Origin: Ancylobacter sp. WKF20
Lineage (GTDB): Bacteria > Pseudomonadota > Alphaproteobacteria > Rhizobiales > Xanthobacteraceae
Assembly (NCBI RefSeq): GCF_029760895.1
Contig: NZ_CP121679.1
Coordinates: 310,001 to 374,000 of the forward strand
Direction of reading: 5' to 3'
DNA length: 64,000 bases
In this document: in pieces, positions 1 to 64,000 of the stretch
How the letters are laid out: the number at the start of each line of letters is the position of its first letter
Position numbering within the stretch: position 1 is the stretch's first letter
The notes under the pieces: generated by a model
Seen by the model: the letters and a program-made list of their open reading frames with translations, nothing else
Told to the model about the DNA's origin: nothing
Databases searched by the model: none
Made by a program: the position numbers and the translations under genes

Positions 1-37
1 GGCAGCGACTGAGCTCGCGGCGACTGGAATTCTCGAC

Positions 38-1141
38 TTGTTCGGCGACGTCTCACAGACGGCGGTCGAGCGCGCTCTGGCTGAGCTGCGCGCCGGACGT
101 CCGGTCGTGGTCGAGGCGGAGGGCCGTTTCGCCATGGCGGTGGCTGCCGAACTGGCCTCGCCCGCGCTGCTGTCGGCCATGCTCCGCATCGGCGGTGACA
201 AGGCCTGTCTCGTGCTCACGCCGGCGCGGCTGCGCGCCCTCGGTCAGGGCGAGGTGGACGGCCCGCGCGGCATCGCCCTTGCCGGGCTTGATGGCGCGCG
301 TGTGATGGCGCTCGCCTGCGAGCGCGGCGCGCAGGTGGAGGAGGAGCTTCTGCCGGTCGATGCTCCGGCCGCGCCCGCGCTGGAGCTTGCCCGCCTCGCC
401 TTGCTGCTGCCCGCCATGCTGCTCGCGCCGCTGTCCGAGGCCTCGGCCGACATGCTGCCGGCGGTGACGGTGCGGGCGGACGCGCTGGCGACCTTCGACC
501 AGCGCCTGTCCAGCGACATCCGTATCGTCTCGCGTGCGCCTGTGCCGCTGCTCGCGGCGCGCAACGCGGAGTTCGTGGTGTTTCGCGGCGGCGAGGGCAT
601 GCGCGACCAGGTGGCGATCATCGTCGGCACGCCGGATCCGGCGACGCCCGTGATGGTCCGCCTGCACTCGGCCTGCCTCACTGGCGACCTGTTCGGCTCG
701 CTGCGCTGCGATTGCGGCGACCAGCTGCGCGGCACGGTGGCGGCCATGGCCAAGGCCGGCGGCGGGGTGCTGCTCTATCTCGACCAGGAAGGGCGGGGCA
801 ACGGCATCGCCAACAAGATCCGCGCCTACAAGCTCCAGCATGAGGGCATGGACACCTATGAGGCGGACGAGACGCTGGGCTTCGACCTTGACGGCCGCCG
901 CTTCGAGTTCGCCGCCGCCATGCTGCGCCAGCTCGGCTACTGGCAGGTGGTGCTGATGACCAACAACCCCGAAAAGGCCGACACGATGCGCCGCTCGGGC
1001 CTGCAGGTGGTCGATCTGCGCAATGTGTATGGCCGGCGCGGCGCCGAAAACGTGCGCTACCTCATCGCCAAGCGCGAGCGGGCAGGCCACGCCATCGACG
1101 TCGAGTCGCTCGAAGAACACGGCACCGCCGCCGTCGGGTGA
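38..1141 (+). CDS. ribA: GTP cyclohydrolase II (RibA) with degenerate RibB-like N-terminal domain
   Basis: Catalyses the first step of riboflavin synthesis, opening GTP to the diaminopyrimidine precursor. The C-terminal half shows the zinc site CLTGDLFGSLRCDCGD, the LDQEGRGNGI motif and the NNPEKADTMRRSG segment of GTP cyclohydrolase II. The first 150 or so residues resemble a worn RibB (DHBP synthase) domain without its acidic signature, as in alphaproteobacterial RibA proteins. The first start codon in the window is a TTG, and the frame stays open to the left edge, so the true start may lie outside. A supply of flavin fits the many flavin monooxygenases downstream, but no shared operon is visible. 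Confidence 0.88.
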   Translation: MFGDVSQTAVERALAELRAGRPVVVEAEGRFAMAVAAELASPALLSAMLRIGGDKACLVLTPARLRALGQGEVDGPRGIALAGLDGARVMALACERGAQVEEELLPVDAPAAPALELARLALLLPAMLLAPLSEASADMLPAVTVRADALATFDQRLSSDIRIVSRAPVPLLAARNAEFVVFRGGEGMRDQVAIIVGTPDPATPVMVRLHSACLTGDLFGSLRCDCGDQLRGTVAAMAKAGGGVLLYLDQEGRGNGIANKIRAYKLQHEGMDTYEADETLGFDLDGRRFEFAAAMLRQLGYWQVVLMTNNPEKADTMRRSGLQVVDLRNVYGRRGAENVRYLIAKRERAGHAIDVESLEEHGTAAVG

Positions 1142-1155
1142 GGGCGGCAGCTCTC

Positions 1156-1186
1156 GCGGACCGGACACCTCGTGCGTCCGGTCCGC
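1156..1186 (+). terminator. Hairpin after ribA
   Basis: GCGGACCGGAC pairs perfectly with GTCCGGTCCGC around a 9-nt loop, 15 nt after the ribA stop. No T-run follows, so intrinsic termination is uncertain. Confidence 0.45.
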
Positions 1187-1434
1187 GTCGTGCCGTGAGT
1201 GTTATTCGTTACCTACCGGCCGCGCACTTTCTATGGCGCCCATGTCTCACATGAGGCCGTCCCGCTAGCGTTCGCCCATCGCGCGGTTCTGAGGGCCAGC
1301 GCGCCTCGCCGCTGATCGGTCGCGATCCCGGTCACCGGATCGCCGCGCGCACGGTAGGAGCCGCGACCCCCGAGCCATCCCTGCTGTCCGAGTGACCCAT
1401 GTGGCCTCCGCCGGCAAGGTCTTGCATTGGCTTA

Positions 1435-1465
1435 TCGCTATAATATACTAAAAACATAGATAAGG
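1435..1465 (+). promoter_or_regulatory. AT-rich promoter/operator island before the sulfur operon
   Basis: A TATAATATAC stretch and a CATAGATAA box (1455-1463) sit directly before the start codon. The box resembles the TATAGACTA/CATAGACAA elements found on the minus strand before other sulfur genes of this window. A role as regulator site is inference. Confidence 0.4.
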
Positions 1466-2821
1466 ATGAAAACCATGAGCCAGCCGCCCCGGCAGATCCA
1501 TCTCAATGCCTTTCTCCGCAATGTCGGTCAGCATGAGGCGGCGTGGCGGTTGCCCGAGACCAATGTCGCCTCGGTGACGGATATCGGCCATTATCAGGAG
1601 CTCGCCCGCATCGCCGAGAAGGGCAAGCTGGACGCCATCTTCTTCGCCGACCACCCGGTGCTGAAGGATCGCTCGCAGGATCGCCCGTGGGATTCGCTCG
1701 ATCCCTTCACCCTCATCGCCGCCCTCTCCGGCGTCACCCGCCAGATCGGCCTCGTGGCGACCGCCTCCACCACCTATAACGACCCCTATGGCCTCGCCCG
1801 CCGCTTCGCCACGCTCGACCATGTGAGCCGGGGGCGCGCGGCGTGGAATGTCGTCACCACCGCCAATGACGCGGCGGCCGCCAATTTCGGCTTCGAGCAC
1901 CATCCCAACCCGGAATCGCGCTACCGCCGCGCGGCCGAGTTTCTCGATGTGACCTTCGGTCTTTGGGACAGCTGGGACGACGACGCCATCATCGGCGACA
2001 AGGCGCGCGGCGTGTTCGTCGATCCCGACAAGATCCACCGCATCGACCATGTCGGTCCGTCCTTCCGCGTCGCCGGGCCGCTCGAAATTCCCCGCTCGCC
2101 GCAGGGGCGGCCGGTCATCTTCCAGGCGGGCTCCTCCGAGCCGGGCAAGGATCTCGCCGCCCGCTACGCCGACGCCATCTTCACCGCCCAGCCGGAAATC
2201 GAGGAAGGCCGCGCCTTCTACGCCGACATCAAGGGGCGGGTGAGGGCGGCGGGGCGTGACCCGGAGAAGGTGCTGGTGCTGCCCGGCCTGTCCTTCTTCA
2301 TCGGCGGGACGGAGGAGGAGGCCTTCGCGCTGCGCGAGACCTTCGAGAACCTGACCCTGCCGACCTATGGCATCGCCCAGCTCTCCCGCATCACCGGCCT
2401 CGATCTCTCGACCCACGACCTCGACGCGCCGATCCGCATCCCGCCCCGCCCGGTCGAGGGCGACCAGCGCAGCCGCCATGACCTCGTGCACCGCTTGACC
2501 AGCGCGGAGACGCTGACCCTGCGCCAGCTTCTGCGCCGCCTCTCGGCCGGGCGCGGTCATCGCATCGCCACCGGCACGCCCGAGCAGGTCACCGCGACCA
2601 TCGTCGAGTGGTTCGAGACCGGCGCCGCCGATGGCTTCAATCTCATTCCTCCCGCGCTGCCGACCTCGCTGGCGAGCTTCGTCGAGCAGGTCGTGCCGCT
2701 GCTTCAGGCCAAGGGACTGTTCCGCACGGAGTACACCGGCTCGACCTTGCGGGAGCATCTCGGTCTCGAACGGCCGGCCGTTGGCCCGCGCGCGGTTGCT
2801 GTGTCGAGCGCCGCCGAGTGA
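1466..2821 (+). CDS. NtaA/SnaA/DszA-family FMN-dependent monooxygenase
   Basis: Luciferase-like flavin monooxygenase of the nitrilotriacetate/dibenzothiophene-sulfone class, which uses reduced FMN from a separate reductase to cleave C-N or C-S bonds. Family signatures are visible: N-terminal IHLNAFLRNVGQHEAAWR, the ATASTTYNDPYGLARRFATL block and the RGRAAWNVVTT segment, then QAGSSEPGKDLAARYADAIF. The length of 451 residues is normal for the family. It is the first gene of an operon with a complete SsuCBA-type importer directly behind it, which suggests oxidative desulfurisation of the imported sulfonate-like compound. The exact substrate cannot be read from sequence. Confidence 0.85.
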   Translation: MKTMSQPPRQIHLNAFLRNVGQHEAAWRLPETNVASVTDIGHYQELARIAEKGKLDAIFFADHPVLKDRSQDRPWDSLDPFTLIAALSGVTRQIGLVATASTTYNDPYGLARRFATLDHVSRGRAAWNVVTTANDAAAANFGFEHHPNPESRYRRAAEFLDVTFGLWDSWDDDAIIGDKARGVFVDPDKIHRIDHVGPSFRVAGPLEIPRSPQGRPVIFQAGSSEPGKDLAARYADAIFTAQPEIEEGRAFYADIKGRVRAAGRDPEKVLVLPGLSFFIGGTEEEAFALRETFENLTLPTYGIAQLSRITGLDLSTHDLDAPIRIPPRPVEGDQRSRHDLVHRLTSAETLTLRQLLRRLSAGRGHRIATGTPEQVTATIVEWFETGAADGFNLIPPALPTSLASFVEQVVPLLQAKGLFRTEYTGSTLREHLGLERPAVGPRAVAVSSAAE

Positions 2822-2878
2822 GTGCGGGCGAGTGACCGCTTGCCCTTCCTTCCCTCTGCTGACCCACGGAGCAAGCCG

Positions 2879-3727
2879 GTGAGTCTGATTTCGACAGTGG
2901 AGCCCGCCGCCTCGGCGGCCCGGCGCCGGCGGGCCGATCCGGCGACATCTTCCGCCTCCCTGCTGCCAAAGCCGGCCTTCCCCGCCCAGCGCCTGCTCGG
3001 GCCGGCGCTGGTGCTGCTGCTCTGGTATGTCGCCTCCGGGGCCGGCTGGATCTCGCCGGCGAAGATGCCGGGGCCGCAAGTGGTGGTCGCCACGCTCGGC
3101 CAGCTCATCGCCGACGGGACGTTGGCGGCGGATGTCATCGCGTCGCTGCATCGCGCCGCGCTGGGCCTCAGCATCGGCATTCTCGCCGGTTTCGTGCTGG
3201 CCGTGCTCGCCGGGCTGACGCGCCTTGGCGACGCGATGATCGACGGGCTGGTGCAGGTCAAGCGCTCCATCCCCAACCTCGCGCTGATCCCGCTCTTCAT
3301 CATCTGGCTCGGCATCGACGAGACGATGAAGATCGCCATCATCGCCCTCGGCACGATGGTGCCGATCTACATCAACACCCATGCTGGGCTGCGCGGCATC
3401 GACCGGCGTTATGTCGAGCTGGGCCAGACGGTGGGGCTGTCGCATTACCGCTTCCTGCGCCACATCGTCTTCCCGGCTTCGCTGCCCGGCTTCTTCACCG
3501 GCCTGCGCCTCGCGGTGACGCATTCCTGGACGGCGCTGGTGGTGGTCGAGACGATCAACGCCACCTCCGGCATCGGCTTCATGATCACCCAGGCCCGCAT
3601 TTACGGGCAGACCGACGTGGTCCTTGTCGGGCTGCTGCTCTATGGCGCGCTCGGCTTCAGCTCCGATGCGCTGGTCCGCGCGCTGGAAAGGAGGGCCCTG
3701 TCATGGCGACAGTCGCTCGCGCAGTAA
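2879..3727 (+). CDS. ABC transporter permease, SsuC/TauC type
   Basis: Inner-membrane permease of an aliphatic sulfonate/nitrate/taurine-type importer, with about six hydrophobic segments from residue 45 onward. The EAA-like loop is at YVELGQTVGLSHYRFLRHIVFPASLPGFFTGLR. I prefer the GTG at 2879, because a GGAG lies 8 nt ahead; a GTG at 2822 immediately after the upstream stop would add 19 residues without a good ribosome site. The gene overlaps the ATPase gene by 25 nt, showing translational coupling. Confidence 0.85.
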   Translation: MSLISTVEPAASAARRRRADPATSSASLLPKPAFPAQRLLGPALVLLLWYVASGAGWISPAKMPGPQVVVATLGQLIADGTLAADVIASLHRAALGLSIGILAGFVLAVLAGLTRLGDAMIDGLVQVKRSIPNLALIPLFIIWLGIDETMKIAIIALGTMVPIYINTHAGLRGIDRRYVELGQTVGLSHYRFLRHIVFPASLPGFFTGLRLAVTHSWTALVVVETINATSGIGFMITQARIYGQTDVVLVGLLLYGALGFSSDALVRALERRALSWRQSLAQ

Positions 3728-4446
3728 GCCCGCAAGGGAGCCCCGCCGAGAGCGCCGCCGCGGTCCGCATTCGTGGGCTCGCCCGCAGCTTTGACGGGCG
3801 CACCATCCTCGCCGGTATCGACCTCGACATTGCGCGCGGCGAGTTCGTCGCGCTGCTCGGCCGCAGCGGGTCGGGCAAGAGCACGCTTCTGCGCGCCACC
3901 GCCGGGCTTGATGCCGGCGTGGTCGGCAGCGGCAGCATCGAGGTGCCGGAGCGGCGCTCGGTTCTGTTCCAGGATTCACGTCTGCTGCCCTGGGCCAGCG
4001 TGATCGACAATGTGGTTCTCGGCAGCTTCACCACCGCCGAGCGCGAAAGGGCGCGGGCCGCGCTGCGCGAGGTCGGCCTCGGCGGGCATGAGGACAAGTG
4101 GCCGAAGGCGCTGTCGGGCGGCGAGCAGCAGCGCGTGGCACTCGCCCGGGCGCTGGTGCGCGAGCCGGAACTGATCCTCGCCGACGAGCCGTTCAGCGCG
4201 CTCGACGCGCTGACGCGGCTGCGGGTGCAGCGCCTGCTGCTGCAACTCGTCGAACGCCACCGGCCGGCCGTGCTGTTCGTGACCCATGACGTGGAAGAGG
4301 CGCTCCGCCTCGCCGGCCGCGTCGTCATCCTTGCCGATGGCCGCATCATCTATGACCGCCCGACGCATGGCGTGCGCGACAGCGCGACGCGCTTCGAGGC
4401 GGCGCGGCTGGAAATCCTGGAACGCCTCGGCGTCTCCCCCGACTGA
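3703..4446 (+). CDS. ABC transporter ATP-binding protein, SsuB/TauB type
   Basis: ATPase that drives the SsuC-like permease. Visible are Walker A GRSGSGKST, the Q-loop FQDSRLLPW typical of the sulfonate/nitrate subfamily, signature LSGGEQQRVALARAL, Walker B LILADEPFSALD and the switch histidine in FVTHDVEEA. The 247-residue length is normal for SsuB. The start overlaps the permease end. The binding-protein gene follows after 24 nt. Confidence 0.88.
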   Translation: MATVARAVSPQGSPAESAAAVRIRGLARSFDGRTILAGIDLDIARGEFVALLGRSGSGKSTLLRATAGLDAGVVGSGSIEVPERRSVLFQDSRLLPWASVIDNVVLGSFTTAERERARAALREVGLGGHEDKWPKALSGGEQQRVALARALVREPELILADEPFSALDALTRLRVQRLLLQLVERHRPAVLFVTHDVEEALRLAGRVVILADGRIIYDRPTHGVRDSATRFEAARLEILERLGVSPD

Positions 4447-4470
4447 TCGCTCAACCGAAGGTTCATCGCC

Positions 4471-5502
4471 ATGTATTTCAAGAATTTCCTTTTGCGGGCG
4501 GCGGCTATCGCCGGCCTTTCCCTCGTTCCTCTCGCGGCCACAGCGCAGACTGCCCCCACCGGCGAGTTGGCCGTGGGCGTGCCCAAGGGCGTGAAGCTGG
4601 TCATCGCCGACGACGCCAACTATGTCGCCAAGCTGCTGGAACTCTCCGGCGAGCAGGAGAAGCTGGCGGCTGACGTGTCCTACGCCAACTTCACCTCCGG
4701 CCCGTTGCGGCTCGAGGCGATCCGGGCCGGCGCGGCGCAGGTCGGCGCGGTCGGCGACGTGCCGCCGATCCTCGCGCAGTATTCCGGCGCGAATGTTGTC
4801 ATCGTCGGCGCCGTGGTCACCTCGGGCGCGGGCACGCTGCTTGCCACCAGTCCGGGTTCCGGCATCAAGACGCTGGCCGACCTCAAGGGGAAGAAGATCG
4901 GCATCAATGTCGGCACCGCCCAGCAGGCGACCGTGCTGCGCAATCTCAAGGCGGCCGGTCTCGCCATCACCGACATCCAGCCGATCAATCTCGGCCTGGC
5001 CGAGTTCGCCGACGCACTCCGCGCCGGCCAGATCGACGCCGCCGTGCTGAAGCAGCCGGACCGCACGCGCTATCTCAATTCGGTGAAGGGGCAGGGCGAC
5101 GCCCGTGCGCTGGACAACGCGCCCGGCGCCAACACCAACATCAAATACCTCTATGCCAGCGTGAGCGCCCTGCAGGATCCGGCTCAGGCAGCCGCCATCC
5201 GCGATTTCGTGGTGCACTGGTATCGCGCGCATCTGTGGAAGAATGCCCATCGCGACATTTGGGTGAATGAGTATCTGGTGAAGAACCAGCGGCTCAAGGA
5301 CGAGGATGCCGCGCTGGTCTGGGAGAGCGAAGGCGACGCGACCTCCATTCCTGGCCTCGCCAAGCTGGTGCCCATCCAGCAGGAAACGACGGACCTGCTC
5401 CAGGCCGGCGGTTCCTTCAAGGGCAAGACGCTGGATGCCAAGGAGCAGTTCGATCTGCGCTATCAGGCGCTTAACGAGCGGTCCCCGGCCGCCAACGACT
5501 GA
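4471..5502 (+). CDS. SsuA/TauA-type periplasmic sulfonate-binding protein
   Basis: Periplasmic substrate-binding component of the adjacent importer. A Sec signal peptide runs to about residue 26 (charged start, hydrophobic core, ATAQT cleavage region). The mature part carries SsuA-type features, such as SGPLRLEAIRAGAAQVGAVGDVPPI and the LADLKGKKIGINVGTAQQ segment. It closes the monooxygenase-permease-ATPase-binding protein operon. The ligand is probably an organosulfonate, inferred from the subfamily and the neighbouring monooxygenase. Confidence 0.85.
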   Translation: MYFKNFLLRAAAIAGLSLVPLAATAQTAPTGELAVGVPKGVKLVIADDANYVAKLLELSGEQEKLAADVSYANFTSGPLRLEAIRAGAAQVGAVGDVPPILAQYSGANVVIVGAVVTSGAGTLLATSPGSGIKTLADLKGKKIGINVGTAQQATVLRNLKAAGLAITDIQPINLGLAEFADALRAGQIDAAVLKQPDRTRYLNSVKGQGDARALDNAPGANTNIKYLYASVSALQDPAQAAAIRDFVVHWYRAHLWKNAHRDIWVNEYLVKNQRLKDEDAALVWESEGDATSIPGLAKLVPIQQETTDLLQAGGSFKGKTLDAKEQFDLRYQALNERSPAAND

Positions 5503-5560
5503 GCGTTCATCCCCTGAGAGCGCGGCTCGCGCGCTTCCGGGCCTTCGATTGAGAACAACC

Positions 5561-5584
5561 CGCGTGCCGGTCCGCCGGCACGCG
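5561..5584. terminator. Hairpin between convergent sulfur operons
   Basis: CGCGTGCCGG and CCGGCACGCG form a perfect 10-bp stem with a TCCG loop between the ends of two convergent operons. No clear T-tract follows on either strand, yet position and stability suit a shared terminator. Confidence 0.55.
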
Positions 5585-5589
5585 CATCG

Positions 5590-6354
5590 TCACGGCAGGT
5601 ACATGCCGCCATTCACATGGATGGTCTGGCCGGTGATGAAATCGCCCGTGGGCAAAGCGAGCGTGCGCACGAATTCGGCGACGTTGCGCGGGGTGCCCTC
5701 ATGGCCGACGACCAGGTGCCCGCCACCGGGGAAGGCGCCGCCGGCGCCGGAGGTCTTCGAGCGCGCGCCGCCGATCCGACCGGGCACCACGATGTTGGCG
5801 GTGATGCCGTGCTCGCCCAGTTCGACGGCCAGCGCCTTGGTGAAGCCGACCAACGCCGCCTTGGCGGTGGCGACATGGACGCGGTGGAACACCCCGGAAT
5901 GCGCGCTCACCCCGCCAATGGTGATGATGCGCCCGAAGCCGCCGCGGATCATCGAAGGGGCCGCCGCGCGGGTGACGAGGAAGGCCCCCTCGACGGTGAC
6001 CGAGTAGACCGCGCGGAAGGTCGCGAGGTCGAGCTCCGTGAACGGCTTCTCGCCGCGCACGGCGGCGTTGTTGACGAGAATGTCGAGGCTGCCGATCTCG
6101 TTGACGATGCTCTCGACGAGATGCTGGGCTTCGGCTTCCACCGAAATATCGGCCAGAAGCGCCGAGGCGCTGCCGCCTTCAGCGCGGATCTCGGCCGCGA
6201 CGGCCTCGATCTCATCCTTGGACGACTTGGCATGGACCACCACATGCGCGCCCTCGCGCGCCAGCAGCAGGGCGCTCTCGCGGCCGATGCGCCGCGCCGA
6301 GCCGGTGACGAGGGCGACCTTGCCGGTGAGCGGGCGGTTGGTTCCAGAGCTCAT
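5590..6354 (-). CDS. SDR-family protein lacking the catalytic Ser and Tyr
   Basis: Rossmann-fold short-chain dehydrogenase relative of 254 residues, starting at ATG 6354 (MSSGTNRPLTGK). The cofactor motif TGSARRIG (17-24) and NNAAV (95-99) are intact. The active site is not: the usual YxxxK reads VATAK (V161, K165), the serine position about 13 residues earlier is Gly148 in TIGGVSAHS, and the usual Asn of the NxxGxF segment reads Thr120. It ends with the FITGQTIHVNGGMY segment typical of SDRs. It is the last gene of an eight-gene minus-strand block, 19 nt behind the multi-rhodanese gene. It may bind NAD(P) without classical reduction, or use other chemistry; the substrate is unknown. Confidence 0.8.
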   Translation of the reverse strand: MSSGTNRPLTGKVALVTGSARRIGRESALLLAREGAHVVVHAKSSKDEIEAVAAEIRAEGGSASALLADISVEAEAQHLVESIVNEIGSLDILVNNAAVRGEKPFTELDLATFRAVYSVTVEGAFLVTRAAAPSMIRGGFGRIITIGGVSAHSGVFHRVHVATAKAALVGFTKALAVELGEHGITANIVVPGRIGGARSKTSGAGGAFPGGGHLVVGHEGTPRNVAEFVRTLALPTGDFITGQTIHVNGGMYLP

Positions 6355-6373
6355 AGCGATGTCTTCCGATGGA

Positions 6374-7969
6374 TCAGAGGCGGAACTGGATGGTGCCGTC
6401 GCGGCGGACCTGCGCGACGAGATCGAGTTCCCATTGCAGATAGTCGCGCATCGCGTCCTCCCGCTTTTCCCGGCGCTCGAAGGCCTTGAGCAGGACATCT
6501 TCCGGCGGGGAGGCGAGGTGCTCGGGCGCGGCTTCCAAGGCGAGGCCCGCGGCCTCCCACGCCGCGGTTCCGCCGGCCAGCACCGTCACCGGCGTGCCCG
6601 TTGCCGCCGATAGCTCGCGGGCGGCAAGGCGGGCGATCACCCCGTCCGGCGAGGTCACGACATAGAGCTTCGCCGCCGGCAGCTTCGCCGCGTCGGTCGC
6701 GAAGCGCGCGCGGATGGCGAACCAGGCGCCGGGGATGTGGCCGGCCCGGTAATGCCGGGTGGAGCCAAGATCGACCACGAGCGCGTCGCCCTGCGCCAGC
6801 ACCTCCGCCAGCGCGGCGGGCTCGATCGTCTCGGCGGCGGCCGCGTCGAGGCCGATCACCGTCTCCGGCGCGTCGCCCACCTCCAGCACGTCCTGCGGCG
6901 CTGCCTCGTCGAGCACGAACACATGGTCGAAGCCCATGCGGTGCAGCCACGCCGCCGCGGTGCGGGCGCGCACGCCGTCGCTGTCCGCCAGCACGATGCG
7001 CCCGCGCCGCACGGCGATGAAGGTGTCTGTCGCCTGGACCAGCTGCCCGCCGGGCGCGGACAGGAAGCCGGCGCGGTGGCCGGCGCGGAATTCGGCCGGG
7101 TCGCGCACATCGAAACGGTAGAGCGTGATCGCGTCCTGCTCGGCCTCGAAGCGCGCCAGCGCGCGCGTGTCGATGGTGGGGATGCCGTAGCGGGTCGCGA
7201 GTGCCCTGGCCGCCCGCCGGGCCCAGTCATGCGCGCTGGGCGACGGCAGCGGGGCTACGCGGTTCGCGCTGCGTTCCACCTCCAGACCGGCAAGGTGCCA
7301 GCCCTGGGTGCCGTTCTTAAGCGAGAGCACGGGGTTGGGCAGCCCGGCGTCGATCAGGATCTGCGCGCCGATGATCGAGCGGGTGCGTCCGCCGCAATTG
7401 ACCACGACCAGCGTGTCGTCCGCCGGCACGCTCTCGCGCACGCGCAGCACGAGTTCGCCGCTCGGGCAGTCCACGGCGCCGGGAATGGTGATCCAGCTAT
7501 ACTCGTCATAGGGGCGGCTATCGAGCAGCACGATGGTCTCGCCGGCCTTCCGGCGCGCCTCGAACTCGTGGGCGTCGATATGCGGGGTTTCGTAGGTGAC
7601 CTCGACCACTTCGCCAAAGGCCTTGCTCGGCACATAGACCCCGGCGAACAGCTCGAAACCGGCGGCCTTCCAGGCGGGAACGCCGCCGGCCAAGATCGCG
7701 ATGTCCGAATAACCGCCAGCGGCCAGTACCTGCGCGGCGCGGGCCGCCAGCGTCTCGTCGTCATCGACCAGCACGATGGGGGTGGCGCGGCGGGGCACGA
7801 GAGGCGGCACCAGCCTTTCGAGACGGCTCAGCGGCGCGTTCGAGGCGGCGAGCAGATGGCGCTCGGCGAAGACGCCTTCCTCGCGCACATCCAGAAGGGC
7901 GATCTCGGCGCGCGCGGTCAGGCGCGCATAGAGGGTGGCGGCGTCGATGCGCGCAAAGGCGGTGGTCAT
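6374..7969 (-). CDS. Four-domain rhodanese-like sulfurtransferase
   Basis: A 531-residue cytoplasmic protein built of four rhodanese-like domains, roughly 5-110, 125-232, 255-355 and 385-480. Only domain 2 has an active-site cysteine, C192 in the loop CGGRTRS. The matching loops of the others read DDDETLA, DSDGVRA and TSPDGVI, so those domains are probably inactive. Rhodaneses move sulfane sulfur via a cysteine persulfide. Placed after monooxygenase and transporter genes, it probably handles sulfur released from the imported compound. The last 50 residues form a charged tail (AFERREKREDAMRDYLQWEL). Confidence 0.85.
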   Translation of the reverse strand: MTTAFARIDAATLYARLTARAEIALLDVREEGVFAERHLLAASNAPLSRLERLVPPLVPRRATPIVLVDDDETLAARAAQVLAAGGYSDIAILAGGVPAWKAAGFELFAGVYVPSKAFGEVVEVTYETPHIDAHEFEARRKAGETIVLLDSRPYDEYSWITIPGAVDCPSGELVLRVRESVPADDTLVVVNCGGRTRSIIGAQILIDAGLPNPVLSLKNGTQGWHLAGLEVERSANRVAPLPSPSAHDWARRAARALATRYGIPTIDTRALARFEAEQDAITLYRFDVRDPAEFRAGHRAGFLSAPGGQLVQATDTFIAVRRGRIVLADSDGVRARTAAAWLHRMGFDHVFVLDEAAPQDVLEVGDAPETVIGLDAAAAETIEPAALAEVLAQGDALVVDLGSTRHYRAGHIPGAWFAIRARFATDAAKLPAAKLYVVTSPDGVIARLAARELSAATGTPVTVLAGGTAAWEAAGLALEAAPEHLASPPEDVLLKAFERREKREDAMRDYLQWELDLVAQVRRDGTIQFRL

Positions 7970-8000
7970 GCGTCACGCTGGTGGTTGAAGGCGGGAAGGA

Positions 8001-8027
8001 GCCGGCCCCGCTCGCGGCGGGGCCGGC
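8001..8027 (-). terminator. Strong hairpin behind the binding-protein gene
   Basis: GCCGGCCCCGC and GCGGGGCCGGC form an 11-bp perfect stem with a 5-nt loop, 8 nt after the stop of the solute-binding gene and before the rhodanese gene. The absence of a T-tract suggests partial termination or mRNA protection, which often raises binding-protein output. Confidence 0.5.
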
Positions 8028-8034
8028 AGGCATG

Positions 8035-9105
8035 TCACTGGCGGTTGAAGACCGCGTCGAACTGCTCGAGGAACTTCTGCGAGGCCTCGCCGCCAATGTC
8101 CTGGTCGGCGACGATGATCTTCAGGTCCGACAGCTTGGGCAGGCCGGCCGGGATCTTGGCGTCGGGATGGGTCGGGATGTAGGAACCGGCATTGGCCACA
8201 AGTTCCTGCCCTTCGGCGCTGGTCAGCACCTCGATCAGCAGCTTGGCGGCGTTCGGGTTGGGGCCGCCCTTGAAGATGGCGAGGTAGTTCTCGTTGGTGA
8301 CGACGCCGTCCTCGAGGATGTAGGCCTCGATGCTCTGCCCCTTCTCCTTGGCGGTGACGACGTTCTGCGACGAGATCAGCGGCGAGAGATCACGCTCGCC
8401 GGCGACCAGCAGGCGTACCGATTCCGCATTGCCGCGCGTGAACAGGAAATCCTGCTTGGCGAAGCCCTTGATGGTGTCCCACGTGATGATCTTGTGGGCC
8501 AGCAGGGTCTGGAACCAGGTGAGCTGCGAGGCGGCCGAGCGCGGGTCGGAGAAGACGATCTTGCCCTTCCACTTCGGGTCGAGGAAGTCACTGATCTTCT
8601 TCGGCAGCACGGACGGATCGGGGAAGGCCTTCGGATTGTAGGCGGCCGAGAGCAGCGTGGCGGCCGTGGCGATGTAGCTGCCGTCGGCATCCTTGTAGTT
8701 GCCGCCGATCTTGTCGAAATCGCGTACCTTGTAGGGCGTGAGGTAGTCGCGCTTCTTCCAGTCGTCGAGGATGAAGCGCTGGCTGATGAACACCACGTCG
8801 AGATTGGTGCGGCCCGCCGCCTTCTCCGCCTCGATGCTCGGGATCAGGTCCAGCGTCTGCTTCTGGACGATGTTGAGCTTCACATCCGGGAACGTCTTGC
8901 GCCAGAACTCGAGCACCGCCGTGCTCGTTTCCTGGCGGTAGGACGTGTAGAACACCACCTGGCCTTCCTTCTTCGCCGCCTCATAGAGCGGGGCGAAGCG
9001 CTCGGGCAGCGTGTCGGCCCGGGCAGGCGCGAATGGGGTCGCGATCAGGGCCGTCACGGCGAGGGCCGCCGCGCCCTTCAGCAGGCTGCGCTTGTCGATC
9101 ATCAT
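8035..9105 (-). CDS. Extracellular solute-binding protein, family 1 (FbpA/PotD-like)
   Basis: Periplasmic binding protein of a Fe3+/spermidine/phosphonate-type ABC importer. The N-terminus is a signal peptide (RRSLLKG-like start MMIDKRSLLKGAAALAVTA, cleavage near ARAD). The mature part has YEAAKKEGQVVFYTSYRQET and SDPRSAASQLTWFQ, typical for family 1 binders. The paired tyrosines of iron-binding FbpA are not evident, so the ligand is probably not ferric iron; an organosulfur compound is more likely from context. The ATG at 9105 has a GGAGAG ribosome site, so the 10 residues before it in the open frame are dropped. Confidence 0.82.
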   Translation of the reverse strand: MMIDKRSLLKGAAALAVTALIATPFAPARADTLPERFAPLYEAAKKEGQVVFYTSYRQETSTAVLEFWRKTFPDVKLNIVQKQTLDLIPSIEAEKAAGRTNLDVVFISQRFILDDWKKRDYLTPYKVRDFDKIGGNYKDADGSYIATAATLLSAAYNPKAFPDPSVLPKKISDFLDPKWKGKIVFSDPRSAASQLTWFQTLLAHKIITWDTIKGFAKQDFLFTRGNAESVRLLVAGERDLSPLISSQNVVTAKEKGQSIEAYILEDGVVTNENYLAIFKGGPNPNAAKLLIEVLTSAEGQELVANAGSYIPTHPDAKIPAGLPKLSDLKIIVADQDIGGEASQKFLEQFDAVFNRQ

Positions 9106-9131
9106 AATGGTCTCTCCACGAAGAAATGGGC

Positions 9132-10505
9132 TCACGCCGCCGCCGGGGAGGCGTGTGGCGTTGCGCTGGGTTTGTGATGCTTGTGACGGCGCGCCGGGCG
9201 CGCGAGGCCGAGATGCTCGCGCAGCGTGCGGCCCTCATACTCGGTGCGGAACAGGCCGCGCCGGCGAAGCTCGGGAACGACCAGCTCGATGAAGTCGTCG
9301 AGCCCGCCGGGCAGATAGGGCGGCATGACGTTGAAGCCGTCCGCCCCCTCGTTGAGGAAGCGCTCCTCCATCGCGTCGGCGACCTGTTCGGGCGTACCGA
9401 CCACCTGCCAGTGGCCACGCGCGCCGGCCACCCGCAGGCCGAGCTGGAGGATGGACAGGCCCTCGCGCTCGGCGAGTTCCACCAGAAGCGCCTGCCGGCT
9501 CTGCGCGGCATTGGTGAGGGGAATGTTCTTCGGCAGCGGCCCGTCGAGCGGCAGGTGGCGCAGCGGCACGCCCAGCCGGTGTTCGAGGATGGACAGCGCC
9601 ACATCCGGGTGGATGAGGTTCTGCAACTGGTCGAACTTCGCTCTGGCTTCGGCCTCGGTGCGGCCGACCACCGGGAAGATGCCGGGCATGATCTTTACAT
9701 CGTCCGGCGAGCGGCCATGGGCGCGGGTACGCGCCTTCACGTCGCGGTAGAAGGCCTGCGCGTCCTTCAACGTCTGCTGCGCGGTGAACACCACCTCGGC
9801 GGAAGCGGCGGCGAGATCCTTGCCGGCCTCGGACGAACCGGCCTGCACCAGCACGGGGTAGCCCTGCGGCGCGCGCGGAATGTTGAGCGGGCCGCGCACC
9901 TTGAAGAACTCGCCCTGGTGATCGAGCGTGTAGACCTTATCGGGGTCGAAGAAGACGCCGCTGTCCTTGTCGCGCAGGAAGGCGTCGTCTTCCCAGCTGT
10001 CCCAGAGCCCCTGGGCGACGGCGAGGAATTCCGCCGCGCGGCGGTAGCGCTCGTCATGGTCGAGCAGCCGGTCGCGGCCAAAATTCAGCGCTTCCGCCTC
10101 GTTGGCGGAGGTGACGAGATTCCAGGCCGCGCGCCCGCCGCTGATATGGTCGATCGAGGCAAATTTGCGCGCGAGAATGTAGGGCTCGTTATAGGTGGTG
10201 GAGGCCGTGGCGACGAGGCCGATGCGCTCGGTGACGGCGGCGAGCCCGGCGAGCAGCGTCAGCGGCTCGAACTGGGCGACGTAATGCGTCGAGAAGCGCG
10301 CCAGGGCTCCCCAATCCTCGCCACGCGCACCGGCGCTGTCGGCGAGGAACACCATGTCGAACTTCGCCGCCTCCGCCGCGCGGGCGATCTGGGTGTAATG
10401 GCGGAAGTTCACGCCGGCATCGGCCTGCGCGTCCGGGTGGCGCCAGGCGGCGGCGTGGTGGCCGGTGGGGTAGAGAAAGGCGCCGAGCGCCATCTGTTTG
10501 GTCAT
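9132..10505 (-). CDS. NtaA/SnaA/DszA-family FMN-dependent monooxygenase
   Basis: Second luciferase-like monooxygenase of the window, 457 residues from ATG 10505 (MTKQMALGAFLYPTGHHAAAWR). Signatures: ATASTTYNEPYILARKFASI, GGRAAWNLVTSANEAEALNFG, and the QAGSSEAGKDLAA block. It is one of two such enzymes in the same eight-gene block, with the FAD oxidoreductase 20 nt upstream and the binding protein 26 nt downstream. It needs reduced FMN from a reductase not encoded nearby. A role in C-S bond cleavage is inferred from family and context. Confidence 0.85.
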   Translation of the reverse strand: MTKQMALGAFLYPTGHHAAAWRHPDAQADAGVNFRHYTQIARAAEAAKFDMVFLADSAGARGEDWGALARFSTHYVAQFEPLTLLAGLAAVTERIGLVATASTTYNEPYILARKFASIDHISGGRAAWNLVTSANEAEALNFGRDRLLDHDERYRRAAEFLAVAQGLWDSWEDDAFLRDKDSGVFFDPDKVYTLDHQGEFFKVRGPLNIPRAPQGYPVLVQAGSSEAGKDLAAASAEVVFTAQQTLKDAQAFYRDVKARTRAHGRSPDDVKIMPGIFPVVGRTEAEARAKFDQLQNLIHPDVALSILEHRLGVPLRHLPLDGPLPKNIPLTNAAQSRQALLVELAEREGLSILQLGLRVAGARGHWQVVGTPEQVADAMEERFLNEGADGFNVMPPYLPGGLDDFIELVVPELRRRGLFRTEYEGRTLREHLGLARPARRHKHHKPSATPHASPAAA

Positions 10506-10525
10506 GACGATGTCCTCGGGATGGC

Positions 10526-12088
10526 TCAGGCGGCCGTCAGTTCGGGCGCGCTCGCCCAGGGGCGCTGACGCGCGGCATCGCGGCCGGCGATCTGGCCGGT
10601 GACGAAGCATTCGGCGAGGTTGCCGGCGCCGAGATAGAGAAAGCCCCAGATCGAGCCGAGCTCGCCGGCCGCATAGAGGCGGGGGATCGGCTCGCCATGC
10701 GCGTTCACCACGCGCTGATGCGCGTCATGGGCGGGGCCGCCCTGCGTGTTGCTGACCACCGGCCAGAGCTCGCCGACATAGAAGGGCGGGTTCGTCACCG
10801 GAAAGAGCGAACCGGAGGGGCGGGCATGGTCGCGGTCCTCGCCGGCCGCCACCGCCGCGTTCCACCGCGCGAGGCTGTCGGTGACGGTCGCGACATCCGC
10901 GCCGATCAGCGCCGCCAGTTCCTCGACGCTGTCGGCCCGCTTCAGGATGCCGATTTCGACTTCCTTGAGATTGTCGTCGCTCCATTCATAGGGCTCCACC
11001 GTGCGGTCGTTCAGCACGGTCTGGCCGAGCGGGTAGAGCTTGCGACCCTCTTCATCGACCACGAGGAAGGCCGGGATGCGCGGGAAGCGCTGGGTCTGCG
11101 CGTCATATTGGTCGAGCGGGCGGTGGCCGGTGTCCTGCAGATAGGGCTGGTACTCGTTCATGAAGCGCCGGCCCTGCCGGTCGAGCACGATCCAGGACAT
11201 GCGCACATCCGGCGCCTTCACGCCGGGCGTCCAGTCCGGCACCTTCTTGACGCGCAGGCCGTAGGGATAGGCAGGGTCCGGGTGGCGGAAGCCGTAGGAG
11301 CCGTGGAAGTGCCACATGTGCCAGAGGTCGGCCCCGGCCGCCTGCGCCATGCGGATGCCGTCGCCGGTGTTGCCGGTCGTGGCGACGGGAAGCACCGGGC
11401 GGATCTGCCAATATTTGCGCTGGAGTTCCGGCGAGGCCTCGAAGCCGCCGGAGGCGAGGATCACCCCGCGCCGGGCGGCGATGCGCTTCAGCGTGCCGCC
11501 GCTGCGCACCTCGGCGCCGAGCACCGCGCCGCCCTCGCCGAGGATCAGCTTCTCCGCCGCCGTATTCAGCCGAACCTCGATGCCGCGCGCCCGCACATTG
11601 TCATGCACCAGCTTGAACACGTTCGGCCCGCGCAACCGGCCGCGCACCTGCGGGTATTCCGTGCGCGGGTCGAAGCCGGGGATGGAGAGCACCTCCACCG
11701 TGCCGAAGCCGTCATAGCCGGGGAACGGGTAGTTGGCCGGGCGTCGATGCACCGCGATCTCCGCGCCATTCACCTTGGCGAGGTCGCGGAAATAGCCTTC
11801 CAGCCCGGCCATGCCCTCCGCCACCGCGTCGAGCACATCGTCCGGCACGTCCGGCCCGACCGTCTCGCGCAGATAGGCGCGCGCGCCCGCCGGCTCGACG
11901 ATGGTGCGGATGCCGCCACCGGCGCAGATCGAGATCCCGCCGGGATCGGGCTGCTTCTCGATCAGCAGCACGCGGGCTCCGGCATCATGCGCCGCGATGG
12001 CAGAGGCGCCGCCGGCAAAGCCGAAGCCGATGACGAGGACGTCCCAGACCTCGTCAAAGCGGTCGGGAGAGGAAGAGCGCAGAGTCAT
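10526..12088 (-). CDS. FAD-binding oxidoreductase (fumarate reductase/KsdD-like)
   Basis: Flavoprotein of 520 residues in the FAD-binding-2 family. The dinucleotide motif GFGFAGG lies at 21-27, followed by VLLIEKQPDPGGISICAGGG. The C-terminal FAD segment reads RLYAAGELGSIWGFLYLGAGNLAECFVTGQIAGRDAA. Such enzymes oxidise or reduce C=C bonds, as in fumarate reductase, ketosteroid dehydrogenase and tricarballylate dehydrogenase. No signal peptide or heme motif is seen, so it is cytosolic. Lying between the permease and a DszA-type monooxygenase, it probably processes the carbon skeleton of the imported compound. Substrate unknown. Confidence 0.8.
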   Translation of the reverse strand: MTLRSSSPDRFDEVWDVLVIGFGFAGGASAIAAHDAGARVLLIEKQPDPGGISICAGGGIRTIVEPAGARAYLRETVGPDVPDDVLDAVAEGMAGLEGYFRDLAKVNGAEIAVHRRPANYPFPGYDGFGTVEVLSIPGFDPRTEYPQVRGRLRGPNVFKLVHDNVRARGIEVRLNTAAEKLILGEGGAVLGAEVRSGGTLKRIAARRGVILASGGFEASPELQRKYWQIRPVLPVATTGNTGDGIRMAQAAGADLWHMWHFHGSYGFRHPDPAYPYGLRVKKVPDWTPGVKAPDVRMSWIVLDRQGRRFMNEYQPYLQDTGHRPLDQYDAQTQRFPRIPAFLVVDEEGRKLYPLGQTVLNDRTVEPYEWSDDNLKEVEIGILKRADSVEELAALIGADVATVTDSLARWNAAVAAGEDRDHARPSGSLFPVTNPPFYVGELWPVVSNTQGGPAHDAHQRVVNAHGEPIPRLYAAGELGSIWGFLYLGAGNLAECFVTGQIAGRDAARQRPWASAPELTAA

Positions 12089-12100
12089 GACGTGTCTCGG

Positions 12101-13852
12101 CTAGCTGATGGAGGCCGTCTTCTTGACGGTGAACAGGCGGATGAAGGCCAGCATCGACAGGCTGACCACGACGATGATCACCGCCAGCGCGGCGGCGAGT
12201 TCGACCGCCCCGTCCTCAATGAACTGGAGCACCACGGTGGGCATCACCTGGGTGTCCGACTGGGCGAGGATCGCCGACATGGAGAGCTCGCGCAGGCTGA
12301 GTGAGAAGACGAGCACCCAGGCGATGCCGACCGAGCCGCGCACCAGAGGGAAGGTCACGTCCTTGATGGAGCGCAGCCAGCCCGCGCCGGAGATGCGCGC
12401 GGCTTCCTCCAGATCGGTGGAGAGTTGCTGGATGCCGTTGCGCACCAGCACGAAGGCGATCGGCAGCAGCTTGCCGGCATAGGCGACGAGGATGAGCGTC
12501 AGCGTGCCGTAGAACAGGTCGACATAGCCCATGAGGATTCCCACCGCATAAGCGATGGACGGGAAGCCATAGGCGATCATCACGAGGAAGCTGATCAGCT
12601 CCCGACCAAAGAAGCGGAAGCGCTCCACCACCCAGCCAAGCACGAGGCCGAGCGTGGCGCACACCGTCGCGGCGGCCAGCGCCAGCAGCATGGAATGTAG
12701 GATCGAGGCGCGGGCGGCGAAATTCTCGTCGAAGATCAGCGCGTAGTGCTTGCCGACGAGATTGGCGAGGCTGATCGGCGCGCCGAAGGAGGACAGCACG
12801 GAGAGCAGCAGCAGCGCGCCGACCGGAAGGATGGCCGTCACCAGCGCGACGATAATGCAGAAGCCGCCCGCCAGCCAGCGCCAGCGACCGAGCTTGACGA
12901 TCTGCTCCGGCGTCGCCTTGCCGGTGAGGGTGCGGAAATTCTCCGCCCGCACCGCGTATTTCTGGATCAGCAGGCTGATGGCGGTGAAGATCAGGATCGG
13001 CATCGCCACCGCCGCCGCATAGTTGAACTGCGGCGGGAATTTCAGCAGGTCGTAGATCTTGGTGGTGATGACCGAGAAATTGGCCATCGTACCGATCGCC
13101 GCCGGCGCGCCGAAGGAGGAGAGCGCGTCGAGCATCACCAGGATGATGGCGGAGAGGATGGCCGGGCGCACCATCGGCAGGGTGATGGTGAGCGTGGTAC
13201 GCCAGCGGTTGGCGCCGAGAATACGGGCGGCCTGCTCGTGGCTGGCGTCGATATTGTTCAGCGCCGCGTTCACCGCGAAGAACACCAGCGGGTAGACACC
13301 GACGATCTCGATGAAGACGAGGCCGGTGAAGCTCATGATGTTGAGCGGCGCGCTGCTGAAGCCGAGATAGCCGGTCGCGAGCTTGTTGAGGTAGCCGGAA
13401 TTCGGTGCGGCGAGGAAAATCCACGAGATCACCGAGATGAAGGTCGGGATCACGAAGGAGATGCCGGCCGCGAGCGTCACCAGCGACTTGCCGGGCGCGT
13501 CGGTGCGGGCCACCAGCCAGGCGAGGGGGATACCGAGCGCGCAGGCGCCGGCGGTCACGAAGAAGACCAGCCAGCCGGAATTCACCGTCGCCTGCCACAT
13601 GCCCCGGCGGGCAAACGCCTTCTCGAAGGTCTCGAAGGTCAGGTGGCCCTTGGCGTCGACCAGGCTATAGCCGGTCAGCAGCGCCAGCGGGTAGGCGATC
13701 AGCGCCAGCAGGATGGCGATGGACAGGCCGATAACCAGGAAGCGCACCGGCTGGAGCGCGGAGACGCGGCGGAGCAGGCGGCTTCCGGCGGAGGCGCCGT
13801 GCGGGGCGTGGCGCTCCGTGAGCGCGGTGCCGGGGAAGCTGATCTCGCTCAT
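12101..13852 (-). CDS. Fused two-domain ABC permease, FbpB/ThiP type
   Basis: A 583-residue inner-membrane protein with about 12 hydrophobic segments in two homologous halves. Each half has a transport EAA-like loop: EQAARILGANRWRTTLTITLPMVRPAI in the first, LEEAARISGAGWLRSIKDVTFPLVRGS in the second. This duplicated layout is standard for Fe3+/thiamine/2-aminoethylphosphonate importers and needs only one permease gene. Its ATG overlaps the end of the ATPase gene by 4 nt (ATGA), so the two are translationally coupled. Confidence 0.87.
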   Translation of the reverse strand: MSEISFPGTALTERHAPHGASAGSRLLRRVSALQPVRFLVIGLSIAILLALIAYPLALLTGYSLVDAKGHLTFETFEKAFARRGMWQATVNSGWLVFFVTAGACALGIPLAWLVARTDAPGKSLVTLAAGISFVIPTFISVISWIFLAAPNSGYLNKLATGYLGFSSAPLNIMSFTGLVFIEIVGVYPLVFFAVNAALNNIDASHEQAARILGANRWRTTLTITLPMVRPAILSAIILVMLDALSSFGAPAAIGTMANFSVITTKIYDLLKFPPQFNYAAAVAMPILIFTAISLLIQKYAVRAENFRTLTGKATPEQIVKLGRWRWLAGGFCIIVALVTAILPVGALLLLSVLSSFGAPISLANLVGKHYALIFDENFAARASILHSMLLALAAATVCATLGLVLGWVVERFRFFGRELISFLVMIAYGFPSIAYAVGILMGYVDLFYGTLTLILVAYAGKLLPIAFVLVRNGIQQLSTDLEEAARISGAGWLRSIKDVTFPLVRGSVGIAWVLVFSLSLRELSMSAILAQSDTQVMPTVVLQFIEDGAVELAAALAVIIVVVSLSMLAFIRLFTVKKTASIS

Positions 13853-15024
13853 GCCACCACCCAGGCGCTGCCGGGGCGGGCCCAGAGCTGGGCACGTCCC
13901 TCCGGGAAGGTGCCGCGCCGGCGCGACTGCACGCGCAGCAGCGTCTCGCCCGCCGCGAGCTTCAGCTCGTAATGTTCGCCGAGGAAGGATTCGCTGATGA
14001 AGGCTGCACCGATGGCCTGCTCCACGCCCGGATCGTCCGGCGCCTCCAGCTTGATGTCCTGCGGGCGCAGCAGCACACTCGCCCGGCTGCCGGCGGCGGC
14101 GTTGGCCAGCCAGGCTTGGGGCGCGCGGCTCCAGATCCGTCCGCCGATGTCGAGCGCCACCAGTACACGCTCGCCCGCGCGGTCCACCGAGACAATGTCG
14201 CCGTCCAGAAGATTGGCGATGCCGATGAAGCTGCCGACGAAGCGGGTCGCCGGGGTGCGATACACCTCCTCGGGCGTGCCGATCTGCTCGATGCGGCCCT
14301 TGTTCATCACCACGATGCGGTCGGCGAGCACGAGGGCCTCGTCCTGATCGTGAGTGACATAGAGCGTGGTGATGCCGAGGTTTTTCTGCAGCTCGCGCAG
14401 CTCGAAGCGCATCTCCTCACGCAGCGAGGCGTCGAGGTTCGACAGCGGTTCGTCGAGCAGCAGCAGCGAGGGCTTGGTGGCGAGCGCGCGGGCGAGCGCG
14501 ACGCGCTGCTGCTGGCCACCGGACAGCTCGGCCGGGAAGCGATTGGCCAGCGGGGCGAGCTGCACCAGATCGAGCACGGCCGCGACCTCGGCCTTGATCT
14601 CGGCCCGCCGCCGGCCGGCAACTTCGAGGCCATAGGCCACATTGTCGGCCACCGTCTTGTGCGGCCAGATCGCGTAGGTCTGGAACACCATGCCAAGGCG
14701 GCGCTTCTCCGGCGGCAGCACGAAGCTGGCGCTGGAGGAGAGCACGCCGTCGAGATGCACCTCGCCGCCATCGGGCTGGAGGAAGCCGGCGACCATGCGC
14801 AGCGTCGTCGTCTTGCCGCAGCCACTCGGTCCCAGCAGCACCACGCTCTCTCCCGGCGCGACCTTGAGGTCGATACCGTTGACGGCGGCCGTGTCGCCCA
14901 GCGCTTTGCGCAGATTGCGCAGTTCGAGACGGGCCGGCGCCTGCGTCGCCGGAGTGGCGGATGCAAGGTCGGCGGCAAAGGCGAGGGTGGTGGCGGGCAC
15001 GGCAGTCTCCGTCAGATCAGGCAC
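13849..15024 (-). CDS. ABC transporter ATP-binding protein, PotA/FbpC type
   Basis: ATPase of 391 residues for the fused permease and the family 1 binding protein. Walker A GPSGCGKTT, Q-loop FQTYAIWPHKTVADNV, signature LSGGQQQRVALARALA, Walker B LLLDEPLSNLD and VTHDQDEAL are all present. A C-terminal TOBE-type regulatory domain follows from about residue 290. The start is 8 nt after the monooxygenase stop, so the importer is made together with the enzymes. Confidence 0.88.
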   Translation of the reverse strand: MPDLTETAVPATTLAFAADLASATPATQAPARLELRNLRKALGDTAAVNGIDLKVAPGESVVLLGPSGCGKTTTLRMVAGFLQPDGGEVHLDGVLSSSASFVLPPEKRRLGMVFQTYAIWPHKTVADNVAYGLEVAGRRRAEIKAEVAAVLDLVQLAPLANRFPAELSGGQQQRVALARALATKPSLLLLDEPLSNLDASLREEMRFELRELQKNLGITTLYVTHDQDEALVLADRIVVMNKGRIEQIGTPEEVYRTPATRFVGSFIGIANLLDGDIVSVDRAGERVLVALDIGGRIWSRAPQAWLANAAAGSRASVLLRPQDIKLEAPDDPGVEQAIGAAFISESFLGEHYELKLAAGETLLRVQSRRRGTFPEGRAQLWARPGSAWVVA

Positions 15025-15032
15025 GGGTGGTG

Positions 15033-16385
15033 TCAGGCTGAGCGCGCGTAGCGGCTCTCGGGGCGCGTCAGGCCGTAATGGTCGCGCAGGGTCCGGCCGG
15101 CATATTCGTGACGGAACAGGCCGCGCTGGCGCAGGATCGGCACGACCTCGTCAACGAATTCGGCGAGGCCCGCGGGGATCACCGCCGGCATGATGTTGAA
15201 GCCGTCCGCCGCGCGGTTCTCGACCCAGAGCTGGATATGGTCGGCCACCGCCTTCGGTGTGCCGGCCAGCACCTTGTGACCCCGCCCACCGGCGAGGCGG
15301 CGCAGGAGCTGGCGCAGCGTCGGGCGCTCGCGCTCGACAAGGGTGAGGATCACCTGGGAGCGGCTCTGCGCCCCCTGCACGGTCTCAGGCTTGGGGAAGG
15401 CGTCGAGCGGGATTTCCTCGTCGAGCGGGAAGCCGCTGAAGTCGAAGCCGTCGAAACGCTGGGAAAGGTGCTTGAGGCCGACCACCGGGAGGGTCAGGTC
15501 GTTCAGCGCTTCTTCATGGGCGCGCGCTTCCGCCTCGGTGGAGCCGAGGATGGGCGACAGGCCGGGCAAAACCTTCACACCGTTCGGATCACGGCCGAAG
15601 GCGAGAGCGCGGTTTTTCACATCGGCGTAGAACGCCTGCGCGTCGGCAAGATCCTGCTGGGCGGTGAAAATGGCCTCGGCGTAGCGCGCCGCGAAGCTGC
15701 GCCCGCTCTCGGACGAACCGGCCTGCACGAGAACCGGCCGGCCCTGCGGCGAACGCGGCAGGTCCAGCGGCCCGCGCACGCGGAACTCCTCGCCGTCATG
15801 GTCGATGGCATGGATACGGTCGGTATCGGCATAAACGCCGCGCGCGCGGTCATGCACCCGCGCATCGTCCTCCCAGCTGTCCCACAGCTTGGTCGTCACC
15901 TCGACGAATTCGGTGGCGCGCCGGTAGCGGTCCGCATGGGCGTTGCGCTGGGCGAGGCCGAAATTGCCGGCGGCTTCGGCCGACCAGGAGGTGACGATGT
16001 TCCAACCGGCGCGGCCCTGGCTGATATGATCGAGCGAGGCGAACTGGCGGGCGAGGTTGTAGGGCTCGTTATAGGTGGTCGACGCCGTGCCGATCAGCCC
16101 GATGTGCTCGGTCGAGCCGGCGAGGGCCGAGAGCAGCGTCAGCGGCTCCAGCTTGCCCTGCGCCACATGCTTCACGCTGCGCCCGACGGCGAGCTGGTCG
16201 GCGAGGAACAGCGAGTCGAACGTGCCGCGCTCCGCGATCGCCGCCGTCTCGCGGTAATAGGCGATGTCCGTCAGGCGCTCGGGCTGCGTCGACGGGTGAA
16301 GCCAGGAGGCTTCATGGTGGCCCGTGGTCGGCACGAAGACATTGAGATGGATGTCGGTGCGTGTGGTCACCGCGGTGATCCTCAT
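15033..16385 (-). CDS. NtaA/SnaA/DszA-family FMN-dependent monooxygenase (first gene of operon)
   Basis: Third luciferase-like monooxygenase, 450 residues from ATG 16385 (MRITAVTTRTDIHLNVFVPTT); a GTG at 16409 would add eight residues and neither start has a strong ribosome site. Family blocks TASTTYNEPYNLARQFASLDH and RAGWNIVTSWSAEAAGNFG are clear. It opens the eight-gene block ending at 5590. It differs clearly from the second monooxygenase of the same operon, so the two may act on successive intermediates or on different substrates. Confidence 0.85.
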   Translation of the reverse strand: MRITAVTTRTDIHLNVFVPTTGHHEASWLHPSTQPERLTDIAYYRETAAIAERGTFDSLFLADQLAVGRSVKHVAQGKLEPLTLLSALAGSTEHIGLIGTASTTYNEPYNLARQFASLDHISQGRAGWNIVTSWSAEAAGNFGLAQRNAHADRYRRATEFVEVTTKLWDSWEDDARVHDRARGVYADTDRIHAIDHDGEEFRVRGPLDLPRSPQGRPVLVQAGSSESGRSFAARYAEAIFTAQQDLADAQAFYADVKNRALAFGRDPNGVKVLPGLSPILGSTEAEARAHEEALNDLTLPVVGLKHLSQRFDGFDFSGFPLDEEIPLDAFPKPETVQGAQSRSQVILTLVERERPTLRQLLRRLAGGRGHKVLAGTPKAVADHIQLWVENRAADGFNIMPAVIPAGLAEFVDEVVPILRQRGLFRHEYAGRTLRDHYGLTRPESRYARSA

Positions 16386-16440
16386 CGGGGGATTTATGGG
16401 GCCCGGCACGCGGTGTCCCGGTTCGGCGCCTGTGGCCGAC

Positions 16441-16500
16441 GTGTCGCATCCTAAGGATTTAATTCTAATTGTCTATGTATATAATATATATCTAATGGTT
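16441..16500 (-). promoter_or_regulatory. AT-rich promoter/operator island of the eight-gene operon
   Basis: About 50 bases of strong AT bias in a GC-rich context. Read on the minus strand it contains CATAGACAA (complement of 16469-16477) next to TATA-like runs. The box matches similar elements before other sulfur genes here. Promoter function is inferred. Confidence 0.45.
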
Positions 16501-16530
16501 GGCCCTGCTACCTGGGCGAGTGGCGGGCGG

Positions 16531-17736
16531 TTACACAGGCACCCATCGCCGGCGTAGCGGCAGCCCGGCGAGGAGGCCGAAAAAGCTGGCCACAAGGAAA
16601 ACCCAGCCGGAGAGTGCCCCGGCATGGATGCCCGACAGGAGCACCCCGACTGTGCAGCCAAGGGCGGTCATTGCTCCCCAACCCATCAGCACGCCGCCTG
16701 AAAGTCCGGCCAGCACGTCGCGCACGGTGGGTCGCCGCGGGGCGAATTGCCCGGCCAGCAGGGCCGAGGCGAGGCTCGCCCCGACGAGGCCGGTGACGAA
16801 TAATCCATTCTCGGAGAGCAGCGTTTCCTTCAGAACGGTGGCGCAGCCGCGAAAGCCATCGAGCCCGTGCAGTGTGTCCGGCAGGATGTTCCAGCCGCTC
16901 GCCGCGCTGCGCGCAAGGCTGCCGATCTCCGCGGTGACGCCGAGCGGGCCGACACGCAGATAGCTCGCGGCCGACAGGGCGCCGATCGCAAGCCCTGTGA
17001 CCGCTGCCGGCCAGCGCGCGACAAGGATCGCCCGCGCGAGGCTGGTGGATCCCGTCGCCGCCGCGTCGTGCGTGGCTCTCCCTCCTGCCCAGGCGAGCGC
17101 CGCCGCCGCGAGCAGAGCGAGGCCCGCGAGGCTGGCGGCAAGCGTGCCGGCATAGCCGAGGTGATGCGGCAGCCAGATCACCGGGGCCTCGGCGATCACG
17201 GCGAGATAGAGCGTGTTCCAGGTGAGGAAGCCGAGGCCGAAGCCCAGCCATGTTCCCAGAAGCGCGAAGGGGGAGGTCGGCGATCCCTCGCCGAGCCGGT
17301 AGAGATGGGCGGAGATGCAGGAGCCCGATATGGCCATGCCGAGCCCGAAGGCGAAGGCGGCGAGCGCCAGTACCCAGCTTACCGGGCCGATATGCGCGTC
17401 GGGTGGCAGGCGTTCCGGCTGGGGGACGGGCAGCCAGGCGCCCACCACCAGCGTATAGCCGGCCACGCCGACGGCCAGTGCCAGCAGGATCGCCAGCACG
17501 CCGCGCGGGTCGCGCTGGTCGATGAGATCGCGGGTGTTGCAGACGAAGCAGAACCGCCCGCGTTGCAGGATGACGCCGAACACGGCGCCCAGCGCCAGCG
17601 ACAGGCCGAGCGCGCGCGAGGCGGCATCCCCGGCGGAGAGCGCGAGCGTTCCCCCGACCAGCAGCGCCGCAATCAGGAGGGCAACGGAAATGGGTAGTAG
17701 GCGCGACGGCAGCGCGAGATGCAGAGGCGGGGGCAT
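16531..17736 (-). CDS. YeeE/YedE-family sulfur transporter (TsuA-like)
   Basis: Polytopic membrane protein of 401 residues with about ten hydrophobic segments, starting at ATG 17736. It shows the family cysteine motifs RGRFCFVCNTRD (N-terminal), SGSCISAHLYRLGEG (middle) and a C-terminal GWGAMTALGCTVGVLLSGI. YeeE (TsuA) imports thiosulfate through such conserved cysteines; other members move selenium or sulfur species. The partner TusA/YeeD-type gene is absent. Instead an exported rhodanese precedes it, so the pair may take up a sulfane compound processed in the periplasm. Confidence 0.85.
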   Translation of the reverse strand: MPPPLHLALPSRLLPISVALLIAALLVGGTLALSAGDAASRALGLSLALGAVFGVILQRGRFCFVCNTRDLIDQRDPRGVLAILLALAVGVAGYTLVVGAWLPVPQPERLPPDAHIGPVSWVLALAAFAFGLGMAISGSCISAHLYRLGEGSPTSPFALLGTWLGFGLGFLTWNTLYLAVIAEAPVIWLPHHLGYAGTLAASLAGLALLAAAALAWAGGRATHDAAATGSTSLARAILVARWPAAVTGLAIGALSAASYLRVGPLGVTAEIGSLARSAASGWNILPDTLHGLDGFRGCATVLKETLLSENGLFVTGLVGASLASALLAGQFAPRRPTVRDVLAGLSGGVLMGWGAMTALGCTVGVLLSGIHAGALSGWVFLVASFFGLLAGLPLRRRWVPV

Positions 17737-17782
17737 GACGGAATCCGGCGGGCCGGCCGATGACCTCGTCCGGCATGAAAAG

Positions 17783-17806
17783 GGCGCGGGGTGGGAGCCC
17801 CGCGCC
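17783..17806 (-). terminator. Rho-independent terminator after the exported sulfurtransferase gene
   Basis: A perfect 9-bp GC stem (GGCGCGGGG with CCCCGCGCC, loop 6 nt) is followed on the minus strand by CTTTTC. It lies between the sulfurtransferase stop and the YeeE start. Confidence 0.65.
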
Positions 17807-17854
17807 GGGAAAGGAGGAGGGTGGTGCGAGGCGCCCGTCATCCGGGCGGGCGGT

Positions 17855-18829
17855 TTACTTGCCCTGCCACACCGTGCCGGCGAGGTTGATCACGGGCACG
17901 CCAACCGAATTGCCGTATTCGGTCCACGAGCCGTCATAGTTCTTCACCTCGTAGCCGAGGATGCGCGAGAGGGCGTACCAGGTGTGGCTGGAGCGCTCGC
18001 CGATGCGGCAATAGACGATGACCGGCTTGGAGCCGTCGATGCCGGCGTCGGCGTAGAGCTTCTTCAGCTCTTCCTTGCTCTTGAACTTGCCGGTCTCGGC
18101 GTCGACCGCCTTCGACCACGGCACGTTCTTGGCGCCGGGGACATGGCCGGCGCGGATCGAGAGCTCCTTGGAGCCTTCGGGAGCGAAGAGCTTGCCGGAA
18201 TATTCGTCGGGCGAACGGATGTCGACGATCACCGCGTCCTTCTTGCCGTCGACGACCTCCAGAACATTGACGAGGCGGGCGCGCAGCTCAGGCTTGGCCG
18301 GGGGCAGGGTGATGTCGGTCTTGGCGTAGCTCGGCGCCTTGGTATCGAGCGGAAGCGCCTGCTTCTCCCAGTATTTGCGACCGCCATCGAGCAGCTTCAC
18401 GCGCTCGCCGAGACCGTACTGGTTGAACACCCAGCCGCCCCAGGCGGCGAACCAGTTATTGTTGTCGCCATAGAGGACGATGGTGGTGTCCTTGTCGACG
18501 CCGGCTTTCTCCAGCAGGGCCTCGAAGGCCGCCGGCGCGACGATGTCACGCTTTACCGGATCGACGAGGTCGCTGTGCCAGTTGATGTTGACGGCGCCGG
18601 GAATGTGCCCGCGCTCATACACGCCGGGATCGACGCTCACCTCGAAGACCCGCACCTTGGGATTATCGAGGTTCTTGGAAAGCCATTCGGCATCGACCAG
18701 CGGCCCGGCCGGCGGCGACGTCTGCGCGCTGGCGATCGGGGTGGCGAGGGTCAGGGCGGCACAGACGGTCGATGCCGCGAGCGCGAGGCGACCGGCTGTC
18801 GCGATGCTGCCGAGACGCGAGAGAGACAT
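17855..18829 (-). CDS. Exported two-domain thiosulfate sulfurtransferase (rhodanese, SseA-like)
   Basis: A 324-residue protein beginning at ATG 18829, preceded by GGAGG. Residues 1-36 form a signal peptide ending near ASAQT, so it acts in the periplasm. Two rhodanese domains follow. The C-terminal one has the active loop CRIGERS in PVIVYCRIGERSSHTWYALS; the N-terminal one has GDNNN in its place and is structural. Rhodaneses move sulfane sulfur from thiosulfate or thiols to an acceptor. Its neighbour is a YeeE-type transporter, which suggests a periplasmic sulfane relay. Confidence 0.87.
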   Translation of the reverse strand: MSLSRLGSIATAGRLALAASTVCAALTLATPIASAQTSPPAGPLVDAEWLSKNLDNPKVRVFEVSVDPGVYERGHIPGAVNINWHSDLVDPVKRDIVAPAAFEALLEKAGVDKDTTIVLYGDNNNWFAAWGGWVFNQYGLGERVKLLDGGRKYWEKQALPLDTKAPSYAKTDITLPPAKPELRARLVNVLEVVDGKKDAVIVDIRSPDEYSGKLFAPEGSKELSIRAGHVPGAKNVPWSKAVDAETGKFKSKEELKKLYADAGIDGSKPVIVYCRIGERSSHTWYALSRILGYEVKNYDGSWTEYGNSVGVPVINLAGTVWQGK

Positions 18830-18895
18830 GCGTGAGTTCCTCCGTCGAAGCCCGGCCTCTGCCGGGAGCATATGATGACGTGAGTTGACCCAACG

Positions 18896-18950
18896 GAACT
18901 AAGGTTGTCAATATAGTCTATAATAAAAGTATATAAATTGGATTTGATCT
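18896..18950 (-). promoter_or_regulatory. AT-rich promoter island with TAGTCTATA box
   Basis: The box TAGTCTATA at 18914-18922 (TATAGACTA on the coding strand) lies in an AT-rich stretch upstream of the sulfurtransferase gene. An identical 9-mer is found at 20862-20870 before the metQ-like gene. Confidence 0.45.
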
Positions 18951-19011
18951 GAGGAACGCGATGCCGTCCTTCGTGTTTCGAGACGGTCAGACCGCGTGCG
19001 GCAGCAGGCGG

Positions 19012-19797
19012 TCAGCCACCGCGGGCGCGGATCACCGCGTCAGCCGCCTCGACGAAGCCGCTACCGCCGGGCCCTTCGGTGATCCAGGCGGGAGGCGTGG
19101 GAATCTCGTGGAGATACCTGGTCACGGTGCTGACGCCGACGCTCTGGCGGAAGAAGCCGAACATCGGCGCGTCATTGGTCGAATCGCCGACATACAGCAC
19201 CGCCTCATTGTCGGCGGCGATATCGAGTCCATGGGCCTGCGCGAGCACCCGGCGCGCCATGGCGAGCTTGTCATAGGCACCGATCCAGCCGAGCACCCAC
19301 AGATTATTGACCGTCGTCGTGGCTCCCGCCTCGCGCAGGCACTCCACCAGCGCGGCGCGGGCCTCGTCTTCGGCGGGTTGCGTGAAGGCAAGGCTGGTGA
19401 GGCGAAATGGTTGGTCGTCGGCAAAGATGGCGCCGGGCAGGCGCGCCCGCACATGCTCGCCGATTCGCGCAAGATCGCGCGTCACGGACGAGCGGGGTTC
19501 CTCGTCATGCCAAAAGCTGCGCGTCAGGCCATGGCCGGTGGCATCGCGGTGGAAATGCAGCCCGCCATTCTCGCCGATGACCCCGTCCACCGGCCACATG
19601 CGGGCCATCTGGTCGCACCAGCCGGCCGGCGCGGCGGTGACCGGAATCACCCGCACGCCCGCGCGCTGCAGCCGTTCCAGTGCGTCATAGGTCGCCGCGC
19701 CGAGGCGTCCCTTGAAGGTGAGCGTTTCGTCCATGTCCGTGAGAACGAAGCGAACCCGGCTGAACTCGCGGGCGGAGGCACGTGTCAAAGGCTGCAT
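19012..19797 (-). CDS. HAD-superfamily hydrolase (mannosyl-3-phosphoglycerate phosphatase-like)
   Basis: A 261-residue Cof/MPGP-type phosphatase. Motif I is LTDMDETLTF with the nucleophile Asp near residue 20. The PVTAAPAGWCDQMARMWPVDGVIGENGG block is typical of motif II and the cap. Motif IV is VLYVGDSTNDAPMFGFF with the acidic Mg site. The substrate could be a sugar phosphate or phosphoglycerate; nothing nearby settles it. It lies between two sulfur genes on the same strand, behind a terminator-like hairpin, so it may be transcribed separately. Confidence 0.75.
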   Translation of the reverse strand: MQPLTRASAREFSRVRFVLTDMDETLTFKGRLGAATYDALERLQRAGVRVIPVTAAPAGWCDQMARMWPVDGVIGENGGLHFHRDATGHGLTRSFWHDEEPRSSVTRDLARIGEHVRARLPGAIFADDQPFRLTSLAFTQPAEDEARAALVECLREAGATTTVNNLWVLGWIGAYDKLAMARRVLAQAHGLDIAADNEAVLYVGDSTNDAPMFGFFRQSVGVSTVTRYLHEIPTPPAWITEGPGGSGFVEAADAVIRARGG

Positions 19798-19830
19798 TCT
19801 CGTCTCGCGTCTCGTCGGGGCTCACGGTGA

Positions 19831-19864
19831 AAGGGCCGGGCGGGTCATGGCCCGCTCGGCCCTT
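19831..19864 (-). terminator. Terminator-like hairpin after metQ-like gene
   Basis: AAGGGCCGAGCGGG pairs with CCCGCCCGGCCCTT on the minus strand with one mismatch, followed by TTCA. It separates the metQ-like gene from the HAD phosphatase gene. Confidence 0.55.
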
Positions 19865-19907
19865 CTTGTCGTCGTTCGGAGCACCGGCCATGTGCGGCCG
19901 GTCGGTC

Positions 19908-20708
19908 TCACCAGGCGGGCAGTACCGCGCCCTTGAAGCGGGTGTCGAGGAAGTCCTTCACCTCCGGCGACTGATAGGCCTTCACCAGCTTCACGATGAC
20001 CGGCTTGGTCTCGTCGCCGGCGCGTACGGCGACGAAGTTGCCATACGGGTTATTGGTCCGGCTTTCCTGGACCAGCGCGTCCTTGCGCGGGTCGAGCTTG
20101 GCGCCGAGCGCGTAATTGGTGTTGATCACCGCGCCGTCGAGGTCGGGAAGCTGCTTGGGCAGCAGGGCGGCGTCGAGCTCGCGGAACACCACCTTCTTCG
20201 GGTTGCCGGTCACGTCGAGAACCGTCGGCAGCAGGCCCTTGCCGGGCGCGATCGTGATCAGGCCGTTTGCCGCCAGCAGGTTGAGCGCGCGGCCGCCATT
20301 GGACGGGTCGTTCGGAATGCCGATCTGTGCGCCCTCGGGCAGATCCTTGAAGGCTTTCACCTTCACCGAATAGAAGCCGATCGGCTCGACGATGGTGAAG
20401 CCGGCGGGCACGATCTTGTAGCCGCGGGCGGCGATCTGCGCATCGAGATAGGGCTTGTGCTGGAAGGCGTTGGCGTCGAGATCGCCTCGCGAGAGCGCCT
20501 CGTTCGGCAGGGTATAGTCGGAGAAGGCGACGATCTGGATTTCCAGGCCATCCTTCGCGGCCACCTTCTTGACGACCTCGGCGATCTCCTCCTCGTCGCC
20601 GCCGATGACGCCGAGCTTGATCTTGTCGGCGGCATGGGCGGGCAGGAAGCTCGCGGCGGCAAGCACGGCACCCAGTGCGGCGCCCAGCCAGCGGTTGGAA
20701 AGGGTCAT
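19908..20708 (-). CDS. MetQ/NlpA-family substrate-binding protein, copy 1
   Basis: Periplasmic binding protein of the methionine-uptake (MetQ) family, 266 residues with a signal peptide to about residue 26 (PAHAAD). Family blocks are FSDYTLPNEALSRGDLDANAFQHKPYLD, IPNDPSNGGRALNLL and the terminal FKGAVLPAW. No lipobox cysteine is seen, so it is probably soluble in the periplasm. It is divergent from a metNI-like operon that carries a second MetQ (23263-24045). The ligand may be methionine or another sulfur compound. Confidence 0.85.
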   Translation of the reverse strand: MTLSNRWLGAALGAVLAAASFLPAHAADKIKLGVIGGDEEEIAEVVKKVAAKDGLEIQIVAFSDYTLPNEALSRGDLDANAFQHKPYLDAQIAARGYKIVPAGFTIVEPIGFYSVKVKAFKDLPEGAQIGIPNDPSNGGRALNLLAANGLITIAPGKGLLPTVLDVTGNPKKVVFRELDAALLPKQLPDLDGAVINTNYALGAKLDPRKDALVQESRTNNPYGNFVAVRAGDETKPVIVKLVKAYQSPEVKDFLDTRFKGAVLPAW

Positions 20709-20854
20709 GGTTCACTCCTCGGATTTCAGGGCGCTACAGACGCCGTCGCATCAGGAGAGGCTGGCGGAATGGTGGTAGTCTAGTGTTTAAGTGGAATACT
20801 AGATATGCGCATTTGGCAGGCGTACTGCGCACGAATTGTGCAAAGAAGGATGCG

Positions 20855-20892
20855 CGACCATTAGTCTATAAACTTTGTTGACAATTAGCCGG
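20855..20892 (-). promoter_or_regulatory. AT-rich promoter island with TAGTCTATA box before metQ-like gene
   Basis: TAGTCTATA at 20862-20870 is identical to 18914-18922 and lies beside TTGTTGACAATTAG. It is about 155 nt upstream of the metQ-like start. A second, imperfect copy lies at 20776-20784. Regulator unknown; the nearby Rrf2 protein is a candidate. Confidence 0.45.
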
Positions 20893-21037
20893 GGTGACGC
20901 TAGAAAAGCTGCACGGTTCAGCGTTTCGGCGCGGGGCCGTCGCGGGATTTGACACCCGGCAGCTTGCACCGCGTCACCAACGCTAAAGCGCCACGGAGCG
21001 ACTTCGTGGTCGGGCAACGAGCTTGAGGAGCTAAGCC

Positions 21038-21073
21038 ATGACCATGTGTTGTCGACGTCTCGTACGGCCCTGA
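21038..21073 (+). CDS. Putative Cys-Cys leader peptide (MTMCCRRLVRP)
   Basis: An 11-codon open frame ATG to TGA with a near-perfect ribosome site GAGGAG at 21025-21030, spaced 7 nt. Codons 4 and 5 are consecutive Cys codons (TGT TGT). It stands 77 nt before the small ORF that opens the metNIQ-like operon. Short leader peptides rich in the regulated amino acid control biosynthetic and uptake operons through ribosome stalling. A cysteine-sensing attenuator would suit a sulfur-uptake operon. The peptide is inferred from sequence only. Confidence 0.5.
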   Translation: MTMCCRRLVRP

Positions 21074-21150
21074 GCCACCCCTTGCGTGTTTTGCCAAGTC
21101 TGCCCGCCATGCGGCGTTGCCGCCATCGCCGGGCAACAGGGATCAATGAG

Positions 21151-21354
21151 ATGAGCTCCGTTTTCCTGCCGGGTGCCGATGCGCCCCACCTCGCCCATGA
21201 GCCCACGCTGGATGAGATTCTTGCCGATCCCATCATCAGCCTGATCTTGCGCCGCGACGGCCTGACCGCTGGTGCCGTCCGGGCGACGCTCGACCGTGAG
21301 AGGCGGCGCCTCGCCTCCCGTGGCAGCGCCCCGGTGCTGCGCCGCGCTGCTTGA
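21151..21354 (+). CDS. Small conserved-looking protein preceding metN
   Basis: A 67-residue protein starting at ATG 21151 (MSSVFLPGADAPHLAHEPTLDEILADP), with GGGATCA as ribosome site. It contains an acidic stretch EPTLDEILADPIISLILRRDG, then an arginine-rich helix RATLDRERRRLASRG. I do not recognise a named family. It lies 24 nt before the metN-like gene and is probably co-transcribed, so it may be a small regulator or accessory factor. The regular codon use and good ribosome site support a real gene. Confidence 0.6.
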   Translation: MSSVFLPGADAPHLAHEPTLDEILADPIISLILRRDGLTAGAVRATLDRERRRLASRGSAPVLRRAA

Positions 21355-21378
21355 TCCCGCCGCTGCCGACGACAGAGA

Positions 21379-22569
21379 ATGATGCCCAACGACACCGCCG
21401 CTCCCACGCTCGATTCACCGCTGTTCCGCGACCTTGCGATGGCCGGGGGAGGCTCTGGCTTCCGGCCGGAACTCGCGGCTGCGGACCATGTGGATGAGGG
21501 GCGCGCGCTTGCGCGCCCGAGCGGCGGGGCCTCGATCGTCCTGCACGATGTCTCCAAGGTCTTCCCCGCGCGCGGCAGCGATGCGCCGGTGGAGGCGCTG
21601 AAGAACATTTCCATCGCCATCCCACAGGGCGAGATCTACGGCGTGATCGGCCGCTCGGGCGCCGGCAAGTCGACCCTCATCCGCACCATCAACGGGCTGG
21701 AGCGCCCGACGGGCGGCGATGTCGTGGTGGATGGCGTTGCCATCAACCGGCTGGACGAGGCGGCCCTGCGCGACCAGCGCCGGCGGATCGGCATGATCTT
21801 CCAGCACTTCAATCTGTTGTCCTCGCGCAGCGCCTTCGACAATGTGGCGCTGCCGCTGGAACTCGCCGGGCTGCCACGCCCGGCGATCCGCACCAAGGTG
21901 CTGGACCTGCTGGAGCTTGTCGGCCTGTCCGACAAGAAGGACCGCTACCCGATCGAGCTCTCCGGCGGGCAGAAGCAGCGCGTCGGCATCGCCCGTGCGC
22001 TGGCGACCGACCCGCGCGTGCTGCTCTCGGATGAGGCGACCAGCGCGCTCGACCCCGAGACCACCCGCTCCATCCTGCGCCTGCTGGGCCAGGTGAACGC
22101 CCGGCTCGGCGTCACCATCGTGCTGATCACCCATGAAATGACGGTCATCAAGGAGATCTGCCACCGCGTGGGCGTGATCGAGGCCGGGCGTATCATCGAG
22201 GAAGGGCGCGTCTCCGACGTCTTCGCCCATCCGCGCACCGCCACCGCCCGCTCCTTCATCGGCAGCCTGCCCGGCCGGGAGATTCCCGCCGCGCTCGCCG
22301 GCCGGCTGCGGACGGAGGCGACCGGGGCCAGCCAGACCGTGCTGCGCCTTACCCTTACCGGCGAGGCGGCCAGCCAGCCCATCGTCACCCGGCTCGCGCG
22401 CGAGCTCGGCATCGACATCGCCCTGCTGGGTGGGCAGATCGACAGCATCGGCACGCTGCCTTTCGCCCTTCTTTATGTCGGCGTGCCGGCCGGCGCCTGG
22501 GCCGAGGGCCCGCTGCGCGCCCGGTTGGAAGACGCCGGTGCCACGACGGAGGTGGTTGGCCATGTTTGA
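21379..22569 (+). CDS. Methionine-type ABC transporter ATP-binding protein (MetN-like)
   Basis: A 396-residue ATPase. Walker A GRSGAGKST, Q-loop FQHFNLLSSRSAFDNV typical of MetN, signature LSGGQKQRVGIARALA, Walker B VLLSDEATSALD and THEMTVI are all present. A C-terminal NIL-type ligand-sensing domain spans about 315-395 (GIDIALLGGQIDSIGTLPFALLYVGV), where MetN binds methionine to inhibit transport. About 50 extra residues precede the ATPase core, which is unusual; an inner start is possible. It overlaps the permease start by 8 nt. Confidence 0.87.
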   Translation: MMPNDTAAPTLDSPLFRDLAMAGGGSGFRPELAAADHVDEGRALARPSGGASIVLHDVSKVFPARGSDAPVEALKNISIAIPQGEIYGVIGRSGAGKSTLIRTINGLERPTGGDVVVDGVAINRLDEAALRDQRRRIGMIFQHFNLLSSRSAFDNVALPLELAGLPRPAIRTKVLDLLELVGLSDKKDRYPIELSGGQKQRVGIARALATDPRVLLSDEATSALDPETTRSILRLLGQVNARLGVTIVLITHEMTVIKEICHRVGVIEAGRIIEEGRVSDVFAHPRTATARSFIGSLPGREIPAALAGRLRTEATGASQTVLRLTLTGEAASQPIVTRLARELGIDIALLGGQIDSIGTLPFALLYVGVPAGAWAEGPLRARLEDAGATTEVVGHV

Positions 22570-23239
22570 CTGGATCTCGCCCGCGATTGTCGACCTGATC
22601 GTCGGATCGACGCTCGAGACACTCTATATGGTCGCCATCGCCGCGCTGATCGGCACGCTTGCCGGCCTGCCCCTCGGCATCTTCCTCGCCACCAGCGGCA
22701 GGGGTGAACTGTTCGAGGCGGTGGCGGTCAACCGCGTGCTCGGCCTGGTGGTGAACGCCACGCGTTCGACGCCCTTCATCATCCTCGTCGTTGCCATCAT
22801 CCCCCTCACCAGACTCATCGCCGGCACCTCGATCGGCACCACGGCGGCCATCGTGCCGCTCTCGCTGGCGGCCACGCCCTTCATCGCCCGCATCGTCGAG
22901 GCGGCGATCCGCGAGGTCGATCAAGGGCTGGTGGAAGCCTCGCTGGCGATGGGCGCGACGCCGCTGCAAATCGTGCGAAAAGTGCTGATACCCGAAGCAC
23001 TTCCGGGCCTCGTGCTCGGCGTCACCTTGGCCATCGTCAGCCTGCTCTCGAACTCCGCCATGGTCGGCGCGGTCGGCGGCGGCGGGCTGGGCGATCTCGG
23101 CATCCGCTACGGCTATCAGCGCTTCATGCCGGAAGTGATGCTGCTCGTCGTCATCGTCCTCATCATCCTCGTCCAAGCCGTCCAATCCCTCGGCGAAACC
23201 CTCGCCCGGCGGGTGAATCGCCGCGTGCGGCGGGTCTGA
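22562..23239 (+). CDS. Methionine-type ABC transporter permease (MetI-like)
   Basis: Inner-membrane permease of 225 residues with about five hydrophobic segments. The start at ATG 22562 overlaps the metN-like stop. The coupling loop EVDQGLVEASLAMGATPLQIVRKVLIPEALPGLV and the GAVGGGGLGDLGIRYGYQRF segment are hallmarks of MetI. It pairs with the MetN-like ATPase and either of the two MetQ-type binders. Confidence 0.88.
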   Translation: MFDWISPAIVDLIVGSTLETLYMVAIAALIGTLAGLPLGIFLATSGRGELFEAVAVNRVLGLVVNATRSTPFIILVVAIIPLTRLIAGTSIGTTAAIVPLSLAATPFIARIVEAAIREVDQGLVEASLAMGATPLQIVRKVLIPEALPGLVLGVTLAIVSLLSNSAMVGAVGGGGLGDLGIRYGYQRFMPEVMLLVVIVLIILVQAVQSLGETLARRVNRRVRRV

Positions 23240-23262
23240 CGGTCATTTTCCGGAGATTTCCC

Positions 23263-24045
23263 ATGATGTTGCGTCCCTCTCTCGTCGCCATTGCCCTGAC
23301 CCTCCTTGGGGTGGGTAACGCCTCGGCCGAGACCATCCGCATCGCCGTCACGCCGGGCCCGCACGCGCAGATCCTCGAAGCGGTGAAGCCGATCGCCGCC
23401 GCCAAGGGGCTGGACATCAAGATCATCGAATTCTCCGACTATGTCGTGCCGAACCAGGCTCTGGATGCCGGGGAGATCGAGGCTAATTCGTTCCAGAACC
23501 AGCCTTATCTCGACAATCAGAAGAAGGATCGCGGTTACAAGATCGAGCCGGTCGCGCTCACCGTGAACTTCCCCCTGGGCGTCTATTCCAAGAAGTGGAA
23601 GGCGTGGGATCAGGTGCCGGATGGGGCGACCATCGCGATCCAGAACGACCCGACCAATGGCGGGCGTTCGCTTCTGCTGCTGCAGGACAAGGGCGTGATC
23701 AAGCTCAAGGACGGCGTCGGCTTCAAGCCCACTCCGCTCGACATTGTCGCCAACCCGAAGAAGCTGAAGTTCATCGAACTGGAAGCCGCGCAGACCCCGA
23801 GGGCTCTCGACGATGTGGATGTCGCCGCGATCAACACCAATTATGCGGTCTCGGCGGGCCTCGACCCGGTGAAGGACCCGATCCTCAAGGAAGATGCCAA
23901 AGGCCCCTATGTGAACCTGATCGCGGTGCGGGAAGGCGACGCCGGCAAGCCCTGGGTGGCGACGCTGGTCGAGTCGTATCGCTCACCGGAGGTGAAGGCC
24001 TTCATCCTCGACAAGTTCAAGGGCGCGGTCCTGCCGTCCTGGTGA
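23263..24045 (+). CDS. MetQ/NlpA-family substrate-binding protein, copy 2
   Basis: Periplasmic binder of 260 residues with a signal peptide ending near NASAE (about residue 22). Family blocks: IIEFSDYVVPNQALDAGEIEANSFQNQPYLDNQ, IQNDPTNGGRSLLLL, FKGAVLPSW at the end. It is 23 nt behind the permease gene, so it is the direct partner of the MetNI-like pair. Compared with copy 1 it keeps the overall pattern but differs at many positions, so the ligand may differ. Confidence 0.87.
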   Translation: MMLRPSLVAIALTLLGVGNASAETIRIAVTPGPHAQILEAVKPIAAAKGLDIKIIEFSDYVVPNQALDAGEIEANSFQNQPYLDNQKKDRGYKIEPVALTVNFPLGVYSKKWKAWDQVPDGATIAIQNDPTNGGRSLLLLQDKGVIKLKDGVGFKPTPLDIVANPKKLKFIELEAAQTPRALDDVDVAAINTNYAVSAGLDPVKDPILKEDAKGPYVNLIAVREGDAGKPWVATLVESYRSPEVKAFILDKFKGAVLPSW

Positions 24046-24066
24046 GCCGAGCACGCCATCTGTCAT

Positions 24067-24097
24067 CGCTCCGGCGGGGCCCAGCCGCGCCGGAGCG
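24067..24097 (+). terminator. Hairpin between metQ-like and Rrf2 genes
   Basis: CGCTCCGGCG and CGCCGGAGCG form a perfect 10-bp stem with an 11-nt loop, 21 nt after the metQ-like stop. No T-tract. May attenuate readthrough into the regulator gene. Confidence 0.45.
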
Positions 24098-24120
24098 CAC
24101 GCGCGTCAGGAGGGACGGAG

Positions 24121-24570
24121 ATGCTGACCAATAAGGGGAAATATGGCCTGAAAGCCATGCTGTTCCTGGCCCGGCAGCCGGAAGGGGCGACCGCGCTCGG
24201 GCAGGACATTGCTGCCGCCAACGGCATTCCAAAGAAGTTCCTCGACGCGATCCTCCTGGAATTGCGCAATGCCGGCATGGTGCGCTCGCGCAAGGGGCCA
24301 GGCGGCGGCTATGCGCTGGCCAAGCCCCTCACCGATATCCGCGTCGGTCACATCATCCGCGTGCTCGACGGCCCGCTGGCGCCGATCAACTGCGCCAGCA
24401 AGAGCGCCTATGTGCCCTGCGCCGATTGCCGGGATGTCGAGGGATGCTCGGTGCGTATCACCATGAGCAAGGTGCGTGATGCCATGTCCGACATTCTGGA
24501 CCGCATGTCGCTGAAGGACATGATCGTCTTCGCTGAATATCCCGACAGCGACTTCATGTACCAGATCTGA
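24121..24570 (+). CDS. Rrf2-family regulator with four cysteines
   Basis: A 149-residue Rrf2/IscR-type winged-helix regulator. The DNA-binding part covers about 1-80 (KGKYGLKAMLFLA, IPKKFLDAILLELRNAGMVRSRKGPGGGY). A cysteine cluster follows: C91, C100, C103 and C109, in a position like that of the Fe-S ligands of IscR and NsrR. It could bind an Fe-S cluster or sense sulfur status like CymR. A GGAGGGACGG ribosome site precedes ATG 24121. Located at the end of the metNIQ-like operon and before ssuD, it is the only regulator gene in the sulfur region, so it is a candidate controller. Confidence 0.85.
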   Translation: MLTNKGKYGLKAMLFLARQPEGATALGQDIAAANGIPKKFLDAILLELRNAGMVRSRKGPGGGYALAKPLTDIRVGHIIRVLDGPLAPINCASKSAYVPCADCRDVEGCSVRITMSKVRDAMSDILDRMSLKDMIVFAEYPDSDFMYQI

Positions 24571-24635
24571 CGATCGCGCTGCCGAACGGTAATCGACCTG
24601 TCCAGGACTGGCGGATATGTCGGCGAGCAGTGCCG

Positions 24636-24669
24636 GAACTATTGTATAAACCTATCCTCAGAGGCGTGC
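24636..24669 (+). promoter_or_regulatory. Possible promoter of ssuD-like gene
   Basis: A short AT-rich element ATTGTATAAACC (24641-24652) precedes the monooxygenase start by about 20 nt. It loosely resembles the TAGTCTATAA boxes of the region. A CTCAGAGG ribosome site follows. Confidence 0.35.
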
Positions 24670-25737
24670 ATGAGCGGCGAGTTCCTGTGGTACATCCCCA
24701 ATGACGTGAAGGCTGGCCACCGCGGCGATGTCGCCGATGCGCGCGCGGGCACTCTCGACAGCCTCACCGAGCAGGCCCAGGCGATCGAGGCGGCCGGATG
24801 GGGCGGCGCGCTGATCGGCACCGGCTGGGGACGGCCCGACACCTTCACCGTGGGCGCTATGCTCGCGGCGCGGACCACCCGCTTCCAGCCGCTGATCGCG
24901 ATCCGACCGGGCTATTGGCAGCCGGCGCAGTTCGCCAGCGCTGCGGCGACCCTCGACCAGCTCTCGGGCGGCCGCACCCGCTTCAATATCGTTTCCGGTC
25001 GCGACAGCCTCGCCGCCTATGGCGACCGTGAGGGCGATGCGACCCAGCGCTATGCCCGCACCCGCGAGTTCATGCGGCTGGTCCGCCGGCTCTGGACCGA
25101 GGAGGACGTCACCTTCACCGGTGAGTACTTCCAGGTGGCCAATTCGACCGTGCAGCCGCGCCTGACGCCGCACGGGTCTCGCCGCCATCCGCGTTTCTAT
25201 TTTGGCGGTGCTTCGGAGGCCGCCGAGCGCGTTGCCGCCACCGAGGCCGATGTTCAGCTCTTCTGGGGCGAGACGCGCGATGGCGTTGCCGAGCGGATCG
25301 AGCATCTGAAGCAACTCGGGCGCAAGCTCGATCGCGATCTGCCGCCGCTGGAATTCGGTCTGCGCATCACCACGCTGGTGCGCGAGACCAGCGCGCAGGC
25401 CTGGGCTGATGCCGAGGCGAAGGTGGCGGAGATGGCGCGCACGGGCGGGGCAGGGTGGCAGGACCACCGCGGACCGGTGGCCGTCGGCCAGCAGCGCCTG
25501 CTCGATCTTCATCAGCGCGGCGATGTGCTCGACGACAATCTCTACACCGCGCCCGGCAAGTTCGGCGGTGGCGGCGCCGGCACGACCTGGCTGGTCGGCT
25601 CGGCCGAGGAGGTCGCGGCCGCGCTGCGCAAATATGCCGATCTCGGCATCACCCAGTTCGTGCTGTCCGACACGCCCTATCTGCGCGAGATCAAGCGGCA
25701 GGGCGAACACTTGCTGCCTCTGCTGCAACGGCCCTAG
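24670..25737 (+). CDS. ssuD: FMNH2-dependent alkanesulfonate monooxygenase (SsuD-like)
   Basis: Luciferase-like monooxygenase of 355 residues that releases sulfite from alkanesulfonates. SsuD-type features: LWYIPNDVKAGHRGDV start region, GWGGALIGTGWGRPDTFT, RPGYWQPAQFASAAATLDQLSGGRTRFNIVSGRDS, and HPRFYFGGASEAAERVAA. The C-terminal part has TTWLVGSAEEVAAALRKYADLGITQFVLSDTPYLREI. The symbol is given by family resemblance; the enzyme may act on a different sulfonate. No flavin reductase gene (ssuE) lies in the window. Confidence 0.8.
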   Translation: MSGEFLWYIPNDVKAGHRGDVADARAGTLDSLTEQAQAIEAAGWGGALIGTGWGRPDTFTVGAMLAARTTRFQPLIAIRPGYWQPAQFASAAATLDQLSGGRTRFNIVSGRDSLAAYGDREGDATQRYARTREFMRLVRRLWTEEDVTFTGEYFQVANSTVQPRLTPHGSRRHPRFYFGGASEAAERVAATEADVQLFWGETRDGVAERIEHLKQLGRKLDRDLPPLEFGLRITTLVRETSAQAWADAEAKVAEMARTGGAGWQDHRGPVAVGQQRLLDLHQRGDVLDDNLYTAPGKFGGGGAGTTWLVGSAEEVAAALRKYADLGITQFVLSDTPYLREIKRQGEHLLPLLQRP

Positions 25738-25790
25738 GCGAGAAGGCGCGCGCAGCTCGCGCACGCTGCCGACGCAACGGCGCGCCGACC

Positions 25791-25862
25791 GAATTGCGTC
25801 ATCTGCGCTCATTCGTGGCGGCCGCCGAGCGCGGAATTCTCCGTTCGCCGTTCGCCCGGTGA
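25791..25862 (+). pseudogene. Remnant of a LysR-type regulator N-terminus
   Basis: The 23 codons read ELRHLRSFVAAAERGILRSPFAR and then stop. The first 14 residues match the classic start of LysR regulators (LRHLRYFVAVAEEGS). No start codon fits and no helix-turn-helix follows, so this looks like the stub of a deleted gene between ssuD and the ABC ATPase. Confidence 0.5.
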
Positions 25863-25873
25863 CCATCGTCCCT

Positions 25874-26845
25874 CTAGGCAGTAACCCGCCCCCCAACCGT
25901 GCCTTTGTCATGCTCCCGGCGCTCTCGGCGCTCCCGCCAGCCCGTGAGCCAGCTGACATCGAGTTCGGGGACGGCGTCGAGCAGGCGCGCGGTCTCGGTG
26001 TCGAAGGGTGGGGCCAGCGCCTCGCGCGTCGGGCCCTGCCGGACGATGCGTCCGCGCGCCATGATCGCGACGGAATGGGCGAGTGCGCGCACGATGGCGA
26101 TGTCGTGGGTGATGAACAACAGCGCGACGCCCGTTTTGGCTTGCAGGCGCGCGAGGAGATCGAGCACGCCCTCAGCGACCAGCGGGTCGAGCGCCGAGGT
26201 CGGCTCGTCGCAGACGATGACATCCGGTTCGGCGGCGAGGGCGCGGGCGATGCACACACGCTGCTTCTGCCCGCCGGAGAGCGAGGCGGGGTAGCGCTCC
26301 AGTAGCGCCGGATCAAGCTCGACCGCCTCCAGCAATTCCTCGATGCGCCGCTTCTGCGCCGGGCCACCGCGCACGCGGTCATAGAGGGAGAGGGGCCGGG
26401 CAAGCACCGTCCCGACCGTCTGGCGGGGATTGAGCACCGCGTCCGGGATCTGCTGCACGATCTGCAGGCGGCGCAGCTGCTCGCGGCTGCGCCGGGCCAG
26501 CGCCAGCGGCAGCGGCGCGCCGAGCAGGGTCACCGTGCCGTCGGCATCGGGATGCAGACCGGTGATGACGCGGCCAAGCGTTGTCTTGCCGGAACCGGAT
26601 TCGCCCACCAGCGCCAGCGTCTCGCCGGCGGAGAGCGATAGGTTGATCCCTTCGAGCACCCGCGCGCCCCGGCCATAGGCCATGCCTACACCCTCGGCCG
26701 TGAGCACGGGCGTGCGGGCCGTTGCCGCCCCGCGCGGCGGGCGGGCGCGCCCGGCGGTCACCAGCCGCCGCGTGTAATCCTCGCCTGGGCGGCTGAGAAT
26801 GTCGCTCGTAGCTCCGTGCTCCACCGCCCGCCCGTGCCTCAGCAC
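25874..26845 (-). CDS. Peptide-type ABC ATPase, probably the C-terminal half of a truncated DppD-DppF fusion
   Basis: A 323-residue ATPase of the oligopeptide/glutathione type (DppF/GsiA-like). Residues 50-290 hold a complete nucleotide-binding domain: GESGSGKTT, the LSGGQKQRVCIARALA signature, VIVCDEPTSALD and FITHDIAIVRALAHS. The first 30 residues (LRHGRAVEHGATSDILSRPGEDYTRRL) are not an N-terminus but the tail of a first ATPase domain. Upstream in frame, HLPVVAQIADEILV is still recognisable, then similarity stops at a noisy Arg-rich sequence and a stop near 26999. So the 5' half was lost. No permease or binding protein genes remain nearby; function is doubtful. Confidence 0.7.
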   Translation of the reverse strand: MLRHGRAVEHGATSDILSRPGEDYTRRLVTAGRARPPRGAATARTPVLTAEGVGMAYGRGARVLEGINLSLSAGETLALVGESGSGKTTLGRVITGLHPDADGTVTLLGAPLPLALARRSREQLRRLQIVQQIPDAVLNPRQTVGTVLARPLSLYDRVRGGPAQKRRIEELLEAVELDPALLERYPASLSGGQKQRVCIARALAAEPDVIVCDEPTSALDPLVAEGVLDLLARLQAKTGVALLFITHDIAIVRALAHSVAIMARGRIVRQGPTREALAPPFDTETARLLDAVPELDVSWLTGWRERRERREHDKGTVGGRVTA

Positions 26846-27180
26846 GAGGATCTCGTCGGCGATCTGCGCGACGACCGGCAGATGCGCGCGGCTGCGGTCT
26901 CGAGCGCGCGACCTGCGCGTGACGGCGGGTTCCTGGCGATCGATGCGGCGCCCCTGTCGAGTGCCCCTTCCTCGCCATCCTTGCGGTGCAGGAATGTCTC
27001 ATGGGCTGACCGCTCTGCTCGCTGAAATGGGCCTCTTCAGCCGGCGGTTTTTAGTTTAGTGAGGGGGCCAATTCGCGTGCGTTCCGCGCACGGCCGCGTG
27101 TCGAAAGGTCGGAGATCAGGGCGTAGCGCCGCCGGCCGTTCGGGCGCATGATGTGCCCATAGACTTGAAACTACGAAATA
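26846..27180. other. Junction left by gene loss, with dusA promoter region
   Basis: The first 40 bases continue the truncated ATPase frame (coding HLPVVAQIADE). Beyond that no gene is recognised. A TTTTTAGTTTAGT stretch ends at 27060, resembling the promoter islands of the sulfur units. The last 30 bases before dusA are AT-rich (TTGAAACTACGAAATA). Confidence 0.5.
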
Positions 27181-28194
27181 ATGCTGCAGACACAATCACA
27201 TCGCTTCTCCGTTGCCCCTATGATGGACTGGACCGACCGGCATTGCCGGGCGTTCCATCGGGTGCTGTCGCGCCGGGCGCGGCTCTATACGGAGATGGTG
27301 ACGGCCAATGCCGTCATCTTCGGCGACCGGGAGCGGCTGCTGGGTTTCTCGGCGCAGGAGCATCCGGTTACCGTGCAACTCGGCGGCTCCGACCCCGAGG
27401 CGCTCGCCAAGGCGGCGGTGATCTGTGCGGCGTGGGGCTATGACGAGATCAACCTGAATGTCGGCTGTCCCTCGGACCGGGTCCAAGGCGGCAATTTCGG
27501 CGCGTGCCTGATGCGCGACCCCGCTCTGGTCGCCGCCTGCATCGCGGCGATGAAGGCGGCGGTCGCCATCCCCGTCACGGTGAAATGCCGCATCGGCGTG
27601 GATGAGCAAGACCCCGAGCCGGCGCTCGACGCGCTCGCCGACGCGGTGCTCGCCGCAGGCGCGGATTCGCTGATCGTCCATGCCCGCAAGGCCTGGCTGC
27701 AGGGCCTGTCGCCGAAGGAAAATCGCGACATTCCCCCGCTGGATTATGATCGCGTCTACCGGCTCAAACAGCGCCTGCCGCATGTGCCGGTGAGCATCAA
27801 TGGCGGAATTGTCACGATTGACCAAGTACTTGGCCATATCGCCCATGTCGATGGCGTGATGCTCGGCCGCGCCGCCTACCAGAACCCGGATCTGCTTCTG
27901 GAGGTCGATCCGGCGCTGTTCGGCGAGGCCGCGCCGCACGCGGATGGCTTCGCGGCGGTGGAGGCGTTCGAGCCCTATGTCGCCGCCCATATCGAGGCGG
28001 GCGGTCGCCTGCATGATGTTACCCGCCACATGCTCGGCCTGTTCACCGGGCGGCCGGGCGCGCGGGCCTATCGCCGGCATCTGGCGACCGAGGGCGTGAA
28101 GCCCGAGGCGGGACTGCCGGTGCTGCGCGCGGCGCTGGACGAGGTGCGCCGGGCCGAGGCGCGGCGTGACGCCCGCACGGCGCTGGTGGCCTGA
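27181..28194 (+). CDS. dusA: tRNA-dihydrouridine synthase A
   Basis: FMN enzyme that reduces uridine 20/20a in the tRNA D-loop. The 337-residue length and motifs match DusA: SVAPMMDWTDRHCRAFHR, LYTEMVTANAV, VQLGGSDP, the catalytic-cysteine motif NVGCPSDRVQGGNFGACLM, VKCRIGVD, and HARKAWLQGLSPKENRDIPPL. It overlaps the TauE gene by 1 nt (TGATG), so both are co-expressed. This is a housekeeping gene next to a sulfur region, not a sulfur gene itself. Confidence 0.93.
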   Translation: MLQTQSHRFSVAPMMDWTDRHCRAFHRVLSRRARLYTEMVTANAVIFGDRERLLGFSAQEHPVTVQLGGSDPEALAKAAVICAAWGYDEINLNVGCPSDRVQGGNFGACLMRDPALVAACIAAMKAAVAIPVTVKCRIGVDEQDPEPALDALADAVLAAGADSLIVHARKAWLQGLSPKENRDIPPLDYDRVYRLKQRLPHVPVSINGGIVTIDQVLGHIAHVDGVMLGRAAYQNPDLLLEVDPALFGEAAPHADGFAAVEAFEPYVAAHIEAGGRLHDVTRHMLGLFTGRPGARAYRRHLATEGVKPEAGLPVLRAALDEVRRAEARRDARTALVA

Positions 28195-29030
28195 TGCTCG
28201 CGTCCATTCCGGTCGATCATCTGATGTGGCTCGCCGGCGCGTTGCTGGTGGCGGGCTTTGCGACGGGCATCCTTGCCGGCCTGTTCGGCATTGGCGGCGG
28301 TGCGATCATCGTCCCCGTGCTGTACGAAGTCTTTGGCGCCGTTGGCGTTTCCGATTCCGAGCGGATGCATCTGTCGGTCGGAACCGCGCTCGCCATCATC
28401 GTGCCGACGGCGCTGCGCTCCTATTTCGCCCACCGCGCCCGCACCAAGATCGACAATTCGGTGCTGAAGATCTGGGCCGCGCCGCTGGTCGTCGGCGTCA
28501 TCGCCGGCACGGCGCTGGCGGCGGTGTCGAACGACGTCGTGCTGAAGATCGCCTTCGTCGCCTTCGCGGTGCTGATGTCCGGTAAGCTCTTGTTCGGGCG
28601 GGAGAGTTGGGTGATTGCGGACAGGCTGCCGGGACGGCTCGCCATGTCCGCCTATGCCTTCGGCATCGGCCTCGCCTCGCCACTGATCGGCATCAGCGGC
28701 GGCGGTATCGCGACGGTGGTGCTGACGCTCTACCGTGTGCCGATCCACACGGCGATTGCCACCTCGGCCGGGCTCGGCGCGCTGATCGCGGTGCCCGGCA
28801 CGATCGGCTATGTCATCAGCGGAATACCGCACCTGCCGAACCTGCCGCCGCTCTCCATCGGCTATGTCTCGCTGCCAGGCCTCGTGCTGGTCGGCGGGGT
28901 GGCGACGCTGGCGGCGCCGCTCGGCGCGCGCCTCGCCCACGCCTTCACCAAGCGCCAGCTCGAGGTTGGCTTCGGGCTTTATTTGCTGCTCGTCGGCCTG
29001 CGCTTCGTCATCGCGCTTGCCGGCTTCTGA
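28194..29030 (+). CDS. TauE/SafE-family sulfite exporter
   Basis: Integral membrane protein of 278 residues with about eight hydrophobic segments, in the TSUP family. Typical motifs: AGLFGIGGGAIIVPVLYEVFG near the start and the repeated SPLIGISGGGIATVVLTLYRVPIHTAIATSAG in the second half. Such proteins export sulfite or sulfoacetate anions. Removal of sulfite fits the sulfonate monooxygenases upstream. The start ATG overlaps the dusA stop. Confidence 0.85.
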   Translation: MLASIPVDHLMWLAGALLVAGFATGILAGLFGIGGGAIIVPVLYEVFGAVGVSDSERMHLSVGTALAIIVPTALRSYFAHRARTKIDNSVLKIWAAPLVVGVIAGTALAAVSNDVVLKIAFVAFAVLMSGKLLFGRESWVIADRLPGRLAMSAYAFGIGLASPLIGISGGGIATVVLTLYRVPIHTAIATSAGLGALIAVPGTIGYVISGIPHLPNLPPLSIGYVSLPGLVLVGGVATLAAPLGARLAHAFTKRQLEVGFGLYLLLVGLRFVIALAGF

Positions 29031-29053
29031 CGGGCGAGCGGAAAAAAACGTAG

Positions 29054-29779
29054 CTATTGCGCGATCTTGGCGCGCATCACCAGCTTCTCGCCGCGGATCT
29101 CGAAGCTGGCGAGGCGCGAGAGGAAGCTCATGCCGAGCAGGCTGTGCTTCAGCGTGCCGGGGCTGGCGATGAGGGCGGGGACGTCGCGTTCGGCGATGGA
29201 GCCGGCGATCTCTACCCGGTCGAGCACCACAGCGGCGGCGCGGCCGCGGCCGTTGGCGGTGTCGATGGGGATGTCGTAGCGGATGAACTCGATGGGCAGG
29301 CCGGCGGCGACGGCATCCTCGGGCGTCAGCACCACGCTGGAGGCGCCGGTATCCACCAGCATAGGTATTTTTGTACCGTTGATCTCGACGCGCACATTGA
29401 AGTCGCCATCGCGGGCGCGGGCGACCTCGACCGACGGCCCGCCATCATGGGCGAGCGGCACGGCATAGCCCGGCGCCAGCTCCGCCAGCACGCGATAGGC
29501 CACCGCGTGCAGCTCGAAACGGTAGGTATAGCCGACGCCGAGCACGCAGAAGATGACCAGCCAGAGCGCCGCCGCGCGCAGCGCCTCGCCCAGCCGGCCG
29601 GAAAAAGTGGCCAGTAGGCTGGCGGCGATGATCAGCGCGAAAGCCGTGTAACCCACGGCATAAGCAAGCGAATCCACATCGAGCCCGGCCACCGGGCCGT
29701 GCTGGGAGGCCCACACCATCAGCCCGACGCCGGCGGCGAGGCCGATGAGGATGATCCACATCAGGCGGTCATGGTTCAT
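29054..29779 (-). CDS. Retropepsin-like aspartic protease, TIGR02281 family
   Basis: A 241-residue membrane-anchored clan AA protease. Three or four hydrophobic segments occupy about 1-85. The soluble domain contains the catalytic motif IPMLVDTGASSVVLTPEDA, with the single Asp of retropepsin-like enzymes that work as dimers. The family is widespread in Hyphomicrobiales with poorly known substrates. It overlaps the DUF1289 gene by 4 nt, and bluB-cobS lie further upstream on the same strand. Confidence 0.83.
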   Translation of the reverse strand: MNHDRLMWIILIGLAAGVGLMVWASQHGPVAGLDVDSLAYAVGYTAFALIIAASLLATFSGRLGEALRAAALWLVIFCVLGVGYTYRFELHAVAYRVLAELAPGYAVPLAHDGGPSVEVARARDGDFNVRVEINGTKIPMLVDTGASSVVLTPEDAVAAGLPIEFIRYDIPIDTANGRGRAAAVVLDRVEIAGSIAERDVPALIASPGTLKHSLLGMSFLSRLASFEIRGEKLVMRAKIAQ

Positions 29780-29946
29780 TGTCCCGCCTCCCGGTTGAGG
29801 CGGGCCATGACGGCGCGGCGCTCGGCTTCGCTCATCGTGCTCCAGGCGCCAATCTCATCGAGCGTGCGGCCGCAGCCGGTACAATGTTGCCGGCTGGCGT
29901 CGAGCGTGCAGATCGAGACGCAGGGTGTCGAGACGGGTGCGGGCAT
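29776..29946 (-). CDS. DUF1289 family small protein
   Basis: A 56-residue protein starting at ATG 29946. The core reads TPCVSICTLDASRQHCTGCGRTLDEIGAWSTMSEAERRAVMARL, matching DUF1289, with four cysteines in two CxxxC/CxxC pairs that probably bind a metal. Function unknown. Sandwiched between cobS and the protease, with coupling overlap to the latter. Confidence 0.85.
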   Translation of the reverse strand: MPAPVSTPCVSICTLDASRQHCTGCGRTLDEIGAWSTMSEAERRAVMARLNREAGQ

Positions 29947-29960
29947 CGGATTCGGAGCGC

Positions 29961-30779
29961 TCAAGGATGCCGCGCGAAGATAAGCAGACCCAGCAGGAAG
30001 GCAATCTCGACCAGAAGGGCCGCCGCACCGGCGACATCGCCCGTTTGACCGCCGAATTGGGCGCGGGCAAGGCGGGCGAGGGCTGAAAAGCCAAGAAAAC
30101 CAAGGACAAGGCCGCCGGCCAGGGCGCCCGCGCCAAAGCCGGGGATAACCGTGAGCGCGGCGATCACGAGCGCGAGGCCGCCCGCTTTCCACCGCGCCGG
30201 AGCCGACGGGCGCCCCGCGCCATGGCCGAGACCCTCCGGCCGGGCCGGGGGGAGGGCGGCGAGCATGAGCACCGGGGCGAGGCGCCCCACCGCGCCGGCC
30301 GCCAGCAGCGCCGCCGCGGTCGCGAGAATATCAATGTCCATAAGGGCTTGCAGCGTGACGACGCGCAGCGTCACGGCGAGGATCAGCGCCAGCACGCCGA
30401 AGCTGCCGAGCCGGCTGTCGCGCATGATTTCCAGCCGGCGCGCTACGGTCATACCGCCGAGCCCGTCGGCGACATCGGCCAGCCCGTCCTCATGCAGCCC
30501 GCCGGCGACGATGACGAGCACCATGACGGTGAGCGTCGCGACGACCAGTGAGGGCAGGCCGATGAGTGCAAAAGTCAGTGCAGTGAGAGCGCCAGTCAGG
30601 CCGATGAGTGCACCGGCCAGCGGGAAGGCCGGGGCCAGCCGGTCGAGGTCGGGCGGGCCGTCCTGTGCCGGCTCGAAGGGCAGGCGCGGCACCGGCAGGC
30701 GGGAGAGGAAGCGCAGCGCCGCCGGCAGGGCGCGCAGCACCTCCCCGGTCGCTTCCGAGGCAGCCTTCAGGCGGGACAT
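29961..30779 (-). CDS. cobS: Adenosylcobinamide-GDP ribazoletransferase (cobalamin synthase)
   Basis: Integral membrane enzyme that joins adenosylcobinamide-GDP and alpha-ribazole to complete B12. From ATG 30779 it has 272 residues with multiple hydrophobic segments. The metal-binding motif GLHEDGLADVADGLGG and the following RRLEIMRDSRLGSFGVLAL are diagnostic. It sits between bluB upstream and DUF1289 downstream on the same strand, with cobT divergent beyond bluB. Confidence 0.93.
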   Translation of the reverse strand: MSRLKAASEATGEVLRALPAALRFLSRLPVPRLPFEPAQDGPPDLDRLAPAFPLAGALIGLTGALTALTFALIGLPSLVVATLTVMVLVIVAGGLHEDGLADVADGLGGMTVARRLEIMRDSRLGSFGVLALILAVTLRVVTLQALMDIDILATAAALLAAGAVGRLAPVLMLAALPPARPEGLGHGAGRPSAPARWKAGGLALVIAALTVIPGFGAGALAGGLVLGFLGFSALARLARAQFGGQTGDVAGAAALLVEIAFLLGLLIFARHP

Positions 30780-30790
30780 GGCGGCTCCGC

Positions 30791-31471
30791 TCAACGCGCG
30801 ACCATGAGATCGGCTGGGGGACGGCGACGCTCCCAGCCGGCGCGCTCCAGTTCGGGCGTGTCGGCGGGGGCGGCGGGATAGCCTATGCACAGATAGGCGA
30901 CGAGATGCCAGTGGGCCGGCACCTCCAGCGCCGCCGTCACCTCGGCGGGATCGAGGATCGACACCCAGCCGACGCCGATTCCCTCGGCCGCCGCCGCCAG
31001 CCACAGCGTGTGAATGGCCATGACGGCTGAATAGGCGACGGTCTCCGGCATGGTGGCGCGGCCGAGGCCGTGGCCGGTCGCGGGATCGGGCTCGACGAAG
31101 ACGGCGAGATGCTCCGGCGCCTCGTCGAGCCCCGCGAGCTTCAGCGTCGCATAGAGCGCGGCGCGCTCCCCCTCCTGCGCGGCCAGCGCCTGCGCGTTGC
31201 AGCGGGTGAAGGAGGCGCGCACCGCCGCGCGGCGGGCGGCATCATCCACCCGCACGAAGCGCCAGGGCTGGCAGAGGCCGACGCTCGGGGCCGTGCAGGC
31301 CTGGGCGACCAGCGCCTCTAGCCGGCCCGCCGGCAGGGGTTGGGTGAGAAAATGGCGCACATCCCGCCGCCAGGCGAACAGATCGTCCAGCCCGGCGCGG
31401 AAGGCCGCGTCGAAGGCGGGCGGGCCGCCGGCCGGGGGCGGCGGGGGGAGGGTTTCACCTATGAGCGCCAT
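30791..31471 (-). CDS. bluB: 5,6-dimethylbenzimidazole synthase
   Basis: Nitroreductase-fold enzyme that cleaves FMNH2 with oxygen to form the lower ligand of B12. The 226 residues contain FAWRRDVRHFLTQPLP, APSVGLCQPWRFVRV, the GWVSILDP block and the LVAYLCIGYP end typical for BluB. It is 11 nt ahead of cobS. Together with cobS and cobT it makes the lower-ligand branch of cobalamin synthesis. Confidence 0.9.
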   Translation of the reverse strand: MALIGETLPPPPPAGGPPAFDAAFRAGLDDLFAWRRDVRHFLTQPLPAGRLEALVAQACTAPSVGLCQPWRFVRVDDAARRAAVRASFTRCNAQALAAQEGERAALYATLKLAGLDEAPEHLAVFVEPDPATGHGLGRATMPETVAYSAVMAIHTLWLAAAAEGIGVGWVSILDPAEVTAALEVPAHWHLVAYLCIGYPAAPADTPELERAGWERRRPPADLMVAR

Positions 31472-31616
31472 GGGAAGCCGGGGGTCCGTCCTCAGGTCAC
31501 GGTTTTGCGCTGCGCCGGATGTGGGGGTTGCGCGTACATGAGGCAGGGTCTACCCCGCCGCCGCGCGCGATGCGACAACCATCCCGTCCGTCGCGGCTTT
31601 CATGCACGAGGCTTTC

Positions 31617-32639
31617 ATGCTCCGCTCCGCCACCGGCCTGCCCTTTGACGACATCCGCAACCTGATCGCCCAGATGCCGGGCCCGGATGAGGCGGCGCGG
31701 CAGGCCGCCACCGCCCGGCAGGGGCAGCTGGTGAAGCCGCCGGGCGCGCTCGGCCGGCTGGAGGAGATCGCCATCCATATCGCCGGCTGGCAGGGGCGGG
31801 AGATTCCGGTGGTGAACCGGCCGACCGTCGCGGTCTTCGCCGCCACCCATGGCGTCGCCGCGCGCGGGGTCTCGCCCTACCCGTCGGAGGTGACCAAGCA
31901 GATGGTCGCCACCTTCACCAATGGAAAGGCGGCGGTGAACCAGATTTGCGGCGTGTTCGGCGCCGGGCTGCGCGTGTTCGACCTCGCGCTCGATCTGCCC
32001 ACCCCTGACATCGTGGAACAGGACGCGCTCACCGAGGCCGAATGCGCGGCCACCATGGCCTTCGGCATGGAGGCGCTGGCGGGTGAGCCGGACCTTCTGT
32101 GCCTCGGCGAGATGGGCATCGGCAACACCACCATCGCCGCCGCCATCTTCCACGGGCTCTATGGCGGCACGGCCGCCGACTGGGTCGGCCCCGGCACCGG
32201 CTCGACCGGCGAGACGCTGGCCCGCAAGATCGCCGCCGTCGAGGCGGCCGTAACGCGCGCCAAGGGCCATCTCGACGATCCGCTGGAAGTGCTGCGCAAG
32301 CTCGGCGGGCGCGAGGTGGCGGCGATGGCCGGGGCGATCCTCGCCGCGCGGCTGCAGCGCGTGCCGGTGGTGCTCGACGGCTATGTGGTGACCGCCGCCG
32401 CCGCCGTGCTGAAGGCCCTGGACCCGCGCGCGCTCGACCATTGCCTCGCCGGCCATGTCTCGGCCGAGCCGGCCCACCGCGCCGTGCTGGAGCGGCTGGA
32501 ATTGCGGCCGATCCTCGATCTCGGCATGCGCCTCGGTGAGGGCTCGGGCGCGGCGCTGGCGGTTGGCGTCATCAAGTCGGCGCTCGCCTGCCATGGCGGC
32601 ATGGCGACCTTTGCCGAGGCCGGGGTGGCCGAGGGGTGA
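31617..32639 (+). CDS. cobT: Nicotinate-nucleotide-dimethylbenzimidazole phosphoribosyltransferase
   Basis: Makes alpha-ribazole phosphate from DMB and NaMN. From ATG 31617, preceded by CGAGG, the protein has 340 residues; ATG 31602 would add five. Motifs: KPPGALGRLEEIA, ATHGVAARGVSPYPSEVTKQM, GEMGIGNTTIAAAI and the catalytic Glu region RLGEGSGAALAVG. It is divergent from bluB-cobS with a 145-nt gap in which I see no cobalamin riboswitch box. Confidence 0.93.
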   Translation: MLRSATGLPFDDIRNLIAQMPGPDEAARQAATARQGQLVKPPGALGRLEEIAIHIAGWQGREIPVVNRPTVAVFAATHGVAARGVSPYPSEVTKQMVATFTNGKAAVNQICGVFGAGLRVFDLALDLPTPDIVEQDALTEAECAATMAFGMEALAGEPDLLCLGEMGIGNTTIAAAIFHGLYGGTAADWVGPGTGSTGETLARKIAAVEAAVTRAKGHLDDPLEVLRKLGGREVAAMAGAILAARLQRVPVVLDGYVVTAAAAVLKALDPRALDHCLAGHVSAEPAHRAVLERLELRPILDLGMRLGEGSGAALAVGVIKSALACHGGMATFAEAGVAEG

Positions 32640-32660
32640 GGGGCGGTTCTGGACTTCGCT

Positions 32661-32784
32661 GTCATCCCGGACGGCCGCAGGCCGAGCCGGGATCGCGACG
32701 GATAGGGCCGGCGAGCCCGGCGCTACGTTTCGCCAAGCCAGCCCTTGGGCGTGCCCAAGGCAAGACAAGCGGCGCCGGGATGAC
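32661..32784. repeat. GTCATCCCGG repeat element 1
   Basis: Begins GTCATCCCGGACGGCC and ends CCGGGATGAC, so the ends are inverted copies. It contains the CCCTTGGGC/CCCAAGGC core also seen in element 4. It fills the gap between cobT and the nuclease gene. Confidence 0.7.
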
Positions 32785-32787
32785 GCC

Positions 32788-33372
32788 ATGCGGCCGCCGC
32801 GGCTGACCTATGGGCGCCCTCCCGGCGGGCGCGGCTGGCGGCGCAGCAAATGGCGGCGCAGTACTTGGGGCTCGATCTTCGTCGCGCTGGTGCTGGTCGG
32901 CGTGGCGCTGGTGGTGGAGCGGCTCGTGCCCCCGCTCACCGGCGCGGTGCGGGTGGCCGATGGCGACAGCCTCGTCGTGGACGGCGAGCGGGTTCGGCTC
33001 GACGGCATCGACGCGCCGGAGCTGCACCAGTCCTGTGGCGCGCCGGGGAAGGAATGGCCCTGCGGCGCGCGCGCCAAGGCGGCGCTGGAAGCCGTCGTCG
33101 CGCAGGGCGCGGTGACCTGCCGCCCGGTCGATGAGGACCGCTATGGCCGAGCCGTCGCGATCTGCGGTGTCGGGGCGGACGATCTCGGGGCGGACGACCG
33201 AGGGGGCGACGATCTCGCGGGCCTGCAGGTCGCGGCCGGCTGGGCGCTGGCCACCGGCCTTGCCTATCGGCGGGAGCAAGCTGCCGCCCGCGCGGCCGGC
33301 CGGGGCATCTGGTCCGGCCCCTTCGAGGAGCCCGCCCAGTGGCGCGAGCGCCATCCCCGCCCGCCCTCGTGA
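32788..33372 (+). CDS. Membrane-anchored thermonuclease-family protein
   Basis: A 194-residue SNase-like nuclease with an N-terminal transmembrane helix (about 30-50, SIFVALVLVGVALVVERLV) and an exported domain. Motifs of staphylococcal-type nucleases are seen: VRVADGDSLVVDGERVRLDGIDAPE, CGARAKAALE, and DRYGRAVAICGV. Four or more cysteines suggest disulfides outside the cytoplasm. The start ATG 32788 abuts the end of a repeat element, and the acidic insert ADDLGADDRGGDD is unusual for the family. Confidence 0.8.
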   Translation: MRPPRLTYGRPPGGRGWRRSKWRRSTWGSIFVALVLVGVALVVERLVPPLTGAVRVADGDSLVVDGERVRLDGIDAPELHQSCGAPGKEWPCGARAKAALEAVVAQGAVTCRPVDEDRYGRAVAICGVGADDLGADDRGGDDLAGLQVAAGWALATGLAYRREQAAARAAGRGIWSGPFEEPAQWRERHPRPPS

Positions 33373-33388
33373 GGGGGTGGGAGGAATC

Positions 33389-33480
33389 GTCATCCCGGAC
33401 GGGCCATCGGCCCGATCCGGGATCGTGTGACAGGAGCGGCACGCGATCCCGGCTCTGCGCTCCGCTTCGGCCGGGATGAC
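33389..33480. repeat. GTCATCCCGG repeat element 2
   Basis: Starts GTCATCCCGGACGGGCC and ends CCGGGATGAC. Internal GATCCGGGATCG and CGATCCCGG arms add further symmetry. Confidence 0.75.
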
Positions 33481-33494
33481 GAGGGTTTTCGGCC

Positions 33495-33560
33495 GTCATC
33501 CCCGGGCTTGACCCGGGGATCCACGCCTTTGGCAGGGAGCGCCGCGAGGGACATGGTGGA
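33495..33560. repeat. GTCATCCCCGGGCTTGACCCGGGGAT-type repeat, copy a
   Basis: A 66-bp element beginning with a CCCCGGG...CCCGGGG palindrome. Its near-identical direct copy lies at 33850-33914, including the GCGAGGGA...TGGAT end. Confidence 0.75.
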
Positions 33561-33586
33561 TGAAGGTGAGCGGCCTCTGGTCCTCT

Positions 33587-33719
33587 CATCATCCCGGACG
33601 GCCGGAAGGCCGATCCGGGATCGCGGGCCGCGTGAAGCCTTGCACGCGATCCCGGCTCTGCGCTGCGCGGAGCCTGCCCTTGGGCTTGCCGAAGGCAAGA
33701 CCCGAGGGGCCGGGATGAC
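33587..33719. repeat. GTCATCCCGG repeat element 4
   Basis: Starts CATCATCCCGGACGGCC and ends CCGGGATGAC, with GATCCGGGATCGCG and CGCGATCCCGGCTCTGCGC inside. It shares the CCCTTGGGC...GAAGGCAAGAC core with element 1. Confidence 0.7.
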
Positions 33720-33849
33720 GAGGGCTAGGTGGTGCCTTGTTGGCGCTGGCGGCGAGGGAAGGCCGCTACGCGGAGTCTCCCCTGGGCCCCGGATCATCGT
33801 CGCGCTGCGCGCAACTCGTCCGGGGAGCGGTGCTTTCCGATAATACGCC

Positions 33850-33914
33850 GTCATCCCCGGGCTTGACCCGGGGATCCACGTCTTTGGTGGGAACCCCGCG
33901 AGGGAAGTGCTGGA
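33850..33914. repeat. GTCATCCCCGGG-type repeat, copy b
   Basis: Direct copy of 33495-33560 with only a few differences (CTTTGGTGGGAACC in place of CTTTGGCAGGGAGCG). Confidence 0.75.
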
Positions 33915-33953
33915 TAGCGACGGTTGGCGCGCGTTCGGCGATGATCTCCGCCC

Positions 33954-34589
33954 TCAGCGGCGGCGTTTCAGCCGGGTGTACCAGAGGGCGGCGGTGACGG
34001 CGGCGGCGAGCGCCAGGAGGGTCAGGGTCAGAAGGGCCGCGTCGATCTCGTTGTCGGCGCTCAGGGCCTCCTCGGAGGCATGGCGGTTTGCCTTGTCGAC
34101 GAGGCCGAGAATGGCCGCGTCCAGCTCCACGAACAGGTCGTGCAGCGCGCCGCTGACGCGGGCCTGGGCGTCGAACTCGCGCGGCGGGCTCTTCATCCAG
34201 TCATCATGCGCCTGAAGGAAGCGGGTGAGCCGCTCGCCCACCATCTCGGTCATCACCGGATCGCGCGCGAGTTCGGGAAGCTGCCGGTACTGCTCGAACA
34301 GCGCCAGCAGCTCCTGCCGGCGCTGGGCGGCGAGGCTTTCGGCCAGCGCGCGCTCATCATGCGATGGCGCCAGGGCGCGGTAGGTTTCGGCTAGGCGCAG
34401 GCGGGCCGCGCGGCTGTCCATCTCGGCCAGCAGGCTGACCGCCGGCATCCAGGTCTCGTGGATCGCCTCGATATGGTGGTCGATATGCCGGAGGATCCCG
34501 GCGACGATCGCCGCCACGCACGCCACCACCAGGGCGGCCCCAACCGCGAGCGCGCGGACACGTCGTCGGATCGTCTCAGGTCGAGGCAC
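33954..34589 (-). CDS. Orphan four-helix-bundle sensor-like membrane protein
   Basis: A 211-residue protein with one transmembrane helix at about 12-32 and another at about 184-204, enclosing a helical periplasmic region of some 150 residues. The pattern HIEAIHETWMPAVSLLAEMDSRAARLRLAETYRAL resembles the 4HB ligand-binding domain of chemoreceptors. No HAMP or signalling domain follows; the protein ends with YTRLKRRR. The chain may be a stand-alone sensor or a truncated chemoreceptor. No chemotaxis gene is nearby. Confidence 0.65.
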   Translation of the reverse strand: MPRPETIRRRVRALAVGAALVVACVAAIVAGILRHIDHHIEAIHETWMPAVSLLAEMDSRAARLRLAETYRALAPSHDERALAESLAAQRRQELLALFEQYRQLPELARDPVMTEMVGERLTRFLQAHDDWMKSPPREFDAQARVSGALHDLFVELDAAILGLVDKANRHASEEALSADNEIDAALLTLTLLALAAAVTAALWYTRLKRRR

Positions 34590-34758
34590 GATATGCTTCC
34601 CGAATGCAGCCTTGAGCAGACGTCACGCCGCGTCGGCCCGATAGTGGGACGACCGATTACCTTTCGGCAAGTGCGTGGTGTGCCCGACGGGCGCGGGCCA
34701 CCGTGCCGGACCGGCCGACGGGCTTTCGGCCCGGCTGGCGCGCGCCTATCTACAGGCC

Positions 34759-35406
34759 ATGTCCGATCTGGCCGCCCGACCCGAACGCCTCGACGATCTG
34801 CTCGCGCGCATCCGGGCGTGCCGGCTCTGTGTCGAGGCGCCGCGCGGGGTGGCGCTGCCGCATGAGCCGCGCCCGGTGCTGCATGTCGGGCCGACGGCGC
34901 GGCTGCTCATCGCCAGCCAGGCGCCCGGCACGAAGGTCCATGCCTCCGGCCGTTCCTTCGACGATGCCTCGGGCGACCGGCTGCGGGCGTGGCTCGGGCT
35001 CGACCGGGCGACCTTTTACGACGAGGGCCGCGTGGCCATCGCCGCCATGGGCTTCTGCTTTCCCGGACAGGACGCCAAGGGCGGCGACCTGCCGCCGCGC
35101 CGGGAATGCGCCGGCCAGTGGCATGACCGCCTGTTCGCGGCGCGCGCGCCCTTCGACCTGATCGTCGCGGTGGGCGCGAGCGCGCAGGCCTATCATCTGC
35201 GCCGGCTGGGGCTGGAGCGTTTCGCGCGCGGCGGGCTGACCGAGCGGGTGATGGCGTGGCGGGAGATCTGGGAGGCGCGCGCCGCCCCGCGCGTGCTGCC
35301 GCTGCCGCACCCGTCCTGGCGCAACACCGGCTGGCTGAAGCGCCACCCCTGGTTCGAGGCGGAGCTGCTGCCGGTGCTGCGCGCCGAGGTGGCGCGGCTG
35401 GTGTGA
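34759..35406 (+). CDS. Uracil-DNA glycosylase family protein
   Basis: A 215-residue protein from ATG 34759 (MSDLAARPERLDDLLARIRACRLC). UDG-superfamily features: LLIASQAPGTKVHASGRSFDDASGDRLRAWLGLD with the active-site loop, AAMGFCFPGQ, and HPSWRNTGWLKRHPWFE with the conserved HPS-like motif. The cysteines CRLC and C-terminal residues do not form the full Fe-S set of family 4 enzymes. It may repair DNA or be a related nucleobase hydrolase. Single-gene unit. Confidence 0.75.
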   Translation: MSDLAARPERLDDLLARIRACRLCVEAPRGVALPHEPRPVLHVGPTARLLIASQAPGTKVHASGRSFDDASGDRLRAWLGLDRATFYDEGRVAIAAMGFCFPGQDAKGGDLPPRRECAGQWHDRLFAARAPFDLIVAVGASAQAYHLRRLGLERFARGGLTERVMAWREIWEARAAPRVLPLPHPSWRNTGWLKRHPWFEAELLPVLRAEVARLV

Positions 35407-35526
35407 GCGGAGGGCGCCGGACAGTATTACGTTAGGTGATAGGCAGCATTACCTAGTTTGCGGCAGGTCAATGGCAGACAAAGGGCGGGGTCTACTGTGA
35501 TGCCGCATTTGGAGTGGAGACATCAG

Positions 35527-35985
35527 ATGACCACCGCCCTTGTTGCCCCCGCGGGTTCTGCCGGCCTGCTGAGGAAGATTGTCGGCCCCGTGCTGCTGCC
35601 CGACGCCTTCGTGCTCACCGACGGCATGAATATCGTCCGCCTTGCGGCGGGAGCCTTCTATGCCCCGCATGTCATCCAGAAGCTGACCGGCATCGAGAGC
35701 TCGCTGGCCTTTTTCGACCGGGCGGGCCTCCAGCCGGCGCCGTTCTTCCTGGCGCTGTCGATCATCTTTGAGACGCTGGCCTTCGTCGGCCTCACCTTCG
35801 GCCTGTTCACGCGCTGGATCGCGCTGGCATCGGCGGGCTGCCTCGTCGTCGCCGCCTATGCGATCATTCAGACCAAGGGACTGGGCTGGTTCTGGGCGCG
35901 CGGCGGCATCGAGTATCTCGTCTTCTGGTGCGTCATTTCGCTAGCGGTGGCGCTGGACGCCTGGCGGCGCACCCTGAAGGCGTGA
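35527..35985 (+). CDS. DoxX-family membrane protein
   Basis: A 152-residue protein from ATG 35527, preceded by GGAGAGACA. About four hydrophobic segments. RLAAGAFYAPHVIQKL, FFLALSIIFETLAFVGLTFGLFTRWIALAS and GLGWFWARGGIEYLVFWCVISLAVALD fit the DoxX/DUF417-like families of small quinone-linked membrane proteins. Function not well defined. It is followed by a clear terminator, so it is monocistronic. Confidence 0.8.
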   Translation: MTTALVAPAGSAGLLRKIVGPVLLPDAFVLTDGMNIVRLAAGAFYAPHVIQKLTGIESSLAFFDRAGLQPAPFFLALSIIFETLAFVGLTFGLFTRWIALASAGCLVVAAYAIIQTKGLGWFWARGGIEYLVFWCVISLAVALDAWRRTLKA

Positions 35986-36007
35986 GCGCCGTCGCCCCAA
36001 TCGGCAC

Positions 36008-36043
36008 AGGCCGCATCCGCCTCTGGCGATGCGGCCTTTTTCG
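36008..36043 (+). terminator. Rho-independent terminator after doxX-like gene
   Basis: AGGCCGCATC pairs with GATGCGGCCT around a 10-nt loop and is followed by TTTTTCG. Confidence 0.85.
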
Positions 36044-36157
36044 TGGTGGTTCGCGCCTTTTCGAGCGACGCGGAGTCCCGGCTCGCGTGAAGAAAGGCGC
36101 CGAAACAACAAGCGTCGGCTTTTCCGGTGAACCGGACTTAACCGGAAAAACCCGCGC

Positions 36158-36907
36158 TCAGCGCGAGACCAGCAGGTGCCGGTTGAGCCGGCGCTCCAGC
36201 ACGTCCCACACCCGGCGGACGATCTCGACCATGATGAGATAGAGCGCCGCCGCCCAGAGATAGACCTCCATATCGTAGGAGCGGGAGAAGGCGAGGCGCG
36301 TCACGCCCATCAGGTCATAGACCGTGATCACCGAGGCGATGGCGCTCGACTTGATCATCAGGATCAGCTCATTGCCGAGCGGGCGCAGGCCGATGGCGAA
36401 GGCCTGCGGCACGATCACCTTGCGATAGGCCAGCACGCGGGTGAGGCCGAGCGCCTGCGCGCCCTCCATCTGGCCGACCGGCAGGCTCTGTATGGCGCCG
36501 CGCAGGATTTCCGACTGATAGGCGGCGGTGTTGAGCGTGAAGGTCAGTACCGCGCAGTTGAAGGCGTCGCGGAAGAACCACCACAGCCCGACCTCGGTCA
36601 GCGCCTCGCGGAACTGGCCGGCGCCGTAATAGATCAGGAAGGTCTGCGCCAAGAGCGGCGTGCCGCGGAAGAAGTAGGAATAGCCGAAGGACAGGCCGGC
36701 GAGCAGCTTGCCGCCCTCGATGCGGGCGATGGCCAGCGGCCAGGCGAGCAGCGCGCCGATGCCGACCGAGATGATGACGAGCTGCAGCGTGACCCACACG
36801 CCCTCGAGGAAGCGCAGGCCGTAGCGCCCCATCAGATCGCTGTTGAGGCCGATGAAGCTCATCAGCGACAGAAAGCCGGCGCCGACAAGATCGAGAAACG
36901 TCTGCAT
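36158..36907 (-). CDS. Polar amino-acid ABC permease (HisM/GlnP type)
   Basis: Inner-membrane permease of 249 residues with about five hydrophobic segments. The FRGTPLLAQTFLIYYGAGQF and GAIQSLPVGQMEGAQALGLTRVLAYRKVIVPQAFAIGLRPLGNELILMIKSSAI segments are signatures of the polar amino-acid family. Last gene of a three-gene unit; its start overlaps the stop of the second permease by 1 nt. The matching ATPase gene is not in this cluster. Confidence 0.88.
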   Translation of the reverse strand: MQTFLDLVGAGFLSLMSFIGLNSDLMGRYGLRFLEGVWVTLQLVIISVGIGALLAWPLAIARIEGGKLLAGLSFGYSYFFRGTPLLAQTFLIYYGAGQFREALTEVGLWWFFRDAFNCAVLTFTLNTAAYQSEILRGAIQSLPVGQMEGAQALGLTRVLAYRKVIVPQAFAIGLRPLGNELILMIKSSAIASVITVYDLMGVTRLAFSRSYDMEVYLWAAALYLIMVEIVRRVWDVLERRLNRHLLVSR

Positions 36908-37629
36908 CAGTGGCCTCCCACGCGCTTGAAGCCACGGGAGGCGCGCGCCTCCAGCCGGGTGAACACCACGCTCGAAAGGCCGGAGAACACCAGATAAATC
37001 AGGCAGGCGACGAGGTAGAAGAAGAAGGGCTGCTTGGTCACACCCACCGCGATGGCGGTCTGGCGCATCAGATCGGTGATGGCGATCACCGAGACCAGCG
37101 AGGTGTCCTTGAGCAGCACCATCCAGTTGTTGGACAGGCCCGGCAGCGCCACGCGCCAGAGCTGCGGGAAGGTGACCAGCCGGAACACGCGGAACTTCGA
37201 CAGGCCGAGCGCGGCGGCGGCTTCCTTCTGCCCGCGCGGCACGGCGCGGATGGCGGCGAGCAGCACCTCGCTGGAGAAGGCGCCAAGCACGAGGCCGAGC
37301 GCGGCGACGCCGGCGACGAACTGGTTCACCTCGACATGCGCGCCCTCGACGAAATAGCCGGCGATGCGGGTGAGCAGCATCTGCCCGCCATAATAGACGA
37401 TGAACAGCGTCAGCAGTTCGGGCAGGCCGCGGAACACGGTGGTGAACAAATTGCCGGCGGCGCGCAGCAGCCAGTTCGGCGAATCCTTCGCCAGCGCCAC
37501 GCCGAGGCCGATGGCGATGCCGATCGGCAGGGTCACGACGGCGAGCTCGATGGTGACGAGCGCGCCCGCGAGGATTTCGTCTCCCCAGCCATCCGGGCCG
37601 AAGGAGATGAGACGTAGGAGGTCCAGCAT
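36907..37629 (-). CDS. Polar amino-acid ABC permease (HisQ type)
   Basis: Partner permease of 240 residues from ATG 37629. It has FRGLPELLTLFIVYYGGQ and the loop AIRAVPRGQKEAAAALGLSKFRVFRLVTFPQLWRVALPGLSNNWMVLLKDTSLVSVI. It forms a heterodimer with the HisM-type product. Between it and the binding-protein gene lies a very stable hairpin that may reduce permease expression. Confidence 0.88.
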   Translation of the reverse strand: MLDLLRLISFGPDGWGDEILAGALVTIELAVVTLPIGIAIGLGVALAKDSPNWLLRAAGNLFTTVFRGLPELLTLFIVYYGGQMLLTRIAGYFVEGAHVEVNQFVAGVAALGLVLGAFSSEVLLAAIRAVPRGQKEAAAALGLSKFRVFRLVTFPQLWRVALPGLSNNWMVLLKDTSLVSVIAITDLMRQTAIAVGVTKQPFFFYLVACLIYLVFSGLSSVVFTRLEARASRGFKRVGGH

Positions 37630-37666
37630 CGAAAGGGGCGCGCTCCGCGTTCGGCCCAAAGGTCAG

Positions 37667-37695
37667 GCGCCGTTCCGGCAGGCCCGGAACGGCGC
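37667..37695 (-). terminator. Strong intergenic hairpin between binding-protein and permease genes
   Basis: GCGCCGTTCCGG and CCGGAACGGCGC form a perfect 12-bp stem with a 5-nt loop just behind the binding-protein stop. No T-tract. Such stem-loops commonly stabilise binding-protein mRNA and attenuate permease transcription. Confidence 0.6.
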
Positions 37696-37702
37696 GGCGC
37701 GC

Positions 37703-38515
37703 TCAGTAGACGCTGAAGGGGAAATACTTGTCGTTGATGGTCTTGTAGGTGCCGTCAGCGCGAATCTCGTCGATCGCCTTGTTGAACATGGCGACCAGCT
37801 CCGGGTCATCCTTGCGGATACCCACGCCCACGCCCTCGCCGAAGTATTTCGGGTCGGTGTATTCGGCGCCGGTGAACTTGCAGCAGGCGCCATCCTTGGT
37901 GGCCAGCCATTCCATCAGCACGACCTTGTCGGCCAGGATGCCGTCGAGGCGACCATTGGCGAGGTCGAGATTGGCCTCGTCCTGCTTGCCATAGAGCTTC
38001 ACCTCGGCGCCGGCCTTGCCGTACACGTCCTCGAGGTAGTTGGAATGGATGGTCGAGGCCTGCGCGCCGAGCACCTTGCCCTTGAGGGCGGCCGGCGAGG
38101 TGTCAGTGATCTTGGAATCCTTCGGCACGGCGAAGGTGGCCGGAGTCTTGTAGTACTTCTTGGAGAAGGCGATCTGCTTCTGCCGCTCTTCCGTGATCGA
38201 CATGGAGGCGACGATGGCGTCGTATTTGCCGGCGAGCAGGGCGGGGATGATGCCGTCCCAATCCTGCGCGACGAAGGTGCAGGTGACCTTCATCTTCGCG
38301 CAGAGCGCCTTGGCGATGTCGATGTCGAAGCCCTTGAGCTCGTTATTCTCGATATAGTTGAAGGGCGGGTAGGCGCCCTCCGTGCCGATGCGGACGGTCT
38401 TCCATTCCTTCGCGGAGGCGGCGTCCATGCCGACGGTGCCGACGATGGCTGGGGCGACGAAGAACGCCGCGGCGGCGAACAGGCGCGACAGGGCCCGGCG
38501 GGTAACGAAGCTCAT
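37703..38515 (-). CDS. Periplasmic amino-acid-binding protein (HisJ/LAO type)
   Basis: Binding protein of 270 residues with a signal peptide to about residue 35 (ASAKE). It carries the family motif GTEGAYPPFNYIENNELKGFDIDIAKALCAKMKVTCTFV and the hinge segment ALKGKVLGAQASTIHSNYLED, and ends NDKYFPFSVY. The ligand is probably lysine, arginine, ornithine or histidine, inferred from the subfamily. First gene of the transporter unit. Confidence 0.87.
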   Translation of the reverse strand: MSFVTRRALSRLFAAAAFFVAPAIVGTVGMDAASAKEWKTVRIGTEGAYPPFNYIENNELKGFDIDIAKALCAKMKVTCTFVAQDWDGIIPALLAGKYDAIVASMSITEERQKQIAFSKKYYKTPATFAVPKDSKITDTSPAALKGKVLGAQASTIHSNYLEDVYGKAGAEVKLYGKQDEANLDLANGRLDGILADKVVLMEWLATKDGACCKFTGAEYTDPKYFGEGVGVGIRKDDPELVAMFNKAIDEIRADGTYKTINDKYFPFSVY

Positions 38516-38717
38516 GATAGTCCCCTCTGACGTGTGTCGTCCGGTTGTTGGTTTTCTTACCGGCTACCCATGCTGGCATTATTTCCAAATATAGCGCAAC
38601 GGGGCCTGCTTCATTCCTAGTCAGAAAGTCGCTGTGGACGTTCCATGGGCATTGCGCCGTCCATTGAGCGCATCAATCACGCAACGACTGGCGCCGGGTT
38701 GACGCTTGCCTATCTGT

Positions 38718-38739
38718 GGTGTCTCACGGGTGAAACACC
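38718..38739. promoter_or_regulatory. 22-bp near-palindrome before the mrp gene
   Basis: GGTGT...ACACC arms flank TCAC/GTGA with one mismatched pair, about 30 nt before the mrp start codon. It could be an operator or a small hairpin in the leader. Confidence 0.35.
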
Positions 38740-38769
38740 GTTTGGAACATGTCCAGCGAGGAGACGATC

Positions 38770-39984
38770 ATGGCGACGGCAGACGAGGTTCGCGCGCGGC
38801 TGGCTCAGGTCTCGGCGCCGGACGGTCGGCCGGTGACGGAGACCGGCGTGCTCTCCGACATCCTCGTGTCCAACGGCAAGGTCTATATGTCGATCACCGT
38901 GGATGCGGGCGAGGCGAAGGCCTGGGAGCCGGTGCGCGCGGCGGTGGAACGCACGGTGCGCGGCACGCCCGGCATTACCTCCGCGCTGGTGGCGCTGACC
39001 GCCGAGCGTAAGGGCGGGGCGGCGCCCGCTGGTGGCACGTCCACCCAGCCGGTGCGCGTCTCCGGCCAGGGTGGGCATTCCCATGAAGGCCATTCGCACG
39101 CCGGGCATTCTCACGCCGGTCACGCGCACGCCGGCCATTCTCACCCCCAGCCGCCGGCCGATCCGCAGAAGGAATCCTCCGGCCTGCCCGGCGTCGGCGC
39201 CATTATCGCCGTGGCTTCCGGCAAGGGCGGCGTCGGCAAGTCGACTCTGGCCGCCAATCTCGCCCTCGGCCTTGCCGCCACCGGGCTGAAGGTCGGCCTG
39301 CTCGATGCCGATATTTACGGCCCCTCCGTGCCGCGCCTCATGGGGCTGCGCGGCAAGCCGGAGGTGAACGGGCGGATGATCCAGCCCATGCAGGCCTTCG
39401 GCCTGAAGGTCATGTCCATCGGCTTCCTGGTGGACGAAGAGACCCCGATGATCTGGCGCGGCCCGATGGTGATGTCCGCCATCAGCCAGCTGCTGAAGGA
39501 AGTGAACTGGGCGCCGCTCGACATTCTCGTCGTCGACATGCCGCCGGGCACCGGCGACGCGCAGCTGACCATGGCGCAGCAGGTGCCGCTGGCCGGCGCG
39601 GTGATCGTCTCCACCCCGCAGGATCTCGCGCTGATCGACGCGCGGCGCGGCATCGCCATGTTCCAGAAGGTGAACGTGCCCGTGCTCGGCATCGTCGAGA
39701 ACATGAGCTACTTCATGTGCCCGCATTGCGGCGGGCGCTCCGACGTGTTCGGCCATGGAGGCGCGCGGCATGAGGCGCAGCGTTTCGGCGTGCCCTTCCT
39801 CGGCGAGGTGCCGCTGCACCTGTCGATCCGCGAGACCTCGGACGCCGGCCGCCCGATCACCGCGACGGCGCCTGACAGCCACGAGGCGCAGATCTACCGC
39901 GGCATCGCCAATTCCGTGCGCGAAGCCCTCGCTGGCCGCCGCAACGCCGCCCGCCCGGCGCCGCGCATCGTCATGGAGGGGTGA
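38770..39984 (+). CDS. Mrp/ApbC-family iron-sulfur carrier ATPase with histidine-rich linker
   Basis: P-loop ATPase that loads Fe-S clusters. From ATG 38770 (GAGGAG 6 nt ahead) it has 404 residues. An N-terminal MIP18/DUF59 domain (about 1-80) is followed by a linker with repeated GHSHA units (103-125), then the deviant Walker A SGKGGVGKSTLAANLAL near 155, DADIYGPS, VVDMPPGTGD and the metal-binding CPHCGG. Mrp proteins transfer 4Fe-4S clusters via the CxxC. The His-rich linker is not needed in the family and may bind metal ions. Confidence 0.9.
   Translation: MATADEVRARLAQVSAPDGRPVTETGVLSDILVSNGKVYMSITVDAGEAKAWEPVRAAVERTVRGTPGITSALVALTAERKGGAAPAGGTSTQPVRVSGQGGHSHEGHSHAGHSHAGHAHAGHSHPQPPADPQKESSGLPGVGAIIAVASGKGGVGKSTLAANLALGLAATGLKVGLLDADIYGPSVPRLMGLRGKPEVNGRMIQPMQAFGLKVMSIGFLVDEETPMIWRGPMVMSAISQLLKEVNWAPLDILVVDMPPGTGDAQLTMAQQVPLAGAVIVSTPQDLALIDARRGIAMFQKVNVPVLGIVENMSYFMCPHCGGRSDVFGHGGARHEAQRFGVPFLGEVPLHLSIRETSDAGRPITATAPDSHEAQIYRGIANSVREALAGRRNAARPAPRIVMEG
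39073..39144 (+). repeat. Imperfect 15-bp tandem repeats coding for GHSHA
   Basis: Four to five units such as GGGCATTCTCACGCC and GGTCACGCGCACGCC lie in frame within the mrp gene. Each adds two histidines, giving ten or so His in 24 residues. Confidence 0.7.
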
Positions 39985-40005
39985 GGGGCAGCGTTGAAGC
40001 CAGTG

Positions 40006-40047
40006 CCTGACCATCGTATATATGTGAATGTATATACGATGGTCAGG
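40006..40047. promoter_or_regulatory. Perfect 17-bp inverted repeat, vapBC operator
   Basis: CCTGACCATCGTATATA (40006-40022) and TATATACGATGGTCAGG (40031-40047) are exact inverted copies with an 8-nt spacer. It ends 11 nt before the vapB ATG and covers the likely -10 region. VapB-type antitoxins bind such repeats alone and as a VapBC complex to repress their own operon. Confidence 0.8.
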
Positions 40048-40058
40048 TGAGGCCCCTC

Positions 40059-40295
40059 ATGAGCACCGCGAAAGTCTTCATCTCCGGCAATAGCCAGGCT
40101 GTCCGGCTGCCGAAGGAATTCCGCCTGAAGGGTCCTGAGGTCGAGATTTTCCGACGCGGCGACGAGATCGTGCTGCGCGAAAAGCCGGAAGGGCTGGCGC
40201 ATCTTCTCGACATTCTCGACGCCCTTCCCGAGGACGTATTGACCGAGGCACCGGATGATCCACCACCGGCGCCTGTTGATAGTGGCGAGCGTTAA
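40059..40295 (+). CDS. vapB: VapB-type AbrB/SpoVT antitoxin
   Basis: A 78-residue antitoxin from ATG 40059. The N-terminus STAKVFISGNSQAVRLPKEFRLKGPEVEIFRRGDEIVLREK is the swapped-hairpin AbrB fold that binds DNA. The acidic, proline-rich C-terminus (ALPEDVLTEAPDDPPPAP) is the part expected to block the toxin. Its TAA overlaps the toxin ATG by 1 nt (TAATG). Confidence 0.9.
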   Translation: MSTAKVFISGNSQAVRLPKEFRLKGPEVEIFRRGDEIVLREKPEGLAHLLDILDALPEDVLTEAPDDPPPAPVDSGER

Positions 40296-40705
40296 TGGCG
40301 GCGCGCTACCTGCTCGACACCAACATCATCATCGCGCTGCGACGACGGCGCCCGTCTTCGCTGGTTGAGCGACTGAGCCGCCTTCAGCCGGGGGAGGTGG
40401 TGATGTCGGCAGTGGTGTATGGCGAGCTCTGTTACGGCGCCGAGAAGAGCGTGCGTCGCGACGAGGCGCAGGAGGTTCTTCAGCGGCTGACACAAGCGAT
40501 CCCGGTCGACCCGCTGCCGGGCGATGCCCCCCTCGTCTATGGCCGTGTTCGCGCGGCGCTGGAAGCGCGCGGCGCCATTATCGGCGGCAATGACCTCTGG
40601 ATCGCGGCGCACGCGCTGGCGCGCGGATTGGTGCTGGTGACCGGCAATGTCCGCGAGTTTGGCCGCGTGCCGGACCTCGTCGTGGAAGACTGGAGCGTCG
40701 ACTGA
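40295..40705 (+). CDS. vapC: VapC-type PIN-domain toxin
   Basis: PIN-domain ribonuclease toxin of 136 residues. The acidic catalytic residues are visible: D8 in LLDTNIII, E44 in VYGELCYGAEKS, D100 in GGNDLWIAAHAL; the last position is in VTGNVREF with N118 and E121. VapC enzymes cleave tRNA or rRNA and stop translation. It is directly coupled to vapB. Confidence 0.9.
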   Translation: MAARYLLDTNIIIALRRRRPSSLVERLSRLQPGEVVMSAVVYGELCYGAEKSVRRDEAQEVLQRLTQAIPVDPLPGDAPLVYGRVRAALEARGAIIGGNDLWIAAHALARGLVLVTGNVREFGRVPDLVVEDWSVD

Positions 40706-40836
40706 GCGAAGCGTCATCACCCCTCGACAAAAGGCGCACATCCCGCGCCGTTGCGTTGCGGAAATCCGTGGCGTACCAGTTAGGTCGAACAGAAAATCGT
40801 GTGTGGAAGCGCGCCAATGCGCCAACCGCGCCGTGA

Positions 40837-41952
<1,116 letters not shown>

Positions 41953-41979
41953 GGCGAGATCGCGACCACCCACCGAACG

Positions 41980-42008
41980 CAATGCCCGGGGGTCTCTCCC
42001 GGGCATTG
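41980..42008 (+). terminator. Hairpin after TRAP binder 1
   Basis: CAATGCCCGGG pairs perfectly with CCCGGGCATTG around a 7-nt loop, 27 nt after the stop. T-tract is lacking, so partial termination or mRNA protection is possible. Confidence 0.6.
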
Positions 42009-42075
42009 TCATGTGAAGTCGCTGTAACGGGGTTGCGGTTGCATCGCCCGGCGGGAAGTGACAGGAAAAGCCGCC

Positions 42076-43200
42076 ATGACACAGCAGTCCCCGAAAGGCG
42101 CGGCGCTCGGGCGTCGGGCCGTCCTGCGCGGCGCCGGTCTCGCGACCACCGCCGCCGTCACCGCCGTTGCGGCTCCCGCTATCGCCCAGAGCGCGCCACA
42201 GGTGCGCTGGCGCCTCACCTCCAGCGTGCCCAAGGTGCTGGACGCGATCTTCGGCGCCAATGAGCTGGTGTCGAAATATGTGAGCGAGGCGACCGACGGG
42301 CGCTTCGTCATCCAGAACTACGCCGCCGGAGAGATCGTGCCGGGCCTTCAGGCGCTGGACGCGGTGCAGAACGGCACGGTCGAGGTCGCCCAGACCCCGC
42401 TCTATTACTATCTCGGCAAGGATCCGAGCTTCGCCTGCTTCACCACCGTGCCCTTCGGCCTCAATGCCCGCCAGCAGAACGCCTGGTACTACCATGGCGG
42501 CGGGCGCGAGCTGCAGGACGAGGTGCTGGCGAAATACAACCTCGTCGGCTTCCTCGGCGGCAATACCGGCACCCAGATGGGCGGCTGGTTCCGCAAGGAA
42601 GTGAAGGACGTCGCCGACTTCAAGGGGCTGAAGTTCCGCATTGGCGGCATTGCTGGGCAGGTGGTCGCCAAGCTCGGCGTCGTGCCGCAGCAGATCGCGC
42701 CGGGCGACATCTATGCCGCGCTGGAAAAAGGCACAATCGACGCCTGCGAATGGGTCGGCCCCTATGACGACGAGAAGCTCGGCTTCGTGAAGGTCGCGCC
42801 CTATTACTACTATCCCGGCTGGTGGGATGGCGGGCCGACGATGAACGTCATCGTCAACCGGGCGAAATGGAACGAGCTGCCCAAGCCCTATCAGGCGATC
42901 TTCGAGGCGGCGACCGCCTATGCCAATGCCGACATGCTGGCGAAGTACGACGCCCGCAACCCGGCGGCGCTGCGCCGGCTGGTGGCCGCGGGCGCGCAGC
43001 TTCGCCCCTTCCCGCAGAGCTTCATCGACGCCTCCTACACGGCGACGACCGAGCTCTATGCCGAGATCGGCGCCAAGAATGCCGGCTTCAAGAAGATCAT
43101 GGACTCGCTCCTCGCCTTCCGTAACGAGGAGTATCTGTGGTGGCAGGTTGGCGAATACCCCTATGACGGCTACATGATCCGCGCCCGCACAAAGGGCTGA
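42076..43200 (+). CDS. TRAP transporter substrate-binding protein (DctP family), paralog 2
   Basis: A 374-residue paralog from ATG 42076 with a Tat signal (GRRAVLRGAGLATTAAVTAV... IAQSAP). Same conserved blocks: [60 protein letters not shown]. Between the paralogs the end of the chain is nearly identical (FRNEEYLWWQVGEYPYDGYMIRART). It probably binds a related organic acid. Confidence 0.87.
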   Translation: MTQQSPKGAALGRRAVLRGAGLATTAAVTAVAAPAIAQSAPQVRWRLTSSVPKVLDAIFGANELVSKYVSEATDGRFVIQNYAAGEIVPGLQALDAVQNGTVEVAQTPLYYYLGKDPSFACFTTVPFGLNARQQNAWYYHGGGRELQDEVLAKYNLVGFLGGNTGTQMGGWFRKEVKDVADFKGLKFRIGGIAGQVVAKLGVVPQQIAPGDIYAALEKGTIDACEWVGPYDDEKLGFVKVAPYYYYPGWWDGGPTMNVIVNRAKWNELPKPYQAIFEAATAYANADMLAKYDARNPAALRRLVAAGAQLRPFPQSFIDASYTATTELYAEIGAKNAGFKKIMDSLLAFRNEEYLWWQVGEYPYDGYMIRARTKG

Positions 43201-43248
43201 GGCACGGCTGCCTGCGCGGCCGCGCCAAGAAAAGCAGAAGGAACCGCT

Positions 43249-44349
43249 ATGACGACCTCGACGTCCCGCCGCCGCCTGCTGAAGGGCGCGGGCCTTGCCG
43301 CTGCCGCCTCGACGCTGGCCGCGCCCGCCATCGCCCAGAGCGCGCCGCAGATCCGCTGGCGCCTGACCTCGAGCTACCCCAAGACGCTCGACACCATCTA
43401 TGGCGCCTCGCTGCTGCTGTCGAAATATGTCGGCGAGGCCACCGACGGGCGCTTCACCATCGACGTCTTCGCCCCCGGCGAGATTGTGCCGGGCCTGCAG
43501 GCCTTCGACGCGGTGCAGAACCGCACGGTCGAGATGGGCCAGACCGCGCTCTATTACTATATCGGCAAGAACCCGGCCTTCGCGCCCTTCACCACGATGC
43601 CCTTCGGGCTGAACGCGCGGATGCAGACGGCGTGGCTCTACCATGGCGGCGGCAACGAGCTGCAGAACGCCTTCCTCGCCAAGTCCGGCGTCATCGGCTT
43701 TGCCGGCGGCAATACCGGCGCGCAGATGGGCGGCTGGTTCCGCAAGGAGATCAAGTCGGTCGACGACCTCAAGGGCCTGAAGATGCGCCTGCCGGGCCTT
43801 GCCGGCCAGGTGCTCTCGCGCCTCGGCCTGGTGCCGCAGAACCTCGCGGGCGGCGACATCTACCCGGCGCTGGAAAAGGGCACGATCGACGCGGCCGAGT
43901 TCGTCGGCCCGGTGGATGACGAGAAGCTCGGCTTCAACCGCGTCGCGCCCTATTATTACTATCCCGGCTGGTGGGAGGGTGGCCCGACCATCCACTTCGT
44001 CGCCAATCTCGCGGCGTGGAACGAGCTGCCGCGCGCCTATCAGTCGGCGTTCGAGGCGGCCTCGGCCTATGCCAATGCCGACATGCTGGCCAAGTATGAC
44101 GCGCGCAACCCCGGCGCGCTGCGCCGGCTGGTGGCGGGCGGCGCCCAGCTTCGCCCGTTCCCGGCGGACCTGATGGACGCGGCGTACAAGGAGAACATCG
44201 CGCTGATGGGCGAGATCTCCGCCAAGAACGCGGACTTCAAGACGATTTACGACTCGATGCTGGCCTTCCGCAACGAGGAGTATCTGTGGTGGCAGGTCGG
44301 CGAGTATCCGTATGACGGCTACATGATCCGCGCCCGCACGCGCGGCTGA
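43249..44349 (+). CDS. TRAP transporter substrate-binding protein (DctP family), paralog 3
   Basis: Third paralog, 366 residues, with a Tat signal ([26 protein letters not shown]). It shares NTGAQMGGWFRKEIKSVDDLKGLKMRL and [14 protein letters not shown]. At the equivalent of the second paralog's WVGPYDDEK, it reads FVGPVDDEK, and LPGLAGQVLSRLG replaces [13 protein letters not shown], pointing to a changed binding pocket. It ends in a clear terminator. Confidence 0.87.
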   Translation: MTTSTSRRRLLKGAGLAAAASTLAAPAIAQSAPQIRWRLTSSYPKTLDTIYGASLLLSKYVGEATDGRFTIDVFAPGEIVPGLQAFDAVQNRTVEMGQTALYYYIGKNPAFAPFTTMPFGLNARMQTAWLYHGGGNELQNAFLAKSGVIGFAGGNTGAQMGGWFRKEIKSVDDLKGLKMRLPGLAGQVLSRLGLVPQNLAGGDIYPALEKGTIDAAEFVGPVDDEKLGFNRVAPYYYYPGWWEGGPTIHFVANLAAWNELPRAYQSAFEAASAYANADMLAKYDARNPGALRRLVAGGAQLRPFPADLMDAAYKENIALMGEISAKNADFKTIYDSMLAFRNEEYLWWQVGEYPYDGYMIRARTRG

Positions 44350-44371
44350 TCGCCCTGACCCTGAAACGATA

Positions 44372-44398
44372 CGGGCCGCCCCAAGGGCGGCCCGTTTT
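44372..44398. terminator. Rho-independent terminator after TRAP binder 3
   Basis: CGGGCCGCC pairs with GGCGGCCCG around a 5-nt loop and is followed by TTTTCG. It may serve both convergent genes. Confidence 0.85.
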
Positions 44399-44420
44399 CG
44401 TTCCGGCAGGCAAGTGAGGC

Positions 44421-45344
44421 TCAGGCTGCCTTGCGCGGCTCGTCCGGCAGGGTGTCGAGCACCGGCGTGGCGACGACATCCGGGGCCGGGCGGTGCTGGC
44501 TCATGGAGAACAGCCCGGCGGCCATGATGACGGCCATGCCGATCAGCGAGACGAAGTCCGGCATGGCGTGGAACACGGCGGCGGAAATGCCGACCGAGCA
44601 CACCACCGCCGCGTAGCGGAAGGGCGCGATGGCGGCGGGATCATTGCCGCGGAAGGCGGCGATGGTGAGCATGTGCCCGCCGATGAGCGAGATGCTGCCG
44701 GCGAGCAGATAGCCCAGCGTCATCAGGTCCAGCGCCTGCCAGTCCTCCACCGTGCTGCCGGCGAAGCCGATCAGCATGCCGATGCCGGCGGTGGCGAAGG
44801 TGACCACCAGCGTCGGCACATGCGCGCCGATGCGGCCAGTGATGAAATCGCGGATGGCGATGAGCAGGGCGGCGCCCAGCGGCAGCATCGCCATCGGATC
44901 GAAGGCTGAGCTGCCCGGCTTGACGATCAGCGTGACGCCGACGAAGCCGACGCCCACCGCCACCCATTCCAGCGGCCGGATGCGCGAGCCGAAGAAGAGC
45001 ACCGCCGCCGCCATGGTGGCGAGCGGGGCGACCTGGATGATCGCGGTCGCGTCGGCGATCGACATGGTGACGATGGCGGTGATGAACAGCATCGCCGTGA
45101 AGGCTTCCAGCACGCCGCGCAGCAGCACCCGCGCATCGAACACGTAGCGCAGCATCCCGGTCTCGCGCTTCCACGCCATGATCGCGACCAGGAAGCTGAT
45201 CGCCATCACCCCGCGCACGGCGAGGATCTGCGAGGGCGGGATATGCGCCAGCGCGAGCTTGGAGAAGGCGTCATTGGCGGCAAAGACGCAGGAGCCGGCG
45301 ATCATCAGGAGGATGCCGCGGCGCAGAAGGGTCGAGGGGTGCAT
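44421..45344 (-). CDS. EamA/DMT-superfamily transporter
   Basis: Polytopic membrane protein of 307 residues with about ten hydrophobic segments and an internal duplication, typical of EamA (RhaT/drug-metabolite) proteins. Visible blocks are GSCVFAANDAFSKLALAHIPPSQILAVRG at the start and FFGSRIRPLEWVAVGVGFVGVTLIVKP in the middle. It probably exports or imports a small metabolite; the substrate is unknown. Confidence 0.82.
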   Translation of the reverse strand: MHPSTLLRRGILLMIAGSCVFAANDAFSKLALAHIPPSQILAVRGVMAISFLVAIMAWKRETGMLRYVFDARVLLRGVLEAFTAMLFITAIVTMSIADATAIIQVAPLATMAAAVLFFGSRIRPLEWVAVGVGFVGVTLIVKPGSSAFDPMAMLPLGAALLIAIRDFITGRIGAHVPTLVVTFATAGIGMLIGFAGSTVEDWQALDLMTLGYLLAGSISLIGGHMLTIAAFRGNDPAAIAPFRYAAVVCSVGISAAVFHAMPDFVSLIGMAVIMAAGLFSMSQHRPAPDVVATPVLDTLPDEPRKAA

Positions 45345-45458
45345 TGGAACGCGAAAGCCGAAAGAGGTGAAGGCGCATAAGGGCTCGCCGATCGCGTCGG
45401 AATAAAGACGAGACCTTACGCAAAGCTGTTTTCGGCTCCGCGTTACTTGCGGGTCAGC

Positions 45459-46649
45459 TCAGCACTCTTCGCATGCCGGGGCGTCCGCCGCGCTGACGAG
45501 GCCGCCATCGCGCCGCTCCAGCGCCTGCGAGACCATGCACAGGCCGAGCGCGCCGACCGCCAGCGCCGCCCCGACCCAGGGCAGTTCCGCATAGCCGATG
45601 CCGACCGTGATCGCCGCGCCGCCGATCCACGCGCCAGCCGCATTGCCGAGGTTGAAGGCGCCCTGATTGAGCGTCGAGGCGAGGTTCGGCGCACCTACAG
45701 CCGCGTCGACCACGCGGGTCTGGATCGGCGGCACCACGGCGAAGACGAGAATTCCCCACACGAAGACGGTGGCGATGGCGGCGGCCACGAAGGCGCTGGT
45801 GAACACCATCGCGACCATCACGACCGTGAGACCGATGAAGCTCGCCATCAGCGAGGGCATCAGCCGCCAGTCGGCCAGCCGCCCGCCGAGGATGTTGCCG
45901 ATGGTGATGCCGACGCCGAACAGCAGCAGCACATAGGTGACGGTATGCGGGGTAAGGCCGGTGACCTCGCGCAGCAGCGGCGCGATATAGGTGAAGACGG
46001 TGAACAGGCTCGCCGAGGCCAGCACGCTCATCAACATGGTCAGCACCACCTGCGGGCGCTTCAGCACCGCGAATTCCTTGAGGATGTTGCCGGCACTGTG
46101 CGGAATATCACGGGGCACCCAGAGCGCGATGGCGCTCACCGCGAGAATGCCGATTGCGACCACCGCCCAGAAGGTGGAGCGCCAGCCCCAGGCCTGGCCG
46201 AGCGCGGTGCCGAGCGGCACGCCCAGCACATTGGCCAGCGTCAGCCCCGCGAACATCAGCGCGATGGCGCTGGCGCGCTGGTTCACCGGCACGAGGCTCG
46301 CCGCCACCACCGCGCCGATTCCGAAAAAGGCGCCGTGGCAGAAGGCGGTGACCACGCGCGCGGCCATCAGGAACCAGTAATCCGGCGCGATGGCGCACAG
46401 GAAATTGCCGAGCACGAACATGCTGGCAAGGCCCATCAGCGTCGCCTTGCGCGGCAGGGAATTGGTGATGATGGCGACGATGGGCGCGCCGACCACGACG
46501 CCGAGCGCATAGCCCGTCACCAGCAGGCCCGCCGCCGGGATGGAGACGCCGAGATCGGCGGCCACCTCGGGCAACAGCCCCATGATGACGAATTCTGTGG
46601 TGCCAATGCCAAAGGAAGCCATGGCCAAAGCCAACAGCGGGAGCTGCAT
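45459..46649 (-). CDS. MFS transporter, DHA1/AraJ-like
   Basis: Major facilitator protein of 396 residues with about 12 hydrophobic segments. MASFGIGTTEFVIMGLLPEVAADLGVS and the LVTGYALGVVVGAPIVAIITNSLPRK loop (motif A position) match the AraJ/YdhP-type sugar-efflux and drug-efflux branch. It probably exports small molecules. A single-gene unit with no regulator next to it. Confidence 0.85.
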   Translation of the reverse strand: MQLPLLALAMASFGIGTTEFVIMGLLPEVAADLGVSIPAAGLLVTGYALGVVVGAPIVAIITNSLPRKATLMGLASMFVLGNFLCAIAPDYWFLMAARVVTAFCHGAFFGIGAVVAASLVPVNQRASAIALMFAGLTLANVLGVPLGTALGQAWGWRSTFWAVVAIGILAVSAIALWVPRDIPHSAGNILKEFAVLKRPQVVLTMLMSVLASASLFTVFTYIAPLLREVTGLTPHTVTYVLLLFGVGITIGNILGGRLADWRLMPSLMASFIGLTVVMVAMVFTSAFVAAAIATVFVWGILVFAVVPPIQTRVVDAAVGAPNLASTLNQGAFNLGNAAGAWIGGAAITVGIGYAELPWVGAALAVGALGLCMVSQALERRDGGLVSAADAPACEEC

Positions 46650-46800
46650 GGTCGATCACGCCCGGAACAGAGAATCAGGAGGAAGCTAGGTAGCTCTACG
46701 GATGAGGGAGAGCTATGCACATCCTGTTGCAGCGCAGCAATAAAGCGTGGCGGGAAGCACCCATGCGGCAGGCGGGCAGCAGACGGGGAGGCCGGCGGGC

Positions 46801-47847
46801 TCAGCCGCCGGTAACGCTCATGTGCCGGCGCAGCGCGGGCGGACGACCGGGGCGGTCGATCACGAAATCGTGGCCTTTCGGCTTGCGGAAGATCGCGTCG
46901 TCGAGCGCGGCGTGCAGCCGGTCGTCGCTTTCCGAGGCGCGCAGCGGGGTGCGCAGGTCCGCCGCGTCGTCCTGGCCGAGGCACATATAGAGCGTGCCGG
47001 TACAGGTGACGCGCACCCGATTGCAGCCCTCGCAGAAATTATGCGTCAGCGGCGTGATGAAGCCGAGACGGCCCCCGGTTTCCTTGATCGAGACGTAGCG
47101 CGCCGGGCCGCCGGTGCGGAACGGGATATCTTCCAGCGTCCAGCGCTCGGCCAGCCTCTCGCGCACCGTGGAGAGCGGCAGATACTGGTCGAGCCGCTCG
47201 GCCCCGGTCTCGCCCAGCGGCATGACCTCGATGAGCGAGATGTCCATGCCGCGCCCATGCGCCCATTCGATGAGGGCGGGGATTTCCGCCTCGTTATCGC
47301 CGGCCAGCGCGACGGCGTTGAGCTTCACATGGATGCCGGCGTTCTGCGCGGCGTCGATGCCGGCGAGCACCTTGGACAGGTCGCCCCAGCGGGTGAGGGC
47401 GCGGAACTTCGCCGGGTCCAGCGTGTCGAGCGAGACATTGATGCGCTTGACGCCACACGCGGCGAGATCGCCGGCGAAACGGGCGAGCTGCGAGCCATTG
47501 GTGGTGAGGGTGAGTTCTTCCAGCGCGCCCGAATCGAGGTGGCGGGAGAGCGAGCGGAACAGCGTCATCACGTCCCGGCGCACCAGAGGCTCGCCGCCGG
47601 TGAGGCGCAGCTTCTTCACCCCGCGCACGACAAAGGCGGAGCAGAGGCGATCCAGCTCCTCCAGCGTCAGCAATTCGGGCTTGGGCAGGAACGTCATGTG
47701 TTCCGCCATGCAGTACACACAGCGGAAGTCGCAGCGGTCGGTGACGGAGACGCGCAGATAGCTGACAGCGCGGCCGAACGTGTCCATGAGCGGGGCGCGC
47801 GGCGCCTCCCGCTGGAACTGGTCGATGATGGCTTCCGGTCGGCTCAC
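46801..47847 (-). CDS. moaA: GTP 3',8-cyclase (molybdenum cofactor biosynthesis MoaA)
   Basis: Radical SAM enzyme for the first step of molybdopterin synthesis. It has the SAM cluster motif [19 protein letters not shown], and the C-terminal cluster motif [19 protein letters not shown], ending in the conserved SVTGG. The GTG at 47847 has GGGAGCC seven bases ahead and gives 348 residues; a TTG at 47892 would add 15. No other moa genes are beside it. Confidence 0.93.
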
Positions 47848-48093
47848 GCTAGGCTCCCGAGACGCCGCCCCTGATGGGTTAAGTAGCGTCAATTTCTATC
47901 ATTTCTAATCGGTCCGCTGGGCAGTGCCAAGGCGCTGAACCCTATCGGGCGATTGCCGGAGCCACTTGACGGTCACTTGACGGTGAGGTCTTCCCGGCCC
48001 GCACGTCGGCGCGTGCCTCGCGCCACCTTGGCGAGCGGCCCGCCCGCCTCTATGTGGGGGACGCACGCGCAGGGACAAGCAAGGGGACACGCC

Positions 48094-48474
48094 ATGACCG
48101 ACGCCTGGCCGACCGAGATCAAGATCCACAAGGACAAGGGCGCGCTGACCATCGCCTTCGAGGATGGCGCCAATTTCACGCTGAGCGCGGAATATCTGCG
48201 GGTCGAGAGCCCCTCGGCCGAGGTCCAGGGGCACTCTCCGGCCGACCGCCAGCTCGTGTCCGGCAAGCGCGAGGTGCGCATCCAGGAGGTGATCCCGGTC
48301 GGCAATTACGCGGTGCGGCTGATCTTCGACGACGGCCACTCGACCGGCATCTACACCTGGGACACGTTCCATCAGCTCGGCCGCGAGCACCCGACGCGCT
48401 GGCCGCGCTATCTTCAGGAACTCGCCGCCAAGAACCTCTCCCGCGACCTGCCGGGGACCGTGCGCCGGCATTGA
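48094..48474 (+). CDS. DUF971 domain protein
   Basis: A 126-residue protein starting at ATG 48094 after AAGGGGACA. It consists of one DUF971 domain (PTEIKIHKDKGALTIAFEDGANFTLSAEYLRVESPSAEVQGH ... GHSTGIYTWDTFHQL). DUF971 proteins are often next to or fused with Mrp/ApbC-type or molybdopterin genes and may bind Fe-S or cofactor partners. Here it is divergent from moaA. Exact role unknown. Confidence 0.85.
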   Translation: MTDAWPTEIKIHKDKGALTIAFEDGANFTLSAEYLRVESPSAEVQGHSPADRQLVSGKREVRIQEVIPVGNYAVRLIFDDGHSTGIYTWDTFHQLGREHPTRWPRYLQELAAKNLSRDLPGTVRRH

Positions 48475-48486
48475 TTAATCCGTGCC

Positions 48487-48576
48487 GTCATCCCGGCCGA
48501 AGGCGAAGCCGGAGAGCCGGGATCGCCCTCCATCCCCGTGACGATCCCGGATCGGCCTGCGGCCGTCCGGGATGAC
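48487..48576. repeat. GTCATCCCGG repeat element, remote copy
   Basis: Starts GTCATCCCGGCCGAAGGCG and ends CCGGGATGAC, as the elements near 33 kb do. Lies between convergent DUF971 and transpeptidase genes and may act as a shared terminator. Confidence 0.75.
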
Positions 48577-48588
48577 GCTGAGGCCGTG

Positions 48589-49182
48589 TCAGTTCAGCAC
48601 GATGACCTTGGTGCCGACATTCACCCGGCTGTAGAGGTCGGTGACGTCGTCATTGGTCATGCGGAAGCAGCCCGAGGACACCGCCTGGCCGATCGTCTCC
48701 GGCTCGTTCGAGCCGTGGATGCGGTAGAGCGATGAGCCCAGATACATGGCGCGCGCGCCGAGCGGGTTGTCGATGCCGCCGGGCATGTAGCGCGGCAGAT
48801 CGGGCCGGCGCTGGAGCATCTGCGGCGGCGGGGTCCAGCCCGGCCACTCGGCCTTGCGGGTAATGGTCTTCACGCCCGACCAGCGGAAGCCGTCGCGGCC
48901 GACACCGATGCCGTATTTCAGCGCCGTGCCGTCCGGCTGGATGAGATAGAGCCGGCGCTCGGCGGTGTTCACCACGATGGTGCCGGGCGCATAGGGCCCG
49001 TCATAGCGCACCGTGGTGCGGCGGATCGGCGAGACGCCGGAACCGCTTTTGGGACCGATCCCGAAATCATACGGCTTGGGAAATACGTTGCTCAAAGCCA
49101 GGGTCTGCGCGGAAGCCGGCGCGGCCCCCATCCACCCCAGCGCGGCGACCAATGCCACCGCTCCCCAGTTCGTCACTCGCAT
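48589..49182 (-). CDS. L,D-transpeptidase (YkuD family)
   Basis: Exported peptidoglycan cross-linking enzyme of 197 residues from ATG 49182, with a signal peptide ending near ASAQT. The YkuD domain (about 67-197) includes IVVNTAERRLYLIQPDG and the catalytic motif with H156 (IHGSNEP) and S170-G171-C172 in SSGCFRM. Such enzymes form 3-3 cross-links or attach proteins to peptidoglycan, and are often multi-copy in Hyphomicrobiales. Confidence 0.9.
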   Translation of the reverse strand: MRVTNWGAVALVAALGWMGAAPASAQTLALSNVFPKPYDFGIGPKSGSGVSPIRRTTVRYDGPYAPGTIVVNTAERRLYLIQPDGTALKYGIGVGRDGFRWSGVKTITRKAEWPGWTPPPQMLQRRPDLPRYMPGGIDNPLGARAMYLGSSLYRIHGSNEPETIGQAVSSGCFRMTNDDVTDLYSRVNVGTKVIVLN

Positions 49183-49352
49183 CCTGCCCTCTCGGCTCAC
49201 TGCGCCGGCATGCGCCAACCCCTGACGCTCTGCCGAGCCTTGCCGATTGTTGCCGCATCGGCAGCCATTCGTCGATGGTTTGAATTTTGAAATAATGCCG
49301 CGACGGGCGGGTTGTGGGTCCGGCGCCCGCCGTCGCAGCGGTTTATGGCGCG

Positions 49353-50447
49353 CTATGGCGCGGCGGCCACACCGGCCTTTGGTGCCGCGGGGCGAGCGCT
49401 GCGCGCCTTGTCGTCGCGCCTGAGCTGCGCGACATCGTGCTGGAGCGCCAGAGAGCGAATGACCGGGTGGTCCCAGATGCTGCCGCCGGGCGGGGCCTCC
49501 AAAGGGGCGGGTTGGACGGGCAGGGCGTCGAGCAGCGCATCGGCGTCCTTCAGGTCGATGGGGCGCCAGTTCGCGTCGATATCGGCCATCAGCCGTCCCC
49601 AATCGGTCGCCCGCGCGCGCGGCTGGCCGAAGGCGCGCAGCGTCTCCCGTCCCATGCCGCGGTAAAGGTCGACGATGCGCAGATCGACATTGCCATCGGG
49701 CTCCAGCGCCAGGTCGATCGGTCCGGGGCTGTCGCCCTGCGGGGAGAAGTAAAGGCAGGGAATGCCGTAGCTCTCGGCGATGACCATGCCGTGCAGGCTG
49801 GTGGAGACGATGCGCTCGCAGGCGCGGATCTCGTCGATCTTGTCGCGCAGCCCGTCGATGGTGATCGGCGTGACGGTGGTGATGAGGTGGACGTCGTCAG
49901 CGAACTCCGCCGGCACGACATAGCGCAGGTCGGCCGCGTGCGGGTGGGCCTCATAGTCCCGGTCGGCGAGTTCGGAGAGGTGCAGGATGCAGCCGAGCTT
50001 CCACTTCTTGCCGACCGGCGCGGCGTGAAACTGCGGCAGTAGCCAGACCGGATCGCCATAGATGCCGCTGCCCGTGCCACCGCCATTCAGCAGCCTCTCC
50101 GACACCGGGCCGCGCGTTGCCCGCACATGGAACCGACTGTCGGGCGATGGAACGAAAGGCTGGCGCTCCTCCGCGCCCTTGCCGGGGTTCAGCCAGTTCG
50201 AGCAGCCCGTGCCCCAGAAATACACGTCGCCGCCAGCGAAGCCGTGGCCGATGGTGCCCACCGCCGCCATGCGGGGGGAGCTCGACTTGGTGGGCACGCG
50301 ATGCACCGGCAGCCCGCTTGCCAGTGATACCATCACCGGGCTGAGAGCATCTCCGAAATTGAGATAATTCATCTGCATAGTCGAACCGGCCCATCCTAGC
50401 GGAATGCTGCCGGTCTCTCGGGCGATATCGTCGATCAGTCCGCGCAT
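49353..50447 (-). CDS. Polysaccharide pyruvyl transferase family protein
   Basis: A 364-residue protein from ATG 50447, preceded by GGTGGAGG. Family features: LNFGDALSPVMVSLASGLPVHRV, the GIYGDPVWLLPQF block, and RIVSTSLHGMVIAESYGIPCLYFS. Such enzymes add ketal pyruvate to exopolysaccharides, like PssM of rhizobia. The last 60 residues are Ala/Pro-rich and may be a disordered tail. No polysaccharide gene is next to it. Confidence 0.8.
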   Translation of the reverse strand: MRGLIDDIARETGSIPLGWAGSTMQMNYLNFGDALSPVMVSLASGLPVHRVPTKSSSPRMAAVGTIGHGFAGGDVYFWGTGCSNWLNPGKGAEERQPFVPSPDSRFHVRATRGPVSERLLNGGGTGSGIYGDPVWLLPQFHAAPVGKKWKLGCILHLSELADRDYEAHPHAADLRYVVPAEFADDVHLITTVTPITIDGLRDKIDEIRACERIVSTSLHGMVIAESYGIPCLYFSPQGDSPGPIDLALEPDGNVDLRIVDLYRGMGRETLRAFGQPRARATDWGRLMADIDANWRPIDLKDADALLDALPVQPAPLEAPPGGSIWDHPVIRSLALQHDVAQLRRDDKARSARPAAPKAGVAAAP

Positions 50448-50840
50448 GGAACCTCCACCGGGTGTTCGGGGTTGATGCGCGACTGTGCGACTACTTTGGG
50501 GGGTGGGGCAATGCGTAGCTAAATACCATGAAATCGGGTGACCCCCGCGCCGGGAATACAACCTGAGCGTGGGGTGTGCGGTGCGGCAAGTCCGGGCCGG
50601 TCGCGGCGTGCGCCGGGGGCGGGTTAATAAAACCTTGCTGGCACCGTTGATCGATTAGTAATAATTCAAGCAACATCTAAGCATTATCATACCGTAATCG
50701 GGTATCATGATGCTATTCGTGCGAATAATCAGCGTAATGATGTTGTAAATGAAGTGTCTGTCTGTGCTTTTCATGCACTAGTTGGCGCGTTTTCACGATG
50801 TTAGGCTTGGGCCAATATCGTAAACCTGAGGGGTCTCCCG
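50448..50840. other. AT-rich leader and promoter region of the porin gene
   Basis: No gene seen. From about 50620 the base composition turns AT-rich, for some 200 bases, ending with a GAGGGG ribosome site at 50829-50834. A long, AT-rich upstream region is typical of highly expressed outer-membrane protein genes. I saw no clean operator. Confidence 0.6.
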
Positions 50841-51485
50841 ATGCGTAAGTTTTCACTCTCCGCGGTTGCACTGGTGCTGATGGGCGGTACGGCCTTCGCG
50901 GCGGACCTCCCGGTCAAGGCGCCGGCGGCCTACATCGCCCCCGTTCCTGTCTTCACCTGGCAGGGCTTCTATATTGGCGCGAATGCCGGCTATGGCTGGG
51001 GCAGCTCGGACTTCGACAATGGCTTCGATCTCGGCGGCCAGGATGGTGCCATCGTCGGCGGCCAGATCGGCTATAACTGGCAGTGGGACAATGTGGTGTT
51101 CGGCATCGAGGCCGACCTGCAGTACGCCGACCTGAACACCGGCTATGACTTCGTCGGCGGCGGTTCGCTCAACAGCAGCATGGACTATTTCGGCACGGTG
51201 CGTGCCCGCCTCGGCTACGCCTTCGACATGTTCCTGCCCTACGTCACCGGCGGTCTCGCCTATGGCAAGAACGAGATCGACTTCAACTATCTCACCGGCG
51301 GCGGTTCCGACAGCAACACCCATGTCGGCTACACGGTCGGCGCCGGCGCCGAATACGCCTTCTCGCCGAACTGGAGCGCCAAGGTCGAGTATCTGTGGAC
51401 CGACCTCGGCAGCGAGGAATATCTCGGCCGCGATGTGGACGTGTCCTTCAGCACCGTCCGCGCCGGCATCAACTACCGCTTCTGA
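50841..51485 (+). CDS. Outer-membrane beta-barrel protein (Omp25/Omp31-like)
   Basis: A 214-residue barrel protein with a Sec signal peptide (MRKFSLSAVALVLMGGTAFAAD). The mature part begins LPVKAPAAYIAPVPVFTWQGFYIGANAGYGWG, the classic start of Hyphomicrobiales Omp25/RopB proteins, shows alternating hydrophobic strands, and ends with the barrel signal VDVSFSTVRAGINYRF. It is an abundant structural outer-membrane protein in this group. Followed by hairpins at 51497 and 51537. Confidence 0.9.
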   Translation: MRKFSLSAVALVLMGGTAFAADLPVKAPAAYIAPVPVFTWQGFYIGANAGYGWGSSDFDNGFDLGGQDGAIVGGQIGYNWQWDNVVFGIEADLQYADLNTGYDFVGGGSLNSSMDYFGTVRARLGYAFDMFLPYVTGGLAYGKNEIDFNYLTGGGSDSNTHVGYTVGAGAEYAFSPNWSAKVEYLWTDLGSEEYLGRDVDVSFSTVRAGINYRF

Positions 51486-51496
51486 TCCGGTTCTCC

Positions 51497-51516
51497 GATC
51501 GGCCGTGTGGCCGATC
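51497..51516 (+). terminator. Small perfect hairpin after the porin gene
   Basis: GATCGGCC and GGCCGATC with GTGT loop, 12 nt after the stop. It may protect the mRNA 3' end. Confidence 0.5.
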
Positions 51517-51536
51517 TGCCGAGCCTGACGACCAAC

Positions 51537-51583
51537 TCGCCCGGATGGACCGCTTTACGGCGGCACGTCCGGGCGATTTGTTT
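51537..51583 (+). terminator. Rho-independent terminator after the porin gene
   Basis: TCGCCCGGA (51537-51545) pairs with TCCGGGCGA (51568-51576) with an inner CCGCTTTACGG hairpin and is followed by TTTGTTTGG. Confidence 0.75.
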
Positions 51584-51604
51584 GGGGCAGGGAAGTCTCT
51601 GCGC

Positions 51605-52120
51605 TCAGCGCTTGCCCTTGCGCTGGAGGGCGGCAGCGGCAAGTCCCTCCAGCCAATCCTGATGGCCATTGATCATCGGGTTGGGCTTGGCGCGGGCGAG
51701 GTCCACGGCCGGCTTACCCTTCTGCGTTTCCTGCGTGAGAATGCGCACGCGGCCGCCGGGCAGATCCTCGATGAGCCAGGCGTGATGCACGTCCAGCCTC
51801 GTATCGCCTGCGCCAGCCCAGCCATGCCAGGCGACACGGCCGGGCTGCCCGTCTTGCGGCGGGGCGAACTCGACCACCTCGGCCTCGACCGGGAAGCCGA
51901 AGGTCTCGAAATAGAACCGCGCGCCGTCCGCCAGCTCGGGGCCCTTGCCGTCATGAAAGCGAATATTGGCGGAGTTGGCATAGTAGCTCGGCCAGAGCGG
52001 CGCGGTGGCCAGCAGAGGCCAGACGTCGGCGGCGCCGAGGCCGGCCACGATCACTTCATTGGAGGCGAAATTATCGGTGAAGCCGGGCAGGTAATCATGC
52101 GGCCAGGCGATCTCGTGCAT
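51605..52120 (-). CDS. SRPBCC (START/polyketide cyclase-like) domain protein
   Basis: A 171-residue single-domain protein. It has the helix-grip pattern IVAGLGAADVWPLLATAPLWPSYYANSANI, GARFYFETFGFPVEAEVVEF and a terminal DWLEGLAAAAL helix. SRPBCC proteins bind hydrophobic ligands or stress-related substrates. It is divergent from a LysR gene with about 100 nt between, so that regulator probably controls it. Confidence 0.8.
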   Translation of the reverse strand: MHEIAWPHDYLPGFTDNFASNEVIVAGLGAADVWPLLATAPLWPSYYANSANIRFHDGKGPELADGARFYFETFGFPVEAEVVEFAPPQDGQPGRVAWHGWAGAGDTRLDVHHAWLIEDLPGGRVRILTQETQKGKPAVDLARAKPNPMINGHQDWLEGLAAAALQRKGKR

Positions 52121-52221
52121 GTTGTGTCTCCTGCGGGGTGCGTCCGCTCCCTTTCCTGTGCGTGCCTATGCGGGAGATTGAGATATAATGCCAATCGCGT
52201 GCAGCGATTTGGATCATTAAC
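52121..52221. promoter_or_regulatory. Divergent promoter region, SRPBCC and LysR genes
   Basis: About 100 nt shared by two outward genes. It includes GAGATATAATGCC near 52180, a probable -10-like element. LysR regulators usually bind such spacers at a T-N11-A site, which I could not pin down. Confidence 0.4.
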
Positions 52222-53142
52222 TTGGCTGATATCAGAGAACTTGACCTGAACCTGCTGCGCGCGCTCGATGCGCTGCTGGACGAGCGCAGCGTGACGCGCG
52301 CGTCCGAGCGTCTCGGCCTCACCCAGCCGGCGGTGAGCGGAATGCTGACGCGGCTGCGCGCCAGTTTCGGTGATCCGCTGTTCGTCCGCACACGGCGCGG
52401 TATCGTCCCGACGGCGCGTGCCGGCGAACTGGCGCCGGCGGTGAAGCAGATCCTCGCCGATATTGCCGGGCTGATGGAGCTTCCGCTTTTCGATCCGGCG
52501 ACCGCGAGCCTGACGGTCTCCATCGCCGCCACCGACTATGCGCTTGACGCGGTGATCGTGCCGTTCATCGCAAGGCTGCGCCGGACGGCGCCAAACATCC
52601 GGGTGGCGGTCCGCCCACTGGACGAGGCGCGCATCATTGACGAGTTCGAGCGGGGGGATATCGACCTGGCCCTCATGACGCCCGAGGCCGCGCCGCCCGA
52701 GCTTCATTTCCGCGCGCTCTTCGACGAGCATTATGTCGGCGTGCTGCGGGAGGGGCACCCCGATGCACCGGGCCCCGCGCTCGGTCTCGCGCGGTTCTGT
52801 GCGCTCGACCACGTGCTGGTGTCGTTCGCCGGGGACCGGTTTCGCGGCGTGGTCGATACCGCGCTTGCCGCGCAGCGGCTTGAACGGCGCGTTGTGGTGA
52901 CGCTGTCCAGCTTTCTCGCTCTTCTGCAGCTGGTGCGGAGCACAGACCTCATCGCGACCGTGCCGAGCCGGCTGGTCGCCGGCGTGCCCGGCCTTGCGAC
53001 ATTCCCGCCGCCCCTTGCCATTCCCGGCTTTACCAAGCTGGCCGTCTGGCACGCGCGCACCCATCGCAGCCCTGCCCATCGCTGGGTGAGGGCGCAACTG
53101 GCGGAGGCCGTGGTCGGGCCAACACCGGATGGATCCATCTGA
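52222..53142 (+). CDS. LysR-family transcriptional regulator
   Basis: A 306-residue regulator of NodD/PcpR-like type. The HTH lies at about 5-65 (LDLNLLRALDALLDERSVTRASERLGLTQPAVSGMLTRLRASFGDPLFVRTRRG), then a periplasmic-binding-like sensor domain (about 90-300). The start is a TTG, with ATGG-less context and no ATG near, so translation may be weak. It is likely to regulate the divergent SRPBCC gene. Confidence 0.87.
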   Translation: MADIRELDLNLLRALDALLDERSVTRASERLGLTQPAVSGMLTRLRASFGDPLFVRTRRGIVPTARAGELAPAVKQILADIAGLMELPLFDPATASLTVSIAATDYALDAVIVPFIARLRRTAPNIRVAVRPLDEARIIDEFERGDIDLALMTPEAAPPELHFRALFDEHYVGVLREGHPDAPGPALGLARFCALDHVLVSFAGDRFRGVVDTALAAQRLERRVVVTLSSFLALLQLVRSTDLIATVPSRLVAGVPGLATFPPPLAIPGFTKLAVWHARTHRSPAHRWVRAQLAEAVVGPTPDGSI

Positions 53143-53269
53143 AAAGGGCGGAGCGGCCGATGAGGGTGGCGCGGCCCACGCCAGAAGCGCAACAATGCGC
53201 GTGGCCTGACGAATGATATGGCGTTAGAAATCACCATCATTGTCTTTGCCGGGCGGGACGTCATCGCCG

Positions 53270-54292
53270 ATGTGGGATCGACATCCCGTCAATCTCTCGC
53301 TGGTCCATATGCTGCCGGACGTCGCCGATCGTCAGGGCGTGGCGCTGGCGCCGCTGCTCGGCCGGGCGGGCATCGGCGGGGAGCTCGAACCGGGCCGCCA
53401 TGTCGCGCGGGCGCAGATCGCCACCCTGCTGGAAGATTTCTCGCGGCGGGCTGGCGCGCCCGGTATCGGGCTTGACCTCGCGGCCGGCGCGGACCCGCTG
53501 CGCCTGGGCCCCAGCGGGCAAGCCCTGCTCGGAGGGCGGACGCTGCGCGAATGCCTTCACGCCCATACGCGCCACATGCCCTCCTTGCAGGGCGGGGTCC
53601 ATATCGCCATCCGCGAGACCGGCGGACGGGCGTGCTGGCAGCACGCCTTCGCGGACAGCGATGCCGGCCACGCCGGGGTGCTCAATGAGGGCGTTGCCGG
53701 CTTCGTGGTTGCCGCGCTGCGGGCGGTCGCGGGGGAGGCGGGTGGCGACCTTCACGTTGAGCTGCCGCACCGGGCGCGCATGCCGGTCCGCGATTATGAG
53801 GACAAGCTCGCTGCTGGCGTCTCGTTCGGCAATGGCGTCGGAATCACCGTGAGCTTCGACGCGGCCTGGCTCGACCGTCCCAACGCCTTGTTCGGCACCC
53901 TGCCGCCGCCGCCGGAGGAGGGGGGAACGCCACCCCTCGTGTGGAGTCCTCGCGACGACCGCGCGCTGGTCGAGACGCTCGACCTCATCATCGCCGCCGC
54001 AGCGATGGCGGGGCACTTGTCGCTTCTCGACACGGCGCGGTGCCTTGGCCTGTCGCCGCGCAGCCTCCAGCGCCAGTTGGCGCGGCTCGGGACGACGTTC
54101 GAGGCGCAGGTGGAGGCGTGGCGGCATCGGCAGGCCCGGCGCTACCTCGCCGACCGGACGCTCCCGGTCATGTCGATTGGCCGGATGCTCGGCTATCGCG
54201 ACCCGGCCCATTTCGTCCGCGCCTTTCGTCGCTGGGAGGGCGCCTCGCCCGTGAGATGGCGCGAGGCAATGCTGGCGCGAAATGGCAATTGA
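53270..54292 (+). CDS. AraC-family regulator (OruR/arabinose-binding type)
   Basis: A 340-residue protein from ATG 53270. The N-terminal half (about 1-185) resembles the arabinose-binding-like domain of OruR/VirS-type regulators. The C-terminal two-HTH module is clear: LSLLDTARCLGLSPRSLQRQLARLGTTFEAQVEAWRHRQARRYL and PVMSIGRMLGYRDPAHFVRAFRRWEGASPVRWRE. It lies directly before, and on the same strand as, the FGE-sulfatase operon, so it is a candidate regulator. Confidence 0.87.
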   Translation: MWDRHPVNLSLVHMLPDVADRQGVALAPLLGRAGIGGELEPGRHVARAQIATLLEDFSRRAGAPGIGLDLAAGADPLRLGPSGQALLGGRTLRECLHAHTRHMPSLQGGVHIAIRETGGRACWQHAFADSDAGHAGVLNEGVAGFVVAALRAVAGEAGGDLHVELPHRARMPVRDYEDKLAAGVSFGNGVGITVSFDAAWLDRPNALFGTLPPPPEEGGTPPLVWSPRDDRALVETLDLIIAAAAMAGHLSLLDTARCLGLSPRSLQRQLARLGTTFEAQVEAWRHRQARRYLADRTLPVMSIGRMLGYRDPAHFVRAFRRWEGASPVRWREAMLARNGN

Positions 54293-54373
54293 GTAGCGCT
54301 TCGCCCTTTGGCTATGGCTCGTCCCGATCGACACAGACGTGCGCCGCCCCGACGGTCAGCCGCTTAGACAGGC

Positions 54374-55378
54374 GTGGAAGTGACACTGGTGATGGGCGCA
54401 AAGGGTGCGGAAGCTCTTCAGGCTGATCCCGGCGCCCACGCCGTAGATGGCATGATGTGGATCGCGGGTGGCCGCTTCCTCATGGGGTCCGACCGCCACT
54501 ATCCCGAGGAAGGCCCGGCTCATCCGGTCACGGTGGACGGCTTCTTCATTGATCGCACTCCCGTCACCAACTGGGACTTCTCCCATTTCGTCGCCGCCAC
54601 CGGCTACGTCACCCTGGCCGAGCGCCGGCCACGGCCGGAGGATTATCCCGGGGCCGATCCCCGCCTGCTGGTTCCCGGGGCGCTGGTCTTTGTCTCGCCG
54701 GTGGACGAGGGCGACGCGCGGGACTGGACGCGGTGGTGGCGCTTCACCCCCGGCGCCGACTGGCGCCATCCGCAGGGCCCCGGCAGTTCCATCGCGGGAC
54801 GGATGGACCATCCCGTGGTGCAGGTCGCCCATGCCGACGCGCTCGCCTATGCGCAGTGGAGCGGCAAGGAACTTCCCAGCGAGGCCGAGTGGGAATTCGC
54901 CGCCCGCGGCGGGCTTGATGGCGCCGACTATGCCTGGGGCGACGAGCTCGCGCCCGGCGGCGTGCACCGTGCCAACACCTGGCAGGGCCGTTTTCCGATG
55001 GAGAATCTCGCCGAGGACGGCCATGCCGGCACCTCGCCCGTCACCGCCTATCCGCCGAATGGTTTCGGCCTGTTCGACATGATCGGCAATGCCTGGGAGT
55101 GGACCGACGACTGGTACCGCCCGCGTCACCGCGAACCGGGCGGCAAGCCCTGCTGCATCCCCCGCAACCCGCGCGGGGGGAGTGCGCTGGAGAGCCTCGA
55201 TCCACTCGCGCCCGATGCCCCGCGCAAGGTGCTGAAAGGCGGCTCGCATCTGTGCGCGCCCAGCTATTGCCGCCGCTACCGCCCGGCGGCCCGCCAACCC
55301 CAGACCCCGGACACCGCCTCGGTGCATATCGGCTTCCGCTGTGTCCGCCGGGTCGCGCCCGCCATGAGGACATCATGA
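54374..55378 (+). CDS. Formylglycine-generating enzyme (sulfatase-modifying factor)
   Basis: Copper-dependent oxidase that turns the sulfatase active-site Cys into formylglycine. The 334 residues match FGE from MMWIAGGRFLMGSDRHYPEEGPAHPVTVDGFFIDRTPVTN to the end. The catalytic cysteine pair is C294 and C299 in the GGSHLCAPSYCRRYRPAAR segment, spaced as in known FGEs. No signal peptide, so it acts in the cytosol. The GTG start at 54374 is the first, but ATG 54392 is also possible. Its stop overlaps the sulfatase start by 4 nt (ATGA). Confidence 0.9.
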   Translation: MEVTLVMGAKGAEALQADPGAHAVDGMMWIAGGRFLMGSDRHYPEEGPAHPVTVDGFFIDRTPVTNWDFSHFVAATGYVTLAERRPRPEDYPGADPRLLVPGALVFVSPVDEGDARDWTRWWRFTPGADWRHPQGPGSSIAGRMDHPVVQVAHADALAYAQWSGKELPSEAEWEFAARGGLDGADYAWGDELAPGGVHRANTWQGRFPMENLAEDGHAGTSPVTAYPPNGFGLFDMIGNAWEWTDDWYRPRHREPGGKPCCIPRNPRGGSALESLDPLAPDAPRKVLKGGSHLCAPSYCRRYRPAARQPQTPDTASVHIGFRCVRRVAPAMRTS

Positions 55379-56850
55379 CCGACACGCCCCCTGCCTTCGC
55401 CCCGGCCGCGACCGCGCCCAACCGGCGCGACGTTCTCGCCGGCGGCGCCGGCTTTCTCGCGGCCATCGCCGGCCTGTCGCTGCTGGCACGGGACGCGCGG
55501 GCGGCGGACGCCCCGCGCCCGCATATTCTCTACATCATGGCCGACGATCTCGGTTTCGCCGATGTCGGCTTTCACGGCTCGGACATTCGCACCCCCAACC
55601 TCGACCGGCTGGCGGCGGGGGGCGCGCGGTTCGGCCAGTTCTACACCCAGCCCATGTGCACGCCGACCCGGGCCGCGCTGATGACCGGGCGCTACCCGCT
55701 GCGCTACGGGTTGCAGACCGGTGTCATCCCCTCCGGTGCCGATTACGGGCTGGCGACTGACGAATTCCTGCTGCCGCAGGCGCTGAAGCAGGCCGGCTAC
55801 CGTACGGCGCTGGTGGGCAAATGGCATCTCGGCCATGCGGACCGCAAATACTGGCCCCGCCAGCGCGGCTTCGACAGCTTCTATGGGCCGCTGGTTGGCG
55901 AGATCGACCATTTCAAGCACGAGGCGCACGGCGTCACCGATTGGTACCGTGACAATGAGCTGCTCAAGGAAGACGGCTACGACACCGAGCTGTTCGGCGC
56001 TGAGGCGGTGCGGCTGATCGGCGGGCATGACCCGGCGGTCCCGCTGTTCCTCTACCTCGCCTTCACCGCGCCGCACACGCCCTATCAGGCGCCGCAGCGC
56101 TATCTCGACATGTACGCCTCCATCGCGGACCCGGCCCGACGCGCCTATGCCGCCATGATCACCGCCATGGACGACCAGATCGGCCGGGTGATCGCGGCGC
56201 TGGAGGCACGCGGCATGCGCGCGAACACGCTCACTGTGTTCCATTCCGACAATGGCGGCACCCGGAACCTGATGTTTGCCGGCGAAGGCGCGGTCGCGGG
56301 CGATCTGCCGCCGAACAACACGCCCTATCGCGAAGGCAAGGGCACGCTCTATGAGGGCGGCACGCGGGTGGTCGCGCTGGCCAACTGGCCGGGCCACATC
56401 GAAGCGGGCGAGACAACCGGTGTGATGCATGTCGTGGACATGCTGCCGACACTGGCGAGGCTCGCCGGTGCCACCCTCGCCACGACCAAGCCGCTGGATG
56501 GCCGGGATGTCTGGCCGGCGCTAGCGCTCGGCCAGTCCGGGCGCGACGCTGTGGTCTACAATGTCGAGCCGACCCAGGGCGCCGTGCGCGAGGGCAAGTG
56601 GAAGCTGGTCTGGCACGTCGTGCTGCCGCCCAAGGCCGAGCTGTTCGATCTCGACGCCGACCCCTCCGAGACCACGGACCTCGCGGAACGCCACCCCGAC
56701 AAGGTGGCCGCGTTGCAGGCCAAGGTCGTGGACCTCGCCCGCAACATGGCACCGCCCCTTTTCTACGCCGCGGCCCTCAAGGCGACCCTGTCGGCCCCCT
56801 TGGCGACGCCCGGCGCCGCGCTGTACGAAATGGGGTTGGAGAACGATTGA
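55375..56850 (+). CDS. Arylsulfatase with C-T-P-T-R formylglycine site
   Basis: Type I sulfatase of 491 residues. A Tat-type signal covers about 15-44 (NRRDVLAGGAG ... ARAAD). Key residues: metal ligands D57 and D58 in YIMADDLGFADVG, the site C95-T-P-T-R99-A (CxPxR, modified by the FGE next door), GKWHLGH, and SDNGG. It hydrolyses sulfate esters, releasing sulfate. The modification must happen in the cytosol before Tat export, which suits the FGE lacking a signal peptide. The stop overlaps the next gene by 1 nt. Confidence 0.92.
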   Translation: MTDTPPAFAPAATAPNRRDVLAGGAGFLAAIAGLSLLARDARAADAPRPHILYIMADDLGFADVGFHGSDIRTPNLDRLAAGGARFGQFYTQPMCTPTRAALMTGRYPLRYGLQTGVIPSGADYGLATDEFLLPQALKQAGYRTALVGKWHLGHADRKYWPRQRGFDSFYGPLVGEIDHFKHEAHGVTDWYRDNELLKEDGYDTELFGAEAVRLIGGHDPAVPLFLYLAFTAPHTPYQAPQRYLDMYASIADPARRAYAAMITAMDDQIGRVIAALEARGMRANTLTVFHSDNGGTRNLMFAGEGAVAGDLPPNNTPYREGKGTLYEGGTRVVALANWPGHIEAGETTGVMHVVDMLPTLARLAGATLATTKPLDGRDVWPALALGQSGRDAVVYNVEPTQGAVREGKWKLVWHVVLPPKAELFDLDADPSETTDLAERHPDKVAALQAKVVDLARNMAPPLFYAAALKATLSAPLATPGAALYEMGLEND

Positions 56851-57683
56851 TGCCTTACGCCGCTATGCGCCCCGCCCGACCCGGCCTCCTCGGCGCCGCC
56901 CTGCTCGCCGCGCTCGCCGCCAGCCCGGCTTCCGCCGCCGATCTCGATGCGCTGCCGCCGGTAAAGCCCGCGCCGGCCAAGCCGGCGCCAGTTGTCACCG
57001 CCGATACGCCGGTCTTCCTCGGCTCGTTCTATCTCTGGGCGAGTGCGCTCAAGGGCACGACCTCGACCCTGCCTCCCTTGCCGCCGACCGACATCGACCT
57101 CAGCTTTAACGACGTGCTGAAGGATCTCGACGGCGGGCTGATGGGCGCGGGGGAGATGCGGGTCGGCCGCTGGAGCTTCCTCGCGGACGTGATGTTCACC
57201 CAGGTATCGCCCGGCGGCACCATGCCCGGCCCCTATGCGGCTGATGTCGAGGTGCGCTCGCGAAGCCTGACCCTGCAGGGCAATGTGCTCTACCGCCTCT
57301 ATGACACGCCGCAGCTCTCCGTCGATGCCGGCGCGGGCCTGCGCTTCTGGTATCTCGACAACAAGCTCACCATCGGGCCCGGCCTGCTGCCCTCAGGCAT
57401 CGAGTACAGCCAGAACACGAGCTGGGTGGACCCGGTGCTGGTCGGCCGCCTGTCGGCACAGCTCGGGGGGCCGTGGAGCGTCACGCTGGTCGGCGACATT
57501 GGCGGCTTCGATGTCGGCTCGCAGTTTACGTGGCAGGCCATCGGCACGGTGAACTACCAGTGGAACGAGAACCTCGCTTTGCGCGCGGGCTATAGGGCGC
57601 TCTCGGTCGACTATGAGGACGGCAACTTCCTGTACGACGTGCGGATGCAGGGGCCCGTGCTCGGCGCGACCTACCGCTTTTAG
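56850..57683 (+). CDS. Outer-membrane beta-barrel protein linked to the sulfatase
   Basis: A 277-residue exported protein with a signal peptide ending ASAAD at about residue 31, then a proline-rich stretch (PPVKPAPAKPAPVV). The remainder has alternating strands, such as LGSFYLWASALKGTT, VRSRSLTLQGNVLYRLY and AGYRALSVDYEDGNFLYDVRMQGPVLGATYRF, with a terminal Phe as in barrels. Translationally coupled to the sulfatase (TGATG). It may let sulfate esters enter or anchor the system at the outer membrane; that role is inference. Confidence 0.8.
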   Translation: MPYAAMRPARPGLLGAALLAALAASPASAADLDALPPVKPAPAKPAPVVTADTPVFLGSFYLWASALKGTTSTLPPLPPTDIDLSFNDVLKDLDGGLMGAGEMRVGRWSFLADVMFTQVSPGGTMPGPYAADVEVRSRSLTLQGNVLYRLYDTPQLSVDAGAGLRFWYLDNKLTIGPGLLPSGIEYSQNTSWVDPVLVGRLSAQLGGPWSVTLVGDIGGFDVGSQFTWQAIGTVNYQWNENLALRAGYRALSVDYEDGNFLYDVRMQGPVLGATYRF

Positions 57684-57702
57684 GCCGCGACAGGCCACCG
57701 GA

Positions 57703-57730
57703 GCCGGCCCGCAAGGCCGGCCCGATTTTT
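57703..57730 (+). terminator. Rho-independent terminator of the sulfatase operon
   Basis: GCCGGCC and GGCCGGC stem with a CGCAA loop, followed by CCGATTTTT. Confidence 0.85.
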
Positions 57731-57789
57731 CATGGCGGCCTCCGCGCGCCACGGACCAACGCGGCGCAAACAGGAGCCGAGGGCGGGCC

Positions 57790-59463
57790 TCAATGGAAGG
57801 CGTTCTCGCGGGCTTGCGCGAAGAGCTTCGCATTGTCGCTGTAGTCGACGTGAACGCCGATGATCACCGGGCCGGGCGTATCGAACGCCTTCTTCAGGAC
57901 CGGCAGGATGTCGTCCGGCGAGCGGATCATCACGCCCTTGGCCCCGAACGCCTCAGCGTATTTGACGTAATCGATCGGGCCAAACTCGACGCCCGAACCG
58001 TGGCCGTATTTCAGCTCCTCCTGAATTTTCACCATGTTGTAGGTGCCGTCGATCCAGACCATGTGCACAAGGTTGGTGCCGAGGCGGACCGCCGTCTCCA
58101 GCTCCATCGCCGAAAACAGGAAGCCGCCGTCGCCGGAGACGGACAGCACCTTCTCGCTCGGCCGCACCAGCGAGGCGGCGATCGCCCAGGGGAGCGCGAC
58201 GCCAAGCGTCTGCTGGCCATTGCTGATGAGGAGCTGGCGCGGGCGGAAGCTGTACATGTAGCGCGCGATCCAGAGGTGGAACGAGCCCATGTCGAGGCAG
58301 ACGGTCACGTCGTCGCTCAGGAACTGCTGCAGCTCATGCACGAGCCGAAGCGGATGGATGGGCACGCCGCCGCGCCTGGCTGAGCCTTCGGCGAGCAGGC
58401 GCCGCTCCGTCTCGATCTTTTGGAGCATCGCCGCCGACAGGGCCGGCGTACCGTGCCGCTGCAATCCTCCTGTCAGCGCCTCCAGCGTCAGCGCGATATT
58501 GCCGACAAGTTCGACATGGGGCTGATAGTCGGCGTCGAGCGTCGCGGGGAGCACGTCGATATGAATGATGGCGCGCGTCTTTCCCCGGTTCCATTCCGGC
58601 GGCCAGTATTCGACCGGATCATAGCCGACGGTGATGATCAGGTCCGCTGCGTCGAGCAGTTCGTCGCCGGGCTGATTGTCGAGCTGCCCGACGCGCCCGC
58701 CGAAATTCTCGAACAGTGACGCGCCGACGGCGCCGGCCGCCTGGAAGGTGCCGACGACGGGAAGGTTGCCCGTGCTGAGGAAGGGCTGCAACGCCGCGGC
58801 GGCATCTGGCCGGCTCGCCATCATGCCGAGCAGGACGACCGGATTGGCGGCCTCATTGATCAGCCTGGCCGCCTCCTTGATGGCGAGCGGATCGGCCGGG
58901 CCGGGGCCGGAGAAGCGCGGCAGCGCGATCGGGGACTGCGGCGCGGGCGCCTTCATCACGTCCATCGGCAGGTTGACATAGCTCGCACCGGCGCGCCCGC
59001 CCTCGGCGGCGCGGAACGCATTGGCCATGACTTCCGCGATCTGATCGGTTGAGCCGACGCTGACCGCGTATTTCGTCACCGGCTGCAGGATCGCGACCGC
59101 ATCCATGGACTGATGGATGTGCTTGTCCGCATCGGCAACCGCCACCGCGCCGCCAAGGGCGAGTATCGGGTCGCCCTCGCTGTTGGCGGTGGCAAGCCCG
59201 GTCACGAGGTTGGAGACGCCGGGGCCGGAAGTCGCGATGCAGACGCCGGCCTTGCCGGTCATGCGACCGATGCCGCCGGCGATGAAGGCCGCATTCTGCT
59301 CGTGGCGGCAGACGACCGTCTCGATCTTCGAGGACACCAGAGAATTGAAGACCGCATCGATCTTCGCCCCCGGAATGCCGAAGACATGCGTGACGCCGCG
59401 CTCTTCAAGCGCGCGGACGACGAGATCGGCGCCGATCTGGGCCGTTTTGTTTTCGTCGGACAT
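57790..59463 (-). CDS. alsS: Catabolic acetolactate synthase (AlsS/BudB)
   Basis: ThDP enzyme joining two pyruvates to acetolactate. From ATG 59463 the chain has 557 residues. AlsS/BudB-type motifs: GADLVVRALEERGVTHVFGIPGAKIDAVFNSL, the catalytic Glu in VVCRHEQNAAFIAGGIGRMTGKAG, ATSGPGVSNLVTGLATANSEGDP, HQSMDAVAILQPVTKYAV, and the cofactor segment SGDGGFLFSAMELETAVRLG. It is 22 nt behind the decarboxylase gene, forming an acetoin-type unit. No regulatory subunit gene is present, as expected for the catabolic form. Confidence 0.9.
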   Translation of the reverse strand: MSDENKTAQIGADLVVRALEERGVTHVFGIPGAKIDAVFNSLVSSKIETVVCRHEQNAAFIAGGIGRMTGKAGVCIATSGPGVSNLVTGLATANSEGDPILALGGAVAVADADKHIHQSMDAVAILQPVTKYAVSVGSTDQIAEVMANAFRAAEGGRAGASYVNLPMDVMKAPAPQSPIALPRFSGPGPADPLAIKEAARLINEAANPVVLLGMMASRPDAAAALQPFLSTGNLPVVGTFQAAGAVGASLFENFGGRVGQLDNQPGDELLDAADLIITVGYDPVEYWPPEWNRGKTRAIIHIDVLPATLDADYQPHVELVGNIALTLEALTGGLQRHGTPALSAAMLQKIETERRLLAEGSARRGGVPIHPLRLVHELQQFLSDDVTVCLDMGSFHLWIARYMYSFRPRQLLISNGQQTLGVALPWAIAASLVRPSEKVLSVSGDGGFLFSAMELETAVRLGTNLVHMVWIDGTYNMVKIQEELKYGHGSGVEFGPIDYVKYAEAFGAKGVMIRSPDDILPVLKKAFDTPGPVIIGVHVDYSDNAKLFAQARENAFH

Positions 59464-59485
59464 GGTTCCCCCCGCAGACGTGCGT

Positions 59486-60316
59486 TCAGTGGCCGCGTTC
59501 GGCGGCATTGAGCTCGGCAGCGATGTCCTTGCCGATATTGGCCTTCAGATACGCCTCGGTTTCCGGAAGGATCAGGCGATAGTCCGTCAGCGCCTCGATC
59601 TGAACGTCGAGCGTCGTGGCCCGCACATCCAGCACATGGCCGCCCTGATCCTTGCCATCGGAAATGAAGTGGAAGTGATAGCCCTCGACGCTGAACTCGC
59701 TGGAAAAGGCCGGCGACCAGATGCCCACCAGCGTTCCTACGACATCGTCGTACTCGAACTCGCTCTGCGACTTGGCGGCCTCGGTGAGCGCGACCCCGGG
59801 CGCGGGCGGGTTCACCACGCGGGTCTTGATGTGCGCGAACCGGCCGTGCAGACGCAGCGCGTAGAAGATGTTGTCGGAGTCGCGGAAGCTGTCGCAGCGC
59901 GCCTCCAGATCACCGAAGCTGCCGACATCGCTGATCGTGCCTGACCTGTCGGGGGTAAAGTGCGTGATCACCGCGAAAGGCGCGCCCGCCTCGCTGGTAG
60001 CCTCGGTCACCTTGCCCGAGCCGTGCGCCTGATAGACGCGCCCGTCCAGCACCACCATCTCGCCATCCAGTCCGGCAAAGGTGCCCAGGCCGAAATCGCC
60101 ATGCTCGAGCAATGTCCCGACCGTAACCTCTTTGTCATAAACACCCGCGACCAGAGCGCCTGATGTTGAGACCTGGAAAACAGTATGGACATTTAAATCA
60201 AAATGATCTGCCAGGATGGATAATATCAGATCATCGCTACTGAGGTTATTACGTTCGGCCTCTTCGTCGAGCAGTTTTTGCAGGGATCTCGGTATATTGA
60301 CGGTCTTGATTGCCAT
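59486..60316 (-). CDS. Acetolactate decarboxylase with ribbon-helix-helix-like N-terminus
   Basis: Converts acetolactate to acetoin. From ATG 60316 the chain has 276 residues. The AlsD/BudA part begins HTVFQVSTSGALVAGVYDKEVTVGTLLEHGDFGLGTFAGLDGE and keeps the zinc-ligand set H214, H216 and H227 in EGYHFHFISDGKDQGGHVLD, plus E86. The first 40 residues (KTVNIPRSLQKLLDEEAERNNLSSDDLILSILADHF) look like a ribbon-helix-helix DNA-binding fold: a short strand and two helices. That addition is not normal for the family. The following alsS gene is co-transcribed. Confidence 0.85.
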   Translation of the reverse strand: MAIKTVNIPRSLQKLLDEEAERNNLSSDDLILSILADHFDLNVHTVFQVSTSGALVAGVYDKEVTVGTLLEHGDFGLGTFAGLDGEMVVLDGRVYQAHGSGKVTEATSEAGAPFAVITHFTPDRSGTISDVGSFGDLEARCDSFRDSDNIFYALRLHGRFAHIKTRVVNPPAPGVALTEAAKSQSEFEYDDVVGTLVGIWSPAFSSEFSVEGYHFHFISDGKDQGGHVLDVRATTLDVQIEALTDYRLILPETEAYLKANIGKDIAAELNAAERGH

Positions 60317-60705
60317 AACCAATCCCTTTTGATTGCTACCGGCAGATAGACGGGCGAGTATTCCTTAACATGGTACGTTAGGTCACTCAACGTCGTATGG
60401 TTGCCGAAGCCCCCCTCCTGGGGCGTCTCGTGAGCCGGCAACCGTCGTTTCGCTGGCTCATCCCACCCAGGTCGCCCGGGTCGAACTCCCGCCGCAATCG
60501 GCTTCCGCCGAGGACGGGTGGTCGATGAAATCCTCGGGCGCGCGACCCTCATTCAGACCCCCACTTGGAGCGGGCGCTGCCGCGCCTAGGGCCCGCCATG
60601 CCGCCATGGCGTCTACTGCCATCCGGACCTAATGTAAATTGTCCTACAATCTACTGTTGACATGATGGGTGCGGGAGGATTGGATCAGCGGCAACGGAGA
60701 TTCCG
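60317..60705. other. Divergent intergenic region, acetoin unit and GntR gene
   Basis: No gene seen. A palindrome ATTGTCCTACAAT lies at 60638-60650, followed by TTGACAT at 60657-60663. The middle part (60400-60600) is GC-rich without recognised features. The part near 60320-60390 carries the likely leader of the decarboxylase gene, with AAGGGA before its ATG. Confidence 0.5.
60638..60650. promoter_or_regulatory. Likely GntR/FadR-type operator
   Basis: ATTGT-CCT-ACAAT is a perfect 5-bp inverted repeat with a 3-nt spacer, matching the usual GntR half-site pattern (TTGT/ACAA). It lies 56 nt before the gntR start and next to TTGACA, so autoregulation is plausible. Confidence 0.55.
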
Positions 60706-61374
60706 ATGCCCACGCCCGCGATCGAACTTTTGAAGTCACGCTCCCTGCCGATGCTGATCGAAGAGGAGATCCAGCGCGTCATCCTCAGCGGCGAATACGC
60801 GCCGGGCGATCGGATCAACGAGAAGGAGCTGACGCTGCGCTTCGGCACCAGTCGAGGGCCGATCCGTGAGGCGTTGCGGTCGCTTGAGGCGAGCGGGCTG
60901 ATCGAGCAGATCCCCAATCGCGGCGTGTTCGTGCGCAAGCTCAGCCCGGCGCAGGCGGCGCATATCTACGAGGTGCGCGCCTTCCTGTTCGCCCTGGCCG
61001 GCCGGCTGCTGGCGGTCCGCGCGACGGCTGAGGAAATCGCCACGCTGCGCGGCTTCGTCACCGCCATGGACGAGGCGATCGCCGCCGGCGAGACCGAGCG
61101 CTATCTGCGCGAGAATTTCGCGCTGCACGAATTCATCGTCGCCCACGCCGCTAATCCGGTGCTGGCGGCGCAGTATCTCTCGCTCATCAAGCAGCTCCAG
61201 CTCTATCGCGCCCGCAGCCTGATGATGGGTCGCTCCATGCAGGAGTCCAACCGCGAGCACCACGAGATGGTGGAAGCCATCGCGGCGCACGACCCCGACC
61301 GCGCGCAGGCGGCGCACATGGCGCATGTCATGTCCGCCAAGGACCGCCTGCTCGCCAGCTCCAATCTCGCCTAG
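60706..61374 (+). CDS. GntR-family regulator (FadR/FCD subgroup)
   Basis: A 222-residue regulator. The winged HTH covers about 10-75 (IEEEIQRVILSGEYAPGDRINEKELTLRFGTSRGPIREALRSLEASGLIEQIPNRGVFV). The C-terminal all-helical FCD domain binds a metal and an organic acid, with candidate ligand histidines in NFALHEFIVAHAANP and REHHEMVEAI. It is 20 nt before the MmgE/PrpD gene, so it probably controls this catabolic operon in response to an organic acid. Confidence 0.88.
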   Translation: MPTPAIELLKSRSLPMLIEEEIQRVILSGEYAPGDRINEKELTLRFGTSRGPIREALRSLEASGLIEQIPNRGVFVRKLSPAQAAHIYEVRAFLFALAGRLLAVRATAEEIATLRGFVTAMDEAIAAGETERYLRENFALHEFIVAHAANPVLAAQYLSLIKQLQLYRARSLMMGRSMQESNREHHEMVEAIAAHDPDRAQAAHMAHVMSAKDRLLASSNLA

Positions 61375-61394
61375 CTTCTTCAGGAGTGACTTTC

Positions 61395-62831
61395 ATGAGT
61401 GCTGCCGAGACCGGCATTACCAGCGCGGCCCTGCGTTTCGTCGAGACGACGACCTATGACGATCTGCCGGCCGAGGCTTTGCGGATCGGCCGGCGCTGCA
61501 TCGTCGACGCTCTGGGCCTCTATCTCGCCGGCAGCCAGGAGCCTTCCGTGCGCATCCTGATCGAGGACGCGCTGGAACAGGGCGGGCGGGCCGATGCCCC
61601 GCTTCCCGCCGCCGGTGGGCAGCGTGTGCCGGCCGCCCTTGCCGCGCGTGTCTGGGGCACGGCGGGCCATGCCCATGACTGGGACGACACGCAGGTCTCG
61701 CACGACCCCGCCCATGTCTACGGCCTGCTGACGCACCCGACCGTGCCGCCGCTGACCGCCGCGCTGGTGATTGCCGACATGCTCGGCGAACGCGATGGCC
61801 GGGCGATCATGCTGGCCTTCCAGCTTGGCTTCGAGGTGGAGTGCAAGATCTCCGAATGGATGCTGCCGCGCCATTACCGGCGTGGCCACCACACCAGCGG
61901 TACGGTCGGCACCTTCGGCGCCTGCGTCGCCGCCGCCAAGCTTCTGGGGCTCACCGGCCCGCGTCTCGCCCATGCGCTCGGCATCGCGGCCAGTCTTGCC
62001 GCCGGCATCCGGGTGAATTTCGGCACCATGACCAAGCCGCTGCATGTCGGCCGGGCCAGCGAGAACGGCGTGACCGCCGCGCTGCTCGCCGCGCGCGGCT
62101 TCGACGCGGACCCGGCGGCGCTTGACGGCCCCTGGGGCTTCTTCTCGGTGATGGGCGAGGGGTTCGACGCGCAGAAGGCCACGCAGGGCTTCGGCAACCC
62201 GCTGACCATCGTCAGCCCCGGCGTGTCGATCAAGCCGTATCCTTCCGGCATCCTCACGCATCAGTCGATGGACGCGATGCTGAAGCTGGTGCTCGACCAC
62301 GACCTGAAGCCGGAGGCGGTGGAGCGCGTGCGCTTCTTCGCCGGCAAGAACATCATCGAGCCGATCCGCTACCCGATCGCCCGCAACCATCTTCAGGCCA
62401 AGTTCTCCATGCCGGCCCTGCTGGCCATGATCGTGCTGCGCCGGCGTGCCAGCCATCACGAGTTCGAGGATGCCTTCGTCGCCGGCCCCGCCATGCAGGA
62501 CTTGCAGGCCCGCACCGAGGTGATCGGCGACCCCGCCATCGACGCGCAGGGTTACGACCTCATCCGCTCGCGCATCGAGGTCGATACCAAGGACGGGCGC
62601 ACGCTCGTGCAATGGGCGGATGAGCGCTACCGGGGCGGGCCGCTGAACCCGATCAGCGACGCCGATCTCGACGGCAAGTTCTTCATGTGCGCCGAGGGCG
62701 TGCTGGGCGAGGGGGCCCAGAAGGAGGTGCTCGCGCTCGGGCGCGGCCTCGATAGCGGCGCCGACATCGCCCGCCTCATGAACCTGCTCTCGGCCGCGGA
62801 GGTCGGGCAACTCCAGGCAGTGGCGGAATAG
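61395..62831 (+). CDS. MmgE/PrpD family protein
   Basis: A 478-residue protein from ATG 61395, with AGGAG eight bases ahead. Family features: RCIVDALGLYLAGSQEPSV, AARVWGTAGHAHDWDDTQVSHDPAHVYGLLTHPTVPPLTAAL, FGACVAAAKLLGLTGPRLAHALGIAASLAAGIRVNFGTMTKPLHVGRASENGVTAALLA, and KPYPSGILTHQSMDAML. Known members include 2-methylcitrate dehydratase, cis-aconitate decarboxylase and iminodisuccinate epimerase. The substrate here is probably a carboxylic acid, also imported by the TctC-type protein that follows. Confidence 0.87.
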   Translation: MSAAETGITSAALRFVETTTYDDLPAEALRIGRRCIVDALGLYLAGSQEPSVRILIEDALEQGGRADAPLPAAGGQRVPAALAARVWGTAGHAHDWDDTQVSHDPAHVYGLLTHPTVPPLTAALVIADMLGERDGRAIMLAFQLGFEVECKISEWMLPRHYRRGHHTSGTVGTFGACVAAAKLLGLTGPRLAHALGIAASLAAGIRVNFGTMTKPLHVGRASENGVTAALLAARGFDADPAALDGPWGFFSVMGEGFDAQKATQGFGNPLTIVSPGVSIKPYPSGILTHQSMDAMLKLVLDHDLKPEAVERVRFFAGKNIIEPIRYPIARNHLQAKFSMPALLAMIVLRRRASHHEFEDAFVAGPAMQDLQARTEVIGDPAIDAQGYDLIRSRIEVDTKDGRTLVQWADERYRGGPLNPISDADLDGKFFMCAEGVLGEGAQKEVLALGRGLDSGADIARLMNLLSAAEVGQLQAVAE

Positions 62832-62890
62832 ACGACAAGCCAACCGGCGAGCACCCGAAGAGGTGCCGCCTTTCTGGGAGGAAACGGACA

Positions 62891-63877
62891 ATGCACTTCA
62901 CCGTGGGCCTGACACGCGCCGCCGGCACGGCGCTTCTGCTGGCTGCCGCCCTCACGGGCGGCCGCCTACTGACCACCCCGGCCTCTGCCGATCCCGCCCC
63001 CTATCCGCAGAAGGTGGTGACCCTCGTCACCCATTCGAGCCCGGGCGGCGGATCGGATGTCTTTGTACGCGAGCTGTCGAAATATCTCGGCAAGTACATC
63101 AACGCGACCTTCGTGGTCGAGAACGTGCAGGGCGGCAGCGGCGCCAAGGCGGTGGCCCGCGTCGCCGGGGCGCCGGCGGATGGCAGCGTGTTCTACGCGA
63201 CCACGCCGACCTATGTGTACACCTCGCTGCTCAGCAAGCCGCCCAAGACCTATAAGGACCTGGAGCCGCTCGTGAACATCTTCGCCGACAGCGAAGTCGT
63301 CTTCACCCGCGCCGACGGGCCCTACAAGACCCTGCAGGACGTCATCGACAAGGCAAAGAAGGACCGCGGCAAATGGGGCGCGGCCAATCCCGCCTCGCTG
63401 GAGCGCCAGGCTGCCGAGCAGCTCAAGCGGGCCGCCGGGGTCAATGCGGCCATCGTCACCCATGAGGGCGGCGGCGACATGATGCTGAACGTGCTGAATG
63501 GCACGCTCGACATCGGCGTCGGCGAGTTCCAGGAGCTGCGCTCGCAGATCGACGACGGCAAGATCCGGGTGCTCGCGACCTTCAACCCCGAACGCCTGCC
63601 GCAGAAGCCGGACGTGCCGACGGTCAAGGAATCCGGCTTCGACGTCCAGCTCGTGAAGTTCCGCGGCCTTGCCGGCCCCAAGGGGCTCCCGGATGAGGTG
63701 ACCAAGGTGTGGGATGAGGCGATCCAGAAGGTGCTTCAGGATCCCGAGTACAAGAAGCAGTACACCGAGGAGGTCCTCGTGGCGCAGTTCATCCCGCACA
63801 AGGACTACCCGGCGTTCGTCGACAACTTCGCCACGACCACCGAAGCCTTCCTGAAGGAAACGGGCGCGATCAAGTAG
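62891..63877 (+). CDS. Tripartite tricarboxylate transporter binding protein (TctC/Bug family)
   Basis: Periplasmic binder of 328 residues with a signal peptide to about residue 34 (PASADP). Bug features: YPQKVVTLVTHSSPGGGSDVFVRELSKYLGKYINATFVVENVQGGSGAKAVARVAGAPADG, LKRAAGVNAAIVTHEGGGDMMLNVLNGTLDIGVGEFQELRSQI, and FRGLAGPKGLPDEV. Such proteins capture carboxylates for TctAB-type permeases. It follows the MmgE/PrpD gene, and a permease gene probably begins at the right edge. Confidence 0.88.
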   Translation: MHFTVGLTRAAGTALLLAAALTGGRLLTTPASADPAPYPQKVVTLVTHSSPGGGSDVFVRELSKYLGKYINATFVVENVQGGSGAKAVARVAGAPADGSVFYATTPTYVYTSLLSKPPKTYKDLEPLVNIFADSEVVFTRADGPYKTLQDVIDKAKKDRGKWGAANPASLERQAAEQLKRAAGVNAAIVTHEGGGDMMLNVLNGTLDIGVGEFQELRSQIDDGKIRVLATFNPERLPQKPDVPTVKESGFDVQLVKFRGLAGPKGLPDEVTKVWDEAIQKVLQDPEYKKQYTEEVLVAQFIPHKDYPAFVDNFATTTEAFLKETGAIK

Positions 63878-63893
63878 CCCCGCCGCATCGGCC

Positions 63894-63915
63894 GGCCGGC
63901 GTGCGAACGCCGGCC
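63894..63915 (+). terminator. Hairpin after TctC-type gene
   Basis: GGCCGGCGT and ACGCCGGCC form a perfect 9-bp stem with a GCGA loop. No T-tract. Probably modulates readthrough from the binding protein to the permease. Confidence 0.5.
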
Positions 63916-63972
63916 ACCTCCGCGCCATGCCGGATGTTCGCGCTGCCGCGCGATGTCGGGAAAGGGTCTGAC

Positions 63973-64000
63973 ATGAACAAGGACGGTTGGAGCGGCCTCG
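63973..64000 (+). CDS. Start of next gene, cut by the window edge (possible TctB-like permease)
   Basis: ATG at 63973 opens a frame MNKDGWSGL that runs off the window. GGGAAAGGG lies about 9 nt ahead. After a TctC-type binder, a small TctB permease gene is the usual neighbour; only nine codons are visible, so this is context-based. Confidence 0.35.

Follow-up and report, generated by a model that had tools for sequence, protein, structure and literature searches.

A conserved eight-gene operon of Ancylobacter sp. WKF20 placed by its promoter box in a putative sulfur-limitation regulon

What could a bacterium gain by placing an ABC transporter, two FMN-dependent monooxygenases, an FAD enzyme, a four-domain rhodanese and an SDR-family oxidoreductase behind one promoter? 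The question is raised by a 64,000-nt stretch of the Ancylobacter sp. WKF20 genome (contig NZ_CP121679.1, positions 310,001 to 374,000; hereafter the window), in which eight codirectional minus-strand genes lie between positions 5590 and 16409. Their place, strand and order, as well as the family of each of the eight, are as a sequence-only reading of this DNA had described them, the families being borne out by domain and NCBIfam matches. The first gene encodes an NtaA/DszA/YtnJ-type FMN-dependent monooxygenase, LLM-A (15033–16370, TIGR03860); its start is probably 16370 rather than the alternative 16409, because its orthologues start there. It is followed by a PhnT2/PotA-like ABC transporter ATPase (13849–15024, PF00005, ABC_tran), a fused double permease with two BPD_transp_1 stretches (12101–13852, PF00528), an FAD_binding_2 oxidoreductase (10526–12088, PF00890), a second NtaA/DszA-type FMN-dependent monooxygenase, LLM-B (9132–10505, TIGR03860), a periplasmic binding protein of the FbpA/AfuA/MctA fold class (8035–9102, SBP_bac_6/8), the rhodanese (6374–7969, four PF00581 domains) and the SDR (5590–6354, PF00106/PF13561, adh_short), whose start was corrected to 6354. 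With the refined starts, the gaps from LLM-A to the SDR measure 8, −4, 12, 20, 29, 65 and 19 nt, and there is no flavin reductase gene among the eight. A stem-loop on the minus strand between the convergent last genes (5561–5584) is a possible terminator, although it has no T run; the 66-nt fold of this region reaches −32.8 kcal/mol (z −2.3), with equally stable folds in 4 of 200 shuffles. At the other end, a putative promoter can be read from the sequence (16448–16475, minus strand; −35-like TAGACA, 16-nt spacer, −10-like TAGGAT), and the same spacing recurs in three other loci (L032, L034 and L043).

This promoter overlaps a dyad box, TATATTATATACATAGACAAT, which matches TNTAT-N7-ATAGAYWAW exactly (16468–16488, minus strand), and similar dyads are present upstream of orthologous operons. 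The box was first read from the operon's own promoters, which makes the operon's match to it circular; for the refined 21-mer the SseA, MetQ, LLM and osmF sites were used as well, and the ssu site came from an earlier 16-mer search. The sites first found by the 21-mer were those at SsuA and CysP, the second of the LLM island sites and the one in phage-like DNA. Allowing at most one mismatch, the 4.63-Mb genome holds 10 matches at 9 places, against a single match in four simulated first-order Markov genomes. Besides the operon, six of the eight other places adjoin sulfur genes: the genes for an SseA-like sulfurtransferase and a YeeE/YedE-type sulfur transporter adjoining the operon on the minus strand (16531–18829; box at 18913); FMN_red with an ssu-type ABC, divergent from an SsuA scoring over its cut-off; another SsuA over cut-off; a divergent pair of an ABC and an NtaA-type LLM; an SfnG-like LLM transcribed away from an ATC_hydrolase gene, behind which lies an NtaA-type LLM; and a CysP-type sulfate/thiosulfate binder with CysT and CysW, all three over cut-off. 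Of the remaining two, one lies at an osmF ABC/desaturase pair and one in phage-like DNA. The pattern was also compared with its reversed version, which gave 1 against 5 exact 16-mer matches, 3 against 10 over six relatives, and, for the box at two mismatches, 39 against 57, where the Markov expectation of 11.75 is clearly too low. Within the window, all nine box matches with up to two mismatches are intergenic and fall at four promoters. Among relatives, G376 and G077 have their exact sites away from recognised sulfur genes, and G410 has no exact site. Sites were annotated at the 9 places with at most one mismatch, at the hits in the window and at selected loci with more mismatches. Sulfate and sulfonate uptake promoters of the same genome thus carry the operon's box, which is at most evidence of co-regulation and not of sulfur in the substrate; on this sequence evidence the operon is assigned to a putative sulfur-limitation regulon. 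The operon is located within a sulfur island, and in Shinella it has sulfurtransferase, YeeE and Met-type ABC genes upstream and a TauE/SafE gene 34 nt downstream.

Judged by its transporter, the operon might instead take up iron or a phosphonate, its oxidoreductases being accessory. The transporter's top NCBIfam models are indeed PhnT2, PhnU2 and phnS2, yet none of the three parts reaches the equivalog cut-off of this 2-aminoethylphosphonate transporter (PhnSTUV2): the ATPase scores 352.8 bits with TIGR03265 (cut-off 457.7), the fused permease 140 (593) and the binder 71 (393). Homologues of the binder are labelled 'iron(III) transport system' in source annotations. Its fold resembles ferric binding proteins and non-iron binders equally, and in sequence comparison it forms a separate clade. 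In FbpA-type ferric binding proteins a Tyr-Tyr pair ligates iron; by eye, no such pair was seen in the conserved SSQN region of the binder. The label 'Fe3+/phosphonate-type' given to the transporter by the sequence-only reading is imprecise, since it names a fold class and the binder has a clade of its own. As no iron or phosphate gene was recognised at any of the 9 annotated box places and the phn cut-offs are not reached, an iron or phosphonate role was rejected and is considered very improbable. A sulfur role, which had been proposed from the start, fits better, with the box at sulfate/thiosulfate and sulfonate genes, the sulfur island and the TauE/SafE gene of Shinella. It is quite probable that the eight genes form a sulfur-limitation operon, by which an organosulfur compound is taken up and its sulfur split off by oxidation.

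Do the eight genes belong together? Of the 17 loci whose FAD homologues are closest, 12 show the full order; because the order is the same there, the operon-like unit is conserved beyond chance, and the co-occurrence in related genomes on which the sequence-only reading had staked its pathway is present. The ATPase, permease, FAD and binder genes occur together in all 17 loci but in none of the 63 whose FADs are more distant; several of these 63 lie on short contigs, where the absence of partners is weaker evidence. The other genes are less constant (LLM-B in 15 of the 17, LLM-A in 14, the rhodanese in 13 and a codirectional SDR in 12). In L041 and L047 the SDR is encoded on the other strand, and in the full-order locus L038 a transposase-like insert splits it. 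A TauD-type dioxygenase lies within the operon at L041, L044, L046 and L111; gammaproteobacterial versions carry this enzyme, with or without one monooxygenase, and have neither rhodanese nor SDR. The composition described by the sequence-only reading thus recurs in relatives but is not fixed. This variation, together with homologous LLMs behind boxes elsewhere in the genome, is what might be expected if one promoter served two modules, a core (ABC, FAD, LLM-B or TauD) for a single compound and a separately acting sulfur-handling set of LLM-A, rhodanese and SDR, used for broad scavenging rather than in one linear pathway. Such an arrangement, which overlaps with the sulfur-limitation explanation, has perhaps one chance in three, and against it stands the constancy of the eight-gene order from Xanthobacteraceae to Bosea, Shinella and Rhizobium. 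The operon is chromosomal or plasmid-borne among its carriers and patchy in the genus (2 of 7 among the genomes listed). A binder search over 149 genomes of the family matched 5 at E ≤ 1e-40, of which G000 (100% identity) and G394 (91%) alone hold orthologues, the others being 29–32% identical.

The two monooxygenases, which are 52% identical, both exceed the TIGR03860 cut-off of 279.7 bits (whole-protein scores of 569 for LLM-A and 597 for LLM-B), and LLM-B is 64% identical to another TIGR03860 protein encoded at 2.3167 Mb of G000. The SsuD-type model TIGR03565 is not reached (55 and 69 bits; cut-off 518). The best solved relative of LLM-A is YtnJ/MoxC, which we take to be CmoJ. For LLM-A and LLM-B, respectively, YtnJ/MoxC scores 356 and 359 bits, DszA (5tlc) 309 and 349, and EDTA monooxygenase 238 and 240. 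Two structures of NTA-monooxygenase type according to their depositors, 7e36_B (340 and 395) and 3sdo, 'nitrilotriacetate monooxygenase' (350 and 373), exceed YtnJ for LLM-B, of which they are the best and second-best solved relatives with YtnJ/MoxC third, and lie slightly below it for LLM-A, for which 3sdo is second. NtaA-type enzymes cleave C–N bonds. TIGR03860 includes NtaA, and the binder fold class takes in metal-citrate binding. The operon might accordingly serve the catabolism of NTA- or EDTA-like aminopolycarboxylates or other C–N compounds, the Fe3+-type ABC importing the chelate and, in variants, MmgE/PrpD or OCD enzymes finishing the carbon skeleton. TctC adjoins the operon in 6 of the 12 full loci, MmgE/PrpD lies near L044 and L111, and OCD near L046 and L111. 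EDTA monooxygenase, however, scores some 118–119 bits below YtnJ for both enzymes, the box is common to sulfate and sulfonate genes, and the rhodanese in 13 of the 17 loci and TauE/SafE in Shinella speak against C–N chemistry, which is judged improbable. C–S cleavage is described for the homologues CmoJ, YxeK and DszA in the available part of one source (PMC10863075). From their family, LLM-A and LLM-B are predicted to carry out FMNH2/O2-dependent C–S cleavage.

The FAD_binding_2 enzyme would act on the carbon part of the substrate. Arg402 and Arg544 are active-site residues of the fumarate reductase Fcc3. In profile alignments these arginines align with Tyr316 and Tyr485, and both tyrosines are present in 82 of 82 locus homologues; the local alignment of Tyr316 with Fcc3 is weak (2.8 bits) but is backed by a stronger one with ketosteroid dehydrogenase, whose tyrosines sit in NExxPY and Y-x-G-x-G motifs. 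By alignment, the tyrosines of the operon's enzyme occupy these same positions, as in 3-ketosteroid delta1-dehydrogenases and cyclohexanone dehydrogenase; the structure model has low confidence there (pLDDT 69 overall, active-site stretches under 50), so the ketone-dehydrogenase-like assignment rests on alignments. Foldseek ranks 1–6 are ketosteroid delta1-dehydrogenases, with flavocytochrome c3 and urocanate reductase close behind, but identity is 18–25%, and fumarate and urocanate reductases score nearly equally. The best NCBIfam model, TIGR01813 flavocytochrome c, gives 180 bits (cut-off 285), and the ketosteroid dehydrogenase equivalog PRK12844 gives 178 (cut-off 789). W227, W259, H262 and Y265 are invariant within the enzyme's own family. 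Judged by its residues, the active site is not fumarate-reductase-like, and fumarate-reductase-type chemistry on dicarboxylates was rejected because both arginine positions are tyrosines. The dicarboxylate idea had come from an analogy with S-succinocysteine and from the TctC and MmgE/PrpD neighbours.

In the rhodanese, all four domains announced by the sequence-only reading are present, but a catalytic Cys is found in domain 2 only (C192, NCGGRTRS; read by eye from an alignment of 15), and through this domain the protein has the active-site Cys by which sulfurtransferases are recognised. C192 is kept in all 15 aligned proteins, and domains 1, 3 and 4 show D, D and S at this position (by eye). 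The protein matches 1yt8 over residues 13–529, presumably P. aeruginosa PA2603, which would lie beside a thiol dioxygenase. The rhodanese by itself is not diagnostic of the operon, because matches at E ≤ 1e-60 occur in 37 of 297 genomes from the order; the synteny survey left out L002–L030. For the SDR, none of the 25 NCBIfam models among the matches listed reaches its cut-off.

Under the favoured sulfur-limitation explanation, the binder, fused permease and ATPase would import an anionic organosulfur compound, whose carbon part would be modified next to a carbonyl by the SDR and by the FAD enzyme with its ketone-dehydrogenase-like active site. LLM-A and LLM-B, using FMNH2 and O2, would oxygenate and cleave C–S bonds in the manner of CmoJ, YxeK and DszA. 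Reduced flavin would have to be supplied from outside the operon, for example by the FMN_red gene next to the ssu promoter that carries the box. The rhodanese, with its single Cys, may handle the released sulfane sulfur or sulfite, for instance by making or using thiosulfate. A more specific, and rather doubtful, version is a pathway under the sulfur box that desaturates before it desulfurises: the SDR would turn a hydroxyl into a ketone, the FAD enzyme would add a C=C bond beside the carbonyl and so activate the C–S bond for the two flavin monooxygenases, replaced in other bacteria by a TauD-type dioxygenase, and the rhodanese would remove the sulfur as persulfide or thiosulfate.

Taken as a whole, the operon is a variant of known sulfur-scavenging operons that combine an ABC transporter with a flavin monooxygenase. 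As the sequence-only reading had maintained, it differs from the ssu and dsz sets, since an SsuD-type monooxygenase and SsuABC are absent, as are DszB and DszC. The ssuEADCB type (SsuD, MsuD) likewise joins an ABC importer to a luciferase-like FMN monooxygenase, and the ssu-type genes of this genome have the same box; the operon, in contrast, has two NtaA-type enzymes, a fused permease and an SBP_bac_6 binder from a different ABC class, adds the FAD enzyme, rhodanese and SDR, and has no flavin reductase. With dsz/bds dibenzothiophene desulfurisation it shares the DszA-type monooxygenase, but it has a transporter. E. coli ynjABCDEF also places a fused-permease ABC beside a multi-domain rhodanese, as here, but to our knowledge has no FMN monooxygenase, FAD_binding_2 enzyme or SDR. 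The Bacillus cmo (CmoO/CmoJ) and yxe (YxeK) genes salvage S-alkylcysteine and S-succinocysteine, and their acetyltransferase and deacetylase domains are absent from the eight genes. YxeMNO is an ABC transporter, and the yxe gene list in the available part of the source has no FAD_binding_2, SDR or rhodanese (PMC9706529). The Msdo mercaptosuccinate cluster of Advenella has, in the portion available, a rhodanese-related sulfurtransferase and an ABC transporter (PMC5373536); the operon shares the rhodanese-related protein with mercaptosuccinate and 3-mercaptopropionate clusters but has no cupin thiol dioxygenase. In Rhodococcus erythropolis MI2, the organosulfur compound 4,4-dithiodibutyrate raises the levels of a luciferase-like monooxygenase and of rhodanese proteins, but the clusters are separate and the rhodanese architecture is another one, and the accessible text of that study describes no comparable operon (PMC5157978). 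No description of this gene set or promoter box was found among the open-licence PMC papers listed.

We know of no ketone-dehydrogenase-like step in the ssu, tau, dsz, cmo or yxe sets. If the explanation is right, a patchy, chromosomal or plasmid-borne sulfur-scavenging pathway with such a step and with a natural organosulfur substrate would be added to the known kinds. The promoter box offers a way into the sulfur regulon of Ancylobacter-type bacteria and may lead to more organosulfur genes that are as yet unassigned, for instance those of this genome's other NtaA-type island.

The sequence-only reading had proposed an operon of eight minus-strand genes, and gene calling recovered all of them between 16409 and 5590; the families named for them were borne out by Pfam and NCBIfam. 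The gene order is LLM-A (an NtaA/DszA-type FMN-dependent monooxygenase, LLM), an ATPase, a fused permease, an FAD_binding_2 oxidoreductase (the FAD protein), a second monooxygenase (LLM-B), a periplasmic binding protein (the binder), a four-rhodanese protein and a short-chain oxidoreductase (SDR), with successive intergenic gaps of 8, -4, 12, 20, 29, 65 and 19 nt. The genome is a single contig of 4.63 Mb, in which the window occupies positions 310001-374000, and the nearest named homologues come from Ancylobacter lacus (90% identity for the rhodanese and 95% for the FAD protein).

Conservation of the gene order was analysed by a contig profile search built on an FAD protein alignment, which returned 119 relatives. 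The best 80 of these 119 were retained, the eight proteins were placed on them by tblastn and genes were also called separately. The 80 loci split sharply into the 17 with the closest FAD protein (L031-L047, 69-95% identity) and the other 63 (L048-L110, 50-60%, several on short contigs), where matches to the permease, the binder and the rhodanese were absent in all 63. ATPase, permease, FAD protein and binder occurred together in 17/17 of the closest loci. LLM-B was present in 15 of these loci and LLM-A in 14; 13 had the rhodanese, and 12 an SDR in the same direction as the other genes. The full order of eight genes is kept in 12 of the 17 (L031-L040, L042 and L045), in hosts that comprise Ancylobacter, other Xanthobacteraceae, Bosea sp. 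117, Shinella sumterensis and Rhizobium sp. CFBP 8762. Strains with a copy of the operon include A. aquaticus DSM 101 and A. oerskovii CCM 7435. In L038, two transposase-like genes (16496-17295) interrupt the SDR and the remaining seven genes look intact. The distribution is patchy: a binder orthologue was present in 2 of 149 genomes of the family, both among the seven listed for the genus of the window.

Several copies differ in composition or surroundings. A TauD-type dioxygenase is placed between the FAD protein and LLM-B in the Skermanella and Azotobacter variants; it replaces LLM-B in Trabulsiella and on a Sodalis plasmid, where the operons adjoin MmgE/PrpD-type and OCD-family genes. On the latter plasmid (Sodalis praecaptivus pHS1, L111), a phn C-P lyase cluster lies beside the TauD variant. 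A TctC-type gene comes first in 6 of the 12 full-order loci, with divergent TctA/TctB-type genes (TctC and TctA were tested for family in L039, and TctB was named by eye). The Shinella copy is carried on a 1.7-Mb plasmid, with sulfurtransferase, YeeE and Met-type ABC importer genes upstream and a TauE/SafE gene 34 nt downstream.

The two monooxygenases share 52% identity. Among solved structures, the best match of LLM-A is YtnJ (356 bits), followed by 3sdo (350), named as a nitrilotriacetate monooxygenase; LLM-B is closest to 7e36_B (395), named as NTA-monooxygenase family, followed by 3sdo (373) and YtnJ (359). EDTA monooxygenase scored much lower (238 bits for LLM-A and 240 for LLM-B). CmoJ, YxeK and DszA are reported to be homologues that cleave C-S bonds (PMC10863075). 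A plus-strand set at 1466-5502, convergent to the operon, encodes a further NtaA-like monooxygenase, an SsuC-like permease, an ATPase and a binder (all named by eye), and these four genes recur next to the operon in Aureimonas (L047, 66-82%). A gene for GTP cyclohydrolase II, an enzyme of riboflavin synthesis, edges this flavin-monooxygenase island (107-1141, plus strand).

For the FAD protein, overall scores against flavocytochrome c3 (Fcc3) and ketosteroid dehydrogenase were similar. In a low-confidence model (pLDDT 69), ketosteroid dehydrogenases took fold ranks 1-6, followed by flavocytochrome c3, urocanate reductase and cyclohexanone dehydrogenase. Profile alignment put Tyr316 at the position of Fcc3 Arg402 (a weak local alignment, with which the ketosteroid dehydrogenase alignment concurs) and Tyr485 at that of Arg544, and both tyrosines are found in 82/82 locus homologues. 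We read the protein as a dehydrogenase or reductase working beside a carbonyl. The wider FAD family (L048-L110) keeps 13 of the 17 tested positions in 63/63 loci and has quite different neighbours; its chemistry is therefore probably not sulfur-specific. The four-domain rhodanese has a single catalytic Cys. The binder falls in a discrete sequence clade, and its confident model belongs to the FbpA/AfuA/MctA fold class, a predicted assignment that leaves the ligand unfixed.

An AT-rich dyad upstream of the first gene is common to the window and most Xanthobacteraceae relatives. It overlaps a -35-like TAGACA; the -10-like element, TAGGAT or TATGTT, follows after 16 nt. Among 19 upstream stretches compared (250 nt each, 122 nt for the window), the exact TNTAY-N7-RTARA dyad was present in 10 (the window, L031-L035, L039, L040, L042 and L045). 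L036 and L038 carry it with one mismatch, a level that 11% of shuffled sequences reach as well. The best dyads of L037, L041, L043, L044, L047 and L111 have two or three mismatches and that of L046 has one, at 220 nt; at least 26% of shuffles equal these.

Across the genome, the 16-mer form of the element, WWWWNNNATAGACWAW, has five exact sites, compared with one for the reversed control. One lies at the eight-gene operon and another at SseA-YedE. A third separates an FMN_red/ssu-type set from a second ssu set, a fourth separates an NtaA-type LLM from an ssu-type ABC importer whose binder scored below the SsuA cut-off, and the fifth separates a desaturase gene from an osmF ABC importer (above cut-off). 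The refined box, TNTAT-N7-ATAGAYWAW, a putative sulfur control element, gave 10 matches at nine places with at most one mismatch, and one match in total in four simulated first-order Markov genomes. Of the further places, one lies at a CysP-type binder followed by CysT and CysW permeases (all above cut-off) and another at an SsuA (above cut-off). At the third, an SfnG-like LLM is oriented divergently to ATC_hydrolase and an NtaA-type LLM, and the fourth is in phage-like DNA that includes a terminase. The ATC_hydrolase family takes its name from L-2-amino-thiazoline-4-carboxylate, a sulfur compound. Excluding the operon itself, sulfur genes stand at six of eight places. Because the reversed control is high at two mismatches (39 versus 57 for the box), only strong matches are informative. 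The nine window matches with up to two mismatches are all intergenic, at four promoters: the convergent LLM-ABC set (1431-1464), the operon, SseA-YedE (18913) and MetQ (20861). Another sulfur island (L167, 2310000-2328000 of the genome) has two box places and contains three NtaA-type LLM genes and an SfnG-like one, along with ATC_hydrolase, an acyl-CoA-dehydrogenase-type gene and two sets of ABC genes.

Exact 16-mer sites were also found in five of six genus relatives (10 in total versus 3 for the reversed control): at the operon in G394 and at MetQ-type and osmF-type genes in G355. In G425 they lie at a binding-protein gene, at an NtaA-type LLM, at an SseA-type gene with two overlapping sites, and at a gene of acyl-CoA-dehydrogenase type whose matches to the SfnB and DszC models are below cut-off. 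Recognised sulfur genes were absent at the sites of G376 and G077, and G410 had no exact site. The box precedes the osmF importer in the window's genome (near 6705 of L166) and the exact 16-mer an osmF-type gene in G355 (L194); this importer may take up a sulfur-containing betaine and not glycine betaine. Candidate regulators of the box are two Rrf2-family paralogues from two sulfur islands (24121-24570 of the window and 1304-1753 of L171), both of which have a conserved Cys cluster.

None of the papers listed in searches of the open-licence PMC literature describes the eight-gene set or the box. The new evidence for the sulfur reading is the box common to the operon and sulfur-uptake genes; the substrate, the order in which the steps run and what each oxidoreductase does are what we infer. 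Most likely, this is an accessory operon, controlled together with sulfur-uptake genes, that imports and oxidatively desulfurises a putative organosulfur compound.
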